Source: a virus. From it: a stretch of DNA of 40,793 nt. Where the stretch lies: IMG/VR virus record IMGVR_UViG_3300032561_000050, positions 1 through 40,793 of that record; one strand, 5' to 3'. Shown here piece after piece: positions 1 to 40,793 of the stretch. Positions within the stretch are counted from its first letter, which is position 1; the number at the start of each line of letters is the position of its first letter. The position numbers and the translations under genes are program-made. Under the pieces are notes generated by a model. The model was not told the DNA's origin and ran no database searches. It worked only from the letters and a program-made list of their open reading frames with translations.

Positions 1-14
1 GTCGTGTAGCGCGG

Positions 15-58
15 CGGCCGATTTTGGACAGATCGGCGGTCGAATTTGGACAAGGTGA
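15..58 (+). repeat. Candidate transposase-binding repeats R1 and R2 at the late (attR-like) end
   Basis: Two tandem copies lie exactly 22 bp apart: cggccgattttggacag at 15-31 and cggtcgaatttggacaa at 37-53, with 3 mismatches in 17. Adjacent 22-bp transposase sites are the known arrangement of the Mu right end. The same TTTTNGAC core recurs in inverted orientation at the other edge of the window. A GATC site (31-34) lies inside the first copy. The exact phage terminus (TG) is not resolved; a TG occurs at 5-6. Confidence 0.5.
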
Positions 59-64
59 ACCCGT

Positions 65-889
65 TCATCTAGCCCCATTCCCGCCTCCGATGATGATCAC
101 TTCCCGAGCCGCCTTCACCCGGCCGCGACCGCCGGCCGTGTAGCTGGTGGTGACCTCCCTAATCTCGCAGCCGGCAAACGCCTCGCGGACCTCAGGGCAG
201 TCGATATTAGAGGCGATGAAGCGGCCTTGAACGCCCTTTAGCACCGTCGCCAAGCGCACCAGAGCGGCCGGCTGAAACATCCCTTTGCCGTAATAGCCTT
301 CCGAGCCGGCATAGGGAGGGTCCACATAAAACAATGTGTACGGCCGGTCGTAGCGGCGAATGAACGCCTCGAAATCCAGGCATTCCAGCACCACCCCTGC
401 CAGCCGCTCATGCAGCTCGGCGAGGCGTTGCACCAGCAACGTCACGTTGAATCGGCCGCCGCGCCTCGGATCAACGCCGAAGGTGCGCGCCGCGACCTTG
501 CCGCCATAGGCAGTGGCCTGCAGATAGAGGAAGCGGGCGCTCCGCTCAAGATCGGTCAGGGTGTCGGGATCGACCTTGCACAGGCGCTGGAATTCGGCCC
601 GGCTGGTGATCTGGAACTTCAGCACGTCCATCATCTGGGGGAAGTGCCGCTGGAGGATGCGGAAGAACACCGCCACGTCGCGGCTGGCGTCGTTGATCAC
701 CTCGGAGCGCGGCACCCTGGTGCGGCGGAAGAAGATCCCGCCCATGCCCGCGAACGGCTCGGCGTAGCAGCCATGGGGAATCGACTGGATCAGCGGCACG
801 ATGGTGGACGCCAGGTTGCGTTTGCCGCCGATGTAGCCGACGGCGGGGTCAACCTGAAGCACTGAGCGATGATCGAGATTGATGGTCAT
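65..889 (-). CDS. dam: Phage DNA adenine methyltransferase (Dam/D12 class)
   Basis: 274 aa. It transfers a methyl group from S-adenosylmethionine to N6 of adenine in DNA, probably GATC, which is inferred from the family only. The N-terminal GGK (21-23), the AdoMet-binding PFAGMGG (45-51) and the catalytic DPPY (190-193) are all visible in D12-class order. The start ATG at 889 shares bases with the TGA of the upstream com-like gene (ATGA overlap), which indicates translational coupling. In Mu this slot holds mom, whose translation needs Com; here an adenine methylase takes its place, probably to protect phage DNA from host restriction. The reading frame stays open far upstream of 889, but that part is antisense to other coding sequence and has no family features. 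Confidence 0.9.
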   Translation of the reverse strand: MTINLDHRSVLQVDPAVGYIGGKRNLASTIVPLIQSIPHGCYAEPFAGMGGIFFRRTRVPRSEVINDASRDVAVFFRILQRHFPQMMDVLKFQITSRAEFQRLCKVDPDTLTDLERSARFLYLQATAYGGKVAARTFGVDPRRGGRFNVTLLVQRLAELHERLAGVVLECLDFEAFIRRYDRPYTLFYVDPPYAGSEGYYGKGMFQPAALVRLATVLKGVQGRFIASNIDCPEVREAFAGCEIREVTTSYTAGGRGRVKAAREVIIIGGGNGAR

Positions 890-1050
890 GAGCCTTGATC
901 CTGTGGCCCTGTGTCGGGCTCGGGCGCGGGGCTCATGGCCCTCTGGATTTGATTGATCGCCCCACAGCGGGGGCACTTGATGGAAAGGCGGCCGACGATA
1001 TCGGCCTCGGCCAGCTTGCGCCGGCAGGTTCCGCAAAGGATGGACTCCAT
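886..1050 (-). CDS. com: Com-like zinc-finger translational regulator
   Basis: 54 aa. Two CxxC pairs (CGTC at 6-9 and CPRC at 26-29) form the four-cysteine zinc finger of the Mu Com family, followed by a polar acidic tail. Mu Com binds the mom mRNA and opens its translation start. The overlap of this gene with the methylase start (889) suggests the same job for dam here. ATG at 1050 is chosen because it lies just before the first CxxC; no in-frame ATG/GTG/TTG is evident close upstream. Confidence 0.82.
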   Translation of the reverse strand: MESILCGTCRRKLAEADIVGRLSIKCPRCGAINQIQRAMSPAPEPDTGPQDQGS

Positions 1051-1204
1051 AGGTCTGCATGCCCATAGTTCCCCCGCCCGTGCACCGGGTGCGGGGATGG
1101 CCAGATTGCGGCCGGGTCTGGTACATGCGGGCTGTTCTCCCGTGGCTCTGGGCGTTGGCGCGCCCATCCCCCCGCCGGTCGAGAGCGCAGCGGGGTATTT
1201 GAAA
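1051..1204. other. Non-coding divergent region between com and the HEXXH gene
   Basis: These 154 bases must hold the leader of com-dam (minus strand) and of the plus-strand gene starting at 1205. I looked for the GGACA-WW-TGTCC dyad found upstream of the two other late units and did not find it. No convincing -10/-35 pair was recognised on either strand. Confidence 0.4.
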
Positions 1205-1921
1205 ATGGAACGGCGACACCTCAATCTTCTCCCCGACTTCTGCCGCAACATCATCACCGTTGCCGAAGAGCGGTGCGGCAACGAGATCGAGGTGACGGCG
1301 TATTCTCAGGACACCATTCAGCGCTGCCCGGCCGCCGTGTTGGCTGCTCTTCCCGTCGCCAGCATGAGCCCCACCGACGCTCGCATAGAGGCACCCCCTT
1401 CCGGCATTGACAGGCGCGCTTTGATCCACGAGGTCCTGCACATCCACCGAAATTGGCTGTGTCCTGTCCCGAGAGCGGGCGTGCGAGACCAAAGCGAGAT
1501 TGCCGGGCTGGTTTGGATGATCGAGAACGATATCGAACATCTGGCAATTGTCCCGATGGAAATAACCTTCGCCGCCGATGCCCGCGCCTACTGGGAAAGA
1601 GACCTTCTCCAAAGCGTTTCGACGGCAAGGGGGCCATACGAAGCGATAAGCCTTCAGCGCCACTGGCTATTGCTCCGCCGATTCGGGATCACGGGGCTTC
1701 CGCAGGACGCATGTCATCTTCGCCTCTCGCAGTGTGGCCTCGTCGGTGCTGCGGAAGAACTGGTCGAGCGGATCGAGCTGGCGAACGGGGACAAGCTCCT
1801 CCAATGGCGTGCGGTGGTTCGCCACTTCAATATCAGCCCCGAGGTCCTGCTGTTTAAAACGTTCCTGGTCGGTGACACTGAGGAGATATTTCAGCCCAGT
1901 CTCGACTGGTGGTTCTCCTGA
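1205..1921 (+). CDS. Putative HEXXH-motif protein (metallopeptidase-like moron)
   Basis: 238 aa from the ATG at 1205. HEVLH at residues 75-79, in the context RRALIHEVLHIHRNW, fits the HEXXH zinc-binding motif of gluzincin-type metallopeptidases. A third zinc ligand cannot be assigned; an ENDIEH stretch follows about 30-40 residues later. No signal peptide or membrane segment. The gene runs against the late operon between com-dam and the tail-fibre genes, a usual place for morons. Its last 255 bases overlap an antisense frame (1667-2092). Substrate and role are unknown. The motif could be fortuitous, but the protein-like composition supports a real gene. Confidence 0.55.
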   Translation: MERRHLNLLPDFCRNIITVAEERCGNEIEVTAYSQDTIQRCPAAVLAALPVASMSPTDARIEAPPSGIDRRALIHEVLHIHRNWLCPVPRAGVRDQSEIAGLVWMIENDIEHLAIVPMEITFAADARAYWERDLLQSVSTARGPYEAISLQRHWLLLRRFGITGLPQDACHLRLSQCGLVGAAEELVERIELANGDKLLQWRAVVRHFNISPEVLLFKTFLVGDTEEIFQPSLDWWFS

Positions 1922-2092
1922 CTGGGGGAGGCCGTATGTCGAGACGGAATACCAGCGGTCCTGCGCGGAAGGTAGGTATTCGCTCATATCGTCGTCGTCA
2001 GAGTTCAGCGTCCCCGGAACGTCGATCGAGCGCCCCTCTGTGCCCAGTGAGTCGTCGTACTCGGCATAATCGGCGGCCATCATGGTTTTCAC
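1667..2092 (-). CDS. Small protein downstream of the tail fibre, function unknown
   Basis: 141 aa. The ATG at 2092 overlaps the stop of the tail-fibre gene (ATGA), so it reads as the next gene of the tail-fibre transcript. An acidic N-terminal half (DDDD near residue 37) is followed by a stretch with helix-forming composition. The first residues include ADYAEYDDS, echoing ADYAEYES of the upstream fibre's self-cleavage domain. It could be a fibre-associated or assembly protein. Its 3' half is antisense to the plus-strand HEXXH gene, so one of the two may be overcalled at its end. Confidence 0.5.
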   Translation of the reverse strand: MKTMMAADYAEYDDSLGTEGRSIDVPGTLNSDDDDMSEYLPSAQDRWYSVSTYGLPQSGEPPVETGLKYLLSVTDQERFKQQDLGADIEVANHRTPLEELVPVRQLDPLDQFFRSTDEATLREAKMTCVLRKPRDPESAEQ

Positions 2093-3681
2093 CCCACCTT
2101 GACTTCCATCTCCCAGCGGCCCGAGGTGTCACCGGCATAGGGGCACCGCAGATAGCCGATGGCCTTGATGTACTGGGCCAGCGTCAAATTGTCCTGCGGA
2201 ACGATCTGGCCGGTGATGCCGCCCCTGCCGTCATCGACCGGAACGACGTAATCGCCAGCTGCGCCCCCGGCGCCGACCTGGAGATTGACCGGGACGCGAC
2301 CGCACTTGGCGATGCGACAGACGCTCGCTTCGGCGGCTTCCCAGGTGGCGTTCCAGGCGGCAAGCTGTCCAGGGTAAGCGGCAAGCGCCGCCTGATAGGC
2401 GGCCTCGGCGGTGTTGTAGGCGGCGAGGTTGGTCTGGTAGGTCGCCTCGGCCGCATTGTAGGCCGCCAGCGCCGACGGATAGGACGCTTCCGCCATGTTG
2501 TAAGCGGCAAGCGCGGTCTGATAGGCGCCCTCGGCCGCGCCATAGGCAACCAACGCAGCGAGATAGGACGGGTCGCTGGCGCCATCGGCAGGGACAGTCG
2601 GCGCCACAGGGGCCGACGGTGCGACGGGACCGGACGGCGCGACCGGGGCGGTCGGGGCAATGGGAGCGACCGGTTCCGTCGGCCGCTGGGCGGTAAAGTA
2701 GGTGTCGCCGCCGACATAGCTCGGGTCGGTCGAAACGACAGCGAAGGTCACGGCATTGGCGAACAGGTTGGTCAGCTTGCCGGCGGCGTCGCGGCCGATG
2801 ATCTGGCCAGGCTGGGCCGTGACGCCGCTTTCGAGCGACTCATACTCGGCATAGTCGGCGCCCGTGGCGTTGACGGTTCCCGCCGCATTGAGTGAGCGAT
2901 TAGTCGATGAATTTTTGTTTAGGTAGACGGCACTGTATGCCGAATTGGCGCCATTCCCGAGCGCGAGAACGAAGGCAACTGACGTGTTGGTGGCCGACAG
3001 GTTGTAGAAAAGGGCGAGGTTGGTTCCCTCGGTATTGGTGTTAGCCGCAACTGCAAGGCGCGACCCTCCGGTGTTGGCAGCGACATCAAGGCCGAGGTTG
3101 CCGTTGGCGTCGATGGCGACTAACGTCGGCACACTCGCAACGGCACCCGCTGCCCCAGATGAAGCCGACGACCCCAACGTGAACCCGCCGCTGCTCGACG
3201 CCTCAAGCTGCTGGGCATACCCATTCGCCACATAGCGCCAGTTGGTTCCGTCGAAGTAGAGGTTATTGGCAAATCCGCCGCGCCCACCTGACACGCCATA
3301 AAACGAATTGCCGCCGAAGCAACCGACTTTCCAGCCAGATTGCCAAGAGGGGGCTGCGGCGCCGATGCCTAGGTTAGCTAGCAGCGTATTTGCGCCACTC
3401 GTCATCGAGCCACCATCCGCCAAAGTCGCCAAATTTTGGACGAAGGTGTGGGTGGTCGGGTTGAGCGTCCCAAGTAGCACGTCGTTGGTGCCGTCGAACA
3501 GGTAAACGGGATAGGTCGATCCCGAGGTGCTCATCCACTCCATGCCGGCGACGGCATAGCTCGGCCGGCTCGTTCCGCTGTTCTTGGTGTCGCGGGCATT
3601 GCGATAGTTGTTCAAGTCGGTGGCAAGCTGCGTGCCCGACTCGGTGTTCGGGTTCATGGTGCCGAAATCGGACTGCGACAT
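2089..3681 (-). CDS. Tail fibre protein with C-terminal peptidase-G2-like self-cleavage domain
   Basis: 530 aa. The N-terminal 80 residues (SQSDFGTMNPNT..., SYAVAGMEWM, LFDGTNDVLLGTL) match a widespread phage fibre attachment module. The middle is Gly/Ser/Ala-rich beta material. From about residue 273, GADYAEYES followed by GQIIGRD and FAVVSTDPSYVGGD resembles the intramolecular-chaperone peptidase G2 domain, which trims fibres after trimerisation. Inside this domain sit a Pro/Ala/Val repeat (333-365) and an alanine-rich heptad-like repeat, YxxALAAYNxAEA (about 372-452), likely a flexible stalk plus coiled coil. It is presumably the receptor-binding fibre, attached to the large tip protein encoded just upstream. 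Confidence 0.8.
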   Translation of the reverse strand: MSQSDFGTMNPNTESGTQLATDLNNYRNARDTKNSGTSRPSYAVAGMEWMSTSGSTYPVYLFDGTNDVLLGTLNPTTHTFVQNLATLADGGSMTSGANTLLANLGIGAAAPSWQSGWKVGCFGGNSFYGVSGGRGGFANNLYFDGTNWRYVANGYAQQLEASSSGGFTLGSSASSGAAGAVASVPTLVAIDANGNLGLDVAANTGGSRLAVAANTNTEGTNLALFYNLSATNTSVAFVLALGNGANSAYSAVYLNKNSSTNRSLNAAGTVNATGADYAEYESLESGVTAQPGQIIGRDAAGKLTNLFANAVTFAVVSTDPSYVGGDTYFTAQRPTEPVAPIAPTAPVAPSGPVAPSAPVAPTVPADGASDPSYLAALVAYGAAEGAYQTALAAYNMAEASYPSALAAYNAAEATYQTNLAAYNTAEAAYQAALAAYPGQLAAWNATWEAAEASVCRIAKCGRVPVNLQVGAGGAAGDYVVPVDDGRGGITGQIVPQDNLTLAQYIKAIGYLRCPYAGDTSGRWEMEVKVG

Positions 3682-3690
3682 GATGGACTC

Positions 3691-6600
3691 CTAGTAGGCG
3701 GATGCGAGCCAGTCGAAGGACCGGGCAACGCCTGTCCCCGCTGCGTTGAAGAATTGGACGGTGAAGCCGGTTGAGGACTTGGCCGTCACGGTGAAATAGT
3801 CGCCGGTCGCCATCCCGTTGGCGGTGATGTTCACCGCCGGGGTGACATAGAACGGCGTGGAGAAGGTGACCGCTTGACCGCCAGCCGGAGCCGAGACGTT
3901 GACTGCTGAAAGGGTGCGGCTGGGCAGTTGAAAGCTGACCGCCAAGGCGGTGACCAGAGGCGTGACGCTCGGGTTGTTCGATGTCAGCAGCACGCGGAAT
4001 TGGAACCCTCGCGCCGTGTAGTCACCAACGGTCAGATTTTGCCACGCGCTCCAAGTCGGTGACCCGCTGGTGGCCGTCTGGGTGGTGCGAACCTGCATCA
4101 CCGCCGACCATCCGGCCCCAGTCGCCCCCGCCAGCGTCACTTGCTGGCCAAGTTCGGCCCATCCGGCGAGAACGCTGGTGATGTTGTCTCCGGCCACAGT
4201 CATCGCCGCAGAAAGGCGCGGGGTGAAGACGCTGCCGAGATCAACGGTATTGGCGGCCGAGAAGGTGTAGGTGCCCGAGGGCACGACGCCGTTGACGTTG
4301 TTCTCGGACAAGTAGGGGACGCTGGCGATGTTTCCCCACATCGACATCGACATCAGCGCGCCGCCGAACGTCAGCGACGGCACATCGACTAGGTTCATCC
4401 AATCGGCCAAGGGCGACTGGCTGGCCAGTTGGAGGCCACTCGGGGTCACGTCGCAATTCGACACGGTGCCGGCGAAGGTCGGGCTTTCGGTGATCGTCTC
4501 GACGAAGTTGAGGCCGACCGGGACGATGGTGTTGACCACCAGGGCGGCGTCGGGCGACTGGTAGCCGTCCATATTGGTGGCGCGGATCAGGTAGGTCCCC
4601 GATGCCAACGCCACTGAAACCGACGTACCAGGGGCCGCCACGTTCGGCACCAGATCGGAGGCGCCCGACCACGTTGCCCCAGACGTGAGGGGAGTAAACC
4701 GGATTTCGTAATAAGCCACGTCAATGGCCGGGTTGGCGTCCCAGGTCAGGAAGGCGTTGGCGGCGATTGGGTTGAGGGCGAAGTTGGTGACATCGGGCGG
4801 CAGCGCGTAGGTGTAGCTGGCGTAGGTAGCCACGGACGAATTGCCGCAGGCATCGACCGCCTGGACGCCGACCTGGTGGGTGCCGGGGCTACGCAGGCTC
4901 GCCGAGGCGGTCGCAAGCGAATAGCCGGTGACGCCAGCGGCGATGACCGCACCATCCACGGTAACAATAGACGAGGCCCAATCGACCGGGGACAACGGGT
5001 AGGCCCACGACACTACGTTGGTACCGTCCGCCAAATGGGTAATGGTGACCGACGCTACTGGCGGCAGGGACCGCGTGAAGCTGGTCGAGGTGACGGCCGA
5101 AGTCAGCCCGGCGATGTTGACCGCCTCGACACCGATGGTGTAGGTGCCAATCGGCGCCAGCACCGCCGCGCTGGTGGTGAAGGACGATCCCGAAACGCCG
5201 GCCTCGACCACCGCGCCGTTGACCAGGATGTTGATGCCTGCCAAGTCCATCGGCGCTTCGGTGTAGACCCACGCCACCTTGACGCTGCCATTGGCTTGCA
5301 GCTGGGCCGTCACGCTGTCGATGGCCGGCGGCGTGACCCCCGAGATGAAGTAGGAGGTGGCCGAAACGTCGGACAGCTGCTGCATCCCGCCGCCGAACGA
5401 ATTGAAACTGAGAAGCTTCACCCAGATGGTTTGGCCGATGCGGTCGCGGGTCAAGGTCAGCTTCAGCACCGCGTTGTCGAGGCGGATGAAGGGCGACCCG
5501 GCCAGGTGCTGGCTGGCGGGGACACCATAGGCGCCACGGCGGAGATAGGTCAGCTGGTATTTGCTGGTCGCTGTCAGCGTGGCCGTCTGGTACGCGACGA
5601 ACTCGCCATTCACCCAGCACAGCGTCGATAGCGAATCGGCGTCGGCCCGCGTCCCTGACAGCAGGGTTCCCCGGCTTTGGCTCAAATCCACCGCCAGCGT
5701 GTCGGTGATATCGGGATCGGCCCCGGCCGGGAGCGCTGTCATCAGCGAGCCCATCCGGGCGGCGCCGGTGATCGAGCCGGCCAGGGCGAAGGTGGCGTTG
5801 TCGGTGGAGATCCACACCTGGCAGCCGCCCCAATCGGGACCGCCGCAGGTGCCGATCCACAGTTCCAGGTCGTTGGCCAGGGCATAGGGCGGCTCGATGA
5901 TGATCGGCGCCGCGCTGTCGCCGGGATCGACGCTGTAATTCGGCCCACTGCCCTGGCCGCTGGCGAAGCCATGGGCCGCCGCCGTGCCGCCGCCGGTCAG
6001 GATTTCCTTGAAGGTGATCGCCAGCGAGCAGTCGGACTGCTCGGCGATGTTGGTGACCTTGACATAGCGCGACGACACATTCTGAACCGCCGAAGCGATC
6101 CAGCCCCGGTCGCCAATGTCGATGGCGATATGATCCTCGCCGACGGTGCCCTGCCAAGTATTGGCCGCCGCCGCATCCTGCACCAGCAACTGGGCCGAAA
6201 CCCTAGCGGCGACGCCATTGGCGAACATATGGGCCTGCTTCGACTTGTCGGTCTTGAGCCCGTAGCGCCGTATCGCCGCAACATCCCGGGCCGTCACGGT
6301 CTCCGGGGCGTATTGGTTGGCCCGGTTGAGGTATTCCAGCGTCACCTGGTTGGTCACTGTGTCCGGCCGGGCCCGATTGACCACCAGGGGGTCGGGGGTT
6401 CCGGTGCCCGAGGTGGTAGCGGCGGCGTTGTTGGCCAGCCAGTCGTCGTCGCCCAGGCTGAAGGTGCCGGCCGGCGGGGTGAAGGTGACGCCGTTGGCGG
6501 TGATCGCCTGATCGCATTTCGGGATCAGCGTCAGGGTGTCGGTGATGGCGACATCGGCGTTGGTGTAAGTGGCCAGATCGTCCAGCACCTGGGCCACGGT

Positions 6601-7788
6601 TTGCTGTTCGGAATAGCAGGCGCTGATGCAAAGCCCCGAAGCGATGGTGTAGGCCTGGTAACCCGTCAGGTTGCCGACGCCGGATGCCGGAAACAGTGTG
6701 CCGACGCCCCAGCGGGGATTGGTCAATATCCCAGCAACGAACAGGCTGGGGTCGGCCTCCAGCGGCGCGGAGGCGACCGATCCGTGGTAGAAGCCGTAGA
6801 TCTCGAAATTGTTGTTCGGGCTGTTGGGCGAATCGCCCAGGTCGAAGGCCGAGGCGGCGGCGTAGGCCAGATAGGAGTAGGTCAGGCCCCGGCTCGGCGG
6901 CTCTTGATTGCCCGAGGTGTAGCTGATGGTGATGTCGGTGCCGGCATCGGCGGCGTTGAAGGTGTAGGTCCCGCCAGAGAACAGGTACTGCCCTTGAAGG
7001 GCTGTTGAAGTCGAGGGCGCCCAGGTGATCTCCAGCGCATTTCCGGCGATATCGGGCGAGAAGGTATAAACGCCGGTGGCTAGGTTGACCGAGTACTCGT
7101 AGCCAGACGGCGTGCCGGTGACCGCGTAAAGGTCTTGATCCATGTCGGCGTCGTAGACCCCGCCGTCGGTGGCGATGGCGCTCCCGACCGCGACCTGATA
7201 GGGCGACGAGGTCGGCGCCGGCACCGACAGGGTTTGCTCCGCGCCGCTGGGCGCCACGAAGGCGTCGCCGGTCTGTGCATCGACCACACCGTAATCGACG
7301 ACAGGGGTCCCGGACCAATTGACGGTCACCTGATAGGGCGCCGACGACGGAATGGTGTGCTCTTCTGTCACCGTGGCTTGGCTAGCCAGCCAGGCGAACG
7401 GCGCTTGCGCCTGGGTGCCGTCAAACACCGTCAGCCCCAGCGCCGCCGCGTTGGTTTCGGTCTTGGCCGACCATACGGTGCCGACGCCTGCGATCGGCCC
7501 CTGGCAAAGCCCGAAGGCGAACATCGCCGAGTAGGTATAGCTGGTGGTGCCGCCTCCGCTGTTGCCGCCACCACCGCCCTTGCCACCGCCGCCACCACCA
7601 CCGCCGCCGGACGAATGGGCGGTAGCGACGAAGTTGCCGTAATCGATCAGATTCGGCGAGGCCTTGGCGGTGCCGACCACCACAGAGATGACCTTCCCGT
7701 AGGTCGATGTCTGGACGCTGATTCCGGCCGCCGCCGCCGGCTGCTGGGCCTGCGGTTGCTTGGCCTGGGCGCCGAAAAGACCGGCCAT
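3691..7788 (-). CDS. Large tail-tip / host-specificity protein with FN3-like repeats
   Basis: 1365 aa from the ATG at 7788, chosen because it shares a base with the upstream TAA (TAATG); a start at 7803 is also possible. Near residues 62-85 there is a run of almost only glycine. The N-terminal two thirds resemble the putative phage tail protein family of lambda J/GTA tip type. From roughly residue 830 there are about three fibronectin-III-like repeats (PPAIDSVTA..., PPVASVTI..., PPDVTNFAL...), then a C-terminal beta-rich receptor-type region. It follows the DUF2460, DUF2163 and NlpC/P60 genes in the order seen in gene transfer agents, so it should form the tip that contacts the cell. Confidence 0.82.
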   Translation of the reverse strand: MAGLFGAQAKQPQAQQPAAAAGISVQTSTYGKVISVVVGTAKASPNLIDYGNFVATAHSSGGGGGGGGGKGGGGGNSGGGTTSYTYSAMFAFGLCQGPIAGVGTVWSAKTETNAAALGLTVFDGTQAQAPFAWLASQATVTEEHTIPSSAPYQVTVNWSGTPVVDYGVVDAQTGDAFVAPSGAEQTLSVPAPTSSPYQVAVGSAIATDGGVYDADMDQDLYAVTGTPSGYEYSVNLATGVYTFSPDIAGNALEITWAPSTSTALQGQYLFSGGTYTFNAADAGTDITISYTSGNQEPPSRGLTYSYLAYAAASAFDLGDSPNSPNNNFEIYGFYHGSVASAPLEADPSLFVAGILTNPRWGVGTLFPASGVGNLTGYQAYTIASGLCISACYSEQQTVAQVLDDLATYTNADVAITDTLTLIPKCDQAITANGVTFTPPAGTFSLGDDDWLANNAAATTSGTGTPDPLVVNRARPDTVTNQVTLEYLNRANQYAPETVTARDVAAIRRYGLKTDKSKQAHMFANGVAARVSAQLLVQDAAAANTWQGTVGEDHIAIDIGDRGWIASAVQNVSSRYVKVTNIAEQSDCSLAITFKEILTGGGTAAAHGFASGQGSGPNYSVDPGDSAAPIIIEPPYALANDLELWIGTCGGPDWGGCQVWISTDNATFALAGSITGAARMGSLMTALPAGADPDITDTLAVDLSQSRGTLLSGTRADADSLSTLCWVNGEFVAYQTATLTATSKYQLTYLRRGAYGVPASQHLAGSPFIRLDNAVLKLTLTRDRIGQTIWVKLLSFNSFGGGMQQLSDVSATSYFISGVTPPAIDSVTAQLQANGSVKVAWVYTEAPMDLAGINILVNGAVVEAGVSGSSFTTSAAVLAPIGTYTIGVEAVNIAGLTSAVTSTSFTRSLPPVASVTITHLADGTNVVSWAYPLSPVDWASSIVTVDGAVIAAGVTGYSLATASASLRSPGTHQVGVQAVDACGNSSVATYASYTYALPPDVTNFALNPIAANAFLTWDANPAIDVAYYEIRFTPLTSGATWSGASDLVPNVAAPGTSVSVALASGTYLIRATNMDGYQSPDAALVVNTIVPVGLNFVETITESPTFAGTVSNCDVTPSGLQLASQSPLADWMNLVDVPSLTFGGALMSMSMWGNIASVPYLSENNVNGVVPSGTYTFSAANTVDLGSVFTPRLSAAMTVAGDNITSVLAGWAELGQQVTLAGATGAGWSAVMQVRTTQTATSGSPTWSAWQNLTVGDYTARGFQFRVLLTSNNPSVTPLVTALAVSFQLPSRTLSAVNVSAPAGGQAVTFSTPFYVTPAVNITANGMATGDYFTVTAKSSTGFTVQFFNAAGTGVARSFDWLASAY

Positions 7789-8243
7789 TACCGCGCCCCC
7801 CACAGGGTGAAGAAGCGCGGCTCACGATCCTTCAGCAGCTTCTTGTCAAAGGCGTCGCGCTCGGCGTTGCCCATCACCACGCCCTGGCCGGCGACCGCGT
7901 GGATCACCAGCGGCCAGTCGATGACAACGGCGCCATGGGCGTAGCAGCGGCCGACTCGCCACAGCACGAAATCTCCCGGCTGGGGCGTGGTGGTGATCTC
8001 GCGCGCCAGGCTGACAACGCGGCTGAGATAGCGTTCTTGGTCTCGGTGGAGATGCCACTGGGCCGGATAATCCTCGGGCGCAACCTCGGGGATGACGCCA
8101 GCGGCGGCATAGACGGCAGCGGGAAGATTGGCGCAATCGACGCCGCCGCCCTTGAGGCGCTGGTTGTGGTGGTAGGGTGTCCGCAGCCAGCTATAGGCCT
8201 CGGTCACCACGCGCCGCCGCGCTCTGTGTTCGATCCGCTCCAT
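7788..8243 (-). CDS. NlpC/P60-type tail-associated cell-wall peptidase
   Basis: 151 aa from the ATG at 8243. The upstream gene's TGA ends one base earlier. The catalytic cysteine is C37 in GGGVDCANL, and the histidine is probably H103 in YAHGAVVIDW (H115 is the alternative). The size fits the GTA-type putative peptidase that follows the DUF2163 protein. It is expected to cut peptide cross-links of peptidoglycan during DNA entry, carried in the tail tip. The frame is open further upstream, but those residues lack family resemblance. Confidence 0.85.
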   Translation of the reverse strand: MERIEHRARRRVVTEAYSWLRTPYHHNQRLKGGGVDCANLPAAVYAAAGVIPEVAPEDYPAQWHLHRDQERYLSRVVSLAREITTTPQPGDFVLWRVGRCYAHGAVVIDWPLVIHAVAGQGVVMGNAERDAFDKKLLKDREPRFFTLWGAR

Positions 8244-8244
8244 G

Positions 8245-9138
8245 TCAGCTTGCCGTCGAGGGCGGCGGCACGAACGGGTGCCCCCGGAAGTTGGCGAGAT
8301 TGGAGAATTTCGGGCAGCCGCCGGCATCCATGGTGCCGTCGCAACCGGGATGGAGGAGGAAAGCATCCCCGGCGCCGGGCGCCTGGGAGAACGGCGTCAT
8401 CAGGGTCAGCACCCCAGCCGCCTGGCTGCGGATGGTCCGCGACTGGCCCAACAGCACGCCCGAGGTGAACTTGATGTCGCCGACATCGAACCACCCATCC
8501 GGCTGGGCCAGACTGGCGTTGATCGCCGAGGCGCTCGACCCGGCCAGCGCCGACCCGGTGATCGCCCAGCTCGCCAGGTTGATGGCGCAGGCCGCATCGC
8601 CCAGCACGTTGAGGCATCCCGGCTGATAGACTTCGGGCGGCCACGGCTGTTGCAGGATCTCGGCGATCGAATTGACGGTGAAGGTGATCACCGTTCCGCC
8701 GGCCGGGCTGATGTCGCCGATGCGGCCGAAGAACTTGCGGACGCTCCCCGTGGACGGCAGCGGCCAGAACACCGCAGTCGAGGACATCGGGAAATAGGCG
8801 CGGCGGTATTCCATCCAGGCGCCGTCGAACAGGCCGATCTCCACCGCCTGAGTGAAGGGAATGCCCTCGACCAGACTTGAGCCCGGCAACACGCTGATCG
8901 TCAGGGTCTGGGTTCCAGTGCCGAGCGCCCAGGTGCACTGGGCGTTGTCGCCGACCAGGCCGAAATAGGGGCCCGTCCAGCCACCGCCGGGATAGACGAT
9001 TCCGTTGTCGAGCACGGAGCAATCGCCGCCGGAGTAGCGCAGCACCGTCCCGTCCGCCAGGGTGATGATATAGAGGTCGATGGCGGTGAAAACTCGCCCG
9101 GCAAGCAACGCGGCAAGGGCGGTTGAAACGGCCTTCAT
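8245..9138 (-). CDS. Tail-tip baseplate protein, DUF2163 (TIGR02218-like)
   Basis: 297 aa from the ATG at 9138, one base after the upstream TAG. The N-terminus (KAVSTALAALLAGRVFTAIDLYIITLADGT) and the cysteine-bearing C-terminal part (PGCLNVLGDAACAIN... and HPGCDGTMDAGGCPKFSN...NFRGHPF) are typical of the DUF2163 distal tail protein of GTA-like siphophages. The C-terminal HPGCD...C..FSN..NF pattern is shared with phage and GTA proteins that form the baseplate hub. It sits between DUF2460 and the peptidase, as expected. Confidence 0.85.
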   Translation of the reverse strand: MKAVSTALAALLAGRVFTAIDLYIITLADGTVLRYSGGDCSVLDNGIVYPGGGWTGPYFGLVGDNAQCTWALGTGTQTLTISVLPGSSLVEGIPFTQAVEIGLFDGAWMEYRRAYFPMSSTAVFWPLPSTGSVRKFFGRIGDISPAGGTVITFTVNSIAEILQQPWPPEVYQPGCLNVLGDAACAINLASWAITGSALAGSSASAINASLAQPDGWFDVGDIKFTSGVLLGQSRTIRSQAAGVLTLMTPFSQAPGAGDAFLLHPGCDGTMDAGGCPKFSNLANFRGHPFVPPPSTAS

Positions 9139-9140
9139 GG

Positions 9141-9740
9141 CTATTTCACCGACCGGATGGCGAGCTTGTCGGCCGAGTAGAGCGCCGTCATGAACTTCTT
9201 CAGATCGAGCTTGTCGTCCTCGAATCGGCAGGGGAAGTAGTAGCTGAAGCTGGCGACGATCGCGGCGCCGACGGCGGGGGCCGAAGCCAGCGTTACCAGG
9301 CCAGGCGTGGTCGAGCCATAGGCCGCCACCGAGAAGGATGCCGCGACGCCATTGACGGTGACCGCCGAAACCACATTGGGCGCCCACATCGGCTCGACAA
9401 AGCCACCGAAGGCCCGCACCAGCTGGAAGGCGGCGGTGACGCCGTCGCCGATGCCGATCTGCTGATTGGCGACGCTGTTGTCGTCGGGATCCTGAAGCAG
9501 CCAGGTGCCCTGCTGTCCAGCGGCGGCATTGAAGAAGCCCACCATCTGCTGCCATTCCTGGTACGCAGTGCCGCTGCGCAGGAACTCATAGGCCAGCACC
9601 CAGTGATGGATCGGATAGGTCCAATTGCCGATCCGGGTTTCCTTACCCGACCGCGCCGTCTGAACGGTGGTCGACCATTCCTCGGTGCGGCCGACCGGAA
9701 AGGTCAGCCCCGGCAGCGCGGGAAGAATCGGCGTTGTCAT
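9141..9740 (-). CDS. Distal tail protein, DUF2460 (TIGR02217-like)
   Basis: 199 aa. The ATG at 9740 overlaps the stop of the tape-measure gene (ATGA). Family marks are the N-terminal LPGLTFPVGRTEEWSTTVQ, the FRSG/W-rich middle (AYQEWQQMVGFFNAAAGQQGTWLLQDPDDN) and the C-terminal FEDDKLDLKKF. DUF2460 proteins form the distal tail ring that joins tube and baseplate in GTA-like particles. First of four consecutive tip genes. Confidence 0.88.
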   Translation of the reverse strand: MTTPILPALPGLTFPVGRTEEWSTTVQTARSGKETRIGNWTYPIHHWVLAYEFLRSGTAYQEWQQMVGFFNAAAGQQGTWLLQDPDDNSVANQQIGIGDGVTAAFQLVRAFGGFVEPMWAPNVVSAVTVNGVAASFSVAAYGSTTPGLVTLASAPAVGAAIVASFSYYFPCRFEDDKLDLKKFMTALYSADKLAIRSVK

Positions 9741-12583
9741 CGGCCAATCCCCCCGATCTTGGCGCCCAATCCGATCTGGCGATTGAGCGCGGTCACCAGC
9801 GCCGAGCCGCTGCGCTGGAATAGGTTGGCGACCCCGGCCGGATCGACCGCCTGGATGTTGTTGACGATGGTGACGCCCCCGCTCGGCGCCGCTGTCGATG
9901 CCGTCTGCGCCGGCGCGGTGCCGACCGAGCCGGAATTGCTGTTGGCGGCCGGTGCCATCCCTCCGGGCAGTCCCAGCGCCGGCATCGCGTGGATGAAATT
10001 GCGCAAGGGGTTGGCGAAGCTGGCCGGCAGGATGCTTTCATCCTTATGGGCTTCGATCAGCATGCCGTCATAGGGCACCCGCTCCATGCCACCGGCGGCG
10101 GAGGCCATCGGTAGATAGAGCATGGCGTCGGCGTAGGTTTCGCCCCCGACCTCTGGCGCCATGGCCCAGCCGACGAAGGGGATGCAGGCGACCGATGACA
10201 TGGCCGCCGCTCCGGCGATGGCGGCATAGGCCGGGATGGTTCCGGCCGCCTGGATCTTGGCGGCCATGATCGACGCGGCGGCGGCGGTGCCGTCGGCGGT
10301 GTCGCGGGCGGCGGACCCGGCGACGGTGGCGCCGGTCTTGCCAGTCTCCAGGCCCAGCCAGTCGGCCAGCATCTGGCCGATGCGACCGAAAAAGCCGACG
10401 CTGCCCGAGGCGTCGGCGGCATCGCGGGCGGCGGCGCCAGAGCGGGTGGCGGCAGTGCGTGCCGCCTCGCTGGCGGCGGTGGTGGTGGTCTTGGTGTGTT
10501 CGGACAGCAGCCACGCCAACATGCCGCCCTGGGCGGCGCTCTTGTCTGCCTGCAGCCCGACCGCGTTGGTGATCAGCTTATGGCCCAGCCACTTGGTGTC
10601 GGCGGCGATCTCCTCGGCCACCACGCTCTGGGCCATGCGGGCGAGCGCCTGTTGCCGGGTTTGCGTGCCCATCACCAGGCCCTGGATCGAGGTGTCCACC
10701 GCCCGCTCGATCGGCGACAGCATCCGCTCCCACGCGGCGGCCGAATCCTGGGCGGCCTTCTGCTCGGCTTTGACTTCGTCGGCCGACAGCTTGGCCATGT
10801 CGGCCTTGTGCTGCTCGGCCAGGATGCGGCGCTTTTGATAGGTGCGCTCCCAAGCGGAATCGCCCTGGTCGAGGGTCGCAAGTTCCTTGGACAGGATGGA
10901 ATCCTCGGAGCGGAACACCGATTCCTGCAACGTCCGGATCTGCTGGATGCGTTCCTCGGCCGACATCCGCCCGGCCGCCACCTCTTCGTCCAGCGCGTCC
11001 TTCTTGGCCGCCAACGTGATGCGCGCGATCTGAAGATCGCCGTCGGCGACGACGCGGGCGCGCTCCTGGCGCTCCTTGTCCGCCTGCTCTTCCTCGCGCT
11101 CTTCCTCCTTTTTGAGGGCGATGCGGTCGCGGGCAATCTGCTTTTCGATCTCGACGGCGTCGCGGCTACCCTGGCGCACCAGCTGCTTCTTCGCCTCCCA
11201 GAAGGAAATATCCCCCTTCAGCTCTTCGGCTCGACCGGCATCGGACGCGGCATGCATGTCCTCCAACTGCGCCCGCCACACCTGCATCTGCGAGGCGTCA
11301 CCCTTGGGCTTTCCCAGATCGGCCAGTTGCGCTTCGGCCGTAGCGATGCGCCCGGCAAGAAGCTGCGCGTCGGCGCCGCTCGACTTCGCCTGTTCCGCCT
11401 TCATCTCGGCGATGCGCCGGTTGAGGTCGGCCCGCTTTTCCTCCAGATCGGCCAGGCCCTTGGTCGATTCCATCAGCTTGCGATGCTGCTCGTACTCCTG
11501 GACCTTTCCCTGATCCGGTGCTTGATCGGCATAATCGGTCAGCTTCGGCGCCTTGGCGTTGGGATCGTAATCCATCGTCCCATAGGCGGCCGACGCCGCA
11601 CGGTGGTATTTCTCCAAGGCCTGGATGTAGGGGCCGAAGCGGGCGGTCACCGCCGTAACGAAGACTTCCTGGGCCTTCAGCTCGTCATTTTCCTTCTTGG
11701 CGTCGTCAATGGCCCTCAATTGATCGACCGACAAGAGGTTATGGGCCAGGCCGAAGGACCGCATCGCCTCGGTTCCCCCGGAGACCGTCTTGGCCAACTG
11801 CCCGACCACCTCGACCATTTCCTTGGCGTCGGTCTTGCCGAGCGATTCCGCCCACGCGGTCCCCAGGTCGAGGATGCTCTGCCGGGTCTGTTTGGTCGCC
11901 CTGGGGATCTTCTCGACCTCGGCCACGGCCGCCCGCGCCGCTTCCGACGAAATCCAGAAGGTTTCCTTCAAATCCGCGACCATGCCCTTGAGTTCGGCGG
12001 TCGAGGCCTCACCCCCGCGCCCCAGCGCCGCCATGTTCATGCGGATCGCCGTAATCTCGCTATTGGCGGCCGCAAGATGGCTGATCAGCTCGTAAGCGCC
12101 AAGCCCCAGGGCGGCGAAGGCGCCGACGGTGCCCTTGGTGGCCGGCGATACGCCGCCCATGCGCTCGGCCAGCACCATCAGCGAGCCGGGAATGCGGGAG
12201 AAATTGCCCGAGATCGCTTCGTGCCCCAGTACGATCAGCTCGCGGCGCGCCCCGGCGGTGGCCAGGGAAAGCCGCCCGGCGCCGGCCGCGCCTTCATTGC
12301 CCACATGCTTGAAGGCGGCGGTGATACGGCCGACGGCCTCTTCACCTTCGCTCAGGGTGATCCAACCGGCCTTGAGCTGGCGGTTGACCTCGCCGATGGC
12401 GGCGGCCTGGTCACTGAATTGCTTGCGCAGGCCGTCGGCGGTGCCGGCAAAGCGCTGGAAGCTGTCGTCGCCGCTGGCGACCGCGCTCTTCAGGTCGGCG
12501 AAGCTGCGGGTGCCGGTGCCCAGCGCCGCCTGCAATTCGCTGGCGTCCGCGCCAAGCCGGATATAGACGCCTTCATCGGCCAT
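9737..12583 (-). CDS. Tail tape measure protein
   Basis: 948 aa, the longest helical protein in the tail cluster. It starts MADEGVYIRLGADASELQAALG, a common opening of tape-measure proteins. A charged coiled-coil stretch (about 370-620, rich in Glu, Lys, Arg and Ala) precedes an alanine-rich, partly hydrophobic segment (about 690-840). Its length sets tail length; 948 residues suggest a tail of medium siphovirus size (inference from about 0.15 nm per residue). It follows the frameshifted chaperone pair and precedes the distal tail protein, the canonical siphovirus order. Confidence 0.9.
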   Translation of the reverse strand: MADEGVYIRLGADASELQAALGTGTRSFADLKSAVASGDDSFQRFAGTADGLRKQFSDQAAAIGEVNRQLKAGWITLSEGEEAVGRITAAFKHVGNEGAAGAGRLSLATAGARRELIVLGHEAISGNFSRIPGSLMVLAERMGGVSPATKGTVGAFAALGLGAYELISHLAAANSEITAIRMNMAALGRGGEASTAELKGMVADLKETFWISSEAARAAVAEVEKIPRATKQTRQSILDLGTAWAESLGKTDAKEMVEVVGQLAKTVSGGTEAMRSFGLAHNLLSVDQLRAIDDAKKENDELKAQEVFVTAVTARFGPYIQALEKYHRAASAAYGTMDYDPNAKAPKLTDYADQAPDQGKVQEYEQHRKLMESTKGLADLEEKRADLNRRIAEMKAEQAKSSGADAQLLAGRIATAEAQLADLGKPKGDASQMQVWRAQLEDMHAASDAGRAEELKGDISFWEAKKQLVRQGSRDAVEIEKQIARDRIALKKEEEREEEQADKERQERARVVADGDLQIARITLAAKKDALDEEVAAGRMSAEERIQQIRTLQESVFRSEDSILSKELATLDQGDSAWERTYQKRRILAEQHKADMAKLSADEVKAEQKAAQDSAAAWERMLSPIERAVDTSIQGLVMGTQTRQQALARMAQSVVAEEIAADTKWLGHKLITNAVGLQADKSAAQGGMLAWLLSEHTKTTTTAASEAARTAATRSGAAARDAADASGSVGFFGRIGQMLADWLGLETGKTGATVAGSAARDTADGTAAAASIMAAKIQAAGTIPAYAAIAGAAAMSSVACIPFVGWAMAPEVGGETYADAMLYLPMASAAGGMERVPYDGMLIEAHKDESILPASFANPLRNFIHAMPALGLPGGMAPAANSNSGSVGTAPAQTASTAAPSGGVTIVNNIQAVDPAGVANLFQRSGSALVTALNRQIGLGAKIGGIGR

Positions 12584-12592
12584 TACGCGCTC

Positions 12593-12841
12593 CTAACCCG
12601 GCATCGTCTCGCCGGTCATCTCGCGATAAAACGCCGCGAAATCCTGATCTGGCGGCTGGGGCCGGGGCGCTGTCGCCCCGCTCGCCTCGCCGGCCCCGCC
12701 CCGCCACATGCGCCTCAGCGCCAGATAGCGCCGAAGGGTCAACTGTCCGGCCTCCGCCCAACTCCACCCGGTTCTCAGGCAGATTTCGGCGTAGAGGTCA
12801 TCCCAGTCGATGGGCTCTGTGCCCCCTCCGGCGCCGGGGAT
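12593..12841 (-). CDS. Tail assembly chaperone T-type extension, made by -1 frameshift
   Basis: An 82-codon frame (starting I-P-G-A-G, ending MTGETMPG, TAG at 12593-12595) with no usable ATG/GTG/TTG that I can find. It is in the -1 frame of the upstream chaperone gene, and its natural entry is the slippery heptamer GGGAAAA at 12841-12847. The body (EPIDWDDLYAEICLRTGW, then LTLRRYLALRRMW) resembles the small protein encoded between chaperone and tape measure in GTA-like tails. The fused product would be about 180 aa, like lambda gpGT, and binds the tape measure during assembly. Only 9 bases separate its stop from the tape-measure start. Confidence 0.75.
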   Translation of the reverse strand: MPGAGGGTEPIDWDDLYAEICLRTGWSWAEAGQLTLRRYLALRRMWRGGAGEASGATAPRPQPPDQDFAAFYREMTGETMPG

Positions 12842-13134
12842 TTTCCCGGCTGGTAAAGCCCCGAGACCACGCCGATGGTTTGCACCGCCACCATCACCTC
12901 GCGGACGGTGACCTTCATCTCGGCCAGCTCGTCCGCGCCGATCTGGTCGGACAGGGCTGCCGCCAGCACCTGGCGCGCCGCCTGCCAGCCGCCCTCGCGC
13001 AGCGGCTTCTCGCTTTCTTCCAGGGCCGGCATCAGCTGCTGGATCTGATCAAGCGTGAAGCCTTTGACCGGGAATTCCCGGCCGCCGAGCTGGATGACCG
13101 CCGTCTCGTCGGCGATGCCCCCCTTGGTCTTCAT
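12775..13134 (-). CDS. Tail assembly chaperone (lambda gpG-like, zero-frame product)
   Basis: 119 aa from the ATG at 13134, which shares its A with the TGA of the tail tube gene (TGATG); a GTG one codon earlier is also in frame. Features are VIQLGGREFPVKGFTLDQIQQLMPAL, then LREGGWQAARQVLAAAL, the style of phage tail chaperones. After the slippery site (Gly97-Lys98) the zero frame has a low-complexity tail rich in Pro, Ser and Thr. This short form should be the major product, with a minority shifted into the extension frame. Confidence 0.82.
   Translation of the reverse strand: MKTKGGIADETAVIQLGGREFPVKGFTLDQIQQLMPALEESEKPLREGGWQAARQVLAAALSDQIGADELAEMKVTVREVMVAVQTIGVVSGLYQPGKSPAPEGAQSPSTGMTSTPKSA
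12841..12847 (-). promoter_or_regulatory. Programmed -1 frameshift site G GGA AAA
   Basis: Read on the minus strand this is GGGAAAA, a perfect X-XXY-YYZ heptamer placed in the zero frame as G GGA AAA. The lambda G/T site is the one-base variant GGGAAAG. Re-pairing one base back gives GGG AAA ATC and enters exactly the 82-codon frame that otherwise has no start. A GC-rich palindrome (CCGGCGCCGG) follows within a few bases and might pause ribosomes. Confidence 0.75.
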
Positions 13135-13886
13135 CACGACACCTCGTTGAAGGACCAGTCGAACACCACGCCGGCGGCGTCGGCGAAGGCCGAGAAGTCA
13201 AGCTCGGGGATGGTGAAGTCCTCGATCTTGGTGGCGATCTGCAGCTTGGACGAAACGCAGGCGTGCAGATTGAGCACGGCGTTCTTCTTGCCCAACGGGG
13301 TGGTGGCCTGGGTGAATAGCTGGGCCGAGAACACCGGATTGGTGCCGACCAGCGGATTCGACAGGGTCAGCTTCTGGCCGGTGGCGGCCACCGTGTAGGT
13401 GTAGCTGGTCAGCACCGCCGCGTTGGCATCGGCCGCCGCGAAGGTATAGACGCCGTCCGCGACCGAATATTGGCCCTGGGCCGGGGCGGAGGTGACCTTG
13501 GCGAAGGGGATGCCGGTGGCGGCGTAGTAAACGCCTTCGTCCTGCAGGAAGGTTGCCGAATTGGCCACGGTCACCGTGTAACCCGCGCCAGCCGGAACCG
13601 CGCCGGCCTCCGAGATCGAGATCGCCGTCTGGCCGGCCGAGGTGGTGCCGCCGAAGAACAGGCTGTTGAACAGGTTCGCCGACAGCGCACCCATCTTGGC
13701 CTTGCACTGGATCTTGGCCTGGCCGCGCTGCACCAGCACCGGATACTGGTATTGACCGAACAGCTCCTTGGTGGTCGCGGAGAATTCCACCGACACATCC
13801 TGGAGCACGCCGAAAAGCTGGGGCGTCTGGTTGGCGAGATCGGAGCGGGTGCCGAACAGGAAGCCGGAGCCGAACGAGTGATTCAT
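13134..13886 (-). CDS. Major tail tube protein
   Basis: 250 aa, beta-rich. The start (NHSFGSGFLFGTR) and the middle (FSATTKELFGQYQYPVLVQRGQAKIQCKAKMG) resemble siphoviral tail tube proteins. About residues 90-185 hold an inserted domain rich in Thr, Ala and Val that could be a surface Ig-like decoration. It lies directly upstream of the chaperone pair, where the tube gene belongs. The product would polymerise around the tape measure. Confidence 0.75.
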   Translation of the reverse strand: MNHSFGSGFLFGTRSDLANQTPQLFGVLQDVSVEFSATTKELFGQYQYPVLVQRGQAKIQCKAKMGALSANLFNSLFFGGTTSAGQTAISISEAGAVPAGAGYTVTVANSATFLQDEGVYYAATGIPFAKVTSAPAQGQYSVADGVYTFAAADANAAVLTSYTYTVAATGQKLTLSNPLVGTNPVFSAQLFTQATTPLGKKNAVLNLHACVSSKLQIATKIEDFTIPELDFSAFADAAGVVFDWSFNEVS

Positions 13887-13892
13887 GGTGGA

Positions 13893-14099
13893 CTACTCCT
13901 GGACGATCGAAAGGGCCGCCTCAATGGCGACGACGGAATTGTGAATGGCGTTGAAGGCGCCGGTGTCGCGGCTAACGGGATTGTCCCGGCAATGGCGGTC
14001 GAACCAGGCGCGCAAATCGGCCTTGGCGGTATCGGCGTCGAAGGCGGCCGGTGCGGACGAGGCGGTCTGGGTGGCGGCGGGTTCAGTGGCGTCGGCCAT
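13893..14099 (-). CDS. Small protein between tail terminator and tube genes, unknown
   Basis: 68 aa. The N-terminal 20 residues are low complexity (Ala, Thr, Ser), followed by a helical segment (TAKADLRAWFDRHCRDNPVS...AFNAIHNSVVAIEAAL). No family recognised. It lies 9 bases downstream of the putative terminator gene and 6 bases upstream of the tail tube start, so it is probably co-translated with tail genes. Confidence 0.6.
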   Translation of the reverse strand: MADATEPAATQTASSAPAAFDADTAKADLRAWFDRHCRDNPVSRDTGAFNAIHNSVVAIEAALSIVQE

Positions 14100-14108
14100 G
14101 GGGGCTCC

Positions 14109-14540
14109 TTAGGGGATCAGCATGTTGACGGTGAGGATGGCGGCGGCCCGTTCGCCAAGCGGCCCCTCAAACACCTCGATTCGCCCTTCGATCCAGGCGT
14201 GATCGACGATGCCGCCCAGCGTCTGGACGTTGGTCACCGGGTTGGGCGCCAGGGCGGCCTCGACCGCGTCGAGCAAGCCGTTGAGCTGGATGCCGGCGGC
14301 GGTGTGGCTGTCGGGGTTGAGGGCGTAGAGGAAGATGTCGGCGCCGAGGGTCCGCTTCGGCGGCAGGCCCTTTCGCTGCTCGATCGTCTGGTTGGCGACA
14401 GTCATGTAGAGCGCCGGCAGCTCGGCCGGTCCCGACTTTTCCAGAGGCTTGAGCCGACGCGCGCACACTTTGACCGTGCCGGCGGTCTTCAAGGCCGACA
14501 GCAGAGTGAACAGGGCGGTGTAGGCGGCTTCGCGGCTCAT
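14109..14540 (-). CDS. Putative tail terminator / tail completion protein
   Basis: 143 aa. The ATG at 14540 overlaps the stop of the upstream gp10-like gene. It has an N-terminal helix (AAYTALFTLLSALKTAG), then the arrangement TVCARRLKPLEK...ALYMTVANQTIEQ...FLYALNP seen in phage proteins placed between gp10-like and tube genes. The assignment rests on position and general fold pattern rather than on a catalytic motif. Confidence 0.55.
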   Translation of the reverse strand: MSREAAYTALFTLLSALKTAGTVKVCARRLKPLEKSGPAELPALYMTVANQTIEQRKGLPPKRTLGADIFLYALNPDSHTAAGIQLNGLLDAVEAALAPNPVTNVQTLGGIVDHAWIEGRIEVFEGPLGERAAAILTVNMLIP

Positions 14541-15028
14541 GCGTTCACCGCCTGTTGAACGGCCCCTTCAAGGGCGGCGATGATGGCCGGTGCCTCTTCC
14601 GCCAAGGTCGAGCGCAGAAAGGAGTGGGCCGGGTAATCGACCTTGCGGCTATGGGCGCGGACCAGCACTTCGCGGGGGCTGGCCAGCGACCGGCCGAACG
14701 CCGCGGTGATGTGGCGAAGATGCTCGCGCACCTGTTCGGTGCCGGAAAAGCCGTATTCGTGATAGGCGGCATATTCGACATCGGTTCCGACCCGCGCCAT
14801 GACGGCGCCATCGGTGGTGTCGGTTTCGATGTGGATGCTGTCGCGCAGGCGCCCGGTGCGCTTGTTCAAGACGCCCCCCTGCAGCTTGTCGTTCTTGATG
14901 ATGGCCTGGATGCGCGTCGCCTGGCCGTAGACGGCGGCGCCGAGGGCGCGCCGGACCTTGTCAGGCATCTCCTGCAGGCGGACCATCACTTCGGTCAGGC
15001 CGTTGGCCTCGATCGTGAGCGCGGTCAT
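14537..15028 (-). CDS. HK97 gp10-like tail-component protein
   Basis: 163 aa from the ATG at 15028, which overlaps the stop of the connector gene. Family marks are LQEMPDKVRRALGAAV, NKRTGRLRDSIHIE, VGTDVEYAAYHEYGFSGTEQV and the C-terminal PAHSFLRSTL. The TGRLRDSI...YAAYHEYG pattern is characteristic of HK97-gp10-type proteins at the head-tail junction. The reading frame is open further upstream but only antisense-like sequence is there. Confidence 0.85.
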   Translation of the reverse strand: MTALTIEANGLTEVMVRLQEMPDKVRRALGAAVYGQATRIQAIIKNDKLQGGVLNKRTGRLRDSIHIETDTTDGAVMARVGTDVEYAAYHEYGFSGTEQVREHLRHITAAFGRSLASPREVLVRAHSRKVDYPAHSFLRSTLAEEAPAIIAALEGAVQQAVNA

Positions 15029-15591
15029 ACCGGAACCACCTTCTTGAACTGATTGAGGATGGTGGCGACCGAGGGAGGCACGTCCTTGACCTGGAAAGCG
15101 GTGACCTGGCCCTGCAGCGTCTCCGAAGACAGGCCGATGCGGTCGCGTTCCTTGTAGCGAAGAGCGATCAGCTCGATCGCCGCCTGCTCGATGGTCTGCA
15201 GCTCGGGCGCCCCGCTGGCGAAGCCGGCGGTGTAATTGATCTCGACATTGGCAAGGCCGCGACAGAAGCGATAGCCGTCGAGGATCAGCATGGTGGGGGT
15301 GAAGCGGAAGCCGGTCAGCCCGATGCCGCCAGCCGGGATGGAATTGCCGTCGATCGACACCGACGCCACCGCGGTGATCGGGGTGTTGGCCAAGGGCATG
15401 ATGCGACCGCCGGTGCCGTCGCGGAACTCGTCGTAGCTCTGGCTGCTCAGATCGCGCGAGCACCAGGTGCGGACGAAACCACTGGCCGCCGTGATCAGCC
15501 GCGCCAGCAGCGCATCGTCGGTGGTCTGGCTGGGGTCGGTCAACCCCAGCCAGCCCTTGACGTTATCCAGCGTGGTCAGGTCGGGCAGCAT
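15025..15591 (-). CDS. Head-tail connector (gp6-like adaptor)
   Basis: 188 aa. It starts LPDLTTLDNVKGWLGLTDPSQTTDDALLARLITAASGFVRTW, the usual helical start of gp6-like connectors. A beta middle (RIMPLANTPITAVASVSIDG) and a helix (IEQAAIELIALRYKERDRIG) follow. Connectors of this type dock under the portal. The order with the gp10-like and terminator genes is canonical. Confidence 0.85.
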   Translation of the reverse strand: MLPDLTTLDNVKGWLGLTDPSQTTDDALLARLITAASGFVRTWCSRDLSSQSYDEFRDGTGGRIMPLANTPITAVASVSIDGNSIPAGGIGLTGFRFTPTMLILDGYRFCRGLANVEINYTAGFASGAPELQTIEQAAIELIALRYKERDRIGLSSETLQGQVTAFQVKDVPPSVATILNQFKKVVPV

Positions 15592-15594
15592 CGA

Positions 15595-15807
15595 TCAGTC
15601 CTCGCGCTTTTCGACGTAGCGGATCATCAGGCTGCGAAGGACGAAGTCTTCAGGGACGGCTCCCGCGCCGGTATGGACCTTGACCAGATTCACCCGACCC
15701 GCCTCGATCGCGTCGGCGAAGGCGCGCAACTCCCGAGCACAGGCGGCGGGATCGAGGCTGAAGGCAAAGCCGAAGCCGGTGGGGCGAGCGAAATCCTGGG
15801 CGTCCAT
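15595..15807 (-). CDS. Small protein of the head-tail junction cluster, unknown
   Basis: 70 aa, starting MDAQDFARPTGFGFAFSLDPAACARELRAFADAIEAG, ending in an acidic/basic tail. It looks like a small helix plus strand. It lies 3 bases upstream of the connector gene and 5 bases downstream of the next gene, so it belongs to the same transcript. No family recognised. Confidence 0.6.
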   Translation of the reverse strand: MDAQDFARPTGFGFAFSLDPAACARELRAFADAIEAGRVNLVKVHTGAGAVPEDFVLRSLMIRYVEKRED

Positions 15808-15812
15808 TCGCC

Positions 15813-16010
15813 TTACTCCTGGACGGTGGTATCCGGCGTCGGGGTCGCCGCGTCTGCGGTTAGCGCGTCGGCGCCGGCCACGGTGAAGCCCTGGGAGACC
15901 AGCTGGTTGACCAGATGCGGCTCGACATCGACTTGGCCGTTGACGACGGTGATGACGCTGCCGTCATCCGCCATCACCTGGGTGACGCCGTTCGGCGCAT
16001 TCATCTTCAC
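15813..16010 (-). CDS. Small head-region protein A (motif shared with two other small genes)
   Basis: 65 aa. The ATG at 16010 overlaps the upstream stop (ATGA). The core GQVDVEPHLVNQLVSQGF matches the layout of the next gene (GFVNVPKEAIAELVESHGF) and, more weakly, of the small gene between terminase and portal (GASLDVPDFDAVVLQANGW). The C-terminal third is Thr/Ala/Pro-rich. Possibly a head decoration or completion protein; this is inference from position beside the capsid gene. Confidence 0.6.
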   Translation of the reverse strand: MKMNAPNGVTQVMADDGSVITVVNGQVDVEPHLVNQLVSQGFTVAGADALTADAATPTPDTTVQE

Positions 16011-16201
16011 GATGCGTCTCCCGCGCCCTGCGACGCGCCCTCGGCGCTATCGTCCTCGACATCCGGGCCGAAGCCGTGCGATTCGACCAGCTCGGCGATC
16101 GCTTCCTTCGGAACGTTGACGAAGCCGGCCTTATCGACGGCGTATTCCTTGCCGGCGAACGACATCGAGGTGATCGTCTTGGGAGCCTTGAGTTTCGGCA
16201 T
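16007..16201 (-). CDS. Small head-region protein B
   Basis: 64 aa, ATG at 16201. Basic N-terminus (MPKLKAPKTITSM), then AGKEYAVDKAGFVNVPKEAIAELVESHGF, then an acidic tail. It shares its central G-x-V-x-V-P...L-V...GF motif with the gene directly downstream, so the two are likely paralogues from a tandem duplication. First small gene after the capsid gene, 61 bases below it. Confidence 0.62.
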   Translation of the reverse strand: MPKLKAPKTITSMSFAGKEYAVDKAGFVNVPKEAIAELVESHGFGPDVEDDSAEGASQGAGDAS

Positions 16202-16262
16202 GGGGTCTCTCTCCGTTGCGACATCCGGCGCGCCCCCTGGAGCGCGCCGGCGCCGAGCCTAA

Positions 16263-17756
16263 TTAGCCGTTGGCGATGTTGGTGATGATGCCGAAGGCGG
16301 GCGGGAAGTAGTTCTGCAGCACGCCGTCGAAGTAGACGCCGTACTCATACTTGCGCCGCGTCACCGGCCACTCGACCTGGTAATAGTCCCGACGGCAGCG
16401 CATCTGCTTCAGGTTGGCGACGCCCGACAGCGGATAAGGAAGCTCGTCGGTGTCGAACAGAATGGTGCCGGCCGGCAGGTTGGGGTGCAGCATCAGCGGG
16501 ATCGCCCGCGCCCCGTCCATGGTGAACTTGTTGAGGTAGTCGCGGACCAAATCACCGCCCTTGATGTTGCCCTGCTCGACGTTGATGACGAAGCGCTGGG
16601 CGGCGTTGGAATTGCCGGACAGGATCTTCTTGGTGATGTTCATCTGCTCCTGGGACGACACCCAGATCACCGACGGCGACAGGCGGTAATTGTCCCAGAA
16701 CGACTTCAGCGCGGCGTCGATCTCGACGATGCCGCCGGCGCCGTCCGAGGTCAGCGGCGTGCCGACACCGGCGGTACCGGTCGCCTGGGCCGAGAAGTAG
16801 CCGGAGCCGGACTTGACCACCTGGGTCAGCAGGCCGTCGAAGATCAGCGAGTTGCGCGAGTTGTCGCCCGACAGGCTGGAGGCGGTCTGGCTGCCGGCGG
16901 CGGCGGCGGTGATCGCCACCGAGTTGATGGTGGTGATGGCGCCCAGCACCTCGGAGCCGGCCACACCCCAGTACCAGGCATACGCGAAGGCGCCCGCGAC
17001 GGTGGCGACAGTGGCGGTGAGCGAGCCGGTCGAGCCGGTGGTGGTGCCGGTGGCGTTGTCGGACTTGGTCGCCGAGCCGCCGCCGTAGGAATCGGTCGAT
17101 GAATCGGCATTGGTCCGGGTCACCGATCCCCTGATGCCGTTGGCCACCGAGGCGGTCATGTAACCGTCCAGCGTCAACGCGACGCAGATCACGCTCCAGG
17201 TATTGGCGGCAAGGGCGCCACCGGTATTGGACGCGACCACGGTCGGCGTCGGGGTGGTGCCAAGCGCCAGGCTGGAATTGCCGCCCAGCATGACCTTTTC
17301 TTCGCCGATCATCAGCGAGCGGAGCAAACCCTGGACGGCGCGGGCGCGGACATCGTCATAGCCTTCGCCGGCATAGTCCGCCTCGAACGTCACGTAGTCT
17401 TCGAAGCCCAGCCCACGATAGGCGGCATTGTATTCGCTGACCGTGGTGGCGATGACGCCGCCGCGATTGCCTTCCGAGACGCCGGCGGCCAGGGCATTGA
17501 TGTTGATGCCGGTGATCGCCTTCCAATTGGCCTGGGTGCCGCGACCGGCGCCGACGCGGGGCGTCTTATTGCGGATCGGGGTCAGGACCGGGTAAAGCGT
17601 CTTGGCCGGCGCTTCCAGGTCGTAATAGGTCAGGCCCGTGGTCGGGCTGCCCGACTGGGTGAAGGCCTTGATCAGGGCGTCGTCATCCTTCAGCGGGTTG
17701 GTGAAGGACGCCTTGATCAATTCCATGGTACGGGCGGTAAGAGCGGCTTGGTTCAT
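16263..17756 (-). CDS. Major capsid protein (HK97-fold type)
   Basis: 497 aa. An N-terminal helical arm (TARTMELIKASFTNP...) is followed by YDLEAPAKTLYPVLTPIRNKTPRVGAGRGTQANWKAITGIN, typical of capsid proteins of transposable siphophages. The C-terminal part (FDTDELPYPLSGVANLKQMRCRRDYYQVEWPVTRRKYEYGVYFDGVLQNYFP) is also typical. About residues 160-310 form a Thr/Ser/Gly/Ala-rich insertion, perhaps an Ig-like surface domain. The protease/scaffold gene lies 17 bases upstream, as expected. Confidence 0.88.
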   Translation of the reverse strand: MNQAALTARTMELIKASFTNPLKDDDALIKAFTQSGSPTTGLTYYDLEAPAKTLYPVLTPIRNKTPRVGAGRGTQANWKAITGININALAAGVSEGNRGGVIATTVSEYNAAYRGLGFEDYVTFEADYAGEGYDDVRARAVQGLLRSLMIGEEKVMLGGNSSLALGTTPTPTVVASNTGGALAANTWSVICVALTLDGYMTASVANGIRGSVTRTNADSSTDSYGGGSATKSDNATGTTTGSTGSLTATVATVAGAFAYAWYWGVAGSEVLGAITTINSVAITAAAAGSQTASSLSGDNSRNSLIFDGLLTQVVKSGSGYFSAQATGTAGVGTPLTSDGAGGIVEIDAALKSFWDNYRLSPSVIWVSSQEQMNITKKILSGNSNAAQRFVINVEQGNIKGGDLVRDYLNKFTMDGARAIPLMLHPNLPAGTILFDTDELPYPLSGVANLKQMRCRRDYYQVEWPVTRRKYEYGVYFDGVLQNYFPPAFGIITNIANG

Positions 17757-17773
17757 CCCTTGGGACTCCGGTG

Positions 17774-19048
17774 TCAGGAACGGGAAATTTCGGTGGTTTC
17801 GGCGAGCTTGATCAGGGCGCGGCGCTTTTCTTCGCCCTGCGGCATCGCCTGGACTTTGGCCAGGCGGCCTTCAAAGGAACCGTCGGTGGCGTCGGAGGAC
17901 GCGGCCTGGTGGGCGCCGCCGACGTCGTCGGCCTTCTCCAGCGCTTTCAGGTGAGGACCGCCGGGTGCCGGCAGCTTTTCCAGCTCATCGACGCGCTTGG
18001 TGAGGGTGTCGCGCTCGCCGACTAAGCTCTGGACTTTGGCCAGCACCGCTTCGGCGTCGCAGCCCAGAGTCTTTGCCAGCGGCGCCAGCAGATCGGTGTC
18101 GAGCTTGGCCAGCTTTCCGGTGGCGTCGGCCAGATCGCCCTGCACCTTGGCGAGGTCGCCGGTGCCCTCGGCCTTCAGCGCGGGGCCGGCACATTCGGCG
18201 CCCATGCCGACCGAGTGATCGTGGATGGCCTGCAGGCGGTCCTTGTCGGCCCTTGAATGCCGTGCCCCAGCCTTTGCCAGGTCGCCGGTTCCGTCGGCCT
18301 GTTCCATGGTGTCCACCACGACCGGCGCAGGAAGCTTTTCCACCAAGGCGCTGAGAGCGGCCAGTTCCTCCGACGCCTCTTCCTTCGCCATGTCGGTGAG
18401 GATGGCGACGCCGGTGGCCAGCCAGTCGCGCAGGCGGCCGGGGATCGGCGAGCCGTCCTGTTCGATGTTCGCTTCGTAGGCCGCGCTTTCCGCCAGCGAT
18501 GACAGCGAGCTGATCAGGTCGGCCAAACGGCTGACGCTGTAGAGACCCTTCCTCAGATCGTCGCCCGAGACGGCCTTGACCGCGATGTCCGCCGAACTGC
18601 CGTCCGCCTTGATCATGGTGAAGGTCGCGGTCGGGATCATGCCGCGATCGACCAGCGAGATTTCCGATGGCCGCGCGGTATAGCGGACGTGCTGGCCGTC
18701 TTTCCAGCGCTTGACGTACTTTCCGCCCGGAGAAAAGCCGGTATAGACCCCGGCCTCGACCTTGGCCCACTCGGCGTCATCGACGATGTGGGCGCAGATG
18801 TCGATCCGCTTGGCGGCGTCGTCGAAGGAGATGTCAACCAGCTTGCCAGCGGCGATCAGCTGATGCATCGAGCGGACGTTGCCGAGGTTGCGCCCGTCCG
18901 AGGCCTTCTTCATCTCGCCCGACCAGGTCTCGAAATTCGGCTTGCTGGTGTCGTAATCGAAGATCTCGCCGATGCGATCCGGCGTCTCGTCGATGCTGGC
19001 ATAGACCAGCCGCTGGGCGGCGTCGGCTTTGCGAAGGGTGAAATGCAC
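17774..19048 (-). CDS. Prohead protease (XkdF-like) with C-terminal scaffold region
   Basis: 424 aa, GTG start at 19048. The N-terminal 150 residues look like the XkdF/prohead protease fold; likely catalytic residues are H62 (VRSMHQLI) and S106 (VYTGFSPGGKY), with ARPSEISLVDRG next. The C-terminal 250 residues are charged, helical and repetitive (ADATGKLAKLDTDLLAPLAK, then LTKRVDELEKL), typical of an internal scaffold removed after assembly. This matches the Mu I gene, which encodes protease plus scaffold. The start is unusual: its GGAGG ribosome-binding site lies in the 3' arm of an 8-bp hairpin (19056-19080). A dyad lies 66 bp upstream. Confidence 0.82.
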   Translation of the reverse strand: MHFTLRKADAAQRLVYASIDETPDRIGEIFDYDTSKPNFETWSGEMKKASDGRNLGNVRSMHQLIAAGKLVDISFDDAAKRIDICAHIVDDAEWAKVEAGVYTGFSPGGKYVKRWKDGQHVRYTARPSEISLVDRGMIPTATFTMIKADGSSADIAVKAVSGDDLRKGLYSVSRLADLISSLSSLAESAAYEANIEQDGSPIPGRLRDWLATGVAILTDMAKEEASEELAALSALVEKLPAPVVVDTMEQADGTGDLAKAGARHSRADKDRLQAIHDHSVGMGAECAGPALKAEGTGDLAKVQGDLADATGKLAKLDTDLLAPLAKTLGCDAEAVLAKVQSLVGERDTLTKRVDELEKLPAPGGPHLKALEKADDVGGAHQAASSDATDGSFEGRLAKVQAMPQGEEKRRALIKLAETTEISRS

Positions 19049-19055
19049 GGATTGG

Positions 19056-19080
19056 CCTCCGACGGATGAACTGTCGGAGG
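19056..19080 (-). promoter_or_regulatory. Hairpin sequestering the Shine-Dalgarno of the protease gene
   Basis: Perfect 8-bp inverted repeat CCTCCGAC / GTCGGAGG with a 9-base loop. On the minus-strand mRNA the 3' arm contains GGAGG, which is 7 bases before the GTG start at 19048. Folding would hide the ribosome-binding site. Transcripts reading through from far upstream would carry both arms; a transcript starting close to the gene could lack the 5' arm. Confidence 0.65.
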
Positions 19081-19109
19081 GCAGACTAGGGGCGAACGGC
19101 CGACCTAAC

Positions 19110-19129
19110 CGGAGGACATTTGTCCGCCG
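19110..19129 (-). promoter_or_regulatory. Candidate late activator site (PI-like promoter)
   Basis: Core GGACATTTGTCC (19114-19125) is a perfect dyad with a 2-base TT centre, flanked by near-symmetric CGG/CCG. The core begins 66 bp upstream of the GTG at 19048. A second copy of the core plus GCCG lies at the same 66-bp distance from the endolysin start. Mu C protein binds dyads at late promoters, including one before gene I. No clear -35 box was seen, as in activator-dependent promoters. Confidence 0.6.
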
Positions 19130-19318
19130 TCTTCGACCGGGTCAGTTTTTGGGGGAGACAGCCGGGATCATGCATCGCCCCGAGGTCTGACGCAAGAGAA
19201 GCCCTCCAGCGGCCGTAGGAGCGTTCAATTTCGCGTTCAATAAATCCCCGGCTACACCGGGCGCCTAAAACAGCCTTCCTGGCTTCTCGGAGCGCCTTGG
19301 ACGATTTTGCGGCACCCG

Positions 19319-19347
19319 TTGATTTTGCCCTCCGCCCCCCCTACAAT
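19319..19347 (+). promoter_or_regulatory. Sigma-70-type promoter of the candidate ncRNA
   Basis: TTGATT at 19319-19324 and TACAAT at 19342-19347, separated by exactly 17 bases. It is the best consensus promoter I found in the window. Start of transcription is expected near 19352-19356, right at the 5' arm of the RNA's closing stem. Confidence 0.65.
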
Positions 19348-19351
19348 GAGG

Positions 19352-19536
19352 GTGTTCGCGTGGTGGGAAAATGCAGGGCTTGACCCTGTGGTTTGTTGGA
19401 CGGCTCGTCCAGACCCCTTGGCTCACGCGCCACCCGGTGACGGGTGGTTCAGGTAGCCGGTGCAAGCCGGTGAAGTAGATGCCGGTAGTAAGGTTCCGGC
19501 CGCGAACACAAGCCCCGCTTCGGCGGGGCTTTCATT
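19352..19536 (+). ncRNA. Candidate structured small RNA in the head-gene gap
   Basis: About 180 nt with no open frame of note. The 5' GTGTTCGCG (19352-19360) pairs perfectly with CGCGAACAC (19501-19509), closing the whole molecule. Inside are hairpins CAGGG/CCCTG (19374-19388), TGGACG/CGTCCA (19397-19411) and CCACCCG-GTGA-CGGGTGG (19430-19447, GNRA-type loop). Three GCCGGT units (19456, 19466, 19481) follow, any of which could pair with CCGGC at 19496-19500. A rho-independent terminator comes right after the closing stem, and the promoter ends only a few bases before it. It runs against the late operon. I do not recognise the family; 6S RNA and riboswitch classes were considered without a convincing match. 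Confidence 0.65.
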
Positions 19537-19540
19537 TTGC
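19511..19540 (+). terminator. Rho-independent terminator, UUCG loop
   Basis: GCCCCGC-TTCG-GCGGGGC at 19512-19529, followed by TTTCATTTT. The stable 7-bp GC stem with a UUCG tetraloop ends the plus-strand RNA. The minus-strand reading also forms the stem and is followed by TTGTGTT. It lies next to the stop of the portal-MuF gene (19532), so it may stop transcription in both directions. Confidence 0.8.
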
Positions 19541-22378
19541 CTTCTGGATCTTGCCCGCCGTCAGGCGATGGGCTACCGCCTCCCGCGTTGCGATGAAGCC
19601 CGTGCGACCGCGATAGACGCCCTCACCATCTCGGTCGATCGATACCGGCAGAACCGCCATGCGTCCGGTGCCGTCTCCAACGGGGTAATAGAGCGCGGTA
19701 TTGAGGCCATCCCCCATCTCACTCCGCGTCAGCAACCCAACATAAACCGGCTTGTCGATGCCCTTGGCCAACGTCCGCGCAACCAGCGCCAACTCGTCGC
19801 GATGCCGGTCATCGGCGTGAGCGGTGGCGGGCAATTTCATCGTGATCGCCCCAGCCTGAAGCTTGCGCCCAAGCGTCCGACCTACGACGTCGTGGGGCAT
19901 GGCGCCCAGATGGGCGATCTTCGGCGGACGCCGACCACCGCCTTCGCCTCGGGCCTGGCGTCGCTCGCCCTTGGCCCTCTTGCCCGGCTTGAGGACGAAG
20001 CGCCCCCGCGCGCCGCGCGGATGGTCGCCCTCGCTCCAGCCCTTGGCCAGGTCAAAAGGGCGGCTTGCGCGAGGCCCCTCCACCTTATCGGCGTCGTCAT
20101 CGACTTCGGCCACCAGATCGCAGCCGCAACGGGGATGGGCCGGGGCCGCCTGGTGACCGGACGGAAAATCCTCGTCCAGTCCGATCGCCCCCGCCCTGGC
20201 GTTCTCGTTGCAGGCCGGGCAGTGATTCTCTTCCGGCGCCTCGATCCACCGCTTCTTGAGCTTGACGCCGAAGGATTCCACCGCCGTCCGCCAGCCGATC
20301 AGATTGCCCATGATGTCGGCGCTGGCCAGCTCGTGGGTGGCGATCAGGGTTGCCCGATCCGCCGAGAAAGCGTGGCTCTCCATGATGGCATCGCGGAGGC
20401 GCTGGACGCTCCAGCCGTTGGCCTCGGCCTCGGCAATGATGTCGCGCAGCGCCTTGCGGGTGGTGTTGGTCAAGCCGCTGACTAGGTCGGCGGCATGGGA
20501 TTGCGCCCAGCCGATTGCGCGGGGATTGGCCAGGGCGGTGGCGTCGGCCGAGGTGATCCCGGCGACCTTCAGACCCTGACCGACGCCATCGACCGCGACC
20601 TCACCCAGAACCTGGGCGGTCTTGGCCACCTCTTGCGCCCAGACCGCTTCATCGACGGCGTCGCCGGCGATCTGCGCGGCGACCGTGGTTTCGGCGCTCG
20701 GCGAAGCGGCCTCGGAATCCGCCGTCACCGCATCCTTGGCCGCCGCCGCAGCGCCCGCATTCTCCAGATCATCACCGGCCGCCTTGACCATCTTGCTCCG
20801 CGCGGCGGCGACCTGGTCGGCGACCCGCTTGGCTTCGGCGGCCAGGAATCGGGTCCATTGCCGACGCACTTTCTTGAGGCGCTTACCGACGAAAGGGCGG
20901 GTGTGATCCACCTCCCGAGCGGCGTCGGCTTTGCCGAGCTGGGCGGTGCCATCGTCTTCGCCCTCGGTGCCGTCGCCCGAATCGTCCTCGGTACCGATGT
21001 CCGAGATGCCATTGTGGCCGAGCATAGCGGGCGGAGGTTCCGGCGGCTTTACCACATCCTCCAGGCGCACGGCGCCGGCGGCGGTGTAGATCAGCGCCAC
21101 GTCGCCGCCAGCGATGGCTTCCTCTCCGTCTTCGGCCCGCCATTCGTTGAGGGTCTTGGCACCGGCCCTGACCTTGATGTCGTTGACCTGGGCGTCCACC
21201 AGCGGATCGGTGTCCTTGGTTTCCTGCCAGACGAATTCCAGGTCCGCGTAACCGAAGCATTGGCGCAACACGCGGTCGATCACCGCCTTGACCCACTTCT
21301 TCAGCGGCGCCAGGCCTTCTTTCATCGCCTGCACCGCCGACGTCTCCGATTCTGCCCGGCTCATCTGCTTGATGAAGGCCTGATTCGAGACGTTGAAGGC
21401 GTAGCACATGATTCTGGCCAGCCATTCGTCGTATTCGTCCTTCAGCGCGGCGTCCTTGATCTGCACGAATGATTTGGCGATCGAGCCGGGAACCCAGCGC
21501 ACCTTGCGGCGCTGCGCTAGGTTGTCGGTCAACAGCGCGTCCCAATAGGCTTGGTATTGCGCGATTTGCTCGGGCGTCCAGCTATCTGGCACGCCGGCCA
21601 GAGCGTCCGGTACCGTGCCCTCGGTATAATAGTCGAGCTGGTGCATCTGCCGGCGCAGCGCGATGTTGACCGTCATCACCACCTGTTCGACCGGACTCAT
21701 CCCGTAGACCCGGTTGGTCCGCAGGTTGCGCGGCAGATAGAGCAGCTGGCCTCGGGTGTAATCGCTGGCTGGAAGGCCCTTCAAGACCTGTTGATAGGCC
21801 GGATCGGGTGGGATCGGCGTGCGGCCGCCGCCGTCCAGCACGCGCTTGATCGTGGCCCCATCGACCGGCTCCAGCGCGTAAAGACGATTGCCTCTGTCAA
21901 GCCGCGGATACAGGGTGGCGGCGTCGATCACCAGGTTGTCCTCGACCAGCATGCGCAGCCACGCATCCCAGTCGTTCTCCTTATCGGGCATCGCCAGGAA
22001 ATCGGACACCTCGGCAATGCGGGGATCGTCGATCTTCTTTTTTTTTGGGTCCTTGGGCTGGATCGCCCAGCTTTCCTTGGCCAGCTGATCCTTCCGGGTT
22101 TCGATCACCAGCCGCATCAGGTCGTAATTGTCGGCCAGATTGCGCAGCATGGAAAAGCTGATCGGCTCGCCCTGTCGCGGCTGGATGGTCGCGTTGAACC
22201 CGACCGGATAATCAAACTGACGACCGGCGGTATTGGGCGGCGCCACCGGCTCCAGCGGCTTCAGCGGCCCGAACCAGGCATCCGGCCCTCGGCCGGTCAC
22301 CACGTACTTCACGCCCTGGACGACTCGGGCGACCAGGCCGGTGGGGACGGATTCACCCATCTGTTCGCGATTGCTCAT
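19532..22378 (-). CDS. Portal protein fused to MuF-type head morphogenesis domain
   Basis: 948 aa. Residues 1-450 are portal-like (PVGFNATIQPRQGEPISFSMLR, TLYPRLDRGNRLYALEPVDGATIK, YGMSPVEQVVMTVNIALRRQ), corresponding to Mu gp29. An acidic linker (459-480) and a helical stretch lead to a MuF/gp30 domain (about 640-760) with TLIATHELASADIMG, CPAC (720-723) and HPRCGC (748-753), probably zinc-binding. GDHPRGARGRF (784-794) follows, then a separate C-terminal domain (about 824-948) of unknown role. In Mu the two functions are separate genes, so this is a fusion. A run of nine A bases (22038-22046) lies within the codons for DPKKKK. Confidence 0.82.
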   Translation of the reverse strand: MSNREQMGESVPTGLVARVVQGVKYVVTGRGPDAWFGPLKPLEPVAPPNTAGRQFDYPVGFNATIQPRQGEPISFSMLRNLADNYDLMRLVIETRKDQLAKESWAIQPKDPKKKKIDDPRIAEVSDFLAMPDKENDWDAWLRMLVEDNLVIDAATLYPRLDRGNRLYALEPVDGATIKRVLDGGGRTPIPPDPAYQQVLKGLPASDYTRGQLLYLPRNLRTNRVYGMSPVEQVVMTVNIALRRQMHQLDYYTEGTVPDALAGVPDSWTPEQIAQYQAYWDALLTDNLAQRRKVRWVPGSIAKSFVQIKDAALKDEYDEWLARIMCYAFNVSNQAFIKQMSRAESETSAVQAMKEGLAPLKKWVKAVIDRVLRQCFGYADLEFVWQETKDTDPLVDAQVNDIKVRAGAKTLNEWRAEDGEEAIAGGDVALIYTAAGAVRLEDVVKPPEPPPAMLGHNGISDIGTEDDSGDGTEGEDDGTAQLGKADAAREVDHTRPFVGKRLKKVRRQWTRFLAAEAKRVADQVAAARSKMVKAAGDDLENAGAAAAAKDAVTADSEAASPSAETTVAAQIAGDAVDEAVWAQEVAKTAQVLGEVAVDGVGQGLKVAGITSADATALANPRAIGWAQSHAADLVSGLTNTTRKALRDIIAEAEANGWSVQRLRDAIMESHAFSADRATLIATHELASADIMGNLIGWRTAVESFGVKLKKRWIEAPEENHCPACNENARAGAIGLDEDFPSGHQAAPAHPRCGCDLVAEVDDDADKVEGPRASRPFDLAKGWSEGDHPRGARGRFVLKPGKRAKGERRQARGEGGGRRPPKIAHLGAMPHDVVGRTLGRKLQAGAITMKLPATAHADDRHRDELALVARTLAKGIDKPVYVGLLTRSEMGDGLNTALYYPVGDGTGRMAVLPVSIDRDGEGVYRGRTGFIATREAVAHRLTAGKIQKAK

Positions 22379-22400
22379 GACTTCCGCCCCCTTGCTGCTG

Positions 22401-22685
22401 TCAGACCGCCGCGCCGCTGGCGGGATCGCGCCAGGTCTTGCCGTCCCAGGTGATCACCTTGTTGAGGGTGGTGTCGTGAAACTGGGTGCCCTTGGGCGGA
22501 TTAAGCGGACGCGCGGCGGTGGCGCCGACCGTTCCGGCCACCGCTGTCCAGCCATTGGCTTGCAGCACGACGGCGTCGAAGTCGGGCACGTCGAGCGACG
22601 CGCCGATCGCGGCGGTATAGGTGCGGCCGTTGACGGTATGGCTGTTGGGGCCGGAAGCCGGCGGAAGCAAGCGAACATTCGCCAT
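22401..22685 (-). CDS. Small protein between terminase and portal, unknown
   Basis: 94 aa, starting MANVRLLPPASGPNSHTVNGRTYTAAIGASLDVPDFDAVVLQANGW. It ends with a beta-type segment (GTQFHDTTLNKVITWDGKTWRDPASG) like short phage repeats that display a WDG-KTW turn. The first half shares the VP...L...GW layout with the small genes at 15813-16201. Probably a minor head component; the family is not recognised with certainty. Confidence 0.6.
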   Translation of the reverse strand: MANVRLLPPASGPNSHTVNGRTYTAAIGASLDVPDFDAVVLQANGWTAVAGTVGATAARPLNPPKGTQFHDTTLNKVITWDGKTWRDPASGAAV

Positions 22686-22688
22686 GGT

Positions 22689-23987
22689 CTATTTTCCCTT
22701 CTCTTTTTGCGCCTCAACCTGGCGCCGGTAATATCCGATGATGCCCGGCTCGGCCGAGGCGCCGGCCAGGCCCAGGAAAGCGGCCCAGGTCCGGTCGGCA
22801 TGGCCATCGGCATCGCGGTCGGCGACCAGACGGGGATTGCCGGTCTCGCTCATCACCCGCTTCAGCTTGTGGAGATCGGCCCGCAGCACCGGGTTGCCGG
22901 CGGGGATTCGGACTTTGCAATCCTCGAACCTTTGCTTGGACAATGTCGCCACGTTGAGGCGGATGTTGGAGGTCAGAACCACGCCCTCGACGCGATAGCC
23001 GTAGCGAGCTTGAGCGTCCTCGACCGGCTTCTCGCCCATGCCGGTCTGATCCATCACCAGGCGCTCGACCTGGTAGCGGGTCATTAGCCGGGCAATCTCG
23101 GCATCCTGGGCGGCGAAGCTGGCGCCGCGCAGCTCGACGATCTCGCGGGTCCAGAACACATCGCCGACGCGCTCCCACACCCAGGCCACCCACAGATCGC
23201 CGCGCCGGGCGATGTCGTTACCGATGATGCAGGGGCCGCCCTGGTATAGTTCCGGCTTCCCGGCATCGCCGTCCTCGACGGCGGTGATGACCTCGTAGCT
23301 CAACCAGGCCGTCGCCTCGTCCAGGAACTCCAACTCGTATTCCTGGCGCCACGCCTCCTCGTCGCCGAGGGCCGATCGCAGCTCGGTGATGTCGCGCTCC
23401 AGCCCCTCGGCCACCGCCTGGTGGATGTCCACCCGATGCCGGCTCCAGGCGCATCCCTCCTGGGTCCAAAGCTCGTAGAACTTGTTGCTCTTGCCGTTGG
23501 GGGTCGAGGTGATCACCAGCCGCAGCCGCCCCCGCGACACCACCGGGAACAACGCCCGCCAGATCCCGCGCGAATCCTTGTGAAAGGCGAACTCGTCGAG
23601 ATAGACGTTGCGCGAAAAGCCGCGCGCCGTGTCCGGATTGGCCGGTAAAGCGGTGCATTTCGATCCATTGGGAAGCACCACCTCGGTGGCGCGATAGACG
23701 GTCTCGCCGATGCGGATATCGGATTCACCGAGATCTTCGAAGGCTTGGCCGTAGGCGCGAAGGTGAAGCTTGACGCCTTCGTTCATCGCCTCCATCGCCT
23801 GACGTTCGCCTCGGCTGAGAATCAGCCACGGTGACCGCCGGCCCTGGGCCTCGGCTTCGACCATGTCATCGACGATGTCGAGCGTGCTGGTGAAGGTCTT
23901 GCCGGTCTGCCGCGCGAACATGCCGATCTTGAACCGGCTCTTATCGGCCAGCCAGCGGCACTGATAACCGTGCAGCAGCGCATCCAT
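22689..23987 (-). CDS. Terminase large subunit (Mu gp28-like)
   Basis: 432 aa from the ATG at 23987, which overlaps the TGA of the small subunit (TGATG). ATPase: Walker A-like FARQTGKT (24-31) and Walker B VYLDEF (128-133), with coupling motif ITSTPNGKSNKFYELW after it. Nuclease: acidic residues D258 (IIGNDIARRGD), D313 (LVMDQTGMG) and D398 (DGHADRTWAAFL) in RNase-H-like order. It pumps DNA into the prohead and cuts at headful, with flanking host DNA expected as in Mu. The frame is open upstream of 23987, but there it is antisense-like sequence overlapping the small subunit. Confidence 0.92.
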   Translation of the reverse strand: MDALLHGYQCRWLADKSRFKIGMFARQTGKTFTSTLDIVDDMVEAEAQGRRSPWLILSRGERQAMEAMNEGVKLHLRAYGQAFEDLGESDIRIGETVYRATEVVLPNGSKCTALPANPDTARGFSRNVYLDEFAFHKDSRGIWRALFPVVSRGRLRLVITSTPNGKSNKFYELWTQEGCAWSRHRVDIHQAVAEGLERDITELRSALGDEEAWRQEYELEFLDEATAWLSYEVITAVEDGDAGKPELYQGGPCIIGNDIARRGDLWVAWVWERVGDVFWTREIVELRGASFAAQDAEIARLMTRYQVERLVMDQTGMGEKPVEDAQARYGYRVEGVVLTSNIRLNVATLSKQRFEDCKVRIPAGNPVLRADLHKLKRVMSETGNPRLVADRDADGHADRTWAAFLGLAGASAEPGIIGYYRRQVEAQKEKGK

Positions 23988-24619
23988 CACGCCTCGCCGG
24001 TGTACAGCTTGCGGACGCGCTCCAGCGCCTCCTCGGGCGTCATGGCCGTCTTCTTGGCCTCGCCCTTGACCTGATCGACCTTCTTCGCCAATTCGGCCTG
24101 CATCGCCTTGCGCAGATTGAGGACGACATCGGCGTCGGCCTTCTTGGCGCTGGCCAGATCCTTCAACGAGCGGGCCAGGAACATCACCGATTCGGCGTCG
24201 AAGGTGACGGAGGCGGCTTCGCCGTCCTCGCCGGCGCCGGACGCCAGCACCAAGTCGGTGACGATCGAATGCATCAGCTCGATGTTGAGCCGCGCGGTGC
24301 GGTCCTCGGGGGCGTCGCCCAGCTTCTTGACCAACGCCTCGGCGACGGTGCGCGAGCGCTGCAGCCGCTCGGCCAGCGCGTCCAATCCCTTGAAGTGACG
24401 CCCCAGGCCGGATCGGCTGGGCAGATCGTCGGTGCCGATCGCCACCGACTCGGCGATCGTCGCCAGCTCGGGCGGCAGCATCGAGCGCCGTCCGGATGCC
24501 AGATCGTCGAGCCAGCCCTTGATCTGATCGAGCGTATAGCGCTGCGACAGCCACAATTCGGCTAGGCCTTCCTTGAGGATGCCCGGCAAGCGATCGGCCT
24601 TGGACGGTTTGCCGGCCAT
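23987..24619 (-). CDS. Terminase small subunit, DUF3486 (Mu gp27-like)
   Basis: 210 aa. N-terminal HTH region (KADRLPGILKEGLAELWLSQRYTLDQIKGWL) ends with PSRSGLGRHFKGLDALAERL, the DUF3486 hallmark. The rest is helical and charged. It recognises packaging sites and binds the large subunit. Directly upstream of and overlapping the large subunit gene. Confidence 0.85.
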   Translation of the reverse strand: MAGKPSKADRLPGILKEGLAELWLSQRYTLDQIKGWLDDLASGRRSMLPPELATIAESVAIGTDDLPSRSGLGRHFKGLDALAERLQRSRTVAEALVKKLGDAPEDRTARLNIELMHSIVTDLVLASGAGEDGEAASVTFDAESVMFLARSLKDLASAKKADADVVLNLRKAMQAELAKKVDQVKGEAKKTAMTPEEALERVRKLYTGEA

Positions 24620-24621
24620 GA

Positions 24622-24918
24622 TCAGACGCAGTCGGGAATGGCGACGCCGGGCGCTACCGCCAAGCCGGCCTGAATGTCATGGCCACGGCTGGTCAGCGTC
24701 GCCACCACCACGGCGGCGCTGAGATCCTCGCAGCGGAGGAAGCCTTGCTCAGCCAGCCATGCCAGCTCGACCTTGACTTGGTCGAGGGTGCAGGAATGGC
24801 CGAGGCTGGTCAGCGCCTTATGCAGCACATAGCCATTGGCCGAGCGGCCGGGGGCCTTGGCCAGCACCTTCAGGGCGGCCAGACGGCGTTCCTCGCGGAA
24901 GAGTTCGTCAAGGCTCAC
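24622..24918 (-). CDS. Mu gp26-like winged-helix protein (VpaChn25_0724 type)
   Basis: 98 aa. REERRLAALKVLAKAPGRSANGYVLHKALTSLGHSCTLDQVKVELAWLAEQGFL has the helix-turn-helix and wing pattern of a family found between DUF2730 and DUF3486 genes in Mu-like phages. Function is unknown even in Mu. Its stop lies 3 bases before the next gene's start. Confidence 0.78.
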   Translation of the reverse strand: MSLDELFREERRLAALKVLAKAPGRSANGYVLHKALTSLGHSCTLDQVKVELAWLAEQGFLRCEDLSAAVVVATLTSRGHDIQAGLAVAPGVAIPDCV

Positions 24919-24921
24919 GGA

Positions 24922-25314
24922 TCAGCCCTCCAGCTCGTTTTTGACCAGCATGTTGACGGTGTTGCGCAGCGCGTTGACGGAATCGTTGACGCCCTGGATC
25001 TTTCCGGCGATCTCCGCCACAGAGTTGGCCACCGCCGCCACAGAGCGGGTCAGGCCTTCGATGTCGGATCGCTGTGGCAGATGCTTTAGCTGTTCCTCGA
25101 TCCGGGCGAAGCGGACCTCGCCGTCGCCAAGCTGTTTGTCGAGATCCTTGTGCTCTTCGACATGATCCTCGACATGCCTCTGCAGCTCTTCCTTGCTCAC
25201 CATTTGCCGCAGCACAGCCCGCATCGACCAAGCCAACACCGCCGACAGCAGCATGGCTAGGCCACCGAGGACTTCCCAGCCCAACCGCAGGGCTTCAATC
25301 GTATCTCCGTGCAT
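24922..25314 (-). CDS. DUF2730 protein (Mu gp25-like), membrane segment plus coiled coil
   Basis: 130 aa from the ATG at 25314, sharing a base with the TGA of the zinc-finger gene (TGATG). One N-terminal membrane helix (LRLGWEVLGGLAMLLSAVLAW) is followed by a long coiled coil (about residues 38-130). The order zinc finger, DUF2730, gp26, gp27 is that of Mu. The role is unknown; a lysis- or virion-linked membrane role is possible. Confidence 0.8.
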   Translation of the reverse strand: MHGDTIEALRLGWEVLGGLAMLLSAVLAWSMRAVLRQMVSKEELQRHVEDHVEEHKDLDKQLGDGEVRFARIEEQLKHLPQRSDIEGLTRSVAAVANSVAEIAGKIQGVNDSVNALRNTVNMLVKNELEG

Positions 25315-25523
25315 CACTTCGGCCCCGTGAGCTGGCGGGCGCAAAACCCGCATACATTGGTTCCCGGAACCGCCTCGCGGCGTCCGTCCTCGATCCGCTC
25401 ACCGCAAGAGCGGCAGAAATAGGCGCTCTCGCCGCTGGGTTTCGGCCGAGCTTTGAAGGCGGTCAGCGCCGCCTCGAGCTCGGCCTCCTCCCGGACTTTC
25501 GCCTCGTCGGCGAAATCAGGCAT
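25314..25523 (-). CDS. TraR/DksA-type C4 zinc finger protein
   Basis: 69 aa. A charged N-terminal helix is followed by the four-cysteine finger CRSC...CGFC (FCRSCGERIEDGRREAVPGTNVCGFCARQ), the TraR/DksA C-terminal signature. Short TraR-like proteins bind the RNA polymerase secondary channel and reset host promoters without ppGpp. Located in the lysis/packaging cluster as in other Mu-like phages. Confidence 0.88.
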   Translation of the reverse strand: MPDFADEAKVREEAELEAALTAFKARPKPSGESAYFCRSCGERIEDGRREAVPGTNVCGFCARQLTGPK

Positions 25524-25857
25524 TGGTGCCAGCGGCCGGCGCCGGAGCCGAAGCCGGGGGCGCGACCGTCGGAACCGCGCCGGGGCTCACCGTGACGCCG
25601 GCGGGCGTGCCGTTCACCGCTTTGCACGCCGCCACCACGGCGGGATGCACCAGAGCGGCGTCACCGGCGGCGAGCGGCGCCAGCTCGGGCGCCAACTCGG
25701 GCGCCAGGGCCACCGCCACCGGCTGGGCCAGCGCATCCACGTTGCAGGCCGCCGAAACTACCGCCTGAGCGACCGGGTCGAGGGTGCCGTTGGCGGAACA
25801 GGCGCCGAGCGCCGCAACCAGCCCCAGCATGGCGGTGGAGAGAAGGACTTTGCGCAT
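25516..25857 (-). CDS. Lipoprotein of the lysis cluster (o-spanin/Rz1-like candidate)
   Basis: 113 aa from the ATG at 25857. The signal peptide MRKVLLSTAMLGLVAALGAC ends in a lipobox (LGAC, Cys20), so it is an outer-membrane-bound lipoprotein. The mature part is Ala/Pro/Val-rich, with a repeated APEL and a Pro-rich end. Location between the holin candidate and the TraR gene suggests a spanin or inhibitor role, not provable from sequence. An upstream in-frame start would destroy the signal peptide. Confidence 0.7.
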   Translation of the reverse strand: MRKVLLSTAMLGLVAALGACSANGTLDPVAQAVVSAACNVDALAQPVAVALAPELAPELAPLAAGDAALVHPAVVAACKAVNGTPAGVTVSPGAVPTVAPPASAPAPAAGTNA

Positions 25858-25864
25858 GATCACC

Positions 25865-26440
25865 TCACTGCTGGCCAGCGGCAGCGACCGCCGGCTGGGG
25901 AACGGGGACGGCGGCCGGAGCCGGCAATGCGGCGGCGACGGTGGCGCTGGCGGTCTGCAGCTGGCCGGCAAGGTCGGAATGGACCTTCTGAATGGTCGCC
26001 AGAGCGGTCACCACGCTGTTGGCCATCGCCACGATATCGGGCGCAGGGGCGACACTGCCGCTCAAGCTATCGAGTGCGGCGGCAACGACAGGATACCGAC
26101 GGCGCGCTTGTTCCAGGCCGTCGGGCGGACCGGTTACCGTCGCGCCGCCGCTGGCCGGAGCATCGGCGGTCGGGCCGGCTGCGACATCGGGATCGGCGGT
26201 GGCCGGGGCCGCCTCCTTGGCGGTCGCGGCGGTGAGCAGGTTGGCGAGATCGGCCAGCGCCGGATGGGCCGCCAGGCCGACCGGGGTGCTGGTGAGCAGC
26301 CGCATGATCGCGACGCCGACGGCGGCCACCGCGAAGATGGCGTCGAGGTAGCTGTTGACGATGTCGGGCGCCAGGTGGTGGCCGAAGACGCCGGCCACCG
26401 CCATGATCGCGGCGAAGATCAGAGTTCTATAACCCCTCAT
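25865..26440 (-). CDS. Holin-like membrane protein with long cytoplasmic-type tail
   Basis: 191 aa. Two N-terminal hydrophobic segments (TLIFAAIMAVAGVFGHHLA and LDAIFAVAAVGVAIM), then an Ala/Pro-rich soluble part and a helical C-terminus (about 115-170). Small holins of this kind have similar N-termini, but the tail is unusually long. It would release the endolysin encoded upstream. It could also be another membrane-anchored lysis accessory. Confidence 0.6.
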   Translation of the reverse strand: MRGYRTLIFAAIMAVAGVFGHHLAPDIVNSYLDAIFAVAAVGVAIMRLLTSTPVGLAAHPALADLANLLTAATAKEAAPATADPDVAAGPTADAPASGGATVTGPPDGLEQARRRYPVVAAALDSLSGSVAPAPDIVAMANSVVTALATIQKVHSDLAGQLQTASATVAAALPAPAAVPVPQPAVAAAGQQ

Positions 26441-26576
26441 GGGGACACCTCATTTCCAGGGTGGAAAGGTCGTTGAACGTGCGTTTAAACCCGGCCAGCA
26501 GCGGCGCCAGATAGCAGGCGGCGGCCAGGGCGCAGGCGGCGCGGAAGAGATGAAGAAGGGCGGCGGCGATGGTCAT
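26427..26576 (-). CDS. Small membrane protein of the lysis cluster
   Basis: 49 aa. The ATG at 26576 overlaps the lipase stop (ATGA), and the end overlaps the start of the holin-like gene by 14 bases. One hydrophobic helix (LLHLFRAACALAAACYLAPLLAGF) and a polar tail (KRTFNDLSTLEMRCPHEGL). Overlaps on both sides make translation likely. Possible pinholin, antiholin or i-spanin fragment; no family recognised. Confidence 0.6.
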   Translation of the reverse strand: MTIAAALLHLFRAACALAAACYLAPLLAGFKRTFNDLSTLEMRCPHEGL

Positions 26577-27175
26577 GCCGGAGGCCTTTCCGCAAGGGAG
26601 GCGATGATGTGGTCGATGGCGTGATCATCCAGCTCGTTCAGCACCGAATCGACGCGACCGAGTTGCGTCATCGGGCCAGGCAGATCGAAGCCGGGCGGCA
26701 GGTTGGGCACCTGGTCATCGCCCAGGCGATAGATCTGTACTTCGACCTCATGGTGGGCGAGCAGATCGGCCAGCTCGGAACCGATCGACGGCCGCGCCGG
26801 GGCGAAGGCGATGACCGCTTTCGGCGGACGTCCCTCCAGGCAGAGCTTGGCGGCGACCAGGAAAGCCCAGGCGCCTCCCGCCGAGTGGCCGGTGATGATG
26901 TCCGGATCACGTCCCGGAAAGGCGCCCTCAAGCCGATCCCACGCAGCTTCCAGTGCCCGCCAGAACCCGCCATGGACGAAGCCCAGCCCAGGCACCGGCA
27001 CCGGGAACGCCTCCAAATCGGTCGCGGCCGAAATCAGGTCGCAAGTGCCTCGGATGGTGAGCACGAGCCGCCCTTCGTCCAGATCGAACCCGGCGCGGAA
27101 TGGCGGCACGCTGACGTCCGGCCTGAAAGTGTAGATACACTTGGACCAGAAGGCGAAGGGACGCGGATCGATCAT
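26573..27175 (-). CDS. Class 3 lipase-like alpha/beta hydrolase
   Basis: 200 aa. The nucleophile motif GHSAGG has S98, within DIITGHSAGGAWAFLVAA. HGGFWRAL before it and YRLGDDQVPNLPP after it match class 3 lipases, giving D153/D154 and H189 (DDHAIDHI) as likely partners. No signal peptide. Its ATG overlaps the stop of the endolysin gene, so it is made with the lysis proteins. Plausible role: attacking membrane lipid or an outer-membrane ester at lysis. A virion or host-modifying role is also possible. Confidence 0.78.
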   Translation of the reverse strand: MIDPRPFAFWSKCIYTFRPDVSVPPFRAGFDLDEGRLVLTIRGTCDLISAATDLEAFPVPVPGLGFVHGGFWRALEAAWDRLEGAFPGRDPDIITGHSAGGAWAFLVAAKLCLEGRPPKAVIAFAPARPSIGSELADLLAHHEVEVQIYRLGDDQVPNLPPGFDLPGPMTQLGRVDSVLNELDDHAIDHIIASLAERPPA

Positions 27176-27651
27176 GCCGCCGATCCTCCCGGCGCCACGG
27201 CGATCACCGTGCCGGTCGGCCGCTCGAAATGCTGGAAGGCGGCATCGACGCCGGCGGCGATGGTGGAATCGTCGAAGGGCTGCTCGCCCTGCTCGATGCG
27301 GATGATCGCGCGGATCAGGGCGTTGGCGGTCGGACGATCGAAATCCAGAGTGTCGCTATCCGCGACCCCCAGCCGGCCGCAGACGAAATCGACGTATTGC
27401 TTGGTGTTGTTCTCGACCGGAGGGGCGTATTCGGCGATCAGCGCCAGGACGGTGATCTCGCGGTCCCGGACATAATGGGTGTGCAGGTTGACGATCGCCG
27501 CACGGATGCCGTTGACGTCCGAATCGAACACCACGAAGCCGTGGTTGTCGATCATCACCTGGCCATCCCATTGGACCCCGGGATTACCCCGCAGATTGCC
27601 GGGATTGCGGTTCTTCAGGCCTCTGGTCGGACGGGCGATATCGGTAGACAC
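27172..27651 (-). CDS. P5-like endolysin (lytic transglycosylase/muramidase type)
   Basis: 159 aa, GTG start at 27651. The opening RGLKNRNPGNLRGNPGVQWDGQ, followed by GFVVFDSDVNGIRAAIVNLHTHYVRD, is the signature of the P5-like structural lysin family, which cleaves peptidoglycan. First gene of the late transcript, the position of lys in Mu. The dyad at 27717 lies 66 bp upstream of this start, so it should be switched on by the Mor/C-type activator encoded just before it. Confidence 0.82.
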   Translation of the reverse strand: MSTDIARPTRGLKNRNPGNLRGNPGVQWDGQVMIDNHGFVVFDSDVNGIRAAIVNLHTHYVRDREITVLALIAEYAPPVENNTKQYVDFVCGRLGVADSDTLDFDRPTANALIRAIIRIEQGEQPFDDSTIAAGVDAAFQHFERPTGTVIAVAPGGSAA

Positions 27652-27690
27652 GGCGAACCCTCTCGGCGGCTTGGATGCTGCCGGAAGGTT

Positions 27691-27708
27691 GGCTGAATGG
27701 CCTCAGCC
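27691..27708 (-). promoter_or_regulatory. Hairpin in the leader of the endolysin gene
   Basis: GGCTGA (27691-27696) and TCAGCC (27703-27708) form a 6-bp stem with a 6-base loop, between the late activator dyad and the GTG start. It does not cover the ribosome-binding site (AGAGGG near the start). It may only mark the 5' end of the transcript or overlap the promoter. Confidence 0.35.
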
Positions 27709-27712
27709 TGTC

Positions 27713-27732
27713 GGGGGGACAAATGTCCGCCG
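27713..27732 (-). promoter_or_regulatory. Candidate late activator site (Plys-like promoter)
   Basis: Core GGACAAATGTCC (27717-27728) followed by GCCG is a perfect dyad with an AA centre. It begins 66 bp upstream of the GTG at 27651, the same distance as the copy before the protease gene. It lies between the Mor/C-type gene and the endolysin gene, as Plys does in Mu. No -35 consensus is evident. Confidence 0.6.
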
Positions 27733-27796
27733 GGGCGCCTCTGCGAGGGGCGGAACGGATGAACCATCACACTGTTGGGGAATCAGCGCAAGAATG

Positions 27797-28192
27797 TCAA
27801 ATCAGACGAGGCTGCCGGGGGTCGGCGCCGAATGTCGCGGAATGGCCATTCTTGTGCCGGCGCGCGGTGCGTTGGCACACCCCTGCTAGGCGGGCCGCCG
27901 TCGGCAGATCGTGGCCGGCCTCGATCGCCTTGCGCAGCGCTTCCCAGGTCTTGCCGCGCGTGCCGCCGCCCAGCAGCGGGATCTCCACCGGGTTGCCGGC
28001 GAAGCGCTCGGCGATCTTCCCCGCCGCCACGCGGCCGACGGTGGCCACCAGCCAGTGATCCTCGGATAGCTTGGCCGGCTGGGGGATGTAGACCTTGGTG
28101 CCGCCCCTGGCGGCGAGGATCGCCAGCGCCGCCGCCGTACCGGCGATCTCGGCGATCTCCTCCAGGTCGGGGGTGAGCGCCCGCTCGGTCAT
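27797..28192 (-). CDS. mor: Mor/C-family transcription activator
   Basis: 131 aa. The N-terminal dimerisation part (LTPDLEEIAEIAGTAAALAILAARGGTKVYIPQ) and the C-terminal helix-turn-helix (RGKTWEALRKAIEAGHDLPTAARLAGVCQRTARRH) fit the Mor family. Mu uses Mor (middle) then C (late); only one member is visible here. It sits immediately before the endolysin unit, like C. The ATG overlaps the stop of the GemA-like gene. It is the most likely protein to bind the two GGACA-WW-TGTCC dyads. Confidence 0.85.
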   Translation of the reverse strand: MTERALTPDLEEIAEIAGTAAALAILAARGGTKVYIPQPAKLSEDHWLVATVGRVAAGKIAERFAGNPVEIPLLGGGTRGKTWEALRKAIEAGHDLPTAARLAGVCQRTARRHKNGHSATFGADPRQPRLI

Positions 28193-28641
28193 CCCGCGGC
28201 GCTCCTCTTCCTCAGCTCGCGGTCGCGCCAGGACTTCAGCGCCTCGATCACCTTGCTGGCCTCTTCCGGCGACAGCCATTCTGGGTCGGAGATCCCCTGT
28301 GGCCGATCCTCGGTCTTGGTCATCCGCTGGACGAAGGCGAGCAGGCCGGCCCGGTTGGCGATGGTCGGGATGCCCTTGGCGCACATGTCCATCCAGATGG
28401 CGAAGATCTTGCGGACGTGGGGCTTGCCCGATTCCGGGCGATGGCCCTTGGCGACGGCCTTCTTGGCCACCCATCCCAGCCGCTTGAACTCGACCAGCAC
28501 GGCGTTGAGGTGCTGATCGCCGAGCCCGGCCGAACTGGTCTTGCCAGTGATCCGCAGCAGGATGGCGCGGTAGGTCTCGTCGTCGAGTCCGAGTTCCTTC
28601 TTGGCGATGTGGACCTTGGCCAGCTGGGGGGATCGGCTCAT
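28189..28641 (-). CDS. gemA: GemA/Mu gp16-like regulatory protein (DUF1018)
   Basis: 150 aa. LAKVHIAKKELGLDDETYRAILLRITGKTSSAGL and FKRLGW are the signature of DUF1018, and RKIFAIWMDMCAKGI and WLSPEEASKVIEALKSWRDR complete it. GemA of Mu affects host gene expression and DNA supercoiling. It lies directly upstream of the Mor-type gene, as in other Mu-like phages. Start ATG overlaps the methyltransferase stop. Confidence 0.9.
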   Translation of the reverse strand: MSRSPQLAKVHIAKKELGLDDETYRAILLRITGKTSSAGLGDQHLNAVLVEFKRLGWVAKKAVAKGHRPESGKPHVRKIFAIWMDMCAKGIPTIANRAGLLAFVQRMTKTEDRPQGISDPEWLSPEEASKVIEALKSWRDRELRKRSAAG

Positions 28642-29204
28642 GCTGCGTCTCCGAATTTGGTGGTCTCGTTGCCCCAGACATCCCAGCCGGGTCGCTGCTG
28701 GCGGCCGAACAGTTCGGCATAGGGGCCGGAAACCATGGCCTCGACCTGGCGGTGCATTTCGTCTGGCTTGCGGCTGTGCTCGCGCACCGGGGCGACCAGC
28801 AGGTTGCGGATGCTGCGGGACTGGTAGTCCGGCGAGCCGAGCGCTCCGACCAGATAGAACTCGGCGGCCGAACGCAGCACGTAGCCGGTGCCGAAGCTCC
28901 ACTTCTCGCCTGTCTTGGACTGCTTGGCCCAGGCCCCGGCGGTAACGAAGCGGAAGCCCCAGGCGGCCAGGGTGCCGATGGCCTGCGGCAGCATCGGCGC
29001 CGTCGCCCACATCACCAGCAGGCAATCGCCCCTGGCCAGGTGCGACACCGGGAGCGCCTGGATGGCGGGAAGGTCCATGCAGGCATATTGCCCCTGGGGA
29101 CTCTTGGCCTCGCCAGCGGCCGAGCGCAGCTCGTAAGCCCACGGCGGGTCGGCCAGGATAGCGCCATAGGACAGCGGGCGGAGGGTGGCGAAGGGCCACG
29201 TCAT
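28638..29204 (-). CDS. MT-A70-type N6-adenine methyltransferase
   Basis: 188 aa from the ATG at 29204; a TTG at 29237 would add 11 residues. Catalytic DPPW at 19-22 (AILADPPWAYE), then MDLPAIQALPVSHLARGDCLLVMWATAPMLPQA, and HSRKPDEMHRQVEAM near the end, as in phage MT-A70 enzymes. It methylates adenine N6 in DNA at an unknown site. Encoded with the early/middle genes, so it would act earlier than the late com-dam methylase. It begins opposite the plus-strand moron (29321). Confidence 0.88.
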   Translation of the reverse strand: MTWPFATLRPLSYGAILADPPWAYELRSAAGEAKSPQGQYACMDLPAIQALPVSHLARGDCLLVMWATAPMLPQAIGTLAAWGFRFVTAGAWAKQSKTGEKWSFGTGYVLRSAAEFYLVGALGSPDYQSRSIRNLLVAPVREHSRKPDEMHRQVEAMVSGPYAELFGRQQRPGWDVWGNETTKFGDAA

Positions 29205-29255
29205 CGTGGCAGGTCCGTCGAACTGGATTGCTGACAAGCCGCTTCCCGCGATCCA

Positions 29256-29283
29256 TTGTAACCGAAGGCCGATGGATTAAAGT
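29256..29283 (+). promoter_or_regulatory. Weak candidate promoter of the 29321 gene
   Basis: TTGTAA (29256-29261) and TAAAGT (29278-29283) with a 16-base spacer, about 38 bases before the ATG at 29321. A GGGGAGGA ribosome-binding site lies between. The -10 match is poor, so this is only the best available candidate in the short divergent gap. Confidence 0.3.
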
Positions 29284-29320
29284 TGAAGTTTGGGACGCAT
29301 TCGGGGAGGATGCCGGCGCC

Positions 29321-30238
29321 ATGACAACCCAGTCCTTCAAGGTCACTTACGACGGCGAAGCGCTTCGCAGCGGAGCGATGACCGTTCGCGACTTGGCTGG
29401 CGCGCTGTTGGCCGTTGGCAAGGCGATCGAAGAGGCAAATCGCCTTTTCAACGGCGATCGCATTGCGATCAGCGTCAACGTCCTCGCAGTCAAGCCCGGC
29501 TCCTGCACGATCGAATTGCTGTGCAATCACTCGTTCTTTCAGTCGATTAAGGATTTCTTCGCCGGAGAAGACATAACGACGGTGACAGCCCTGCTGAGTC
29601 TGCTGGGCTTTACCGTGAAAGATATGGGCAAGGGGACGATCGGAAGCCTCATCCGCCTGCTGAAATGGGCGAGGGGCAGGCGGCTCAAGAAGGTGGCCAA
29701 GATTGGCGACGGCCAGGTCACTCTTACTTTCGATGATGAACGCCAGATAGACGTTCCCGCCCCCGTCCTTCAGCTCTATCGCGACATTAATATTCGCCGC
29801 GCTATCACCGACATGACGAAGCCCCTTGAGCAGGAAGGCATAGACGTCATTCTTATGGGTGAAGAAGGTGTCGAGCCGGATGCCATCACCAAGGAGCATC
29901 TCGTCGGCTTCGCCGCCCCCGAGATTGATGACGAGCCAATCACCGAGGACGAGCACAAAAAGGCGTTCTCCATTGTTTCGCTTGCGTTCAAGGATGACAA
30001 CAAGTGGCGTCTCTTTGATGGTCAAAACGGGATCAACGTCGCCATCGCTGACGATGATTTTCTCAAGCGCGTTGACGCCAACGAAGAGGCCTTCTCCAAA
30101 GGAGACATCCTCGTCTGCAGGGTCCTCACGAAGCAATGGCGCACGTCCTCTGGATTGAAGACGGAGCACACCGTCCTTGAAGTGGTCGAGCACCAATCGG
30201 CGGCGCGGCAGATCCCTCTTCCGCTCGGGAGTCCGTGA
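29321..30238 (+). CDS. Inserted plus-strand gene (moron), conserved-type protein of unknown function
   Basis: 305 aa from the ATG at 29321. The N-terminal domain (SFKVTYDGEALRSGAMTVRDLAGALLAVGKAIEEANRLFNGDRIAISVNVLAVKPGSCTIELL) looks like a family I have seen on mobile elements without known function. A central segment (ITTVTALLSLLGFTV...GSLIRLLKWARGRRLKK) is partly hydrophobic, then a beta-rich acidic part. The gene is visibly richer in A+T than its neighbours and is oriented against the early operon, both signs of later acquisition. Superinfection exclusion, defence or anti-defence are possible but unproven. Confidence 0.7.
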   Translation: MTTQSFKVTYDGEALRSGAMTVRDLAGALLAVGKAIEEANRLFNGDRIAISVNVLAVKPGSCTIELLCNHSFFQSIKDFFAGEDITTVTALLSLLGFTVKDMGKGTIGSLIRLLKWARGRRLKKVAKIGDGQVTLTFDDERQIDVPAPVLQLYRDINIRRAITDMTKPLEQEGIDVILMGEEGVEPDAITKEHLVGFAAPEIDDEPITEDEHKKAFSIVSLAFKDDNKWRLFDGQNGINVAIADDDFLKRVDANEEAFSKGDILVCRVLTKQWRTSSGLKTEHTVLEVVEHQSAARQIPLPLGSP

Positions 30239-30240
30239 GG

Positions 30241-30567
30241 TCATTGATTTGTGACCTCCGGCATCGGCGCGCCCATCCGACGCCAGGCGTCGCGGCCCTG
30301 GGCGGTGGAAATCAAAGTGATGCCGCCACTTAAGCTCTCCGAGAAAAGCTTGCGATCCAGAAGCGGCTTGGCTTCGGCCGGGGTGATGATCAGCTCGTCC
30401 GGCTTCGGCCAATATTCCAGGCGGTAAGCCTTCCAGCTCCCGACCAGCGAGCCGCCATTCACAGACTGACCATCGGCCTCGGTAGCCCAGCGACCGGCAA
30501 GCACCGTGATGCGGTGGTTGGCGCCATAGGCGTGGGCCAGGATTTCGCGTTCACGGTCGGGCGTCAT
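30241..30567 (-). CDS. Small early protein, unknown
   Basis: 108 aa. The ATG at 30567 shares a base with the TAA of the tiny membrane gene upstream (TAATG). MTPDREREILAHAYGANHRITVLAGRWATEADGQ..., a beta-type middle (WKAYRLEYWPKPDELIITPAEAKPLLDRKL) and GGITLISTAQGRDAWRRMG near the end. No family recognised. Last gene of the early block before the plus-strand insertion; the two genes converge with 2 bases between. Confidence 0.6.
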   Translation of the reverse strand: MTPDREREILAHAYGANHRITVLAGRWATEADGQSVNGGSLVGSWKAYRLEYWPKPDELIITPAEAKPLLDRKLFSESLSGGITLISTAQGRDAWRRMGAPMPEVTNQ

Positions 30568-30665
30568 TACAGGCACCGCTTGATTAGAAAGAAGCCGAAC
30601 ACTCCGGCAAAGACGAGGTTGTCGAAGACGATCACCGCCCACATCAGGCGCAGGAACATCGGCAT
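30567..30665 (-). CDS. Tiny membrane protein (32 aa)
   Basis: ATG at 30665, just after the stop of the upstream gene (TGA-TC-ATG), and TAA at 30567-30569 overlapping the next ATG. Almost the whole protein is one membrane helix: LRLMWAVIVFDNLVFAGVFGFFLI, then KRCL. The tight fit between two genes supports translation. Role unknown. Confidence 0.5.
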   Translation of the reverse strand: MPMFLRLMWAVIVFDNLVFAGVFGFFLIKRCL

Positions 30666-30667
30666 GA

Positions 30668-30943
30668 TCACCTCCCTCCGCGCTCGCGGATGGCGTTGAA
30701 GGTATCCACCATGTCGGGCCAAGACAGGCCGGCGGCGATGGCGGCGGAAACGATGGCTTCGAAGTCGGCCTTGGGGTCGAAGGCGCGGGCCTCGTCGGCC
30801 AGGGCGCGGACAGCCAGCTCGCGCCGAACCGTGGTCGCCGCATGCTGGAGCTGCCGCCCGGCGCTGCTGGTGAGCCCAAGCACACGGACGCCGACGCGTG
30901 CCGCATTGTCCAGGTCCACCAGGGCGTCGAGCAGGCGGCCCAT
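30668..30943 (-). CDS. Small early helical protein, unknown
   Basis: 91 aa from the ATG at 30943. MGRLLDALVDLDNAARVGVRVLGLTSSAGRQLQHAATTVRRELAVRALADEARAFDPKADFEAI is helical throughout, ending with SWPDMVDTFNAIRERGGR. It starts a few bases after the DUF3164 gene. The frame is open far upstream, but that stretch overlaps DUF3164 and has shadow composition. No family recognised. Confidence 0.6.
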   Translation of the reverse strand: MGRLLDALVDLDNAARVGVRVLGLTSSAGRQLQHAATTVRRELAVRALADEARAFDPKADFEAIVSAAIAAGLSWPDMVDTFNAIRERGGR

Positions 30944-30947
30944 GGCG

Positions 30948-31823
30948 TCAACCCTCCTCGGCCGAGGCGCCGCCACGCAGATGCATGCCACAGGGTGGCG
31001 CCTCCACGCCGAGAAGGTGCATGGCGCAGGCGAGCAGGCCAGCGGCCGTGCTCTGGCAACCGCCTTCGAGGGTGAGATGGCCGACCGCCATCCGCACCAG
31101 GTCGCCGACCTTAGCCCGCTCGACGGCGGCTTGCTCGACCTGGCGCCGGAGCGAACCACGCTCGAAGGCGGCCGGCGATGGCTCGACGGCGGCGAGGTCG
31201 AGGGGGACCATGCGCCACTGGCCATCGGGCTTGTCTCGGCGGTAGATACGCAGATACCGCTTGGACCCGACCACGCGGACGGCATCGTCGATGGCACGGG
31301 TGAAGTCGGCCCAGCGAGCGTCATCGACCTCCATCCGGCGCAGCGCCAGGATGGCGCGGACATCGACCTTTCCTTCCTGGTCGCACTTGAAAGCGCGCTT
31401 CACCAGGGTAATCAGGAAGGGATCGACACCGGCGCCGCGCTCGCTGATCAGCGCGTCGAGCACTGCCTTGGCCGCCTGCAGCTCCGGCCCCAGGACGATG
31501 CGGTCGCTGACCGCGACCTTGACCATCATCATGCCGTCGAAGGTAGTGAAGGTGCGGTTGCCCTTGGCGCCGGCCGCCGGGGTGATGTTGTATTCCTGGT
31601 CCAGCAGCGCGTCGAAGGCTGCGATATCGGCGTCGGCGTGGACGGCGAAGCGGGACAGCTCGGCCGAGAGATCCTCGCCGTAGCCGGCAATCTTGCGGAC
31701 CATCTCGTCCATCAGCAGATCGAGCGGCCGGACATTGGCGACCGGCACCAAGTTGAATTTGGCGTCGCGGAGGTAGGAAATGCCGTCAATCACAACGGCG
31801 CCGGGAGGGGTTTGAACAGTCAT
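30948..31823 (-). CDS. DUF3164 family protein
   Basis: 291 aa. GAVVIDGISYLRDAKFNLVPVANVRPLDLLMDEMVRKI opens the DUF3164 family found in early regions of Mu-like phages. KGNRTFTTFDGMMMVKVAVSDRI and the RAILALRRMEVDDARWADFTRAI part continue it. The last about 75 residues (from GSLRRQVEQAAVERAK) extend beyond the usual domain and contain several Cys and His. Biochemical role unknown. Confidence 0.85.
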   Translation of the reverse strand: MTVQTPPGAVVIDGISYLRDAKFNLVPVANVRPLDLLMDEMVRKIAGYGEDLSAELSRFAVHADADIAAFDALLDQEYNITPAAGAKGNRTFTTFDGMMMVKVAVSDRIVLGPELQAAKAVLDALISERGAGVDPFLITLVKRAFKCDQEGKVDVRAILALRRMEVDDARWADFTRAIDDAVRVVGSKRYLRIYRRDKPDGQWRMVPLDLAAVEPSPAAFERGSLRRQVEQAAVERAKVGDLVRMAVGHLTLEGGCQSTAAGLLACAMHLLGVEAPPCGMHLRGGASAEEG

Positions 31824-31834
31824 TGAAGCACCTT

Positions 31835-31987
31835 TCAGGGATGGGGCGGAACGAAGTCGCGGAAGGCGACGTGATGGGCGGCAGGGGAAGCCATGCAGAC
31901 ATCCCGCAGCGTCGCGTTGAGGTCGCGGAGCTCAAGAAAGATCAGCAACCCGACCACTTCGATTGCGGAGACGAGCCACCACCTCAT
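31835..31987 (-). CDS. Small membrane protein of the early operon
   Basis: 50 aa. ATG at 31987 overlaps the stop of the DnaA-domain gene. One N-terminal membrane helix (MRWWLVSAIEVVGLLIFLEL), then a short polar tail. Translation is supported by the ATGA overlap only. No family recognised. Confidence 0.5.
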   Translation of the reverse strand: MRWWLVSAIEVVGLLIFLELRDLNATLRDVCMASPAAHHVAFRDFVPPHP

Positions 31988-32436
31988 GGCGTTGGCTCCT
32001 CGAACACGCGGCCGACGGCAGCCAGGAACCCGACCGGATCGCGGGCGGCGAAGTGGTTGACCATGCGGGTCAGGTGGTCGGACATGTGGCCGGCCAGCCG
32101 CAACGCCGCTTCCTGATCCTCGGACGGGACTGGTGCCATGGCCCGGATCTCCGCCTCCATGGTCAGCAGTTCGGTGGCCAGGCCATCGTCCCAGGAAAGC
32201 CAATCGTCGATCGAGCGGATGGCGTGCATGATCGTGGTGTGGTCGCGGTTGAATACGTTGGCCAGCTGGGGCAGCGAGCGCGATGGCAGCAAACGCTTGG
32301 CCAGCCAGATCGCCGCATGACGGGGCGCCACCAGATCGCGGGAGCGCCGCCGGCCGCGCAGCAGCTCGACCGAAACATCGTAACGGCGGGCGACGAAGCG
32401 CAGGATCATGCCGGCGTCGAGAATGACGGGGGTCAT
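31984..32436 (-). CDS. Stand-alone DnaA domain IV-like DNA-binding protein
   Basis: 150 aa. Residues about 10-80 (VARRYDVSVELLRGRRRSRDLVAPRHAAIWLAKRLL, then LPQLANVFNRDHTTIMHAIRSID) match the C-terminal domain of DnaA, including RDHTT-xx-HA, which contacts the DnaA box. No AAA+ ATPase part is present. The remaining 70 residues are helical. The protein could bind DnaA boxes to affect host replication start or direct phage replication. Overlaps its neighbours on both sides by ATGA. Confidence 0.82.
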   Translation of the reverse strand: MTPVILDAGMILRFVARRYDVSVELLRGRRRSRDLVAPRHAAIWLAKRLLPSRSLPQLANVFNRDHTTIMHAIRSIDDWLSWDDGLATELLTMEAEIRAMAPVPSEDQEAALRLAGHMSDHLTRMVNHFAARDPVGFLAAVGRVFEEPTP

Positions 32437-32768
32437 GCCGCCCTCACTTCGGCACCGCCGGTCAGGGCCACCACGGCGGCGGCGAGAATGTTGGCCTCGG
32501 CCGACACAGGCAGACGGGTGCGATGGCCGCCCAGCAAGTCCAGCGCCAGCGCCCTGGCCACGTCGATCGCCACCGGCCCCACCACCACCTGGTCATGCCG
32601 GCCGGCCACCTCCGACAGATCGACCACCACAGTGTGAAGGGCGCCGTCGCCATCCTTGGCGGTGACGATCTGACGCCGTCCGGCGGTGCGGAAGGTCACC
32701 ACCTCGTAGGTGACCGAGTGGCGGCCGTCAGAGATCTCGATGGGATCGCCGATGCGAAGTGGGTTCAT
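32433..32768 (-). CDS. Small early protein, unknown
   Basis: 111 aa from the ATG at 32768, overlapping the upstream stop (ATGA). MNPLRIGDPIEISDGRHSVTYEVVTFRTAGRRQIVTAKDGDGALHTVVVDLSEV is beta-rich (SH3-like size), then a hydrophobic helical stretch with AIDVARALALDLLGG. No family recognised. Confidence 0.6.
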   Translation of the reverse strand: MNPLRIGDPIEISDGRHSVTYEVVTFRTAGRRQIVTAKDGDGALHTVVVDLSEVAGRHDQVVVGPVAIDVARALALDLLGGHRTRLPVSAEANILAAAVVALTGGAEVRAA

Positions 32769-33025
32769 GCCGCACCGCCTTCGTCCGACGCGGCGGCGCG
32801 GGGCGGCGTCGATCTCCACAAAGGGAGGCGAAGCACGTTGTCGGGGAGATCGTTTCCCGCCTTGGCCACATCCGACAGCGCGGATTGCTCCAGCTGTCGG
32901 ACATCGGCGGCAATGGCGATCAGGGACAGGATGACTTGCTCGATGTCGCGCGGTGTCATGGGCTGGGGAGCCCGCATGAAGGGGTGCAGATGCTTCCAAA
33001 GCGAGTCGATGTCGTCACTGATCAT
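32765..33025 (-). CDS. Small early protein, unknown
   Basis: 86 aa from the ATG at 33025, overlapping the end of the upstream gene by 11 bases. MISDDIDSLWKHLHPFMRAPQPMTPRDIEQVILSLIAIAADVRQLEQSALSDVAKAG is helical, then DNVLRLPLW and an acidic end. No family recognised. An upstream in-frame start would overlap the neighbour much more. Confidence 0.55.
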   Translation of the reverse strand: MISDDIDSLWKHLHPFMRAPQPMTPRDIEQVILSLIAIAADVRQLEQSALSDVAKAGNDLPDNVLRLPLWRSTPPRAAASDEGGAA

Positions 33026-33389
33026 GGCCACCTCCGCTGCGGGAGTGAGGGCAAGCCGGGCAGGCACGGGACAGCCGCGCCGACTGGGGACTGGCGGTGG
33101 AAAAGCCGCGACGCTGATGGGAGATGCACGCCTCGGCCGACACGACGCCGACAACCGGGCAGTCAACCGTGGCCGACATCAGGGCGCCCCGAACGGCCTG
33201 CTCAACGGCGGTTAAATCGCCGGTGTATTTGGCCTGCAGCACGTTGCAGACCAAACCGGAGGAGTAGCGGATGCGGTTGCTGGCGGCCCTCTGGCTGGTG
33301 CGGTCACACTCGCCGGCCAGGACTTCGACCCAATCGGGGGCGGGACTTCCCCACGCCTTGCGGGCGCGGTCAAGGTTGGTGTTGCTCAT
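33015..33389 (-). CDS. Helix-turn-helix regulator of the early operon
   Basis: 124 aa. VEVLAGECDRTSQRAASNRIRYSSGLVCNVLQAKYTGDLTAVEQAVRGALM is a lambda-repressor-like HTH with the second helix at SNRIRYSSGLVCNVL. A C-terminal VDCPVVGVVSAEACISHQR...ACPACPH has four or more cysteines, maybe metal-binding. This pair of features occurs in early proteins of many transposable phages. Start overlaps the upstream stop (ATGA). Confidence 0.75.
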   Translation of the reverse strand: MSNTNLDRARKAWGSPAPDWVEVLAGECDRTSQRAASNRIRYSSGLVCNVLQAKYTGDLTAVEQAVRGALMSATVDCPVVGVVSAEACISHQRRGFSTASPQSARLSRACPACPHSRSGGGHDQ

Positions 33390-33979
33390 GCCACACCTCC
33401 CTTGGTCCAGGTCGCCTCGCCCAGATTGAGGTCGTAGATTTGGCCGTTGCGGGGACGCCAGACCGGGGCGGCGGGGCCGGTATTTCGGACCAAGGCCCAG
33501 CGCTTGAAGCCGTTACTGGTGACCGCCGTGCCCGGCTCGCGCCGGGGCAGTTCGCGGAGATAGCCAGCCCTGGTCAAAATCGAGAGGTAATTGCGCGCAT
33601 TGGCGTAGCCGCGCCGCCCCTCGTCGGCCAGGGCCAGCAGATCGCCGAGACTGAACTTCCCCAGAATGCGCATGGCCGACCACAGCCGGTCGCGGGTTGT
33701 TGCGCGGGCCATGCGGCGGGGCGTTTCTCGCTCCAACGGCCCAACGGGACCGCTCTTGACCACCTTGCCGCCAGCAAGGAAGGCGGCGCCTTCGGGGGTG
33801 AGCACATAGCAGCCCACCTCGCGCCGGTCGGCGAGGCCACGGGCGATTAACCTGCCGGCGGCGGCCACCACGTTGTGATTGGTGAGGCCGGTTGCCGCAG
33901 CCAGATCATCGGGGGTCCGGCACACATCCATGCCGAGATGGCGCAGCACGGCGTTGGCTGGGGAAATGGGGCTGCCCAT
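33386..33979 (-). CDS. Tandem winged-helix DNA-binding protein
   Basis: 197 aa from the ATG at 33979, one base after the MuB stop. First winged helix: TPDDLAAATGLTNHNVVAAAGRLIARGLADRREVGCYVLTPEGAAFL. Second: RDRLWSAMRILGKFSLGDLLALADEGRRGYANARNYLSILTRAGYLREL. A C-terminal WRPRNGQIYDLN segment follows. Probably a regulator or recombination accessory; typical of early genes downstream of MuB in alphaproteobacterial Mu-like phages. The longer open frame upstream overlaps MuB and is shadow sequence. Confidence 0.7.
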   Translation of the reverse strand: MGSPISPANAVLRHLGMDVCRTPDDLAAATGLTNHNVVAAAGRLIARGLADRREVGCYVLTPEGAAFLAGGKVVKSGPVGPLERETPRRMARATTRDRLWSAMRILGKFSLGDLLALADEGRRGYANARNYLSILTRAGYLRELPRREPGTAVTSNGFKRWALVRNTGPAAPVWRPRNGQIYDLNLGEATWTKGGVA

Positions 33980-33980
33980 G

Positions 33981-34739
33981 TCAAACCCGCACCAGAATGG
34001 GCTTGCCGGTGCCGCGATCGTTGAGCAGCACTTGGCCCGCCATCGCCAGGACACCAACACCCTCGGGGTCGGCATTGCGCCGGCCGAACCGCTCGATGGC
34101 GGCGATGCCTTCCTTGGTTTCCCGGAACCGGCCGCCACTGACCTTGTGCAGGAATTCGACCAGGTCATCCCTGACCGGCACCTCACACAGCCCCTCGACC
34201 ATGGCGCGGGTATCTTCCAGCGGCGCCGGCTTGAATTCGACGTACTGGCCGACGCGGCTGGCGACCTGGGGGAAGCGGGTCAGGTTGTGGCGCACCCGCC
34301 CCATGCCAACCAGGATGAAGGGGATCTCCAGCATGTCGGAGAGGTCGCGCACCGTCTCCAACAGCCGCGACGAGCGGCTGATGTAGTCCACCTCGTCGAT
34401 CACCACCCCGAACGGAACGTCATCGCGATCGGCGGCGGCGGCGCGCTCGCCCAGGGCCTGGACAGTCTGGCGGAACATCCGCTCGAAGCTGTGCTCGGGC
34501 GTCTTGCGCAGCTCGCCCAGCATCTCGCGCAGGAACCATGTCGGGGTCCATTCCTTCTTGGCCCGCAGGAAGACGGCTTGATTCTGCACCGCCCACCAAT
34601 GCGAGGTCGCGCTCTTGCCGAGGCCGGGCTCGCCGTCGAGCACCACCAGGCACGCCTCGTTGGCCCCGCGCTGATTGAGGGCCTGCAGGCCGTCCATGAA
34701 CGTCCGGGCGTTCCGGGTCTTCACGAAAATGGGTTTCAT
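33981..34739 (-). CDS. MuB-like transposition target-selection ATPase
   Basis: 252 aa from the ATG at 34739, one base after the transposase stop. AAA+ core: Walker A GEPGLGKS (36-43), Walker B GVVIDE (111-116), sensor-type FILVGMGRVRHNL. MuB coats target DNA, gives target immunity and activates the transposase. The protein is shorter than Mu B (312 aa) and lacks the N-terminal HTH domain, as in other alphaproteobacterial Mu-like phages. Confidence 0.9.
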   Translation of the reverse strand: MKPIFVKTRNARTFMDGLQALNQRGANEACLVVLDGEPGLGKSATSHWWAVQNQAVFLRAKKEWTPTWFLREMLGELRKTPEHSFERMFRQTVQALGERAAAADRDDVPFGVVIDEVDYISRSSRLLETVRDLSDMLEIPFILVGMGRVRHNLTRFPQVASRVGQYVEFKPAPLEDTRAMVEGLCEVPVRDDLVEFLHKVSGGRFRETKEGIAAIERFGRRNADPEGVGVLAMAGQVLLNDRGTGKPILVRV

Positions 34740-34740
34740 G

Positions 34741-36834
34741 CTATAATGCCTCCACACTCTGAGAGAGTTCACGAAGCGCCGTTGCATCGACGCCTTCAAA
34801 ATCCAGCAAAGACCGGAACGAGCTGTTGCGCAGTAGCTGGCGCAGCAGCTCCCGGTCCGCGTTGGTCACCTGGGTTGGGTGGGCCATCAGCCAGCGCGCA
34901 TAGCCCATGTCGTCGGAAAACACCGGGCGCCCATCGGCGCGGGCGGTGGCGGCACGCGCCGGCATCGGCGGCGCGTCATGGGCGGCCGAAACCGTGATGC
35001 AGTCGGCATCGGCAACAGCCATCGGCATGATGAAGTCCGCCATCGGCTGGTGCTCGATCATCGGGGCGCGCAGCTCTTCCTTGGCCACGGCGATGTGGCC
35101 TTCGTGGCGCTTGACCATCCCCGCGACGCGCTGTTCGTGCGCCAACTGGGCTTGGCTGACCGGGAAGTAGCTGGTCTTGTGGCCATTCCAGATGGCCTCG
35201 CAAATGAACCGGCCCTCGCGGTCGCGCACCCAAACCTTGGTGGCGTCATGGATGTCGTAGGACACCTGCACATCCTCGCCGTGCAGCCGTTCCAACGGAG
35301 CGCCTCCGAAATATTCGTTGCCGAATAGCTCGACCAGGGCGCGCCGGGCCTTGCGGATCTCGACTGGGCGGAACAGGTCGCGGGCGACTTCCGGTGAAAT
35401 CGGGTCCGGCGTCCAGCCGTCGGCAATCGCCTTGGCCCACACCTCGTCGGGGGACATGTGCCGGCGCCGTCCAGCCTCGCGATCGGCGATCTTCGGCAGG
35501 CCGTCGCATTCGCGCGCATTGGCGGCGGCGATCTCCGCCTCGATCAGGGCGACGAATTCGGCCCAGGACGGCAGCAGCCGCGAGGTTCCGACTTCGCGGA
35601 TGTCCTTGCGGGTAATTTTGTAGGCCTGCTGCCGCGCCTCGCGGTCCATGTCCTGGCCGACATAGGTCGCCAGCTTCTTGGCTGCGCGGTGCAGCACGGT
35701 GGAATTGCGCCGCTCGACCACGCCACGGGCCTGGGAATTGTAGGCGATGGAGTGCTTTTTGGTGATGTACAGGCGCGCAGCCAGGCCGGTGACCTGGTCA
35801 TCCCAGGCGGCGTTCTTGGCGCCCGAACCATTGTCATAATAGAGGATGTCGCATGAGGTGGCGGTGGTGACCGCGTGGCGCAGCGCGTCCGCCACCGAGC
35901 TGGTGTTTTCCGCCAACGCCACACTCCAGCCGACAATTCGGCGGCTGTACACATCGACCATCAAGGTGATTTCCGGGCGGAACGGGCGCCCATGGATCGG
36001 GTGCGCCACTTCGGCCTTGAAGGTGTGGCCATCGCCGCAGAACACCGCGCCGGGCCACAATTCCGAGACATCGCGGGCGTGGAAGGCGCGGTATTTGCGC
36101 AGATCACGGGGGCCGACCCTGCCGATATGCAGGCTGATGGCGTCAACCTTTTTCAGAAAACGTCGCACCTGATCGATGCTCGGCCGGTCCTCACCCTCGG
36201 GCCACAGATCCTCCAGCACCATGGTGATCGATGGATTTTGCGGAGTGCCCCGGAGGTTGAAGAATGTCGCTGCCCATGTGGGGATCGGCGCCTCTTCCGC
36301 CGCCGCCGGCGCCAGCGCCTCGACGGCACCACCATTTTCGCGTCGGGCCTTTAGCCAGTTGTAGACCGTTGCTCGCGTCAGGCTGCGGCTGGCGTTGCCG
36401 CGCGCGTTGGCCGTCGCCACCGCCCGCTGAAGCTCGGGCGCCAGCTCGCGGCCCCGCGCCGAGTCTACCAGGGTGGTGACCGCCTCGCCCTGGGTACTGC
36501 CGTTAAGCACCAGGCGGTCGATCTCGGCCAGCAGGATGGCGCGGGCCTCCATCGGCCGGCGCTGGTAGGTCTTCAGGCTGGCGGCGTCGGGAACGGGCTG
36601 GTGATGTTTGGCCACCGGCGCCGGGCGGCTGGTGGTCAGGGCCTTGGCGGTCAAGGCCTTGCGGACTTCGGCGGGGAGGGTGGCGAGAGGGTAAAGGCGC
36701 CGGCGATTCCCGGTCGGTAGCGGCACCTCTTCGAATGGCCAGATCGAGGAGGATGCCCTCCGCTCGGCCTGGCTCTTGCTGATCCCAAGGGCGTCGGCGA
36801 TCTCCTTGATGGTGGCGCGACTGAGATCAACCAT
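34741..36834 (-). CDS. DDE transposase, MuA family
   Basis: 697 aa. N-terminal Mu-type winged helix (LSRATIKEIADALGISKSQAERRASSSIWPFEEV, residues 4-40). A second DNA-binding region follows at about 90-170. Catalytic DDE: D268 (FCGDGHTF), D334 (LYYDNGSGAKN), E374 (GVVERRN). Mu-transpos_C-type beta barrel with GRFICEA (541-547), as in MuA. The C-terminal helical end (FRSLLDFEGVDATALRELSQ) probably contacts MuB and ClpX. It cuts and joins phage ends during integration and replicative transposition. Confidence 0.95.
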   Translation of the reverse strand: MVDLSRATIKEIADALGISKSQAERRASSSIWPFEEVPLPTGNRRRLYPLATLPAEVRKALTAKALTTSRPAPVAKHHQPVPDAASLKTYQRRPMEARAILLAEIDRLVLNGSTQGEAVTTLVDSARGRELAPELQRAVATANARGNASRSLTRATVYNWLKARRENGGAVEALAPAAAEEAPIPTWAATFFNLRGTPQNPSITMVLEDLWPEGEDRPSIDQVRRFLKKVDAISLHIGRVGPRDLRKYRAFHARDVSELWPGAVFCGDGHTFKAEVAHPIHGRPFRPEITLMVDVYSRRIVGWSVALAENTSSVADALRHAVTTATSCDILYYDNGSGAKNAAWDDQVTGLAARLYITKKHSIAYNSQARGVVERRNSTVLHRAAKKLATYVGQDMDREARQQAYKITRKDIREVGTSRLLPSWAEFVALIEAEIAAANARECDGLPKIADREAGRRRHMSPDEVWAKAIADGWTPDPISPEVARDLFRPVEIRKARRALVELFGNEYFGGAPLERLHGEDVQVSYDIHDATKVWVRDREGRFICEAIWNGHKTSYFPVSQAQLAHEQRVAGMVKRHEGHIAVAKEELRAPMIEHQPMADFIMPMAVADADCITVSAAHDAPPMPARAATARADGRPVFSDDMGYARWLMAHPTQVTNADRELLRQLLRNSSFRSLLDFEGVDATALRELSQSVEAL

Positions 36835-37261
36835 GACGCCCTCCTTGAAAGGGGTCGATCTGGCCGGCGGCGACTTGAAGGGCGGTTATAAGCTCTGGCG
36901 CAACCACATCAGCCAACGGATACTCCATCCCGTGGCGCCCTCGCTGCCGGCGTGGCCAAGCATGAATTTCCGCCTTTGCCCGAACGAAAGCCGCATTGGT
37001 GTCAAAGAGGCCGAGCCCCACAATCTCGGCGGCCGTAAGCCAGCGCGCAGATCCGGGGAGCCCCATGCGGTCAAGAATGATGGGGGCCTTGACGTCCAGG
37101 GGCAGCTTGGCGAGAGGATAAAGGCGGCGTTTGGCGCCGGTTGGAATGATCTCTTCGTCAAACCGCCAGCGGCCCTTAAGGGCGCGATGTCCAGCCGTCC
37201 GCAATGGAATGCCCAGCACTGCGGCGATTTCCTTGATGGTGGTTCGGCTGAATTCAGCCAT
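36827..37261 (-). CDS. Stand-alone MuA-N-type DNA-binding protein
   Basis: 144 aa from the ATG at 37261. MAEFSRTTIKEIAAVLGIPLRTAGHRALKGRWRFDEE is closely related to the first domain of the adjacent transposase. A second, diverged copy (LTAAEIVGLGLFDTNAAFVRAKAEIHAWPRRQRGRHG) follows, so the protein is two winged helices without catalytic part. It overlaps the transposase start by 8 bases. It could compete for the enhancer or ends, as Mu repressor and MuA do. A GTG/ATG start at 37303 is possible and would include an 11-base G tract. Confidence 0.72.
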   Translation of the reverse strand: MAEFSRTTIKEIAAVLGIPLRTAGHRALKGRWRFDEEIIPTGAKRRLYPLAKLPLDVKAPIILDRMGLPGSARWLTAAEIVGLGLFDTNAAFVRAKAEIHAWPRRQRGRHGMEYPLADVVAPELITALQVAAGQIDPFQGGRHG

Positions 37262-37263
37262 CA

Positions 37264-37274
37264 CCCCCCCCCCC
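37264..37274 (-). repeat. G11 homopolymer tract before the MuA-N-type gene
   Basis: Eleven C on the plus strand (G on the mRNA) directly upstream of the ATG at 37261, overlapping the likely ribosome-binding position. Such tracts slip during replication. Depending on the true start it would change the spacing to the ATG or the reading frame. Confidence 0.7.
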
Positions 37275-37299
37275 GAGGTGTTATTCCCCCTGGCTTTGG

Positions 37300-37761
37300 T
37301 CATCGGCAGGCCCCCCTTGCGCGGCGCTCTTCGGCTTCGGCCAACTTGTCCAGTTCGGCAGCCTTCTCGCGCATCTGGGTGGCGCGGATCAGGCTGACGT
37401 AGCGGTCATCCACCACCGCGAACCCGAACAGCTCAGGCAGCAGCGACAGCAGCCGCCAATCCCTGGTGGCGTGCACCAGGGCGGCGAAGCGGATGACGTT
37501 GATGTTGTGGGTATCGCGGGCCTCGGAGACATAGGCGTCCAGCATGTGCTTGGAGACTGTCTCGCCCAGGTATTCGCCCATTCGTTCGGCGATCTCATCG
37601 CGGCTGGCGCCACACTCGTCCAGCGCCACCGCCATCGCCCGGCAGATTCGGGCGTTCAGCGTGGCGCCGCGCACCTGGTGTTCGTCGAACCGGACCGCCG
37701 GCTCTGCCGGCTTCCAGTCGAGAAGCTCCATCGTGCGGGCGTCGCGGCGGTCTCGGACCAT
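37300..37761 (-). CDS. Early DNA transposition/regulatory protein, HTH type
   Basis: 153 aa. ARTMELLDWKPAEPAVRFDEHQVRGATLNARICRAMAVALDECGASRDEIAERMGEYLGETVSKHMLDAYVSEARDTHNI includes an HTH (SRDEIAERMGEYLGETVSKHMLDAYV). The helical C-terminus is rich in Arg and Glu. A similar protein precedes MuA in other alphaproteobacterial Mu-like phages. Exact role unknown. Confidence 0.7.
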   Translation of the reverse strand: MVRDRRDARTMELLDWKPAEPAVRFDEHQVRGATLNARICRAMAVALDECGASRDEIAERMGEYLGETVSKHMLDAYVSEARDTHNINVIRFAALVHATRDWRLLSLLPELFGFAVVDDRYVSLIRATQMREKAAELDKLAEAEERRARGACR

Positions 37762-37763
37762 GA

Positions 37764-38105
37764 TCAGGCGGCCCTCCGCTGGTCGGAGACCCGGTTGAGC
37801 ACCGCCAGCGCCCCGGCGATCGAGGTGTCGCGGTCAGGTCTTTCACAGTAGAGCTGGGCCGCGTTGCGCAGGAAATAGGCCGGCGTTTCATCGACAATCG
37901 CGGCATAGCCACACAGCTCGCTGGCGATGCGCTGTGCGGCCTCGGGCAGCCCCTCCCGGTCCTCCTCGTCGTATTGCTCGACCATCCACATGCACATCAG
38001 CAGTCGATCTGCTACGTCCGCCGCCGCGATGGCTCCGGCACCACGGATGGTGCCTTCGGCCGCGTGGGCGAGATGCATGGCCGGGGACATGAATCGGGCG
38101 TTCAT
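37764..38105 (-). CDS. Small early protein, unknown
   Basis: 113 aa from the ATG at 38105, overlapping the stop of the upstream gene (ATGA). MNARFMSPAMHLAHAAEGTIRGAGAIAAADVADRLLMCMWMVEQYDEEDREGLPEAAQRIASELCGYAAIVDE is helical throughout. No family recognised. Confidence 0.6.
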   Translation of the reverse strand: MNARFMSPAMHLAHAAEGTIRGAGAIAAADVADRLLMCMWMVEQYDEEDREGLPEAAQRIASELCGYAAIVDETPAYFLRNAAQLYCERPDRDTSIAGALAVLNRVSDQRRAA

Positions 38106-38422
38106 GGCACCCCTCCCTTGGCGTCGAGGGTCTTCCAAAACCTGCCCACCGCCGACCGACTCGGCGCCCGCTTGGCACCGAAGCGGCGGGTGACTTCCGT
38201 CACCGCCTCATCGACGGTCATCTGGCGGTGGCTGGCGATCAGGAAGTCGCGCACCTCGACATCGCGCCAGAACGTTGGCCGCCGCCCGCTCGACCATGCA
38301 ATCTCGCGATCGGACGGTGGCGCTTCCGCTTCCTGGCGGGACAATTCGTCGAGCACCACTCGGATGGCTGGCCGCAAGATGGCCGCCACGATGCGCACCG
38401 CGATGGAGGGGGGCGTGTTCAT
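38102..38422 (-). CDS. Small early protein with HTH-like C-terminus
   Basis: 106 aa. ATG overlaps the stop of the Ner-like gene. The second half (DVEVRDFLIASHRQMTVDEAVTEVTRRFGAKRAPSRSAVGRFWKTLD) has an HTH-like layout. Its SRSAVGRFWKTLD resembles SRSGLGRHFKGLD of the DUF3486 protein (23987-24619). Probably DNA-binding; role unknown. Confidence 0.6.
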   Translation of the reverse strand: MNTPPSIAVRIVAAILRPAIRVVLDELSRQEAEAPPSDREIAWSSGRRPTFWRDVEVRDFLIASHRQMTVDEAVTEVTRRFGAKRAPSRSAVGRFWKTLDAKGGVP

Positions 38423-38718
38423 GCGGCCTCTCCGTTTTGACGTTTTCCCCCACCACCGCGACGGGTATAGTGGGTCTTAGATCGTGGATGCCGGTATGTA
38501 CCGTCGGCGTCGTAGCGGTGGGGCCATATCTGGCGGGGTGACACCCCCAGAAACTCGGCGATCACCAATTCGGCGGCGAAATAGGGGCGGAGCAGCGCCA
38601 GGCTGCAGGCCCGCTTGTCCAAGCCGTTGGCTTCGGAAAGGGCTTCAAGGCTGATGCCGCGCATGCGGATCGCCGCCTTGATTTCCTCCCGGTGCCAGCC
38701 CTTTGGCTTCGGTGACAT
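38419..38718 (-). CDS. ner: Ner-like early regulator (Nlp family)
   Basis: 99 aa from the ATG at 38718, with AGGAGA 6 bases before it. MSPKPKGWHREEIKAAIRMRGISLEALSEANGLDKRACSLALLRPYFAAELVIAEFLGVSPRQIWPHRYDADG is the Ner/SfsB-type HTH with WHREEIKAA and PxxIWPxRY. Ner of Mu represses the early and repressor promoters after induction. First gene of the early operon, divergent from the repressor, as in Mu. Confidence 0.9.
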   Translation of the reverse strand: MSPKPKGWHREEIKAAIRMRGISLEALSEANGLDKRACSLALLRPYFAAELVIAEFLGVSPRQIWPHRYDADGTYRHPRSKTHYTRRGGGGKRQNGEAA

Positions 38719-38736
38719 ACACGTCTCCTCGTCTCT

Positions 38737-38761
38737 CCCGGCCCTGGCAGGCCGGGTTTTT
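38737..38761 (+). terminator. Hairpin/terminator in the early leader
   Basis: CCCGGCC-CTGGCA-GGCCGGG (38737-38756) followed by TTTTT. On the plus strand this is a good rho-independent terminator, so it could stop antisense transcription coming out of the early operon. On the minus strand the same hairpin lies in the 5' leader directly before the Ner ribosome-binding site. Confidence 0.6.
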
Positions 38762-38797
38762 CGGGTGTTCAATGCGAGGGATCACACGAACATGACA

Positions 38798-38868
38798 ATA
38801 GGGATAGCGCGTTTATGCTCCATTGGCAAGGGCCTTTTCGCCGTATTCGAGGGCGCGGCAATCCCTAT
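38798..38868. promoter_or_regulatory. Early control region: inverted ATAGGGAT boxes
   Basis: ATAGGGAT at 38798-38805 and its reverse complement ATCCCTAT at 38861-38868. On the minus strand TTGCCA (near 38836) and TATCCC with a 17-base spacer form a possible early promoter whose -10 lies on the first box. Likely operator for the repressor or Ner, and the counterpart of the Mu operator/enhancer. Confidence 0.45.
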
Positions 38869-38966
38869 CGGAGCAAATTCGCTCGCCGTGGTGGCTACGG
38901 CGTTGTTATTTATAGATAATCAATCATTGCCGCATTTGCGCGCGCTGCCGCGCCGAGTGCGGCAAT
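38855..38966. promoter_or_regulatory. Three GCGGCAAT boxes around the repressor promoter
   Basis: GCGGCAAT occurs at 38855-38862 and 38959-38966, and inverted (ATTGCCGC) at 38926-38933. The last two extend to a 9-bp inverted repeat, ATTGCCGCA / TGCGGCAAT. The AT-rich TATAGATAAT (near 38911-38920) between them could hold the repressor -10. Probable operator half-sites for repressor or Ner. Confidence 0.5.
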
Positions 38967-38985
38967 GCGCCGGGGGCATCGCCGC

Positions 38986-39408
38986 ATGACATTGTCGGCG
39001 CGTCTTCGCTCTATTCGGCAGCACCTAAAGCTCAATCAAGACGCCATGACGGAGCGTTTTCGCCTCGGCGTAGGTGCTTGGAAACGCCTAGAGCTAGAGG
39101 GTCGCGCGCCAAAGGGTGACGTCCTTGCCCAGTTGGTCGAAATGGGGTTCTCGGCCGATTGGCTGCTTACCGGCGATGGCCAGATGCTGCGTGTCGCGCC
39201 GTCGGCCGCCGCAGCCTTGGACGATCATTTGCTAGGGATCTGCATCGAGGCCATCGACACTGAGCTGGCCCTGGCCAAGCGAACACTGCCGTCGGCCCGC
39301 AAGGCAGCGGCCATTTCCGCCCTGTACGAGCTGCTGGCCGACGAAGAGGGGGCTGCGCGGCAGCCGGACCACAAGGTGGTCCAACAATTCATCAAATTGG
39401 CAGGGTGA
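38986..39408 (+). CDS. XRE-type phage repressor
   Basis: 140 aa from the ATG at 38986, with GGGGG upstream; an ATG at 38965 is an alternative. HTH: LRSIRQHLKLNQDAMTERFRLGVGAWKRLELEGRAPKGD, then MGFSADWLLTGDGQML, the usual end of CI-type HTH domains. A helical C-terminus follows, with no LexA-type peptidase. Divergent from Ner, it should keep lysogeny by binding the boxes nearby. It is not of the Mu c type, whose DNA-binding domain is MuA-like. Confidence 0.88.
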   Translation: MTLSARLRSIRQHLKLNQDAMTERFRLGVGAWKRLELEGRAPKGDVLAQLVEMGFSADWLLTGDGQMLRVAPSAAAALDDHLLGICIEAIDTELALAKRTLPSARKAAAISALYELLADEEGAARQPDHKVVQQFIKLAG

Positions 39409-39418
39409 TGGGGGGGCT

Positions 39419-40195
39419 ATGGACGGATCGAATGACAACAACGCTGCTGCCGCCAGTCGGCGTGCGCGGGCCGAAAAGAAGCTGAGAGACGCCCTTTCGG
39501 CCGCCGATCCGGTCGAACCAAGTCCTCGGCCGAGGCGCAAGAGGGTTTCGGTGGCGCAATCACAATCGATCGAGGGCGATGGAAATACCCAAATTGGCTC
39601 GGAAGCCAAGGTGCGGCAGGCCATCAAGGGAAATAACAACACTCAGGTGTCGGGCGCCATTCAGGCCCTGACGGTGGTTACGGGCGGCACAGCAAAAATT
39701 CATGTGGCGCCCCCGCCGAATTCCATTGGGGCTAATGCCATTCTAAAGGAACGCATAACCGCTCTTTTCAACAAGCTTGGCCTGGAGCGCCAGAAGAGAC
39801 TTGGGAAGGCGGCCTTTGCCTCTATGTATTCAAATTTCAAAAGGGATTTTGATATCCCTGGAAAGCTCCCGTGGCACACCATCTGGCTTTGGCCCGAGGC
39901 GCGGGCAGGGGAAATCGCGAGCTATCTGGAAGGAAAGTACGCCAATACGATTTCCGGACGGGTGGAAAAGGCGGCCAGGGCTCCAGGATACAAGCACACG
40001 CGGCAACACCTTTTTGCCCGCGAGCGGGACTTCCTTGAACAGCTTGATCTGAAGCCGAAAGATCCAGAGGTCTTGGAGAAGATGGTCCGTTTGTTCGGAA
40101 CCGATACCCACAAGGAACTCACCCACCAGCAACATACTCAGTGGGTTGAATATTTGGAAACACTAGTGGATCGGCAATATGAACCAGCGGATTGA
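39419..40195 (+). CDS. Lysogeny-unit accessory protein A with GDGN repeats
   Basis: 258 aa, 10 bases after the repressor, same strand. Basic disordered N-terminus (RRARAEKKLRD, RPRRKR), then short beta repeats GDGNTQIG (53-60) and GNNNTQVSG (71-79), then an alpha-helical domain (about 105-250: ITALFNKLGLERQKRLGKAAFASMYSNFKRDFDIP, TIWLWPEARAGEIASYLEGKYANT). The helical domain loosely recalls ORF6C-type phage antirepressor C-termini. Richer in A+T than the structural genes. Probably expressed in the lysogen with the repressor; exclusion, defence or regulation are possible. Confidence 0.7.
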   Translation: MDGSNDNNAAAASRRARAEKKLRDALSAADPVEPSPRPRRKRVSVAQSQSIEGDGNTQIGSEAKVRQAIKGNNNTQVSGAIQALTVVTGGTAKIHVAPPPNSIGANAILKERITALFNKLGLERQKRLGKAAFASMYSNFKRDFDIPGKLPWHTIWLWPEARAGEIASYLEGKYANTISGRVEKAARAPGYKHTRQHLFARERDFLEQLDLKPKDPEVLEKMVRLFGTDTHKELTHQQHTQWVEYLETLVDRQYEPAD

Positions 40196-40565
40196 TGGAG
40201 ACGGAAATATCCAGGTTGGCCACTTTGTGGGTGACCTAACCATTTCTCAGCCAGATGCTGTTGATCCGAGCAACCCAAATATGGCTCCGTGCCCTGCCTG
40301 CGGCAATTACGGCTATTGGCGCATAGAAGAATGTCGGCGGTGCGGATTTCCTATTCTTAAATTCGTCCTGGACAAGGAAAATGAATATCGCAGAAAGGAG
40401 ATGTCTACCAAAGGTGTGATTGCAATTGTAATTGGTGCGGCGCTCATGGCGATGACCTCGCTTTCCTGGATACCAGATAGCTGGAAAGGGCAGTGCACCA
40501 TCTTTGGCTTAGTTGCTTTATTTATTGGCTTTGCCATCCTGTCGGCCGCCGACAAGGTGAGGTGA
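40179..40565 (+). CDS. Lysogeny-unit accessory protein B: GDGN motif, zinc ribbon, two membrane helices
   Basis: 128 aa, overlapping the end of protein A by 17 bases. N-terminal RIDGDGNIQVGHFVGDLTI repeats the motif of protein A. A zinc ribbon CPACGNYGYWRIEECRRCG (C38, C41, C52, C55) follows. Two membrane helices (about 80-97 and 106-122) end the protein. The shared motif and overlap suggest the two proteins act together, with B placing A at the membrane (inference). Confidence 0.7.
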   Translation: MNQRIDGDGNIQVGHFVGDLTISQPDAVDPSNPNMAPCPACGNYGYWRIEECRRCGFPILKFVLDKENEYRRKEMSTKGVIAIVIGAALMAMTSLSWIPDSWKGQCTIFGLVALFIGFAILSAADKVR

Positions 40566-40600
40566 GCGCCGCCCGGATTTGCGCCGTACGGCGCGGCGCT

Positions 40601-40770
40601 TGTCAAAAAGCGCGCGCCGGAACCCCTTTCCGAAGGCTGCCTCCCGTCTAAAAGGCCGCAGTCGTCAATTTTCGTTAAAGACCCCTTGAAAGCCGCTCTC
40701 CCGCTCGGTTCCCCATCCCGTACCGTCCAGGCTGGTCTAGGGTCATCCCAGCATTCCCTGAGTCTAAAAG
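40601..40770 (-). repeat. Candidate transposase-binding sites L1, L2, L3 at the repressor end
   Basis: On the minus strand, TTTTAGACT (about 40761-40769), TTTTAGACG (about 40645-40653) and TTTTTGACA (40601-40609). They share TTTTNGAC with TTTTGGACA and ATTTGGACA at the opposite end of the window and point the other way. Spacings of 116 and 44 bases between copies resemble the spread L1-L2-L3 layout of the Mu left end, while the other end has adjacent sites. The rest of 40566-40793 shows no gene. Confidence 0.5.
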
Positions 40771-40793
40771 CACCCACCGGGGGATAGCTGGGC

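Follow-up and report, generated by a model that had tools for sequence, protein, structure and literature searches.

A skipping-rope-like RNA gene convergent with a portal-MuF nuclease-like domain in a Mu-like phage: a candidate immunity RNA

An RNA gene between the portal-MuF and protease genes

The window analysed here is the whole viral record IMGVR_UViG_3300032561_000050 (40,793 b) and is the genome of a Mu-like phage. In its head-gene cluster, the stop of a portal-MuF gene (19532) and the start of a protease gene (19048) are separated by a gap of 483 b, which contains an RNA gene on the plus strand; a plausible small protein gene was looked for in this gap and none was found. Gene order is the basis of the protease and capsid labels; a Pfam search of both ORFs gave no match. 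The features of the locus are the following:

34741-36834, minus strand: Mu-type transposase
22689-24554, minus strand: terminase
3691-7803, minus strand: GTA-like tail protein
19532-22378, minus strand: portal-MuF protein of 948 aa (Phage_portal, PF04860) with a nuclease-like C-terminal domain, convergent with the RNA gene
19535-19933, minus strand: C-terminal domain of portal-MuF, a PBECR3 homologue and predicted RNase (blastp, hhalign)
17774-19048, minus strand: protease (label from gene order)
16263-17756, minus strand: capsid (label from gene order)
19319-19347, plus strand: sigma-70-like promoter TTGATT-17-TACAAT (TTGATT 19319-19324, TACAAT 19342-19347; 9/12 consensus match)
19352-19509, plus strand: skipping-rope-like RNA, full unit (match to the B510-only model at 19355-19506; covariation)
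19352-19360 / 19501-19509, plus strand: P1 closing stem of 9 bp, GTGTTCGCG / CGCGAACAC
19363-19426, plus strand: P0, GTGGG (19363-19367) / CTCAC (19422-19426), pairs kept in six of six homologues
19373-19389 and 19397-19411, plus strand: window-specific two-hairpin insertion in the P0 loop, absent from B510
19416-19493, plus strand: possible pseudoknot of the P0 loop with the P4 loop, CCTT (19416-19419) / AAGG (19490-19493)
19430-19447, plus strand: P2 hairpin of 7 bp with GNRA tetraloop GUGA (19437-19440); in B510, 5 bp and a GUAA loop
19457-19470, plus strand: P3 hairpin CCGG(TGCAAG)CCGG, with a G-C to C-G compensatory change relative to B510
19471-19480, plus strand: conserved single-stranded motif TGAAGTAGAT, the GAGAU motif of skipping-rope
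19481-19500, plus strand: P4 hairpin GCCGG(TAGTAAGGTT)CCGGC, with double-sided changes in 4/6 pairs
19510-19539, plus strand: intrinsic terminator AAGCCCCGC-TTCG-GCGGGGCTT + TCATTTTG, abutting the portal-MuF stop codon

The first-pass annotation had described a promoter-like pair, a closing stem of 9 bp, hairpins including one with a GNRA loop, and a terminator, all of which lie where it placed them; the terminator hairpin (19510-19531) is followed by TTTCATTTT. Individually, these features remain within chance, and the single-sequence case is weak. Thus, 8 promoters of 9/12 quality occur in the window against 4.7 in shuffles, inverted repeats of 9 bp spaced by 100-260 nt number 92 against 68, and the folding z of the RNA is -2.7, or -3.75 when the terminator is included, compared with -4.7 on the opposite strand. 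A coding ORF in the RNA region was rejected, since single-base indels relative to B510 disrupt the frame downstream. We consider the RNA gene real because its structure is conserved in homologues: five of them show the closing stem, P0, P2, P3, P4, and the terminator behind the stem again, with compensatory changes, which bears out the proposal of a self-contained structured RNA gene opposite the late genes, with a promoter and terminator of its own.

The gap also holds a late-promoter-like block on the minus strand (19114-19241) upstream of the protease gene, at the position of Mu P_I. It comprises a direct repeat TTGAACGC-GAAA-TTGAACGC (19222-19241), TTGCGT-17-CATGAT (19195-19167), and the palindrome GGACAnnTGTCC. 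By eye, similar blocks are present in L105, L013, L002, L095, and L008. TTNAACG repeats occur 8 times in the window against 1 expected, and GACANNTGTC recurs at 27718.

The RNA is related to the skipping-rope class

A plasmid search by blastn returned one match to the RNA, on plasmid pAB510a of Azospirillum sp. B510 (75.8% over 91 b, E 3e-3). The alignment of the two RNAs scores 46.1, compared with a shuffle maximum of 25.8, and the closing stem and terminator of the B510 RNA occupy positions equivalent to those in the window. Moreover, a covariance model built from the B510 RNA alone matches the window at 19355-19506 with 55.7 bits (E 2.6e-11). Among 82 Azospirillaceae genomes searched by blastn, B510 is the sole convincing full match, and the RNA is therefore sporadic. 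The B510 model also finds a third RNA in Azospirillum G700 (29.9 bits, E 0.005), in which the closing stem, every hairpin, and the terminator are legible by eye; its weak matches in L337-L344 lie inside ORFs, look like chance, and were set aside. A joint window and B510 model further matches an RNA in Sinorhizobium (28.5 bits, E 1.6e-6) as well as those of G700 and Azospirillum argentinense. By eye, -35/-10-like pairs also precede the G700 and Sinorhizobium RNAs.

These intermediates connect the window RNA to a known class. The joint model scores L350, L351, and L336 at 28.5, 26.3, and 21.7 bits, where the Rfam skipping-rope model (RF02924; gathering threshold 36.7 bits) scores 47.5, 47.5, and 40.2, and both models mark the same positions in these three loci and in L349. 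The Rfam score of the G700 RNA is 40.2 bits. Homology of the window RNA to accepted RF02924 members through intermediates is thereby established, and P1, P0, and P4 of skipping-rope are found in the right order and with covariation. Because the joint model finds the Rfam skipping-rope positions, we assign the window RNA, by sequence comparison, to a divergent member of skipping-rope or a sister branch and not to a new class. The first-pass annotation had recognised no known class; the Rfam scan of the window RNA is indeed empty, but the comparative assignment overturns the wider statement.

A cut-off relaxed to E 10 over 168 b still gives no RF02924 match to the window RNA, and Rfam, tRNA, and tmRNA scans of it matched no family. 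Direct Rfam scans of the window and BLAST against phages recovered terminator hairpins only, exact or gapped core patterns searched in viral contigs gave only coincidental matches, and a model of the window RNA by itself had no match in Alphaproteobacteria. The housekeeping RNAs that might have explained the locus (6S, tmRNA, RNase P, and tRNA) were sought by Rfam and ARAGORN and none matched. Readings as a retron (no reverse transcriptase is adjacent here), as 6S, as tmRNA, or as a phage antisense C4-type RNA were dropped.

Covariation of the stems in homologues, suggested as a check in the earlier annotation, is observed in an alignment of six sequences. There, 96.5% of pair cells are standard and 14 of 26 pairs show double-sided changes, counts that are biased towards the structure to which the alignment was fitted; slid controls with equal bias give only 2-4 double-sided pairs. 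The covariation score was matched by 0 of 500 shuffles. The comparative structure also lends no support to a triple GCCGGT repeat acting as a switch: it assigns these blocks to P3 (CCGG/CCGG) and to the 5' strand of P4 (GCCGG/CCGGC), and riboswitch-like switching was dropped.

The window RNA and skipping-rope have in common the P1 closing stem, an (A/U)G linker, P0 (GUNRG/CUNAC), a variable middle hairpin, the A-rich GAGAU motif, P4, and a terminator behind; a pseudoknot between the P0 and P4 loops is a possible further likeness. The pseudoknot appears in the skipping-rope entry of Rfam 14 (PMC7779021), and in viral skipping-rope RNAs a P0-loop GGC accompanies a P4-loop GYC in 39 of 39 cases. 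By inspection, CCUU/AAGG in the window and CCUC/GAGG in B510 may form the equivalent pairing, with a compensatory change. The shared setting is phages and plasmids. In contrast to skipping-rope, the window RNA is missed by the Rfam model, has UG instead of the AG linker, and carries an extra P3, a GAAGUAGAU motif one base longer, and the insertion of ~45 nt in the P0 loop. The TGAAGTAGAT motif is identical in B510 except for its first base and reads AAGAGAU in G700, A. argentinense, Sinorhizobium, and the Rfam consensus.

Among close relatives of the window, L002, L008, L011, L013, L036, and L095 show no skipping-rope match at the Rfam cut-off. The portal-protease gaps of L002, L008, L011, L013, L095, and L105 have the late-promoter block in common and lack the RNA.

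A PBECR3-type domain and the linkage of skipping-rope to PBECR genes

The G700 RNA is convergent (3'-to-3') with a 140-aa gene that Pfam identifies as PBECR3 (E 1e-12), and the C-terminus of the window portal-MuF matches this protein by blastp (E 1e-7). An hhalign comparison with ten PBECR3-type proteins gives 93% (E 2.5e-7). Homology to accepted PBECR3 proteins spans the whole window domain, and the alignments retain both invariant histidines, residues 854 and 859 (codons 19817-19819 and 19802-19804). The isolated domain matches no Pfam family and stays below the gathering score of 30 bits for PBECR3 (PF18812); a comparison of PDB folds with an AlphaFold model of the MuF C-terminus, itself mediocre (pLDDT 71), was uninformative. 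We refer to the domain as a PBECR3-type predicted nuclease. PBECR is a predicted RNase domain commonly fused to MuF and portal proteins (PMC5512222). Since the C-termini in relatives L008 and L011 are PBECR3- and PBECR1-like, the domain can be placed in the MuF toxin repertoire of temperate phages (PMC5576092, PMC5512222). The window protein shows the fusion of portal/MuF with a toxin-like domain which, together with an immunity element behind it, a candidate role here for the RNA, marks MuF polymorphic toxins.

The linkage between RNA and nuclease genes extends well beyond the window. A tblastn search with the G700 nuclease found plasmid homologues in A. argentinense, Sinorhizobium, Bacillus, and Fusobacterium. 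In all eight PBECR2/3 plasmid loci examined (eight of nine tblastn records), a skipping-rope RNA lies just beyond the toxin 3' end; seven of these RNAs (L350-L353, L417-L419) exceed the Rfam cut-off, and that of L349 is below it (30.9 vs 36.7 bits, E 6e-4). Together with G700, this amounts to nine of nine PBECR2/3 loci examined outside the window.

In phages, tblastn with PBECR queries found nothing. A pattern built from the RNA core alone yielded 62 viral loci, 41 of them non-identical and with the RNA architecture kept. Within the 410 kb of these 41 loci, an iterated HMM detects 13 PBECR-like ORFs, 12 of which end at most 125 nt from the RNA; each of these 12 faces it with its 3' end, eight in tandem and four convergently. 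Under uniform placement the binomial P is ~1e-16, conditional on RNA and PBECR sharing a contig and with loci, some of them related, counted as independent. The same HMM detects no PBECR gene beside 29 of the 41 RNAs, and B510 has the RNA without a PBECR gene. PBECR is possibly not the sole partner, because two skipping-rope RNAs follow other genes (domains by eye): that of L377 (near 10745, oriented) lies directly behind Abi_2/AbiF-like ORFs, and that of L384 (near 6048, oriented) lies behind a reverse-transcriptase-like gene.

Several further arrangements were noted. In Bacillus pTA1060-type plasmids, a PBECR2 gene is followed by the skipping-rope RNA and, ~95 nt on, by the Bacillus-plasmid RNA (RF01691), so that two orphan RNA classes adjoin (L352, 2399-2468 and 2562-2617; also L417 and L419). 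In L381, where a solo PBECR3 gene already accompanies the skipping-rope RNA, a 2743-aa ORF with a PBECR-like stretch (4344-12572) starts ~840 nt from that RNA. The G700 contig with the RNA also bears a Tn3-family transposase, an integrase, a phage lysozyme, and, ~4.7 kb from the RNA, a HEPN_AbiU2 gene (L346 4858-5649, E 3.5e-22).

A proposed immunity RNA against the portal-MuF nuclease

The first-pass annotation had remarked on the placement beside head genes. The RNA gene does lie in the head cluster, but this position is better explained by the neighbouring MuF C-terminal nuclease domain. We think it reasonably probable that the RNA at 19352-19509 (plus strand), a divergent skipping-rope RNA, acts as antitoxin or immunity RNA of the portal-MuF PBECR3-type nuclease. 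The toxin would be produced late and probably carried in the virion. The RNA, having its own opposite-strand promoter, could be transcribed in the lysogen as well as soon after infection; it may fold into a compact, P1-closed, pseudoknotted form that binds and blocks the nuclease in the manner of type III RNA antitoxins. The RNA family, its structure, and its linkage to nuclease genes are shown by the comparisons above; expression, binding, neutralisation, and virion delivery are inferred. Protection would then extend to the lysogen and, after the onset of phage transcription, to the cell just infected, and solo phage RNAs would confer immunity against toxins of other elements.

We favour this reading because the toxin domain sits on a head protein and the RNA has, on the opposite strand, a promoter of its own, and because the RNA occupies the place usual for a MuF immunity gene, with AbiF/RCd22 and ToxIN as precedents. 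For MuF toxins, the immunity element is expected immediately downstream (PMC5576092). In the window protein, as in the MuF polymorphic toxins (Jamet 2017, PMC5576092) and PBECR domains (Iyer 2017, PMC5512222) of temperate phages, a nuclease-like C-terminal domain sits on MuF/portal; an immunity protein is expected downstream, whereas the window has an RNA gene there. The sporadic occurrence of the RNA among relatives of the window fits toxin-swapping. We count against the antitoxin reading that 29 of 41 phage RNAs have no detected PBECR gene and B510 has the RNA without one, and that six close relatives give no skipping-rope match at the Rfam cut-off, although L008 and L011 among them have PBECR-like C-termini. 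Further, the nuclease domain is missed by Pfam and by PDB fold comparison, its catalysis being predicted, and a single RNA unit 3' of the toxin differs from the upstream repeat array of classical type III systems.

In type III systems (ToxIN, CptIN, TenpIN/AbiQ), the antitoxin is a structured, pseudoknotted RNA that binds the RNase toxin directly and so neutralises it, which is the likeness we propose. There, a repeat-array RNA lies upstream of and is co-transcribed with the toxin; in the window, one RNA unit with its own promoter lies instead 3' of the toxin gene (in the family, convergent or tandem), and the toxin is a PBECR-type domain rather than ToxN. We therefore do not class the pair as a classical type III system, and regard it as type III-like in its putative working only. 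Another precedent is RCd22, a phage ncRNA of a C. difficile prophage that binds and neutralises AbiF (PMC12373285). There too a prophage toxin has a dedicated ncRNA, but the protein family and RNA motif are others, and RCd22 lies upstream of the toxin with two repeats.

A physical partnership would equally arise if the RNA were a substrate, cofactor, or guide that the PBECR nuclease binds or cuts in its action. The linkage suits any physical partner, and ToxN, which processes its own RNA antitoxin, shows that substrate and inhibitor can overlap (PMC12373285); a separate promoter opposite a late toxin gene and solo RNAs without enzyme suit protection better, and we regard this role as unlikely. 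Also rather improbable is a free-standing phage anti-defence RNA that would divert host RNases or type III toxins as a decoy and meets PBECR genes in shared accessory cargo slots. The 29 phage RNAs without a PBECR neighbour agree with it, but a general cargo effect would fix neither one end nor a short distance, and each close PBECR-like ORF has its 3' end within 125 nt, with the RNA present in nine of nine PBECR loci. The convergent orientation, the terminator abutting the stop codon, and the late-promoter-like block in the gap might instead suggest that the RNA acts in cis, as an antisense transcript or as a terminator insulating or tuning the portal-MuF 3' end and the protease operon's late promoter; with structure and motifs kept across unrelated settings (plasmids, Azospirillum, Sinorhizobium, Bacillus, Fusobacterium), both tandem and convergent, this is very improbable. 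Chance structure in non-coding DNA without an RNA product, which would accord with the weak single-sequence statistics and the absence of the RNA in most near relatives, is refuted by the 55.7-bit match to an independent model and the strong covariation, and retains a negligible probability.

Whether the immunity role holds for skipping-rope at large, as RNA antitoxins of PBECR-family RNases, is in our estimate an even question. The class would then represent a second type III-like architecture, a single pseudoknotted RNA at the toxin 3' end, providing also immunity to virion-carried MuF toxins, with solo phage RNAs guarding against the toxins of rivals. Skipping-rope was reportedly first described by Weinberg et al. 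in 2017. In the open-access literature searched, two RNA papers name skipping-rope, neither with a function, and no paper there draws the link to PBECR. For PBECR domains, an RNase function was predicted in 2017 (PMC5512222), and the link would give PBECR and skipping-rope each a partner. If true, phage virion toxins could be countered by an immunity made of RNA instead of protein, toxin-antitoxin pairs of a type III-like kind would reach a new toxin family, and immunity elements would have been overlooked where annotation seeks only small proteins behind MuF toxins.

In the portal-protease gap of L008, the nearest relative (8763-9272, minus strand), a promoter-like pair TTGATT-17-TATGAT runs antisense to the late genes. 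A stem-closed hairpin cluster without a skipping-rope match lies there behind the PBECR3 gene and is possibly a different immunity RNA.
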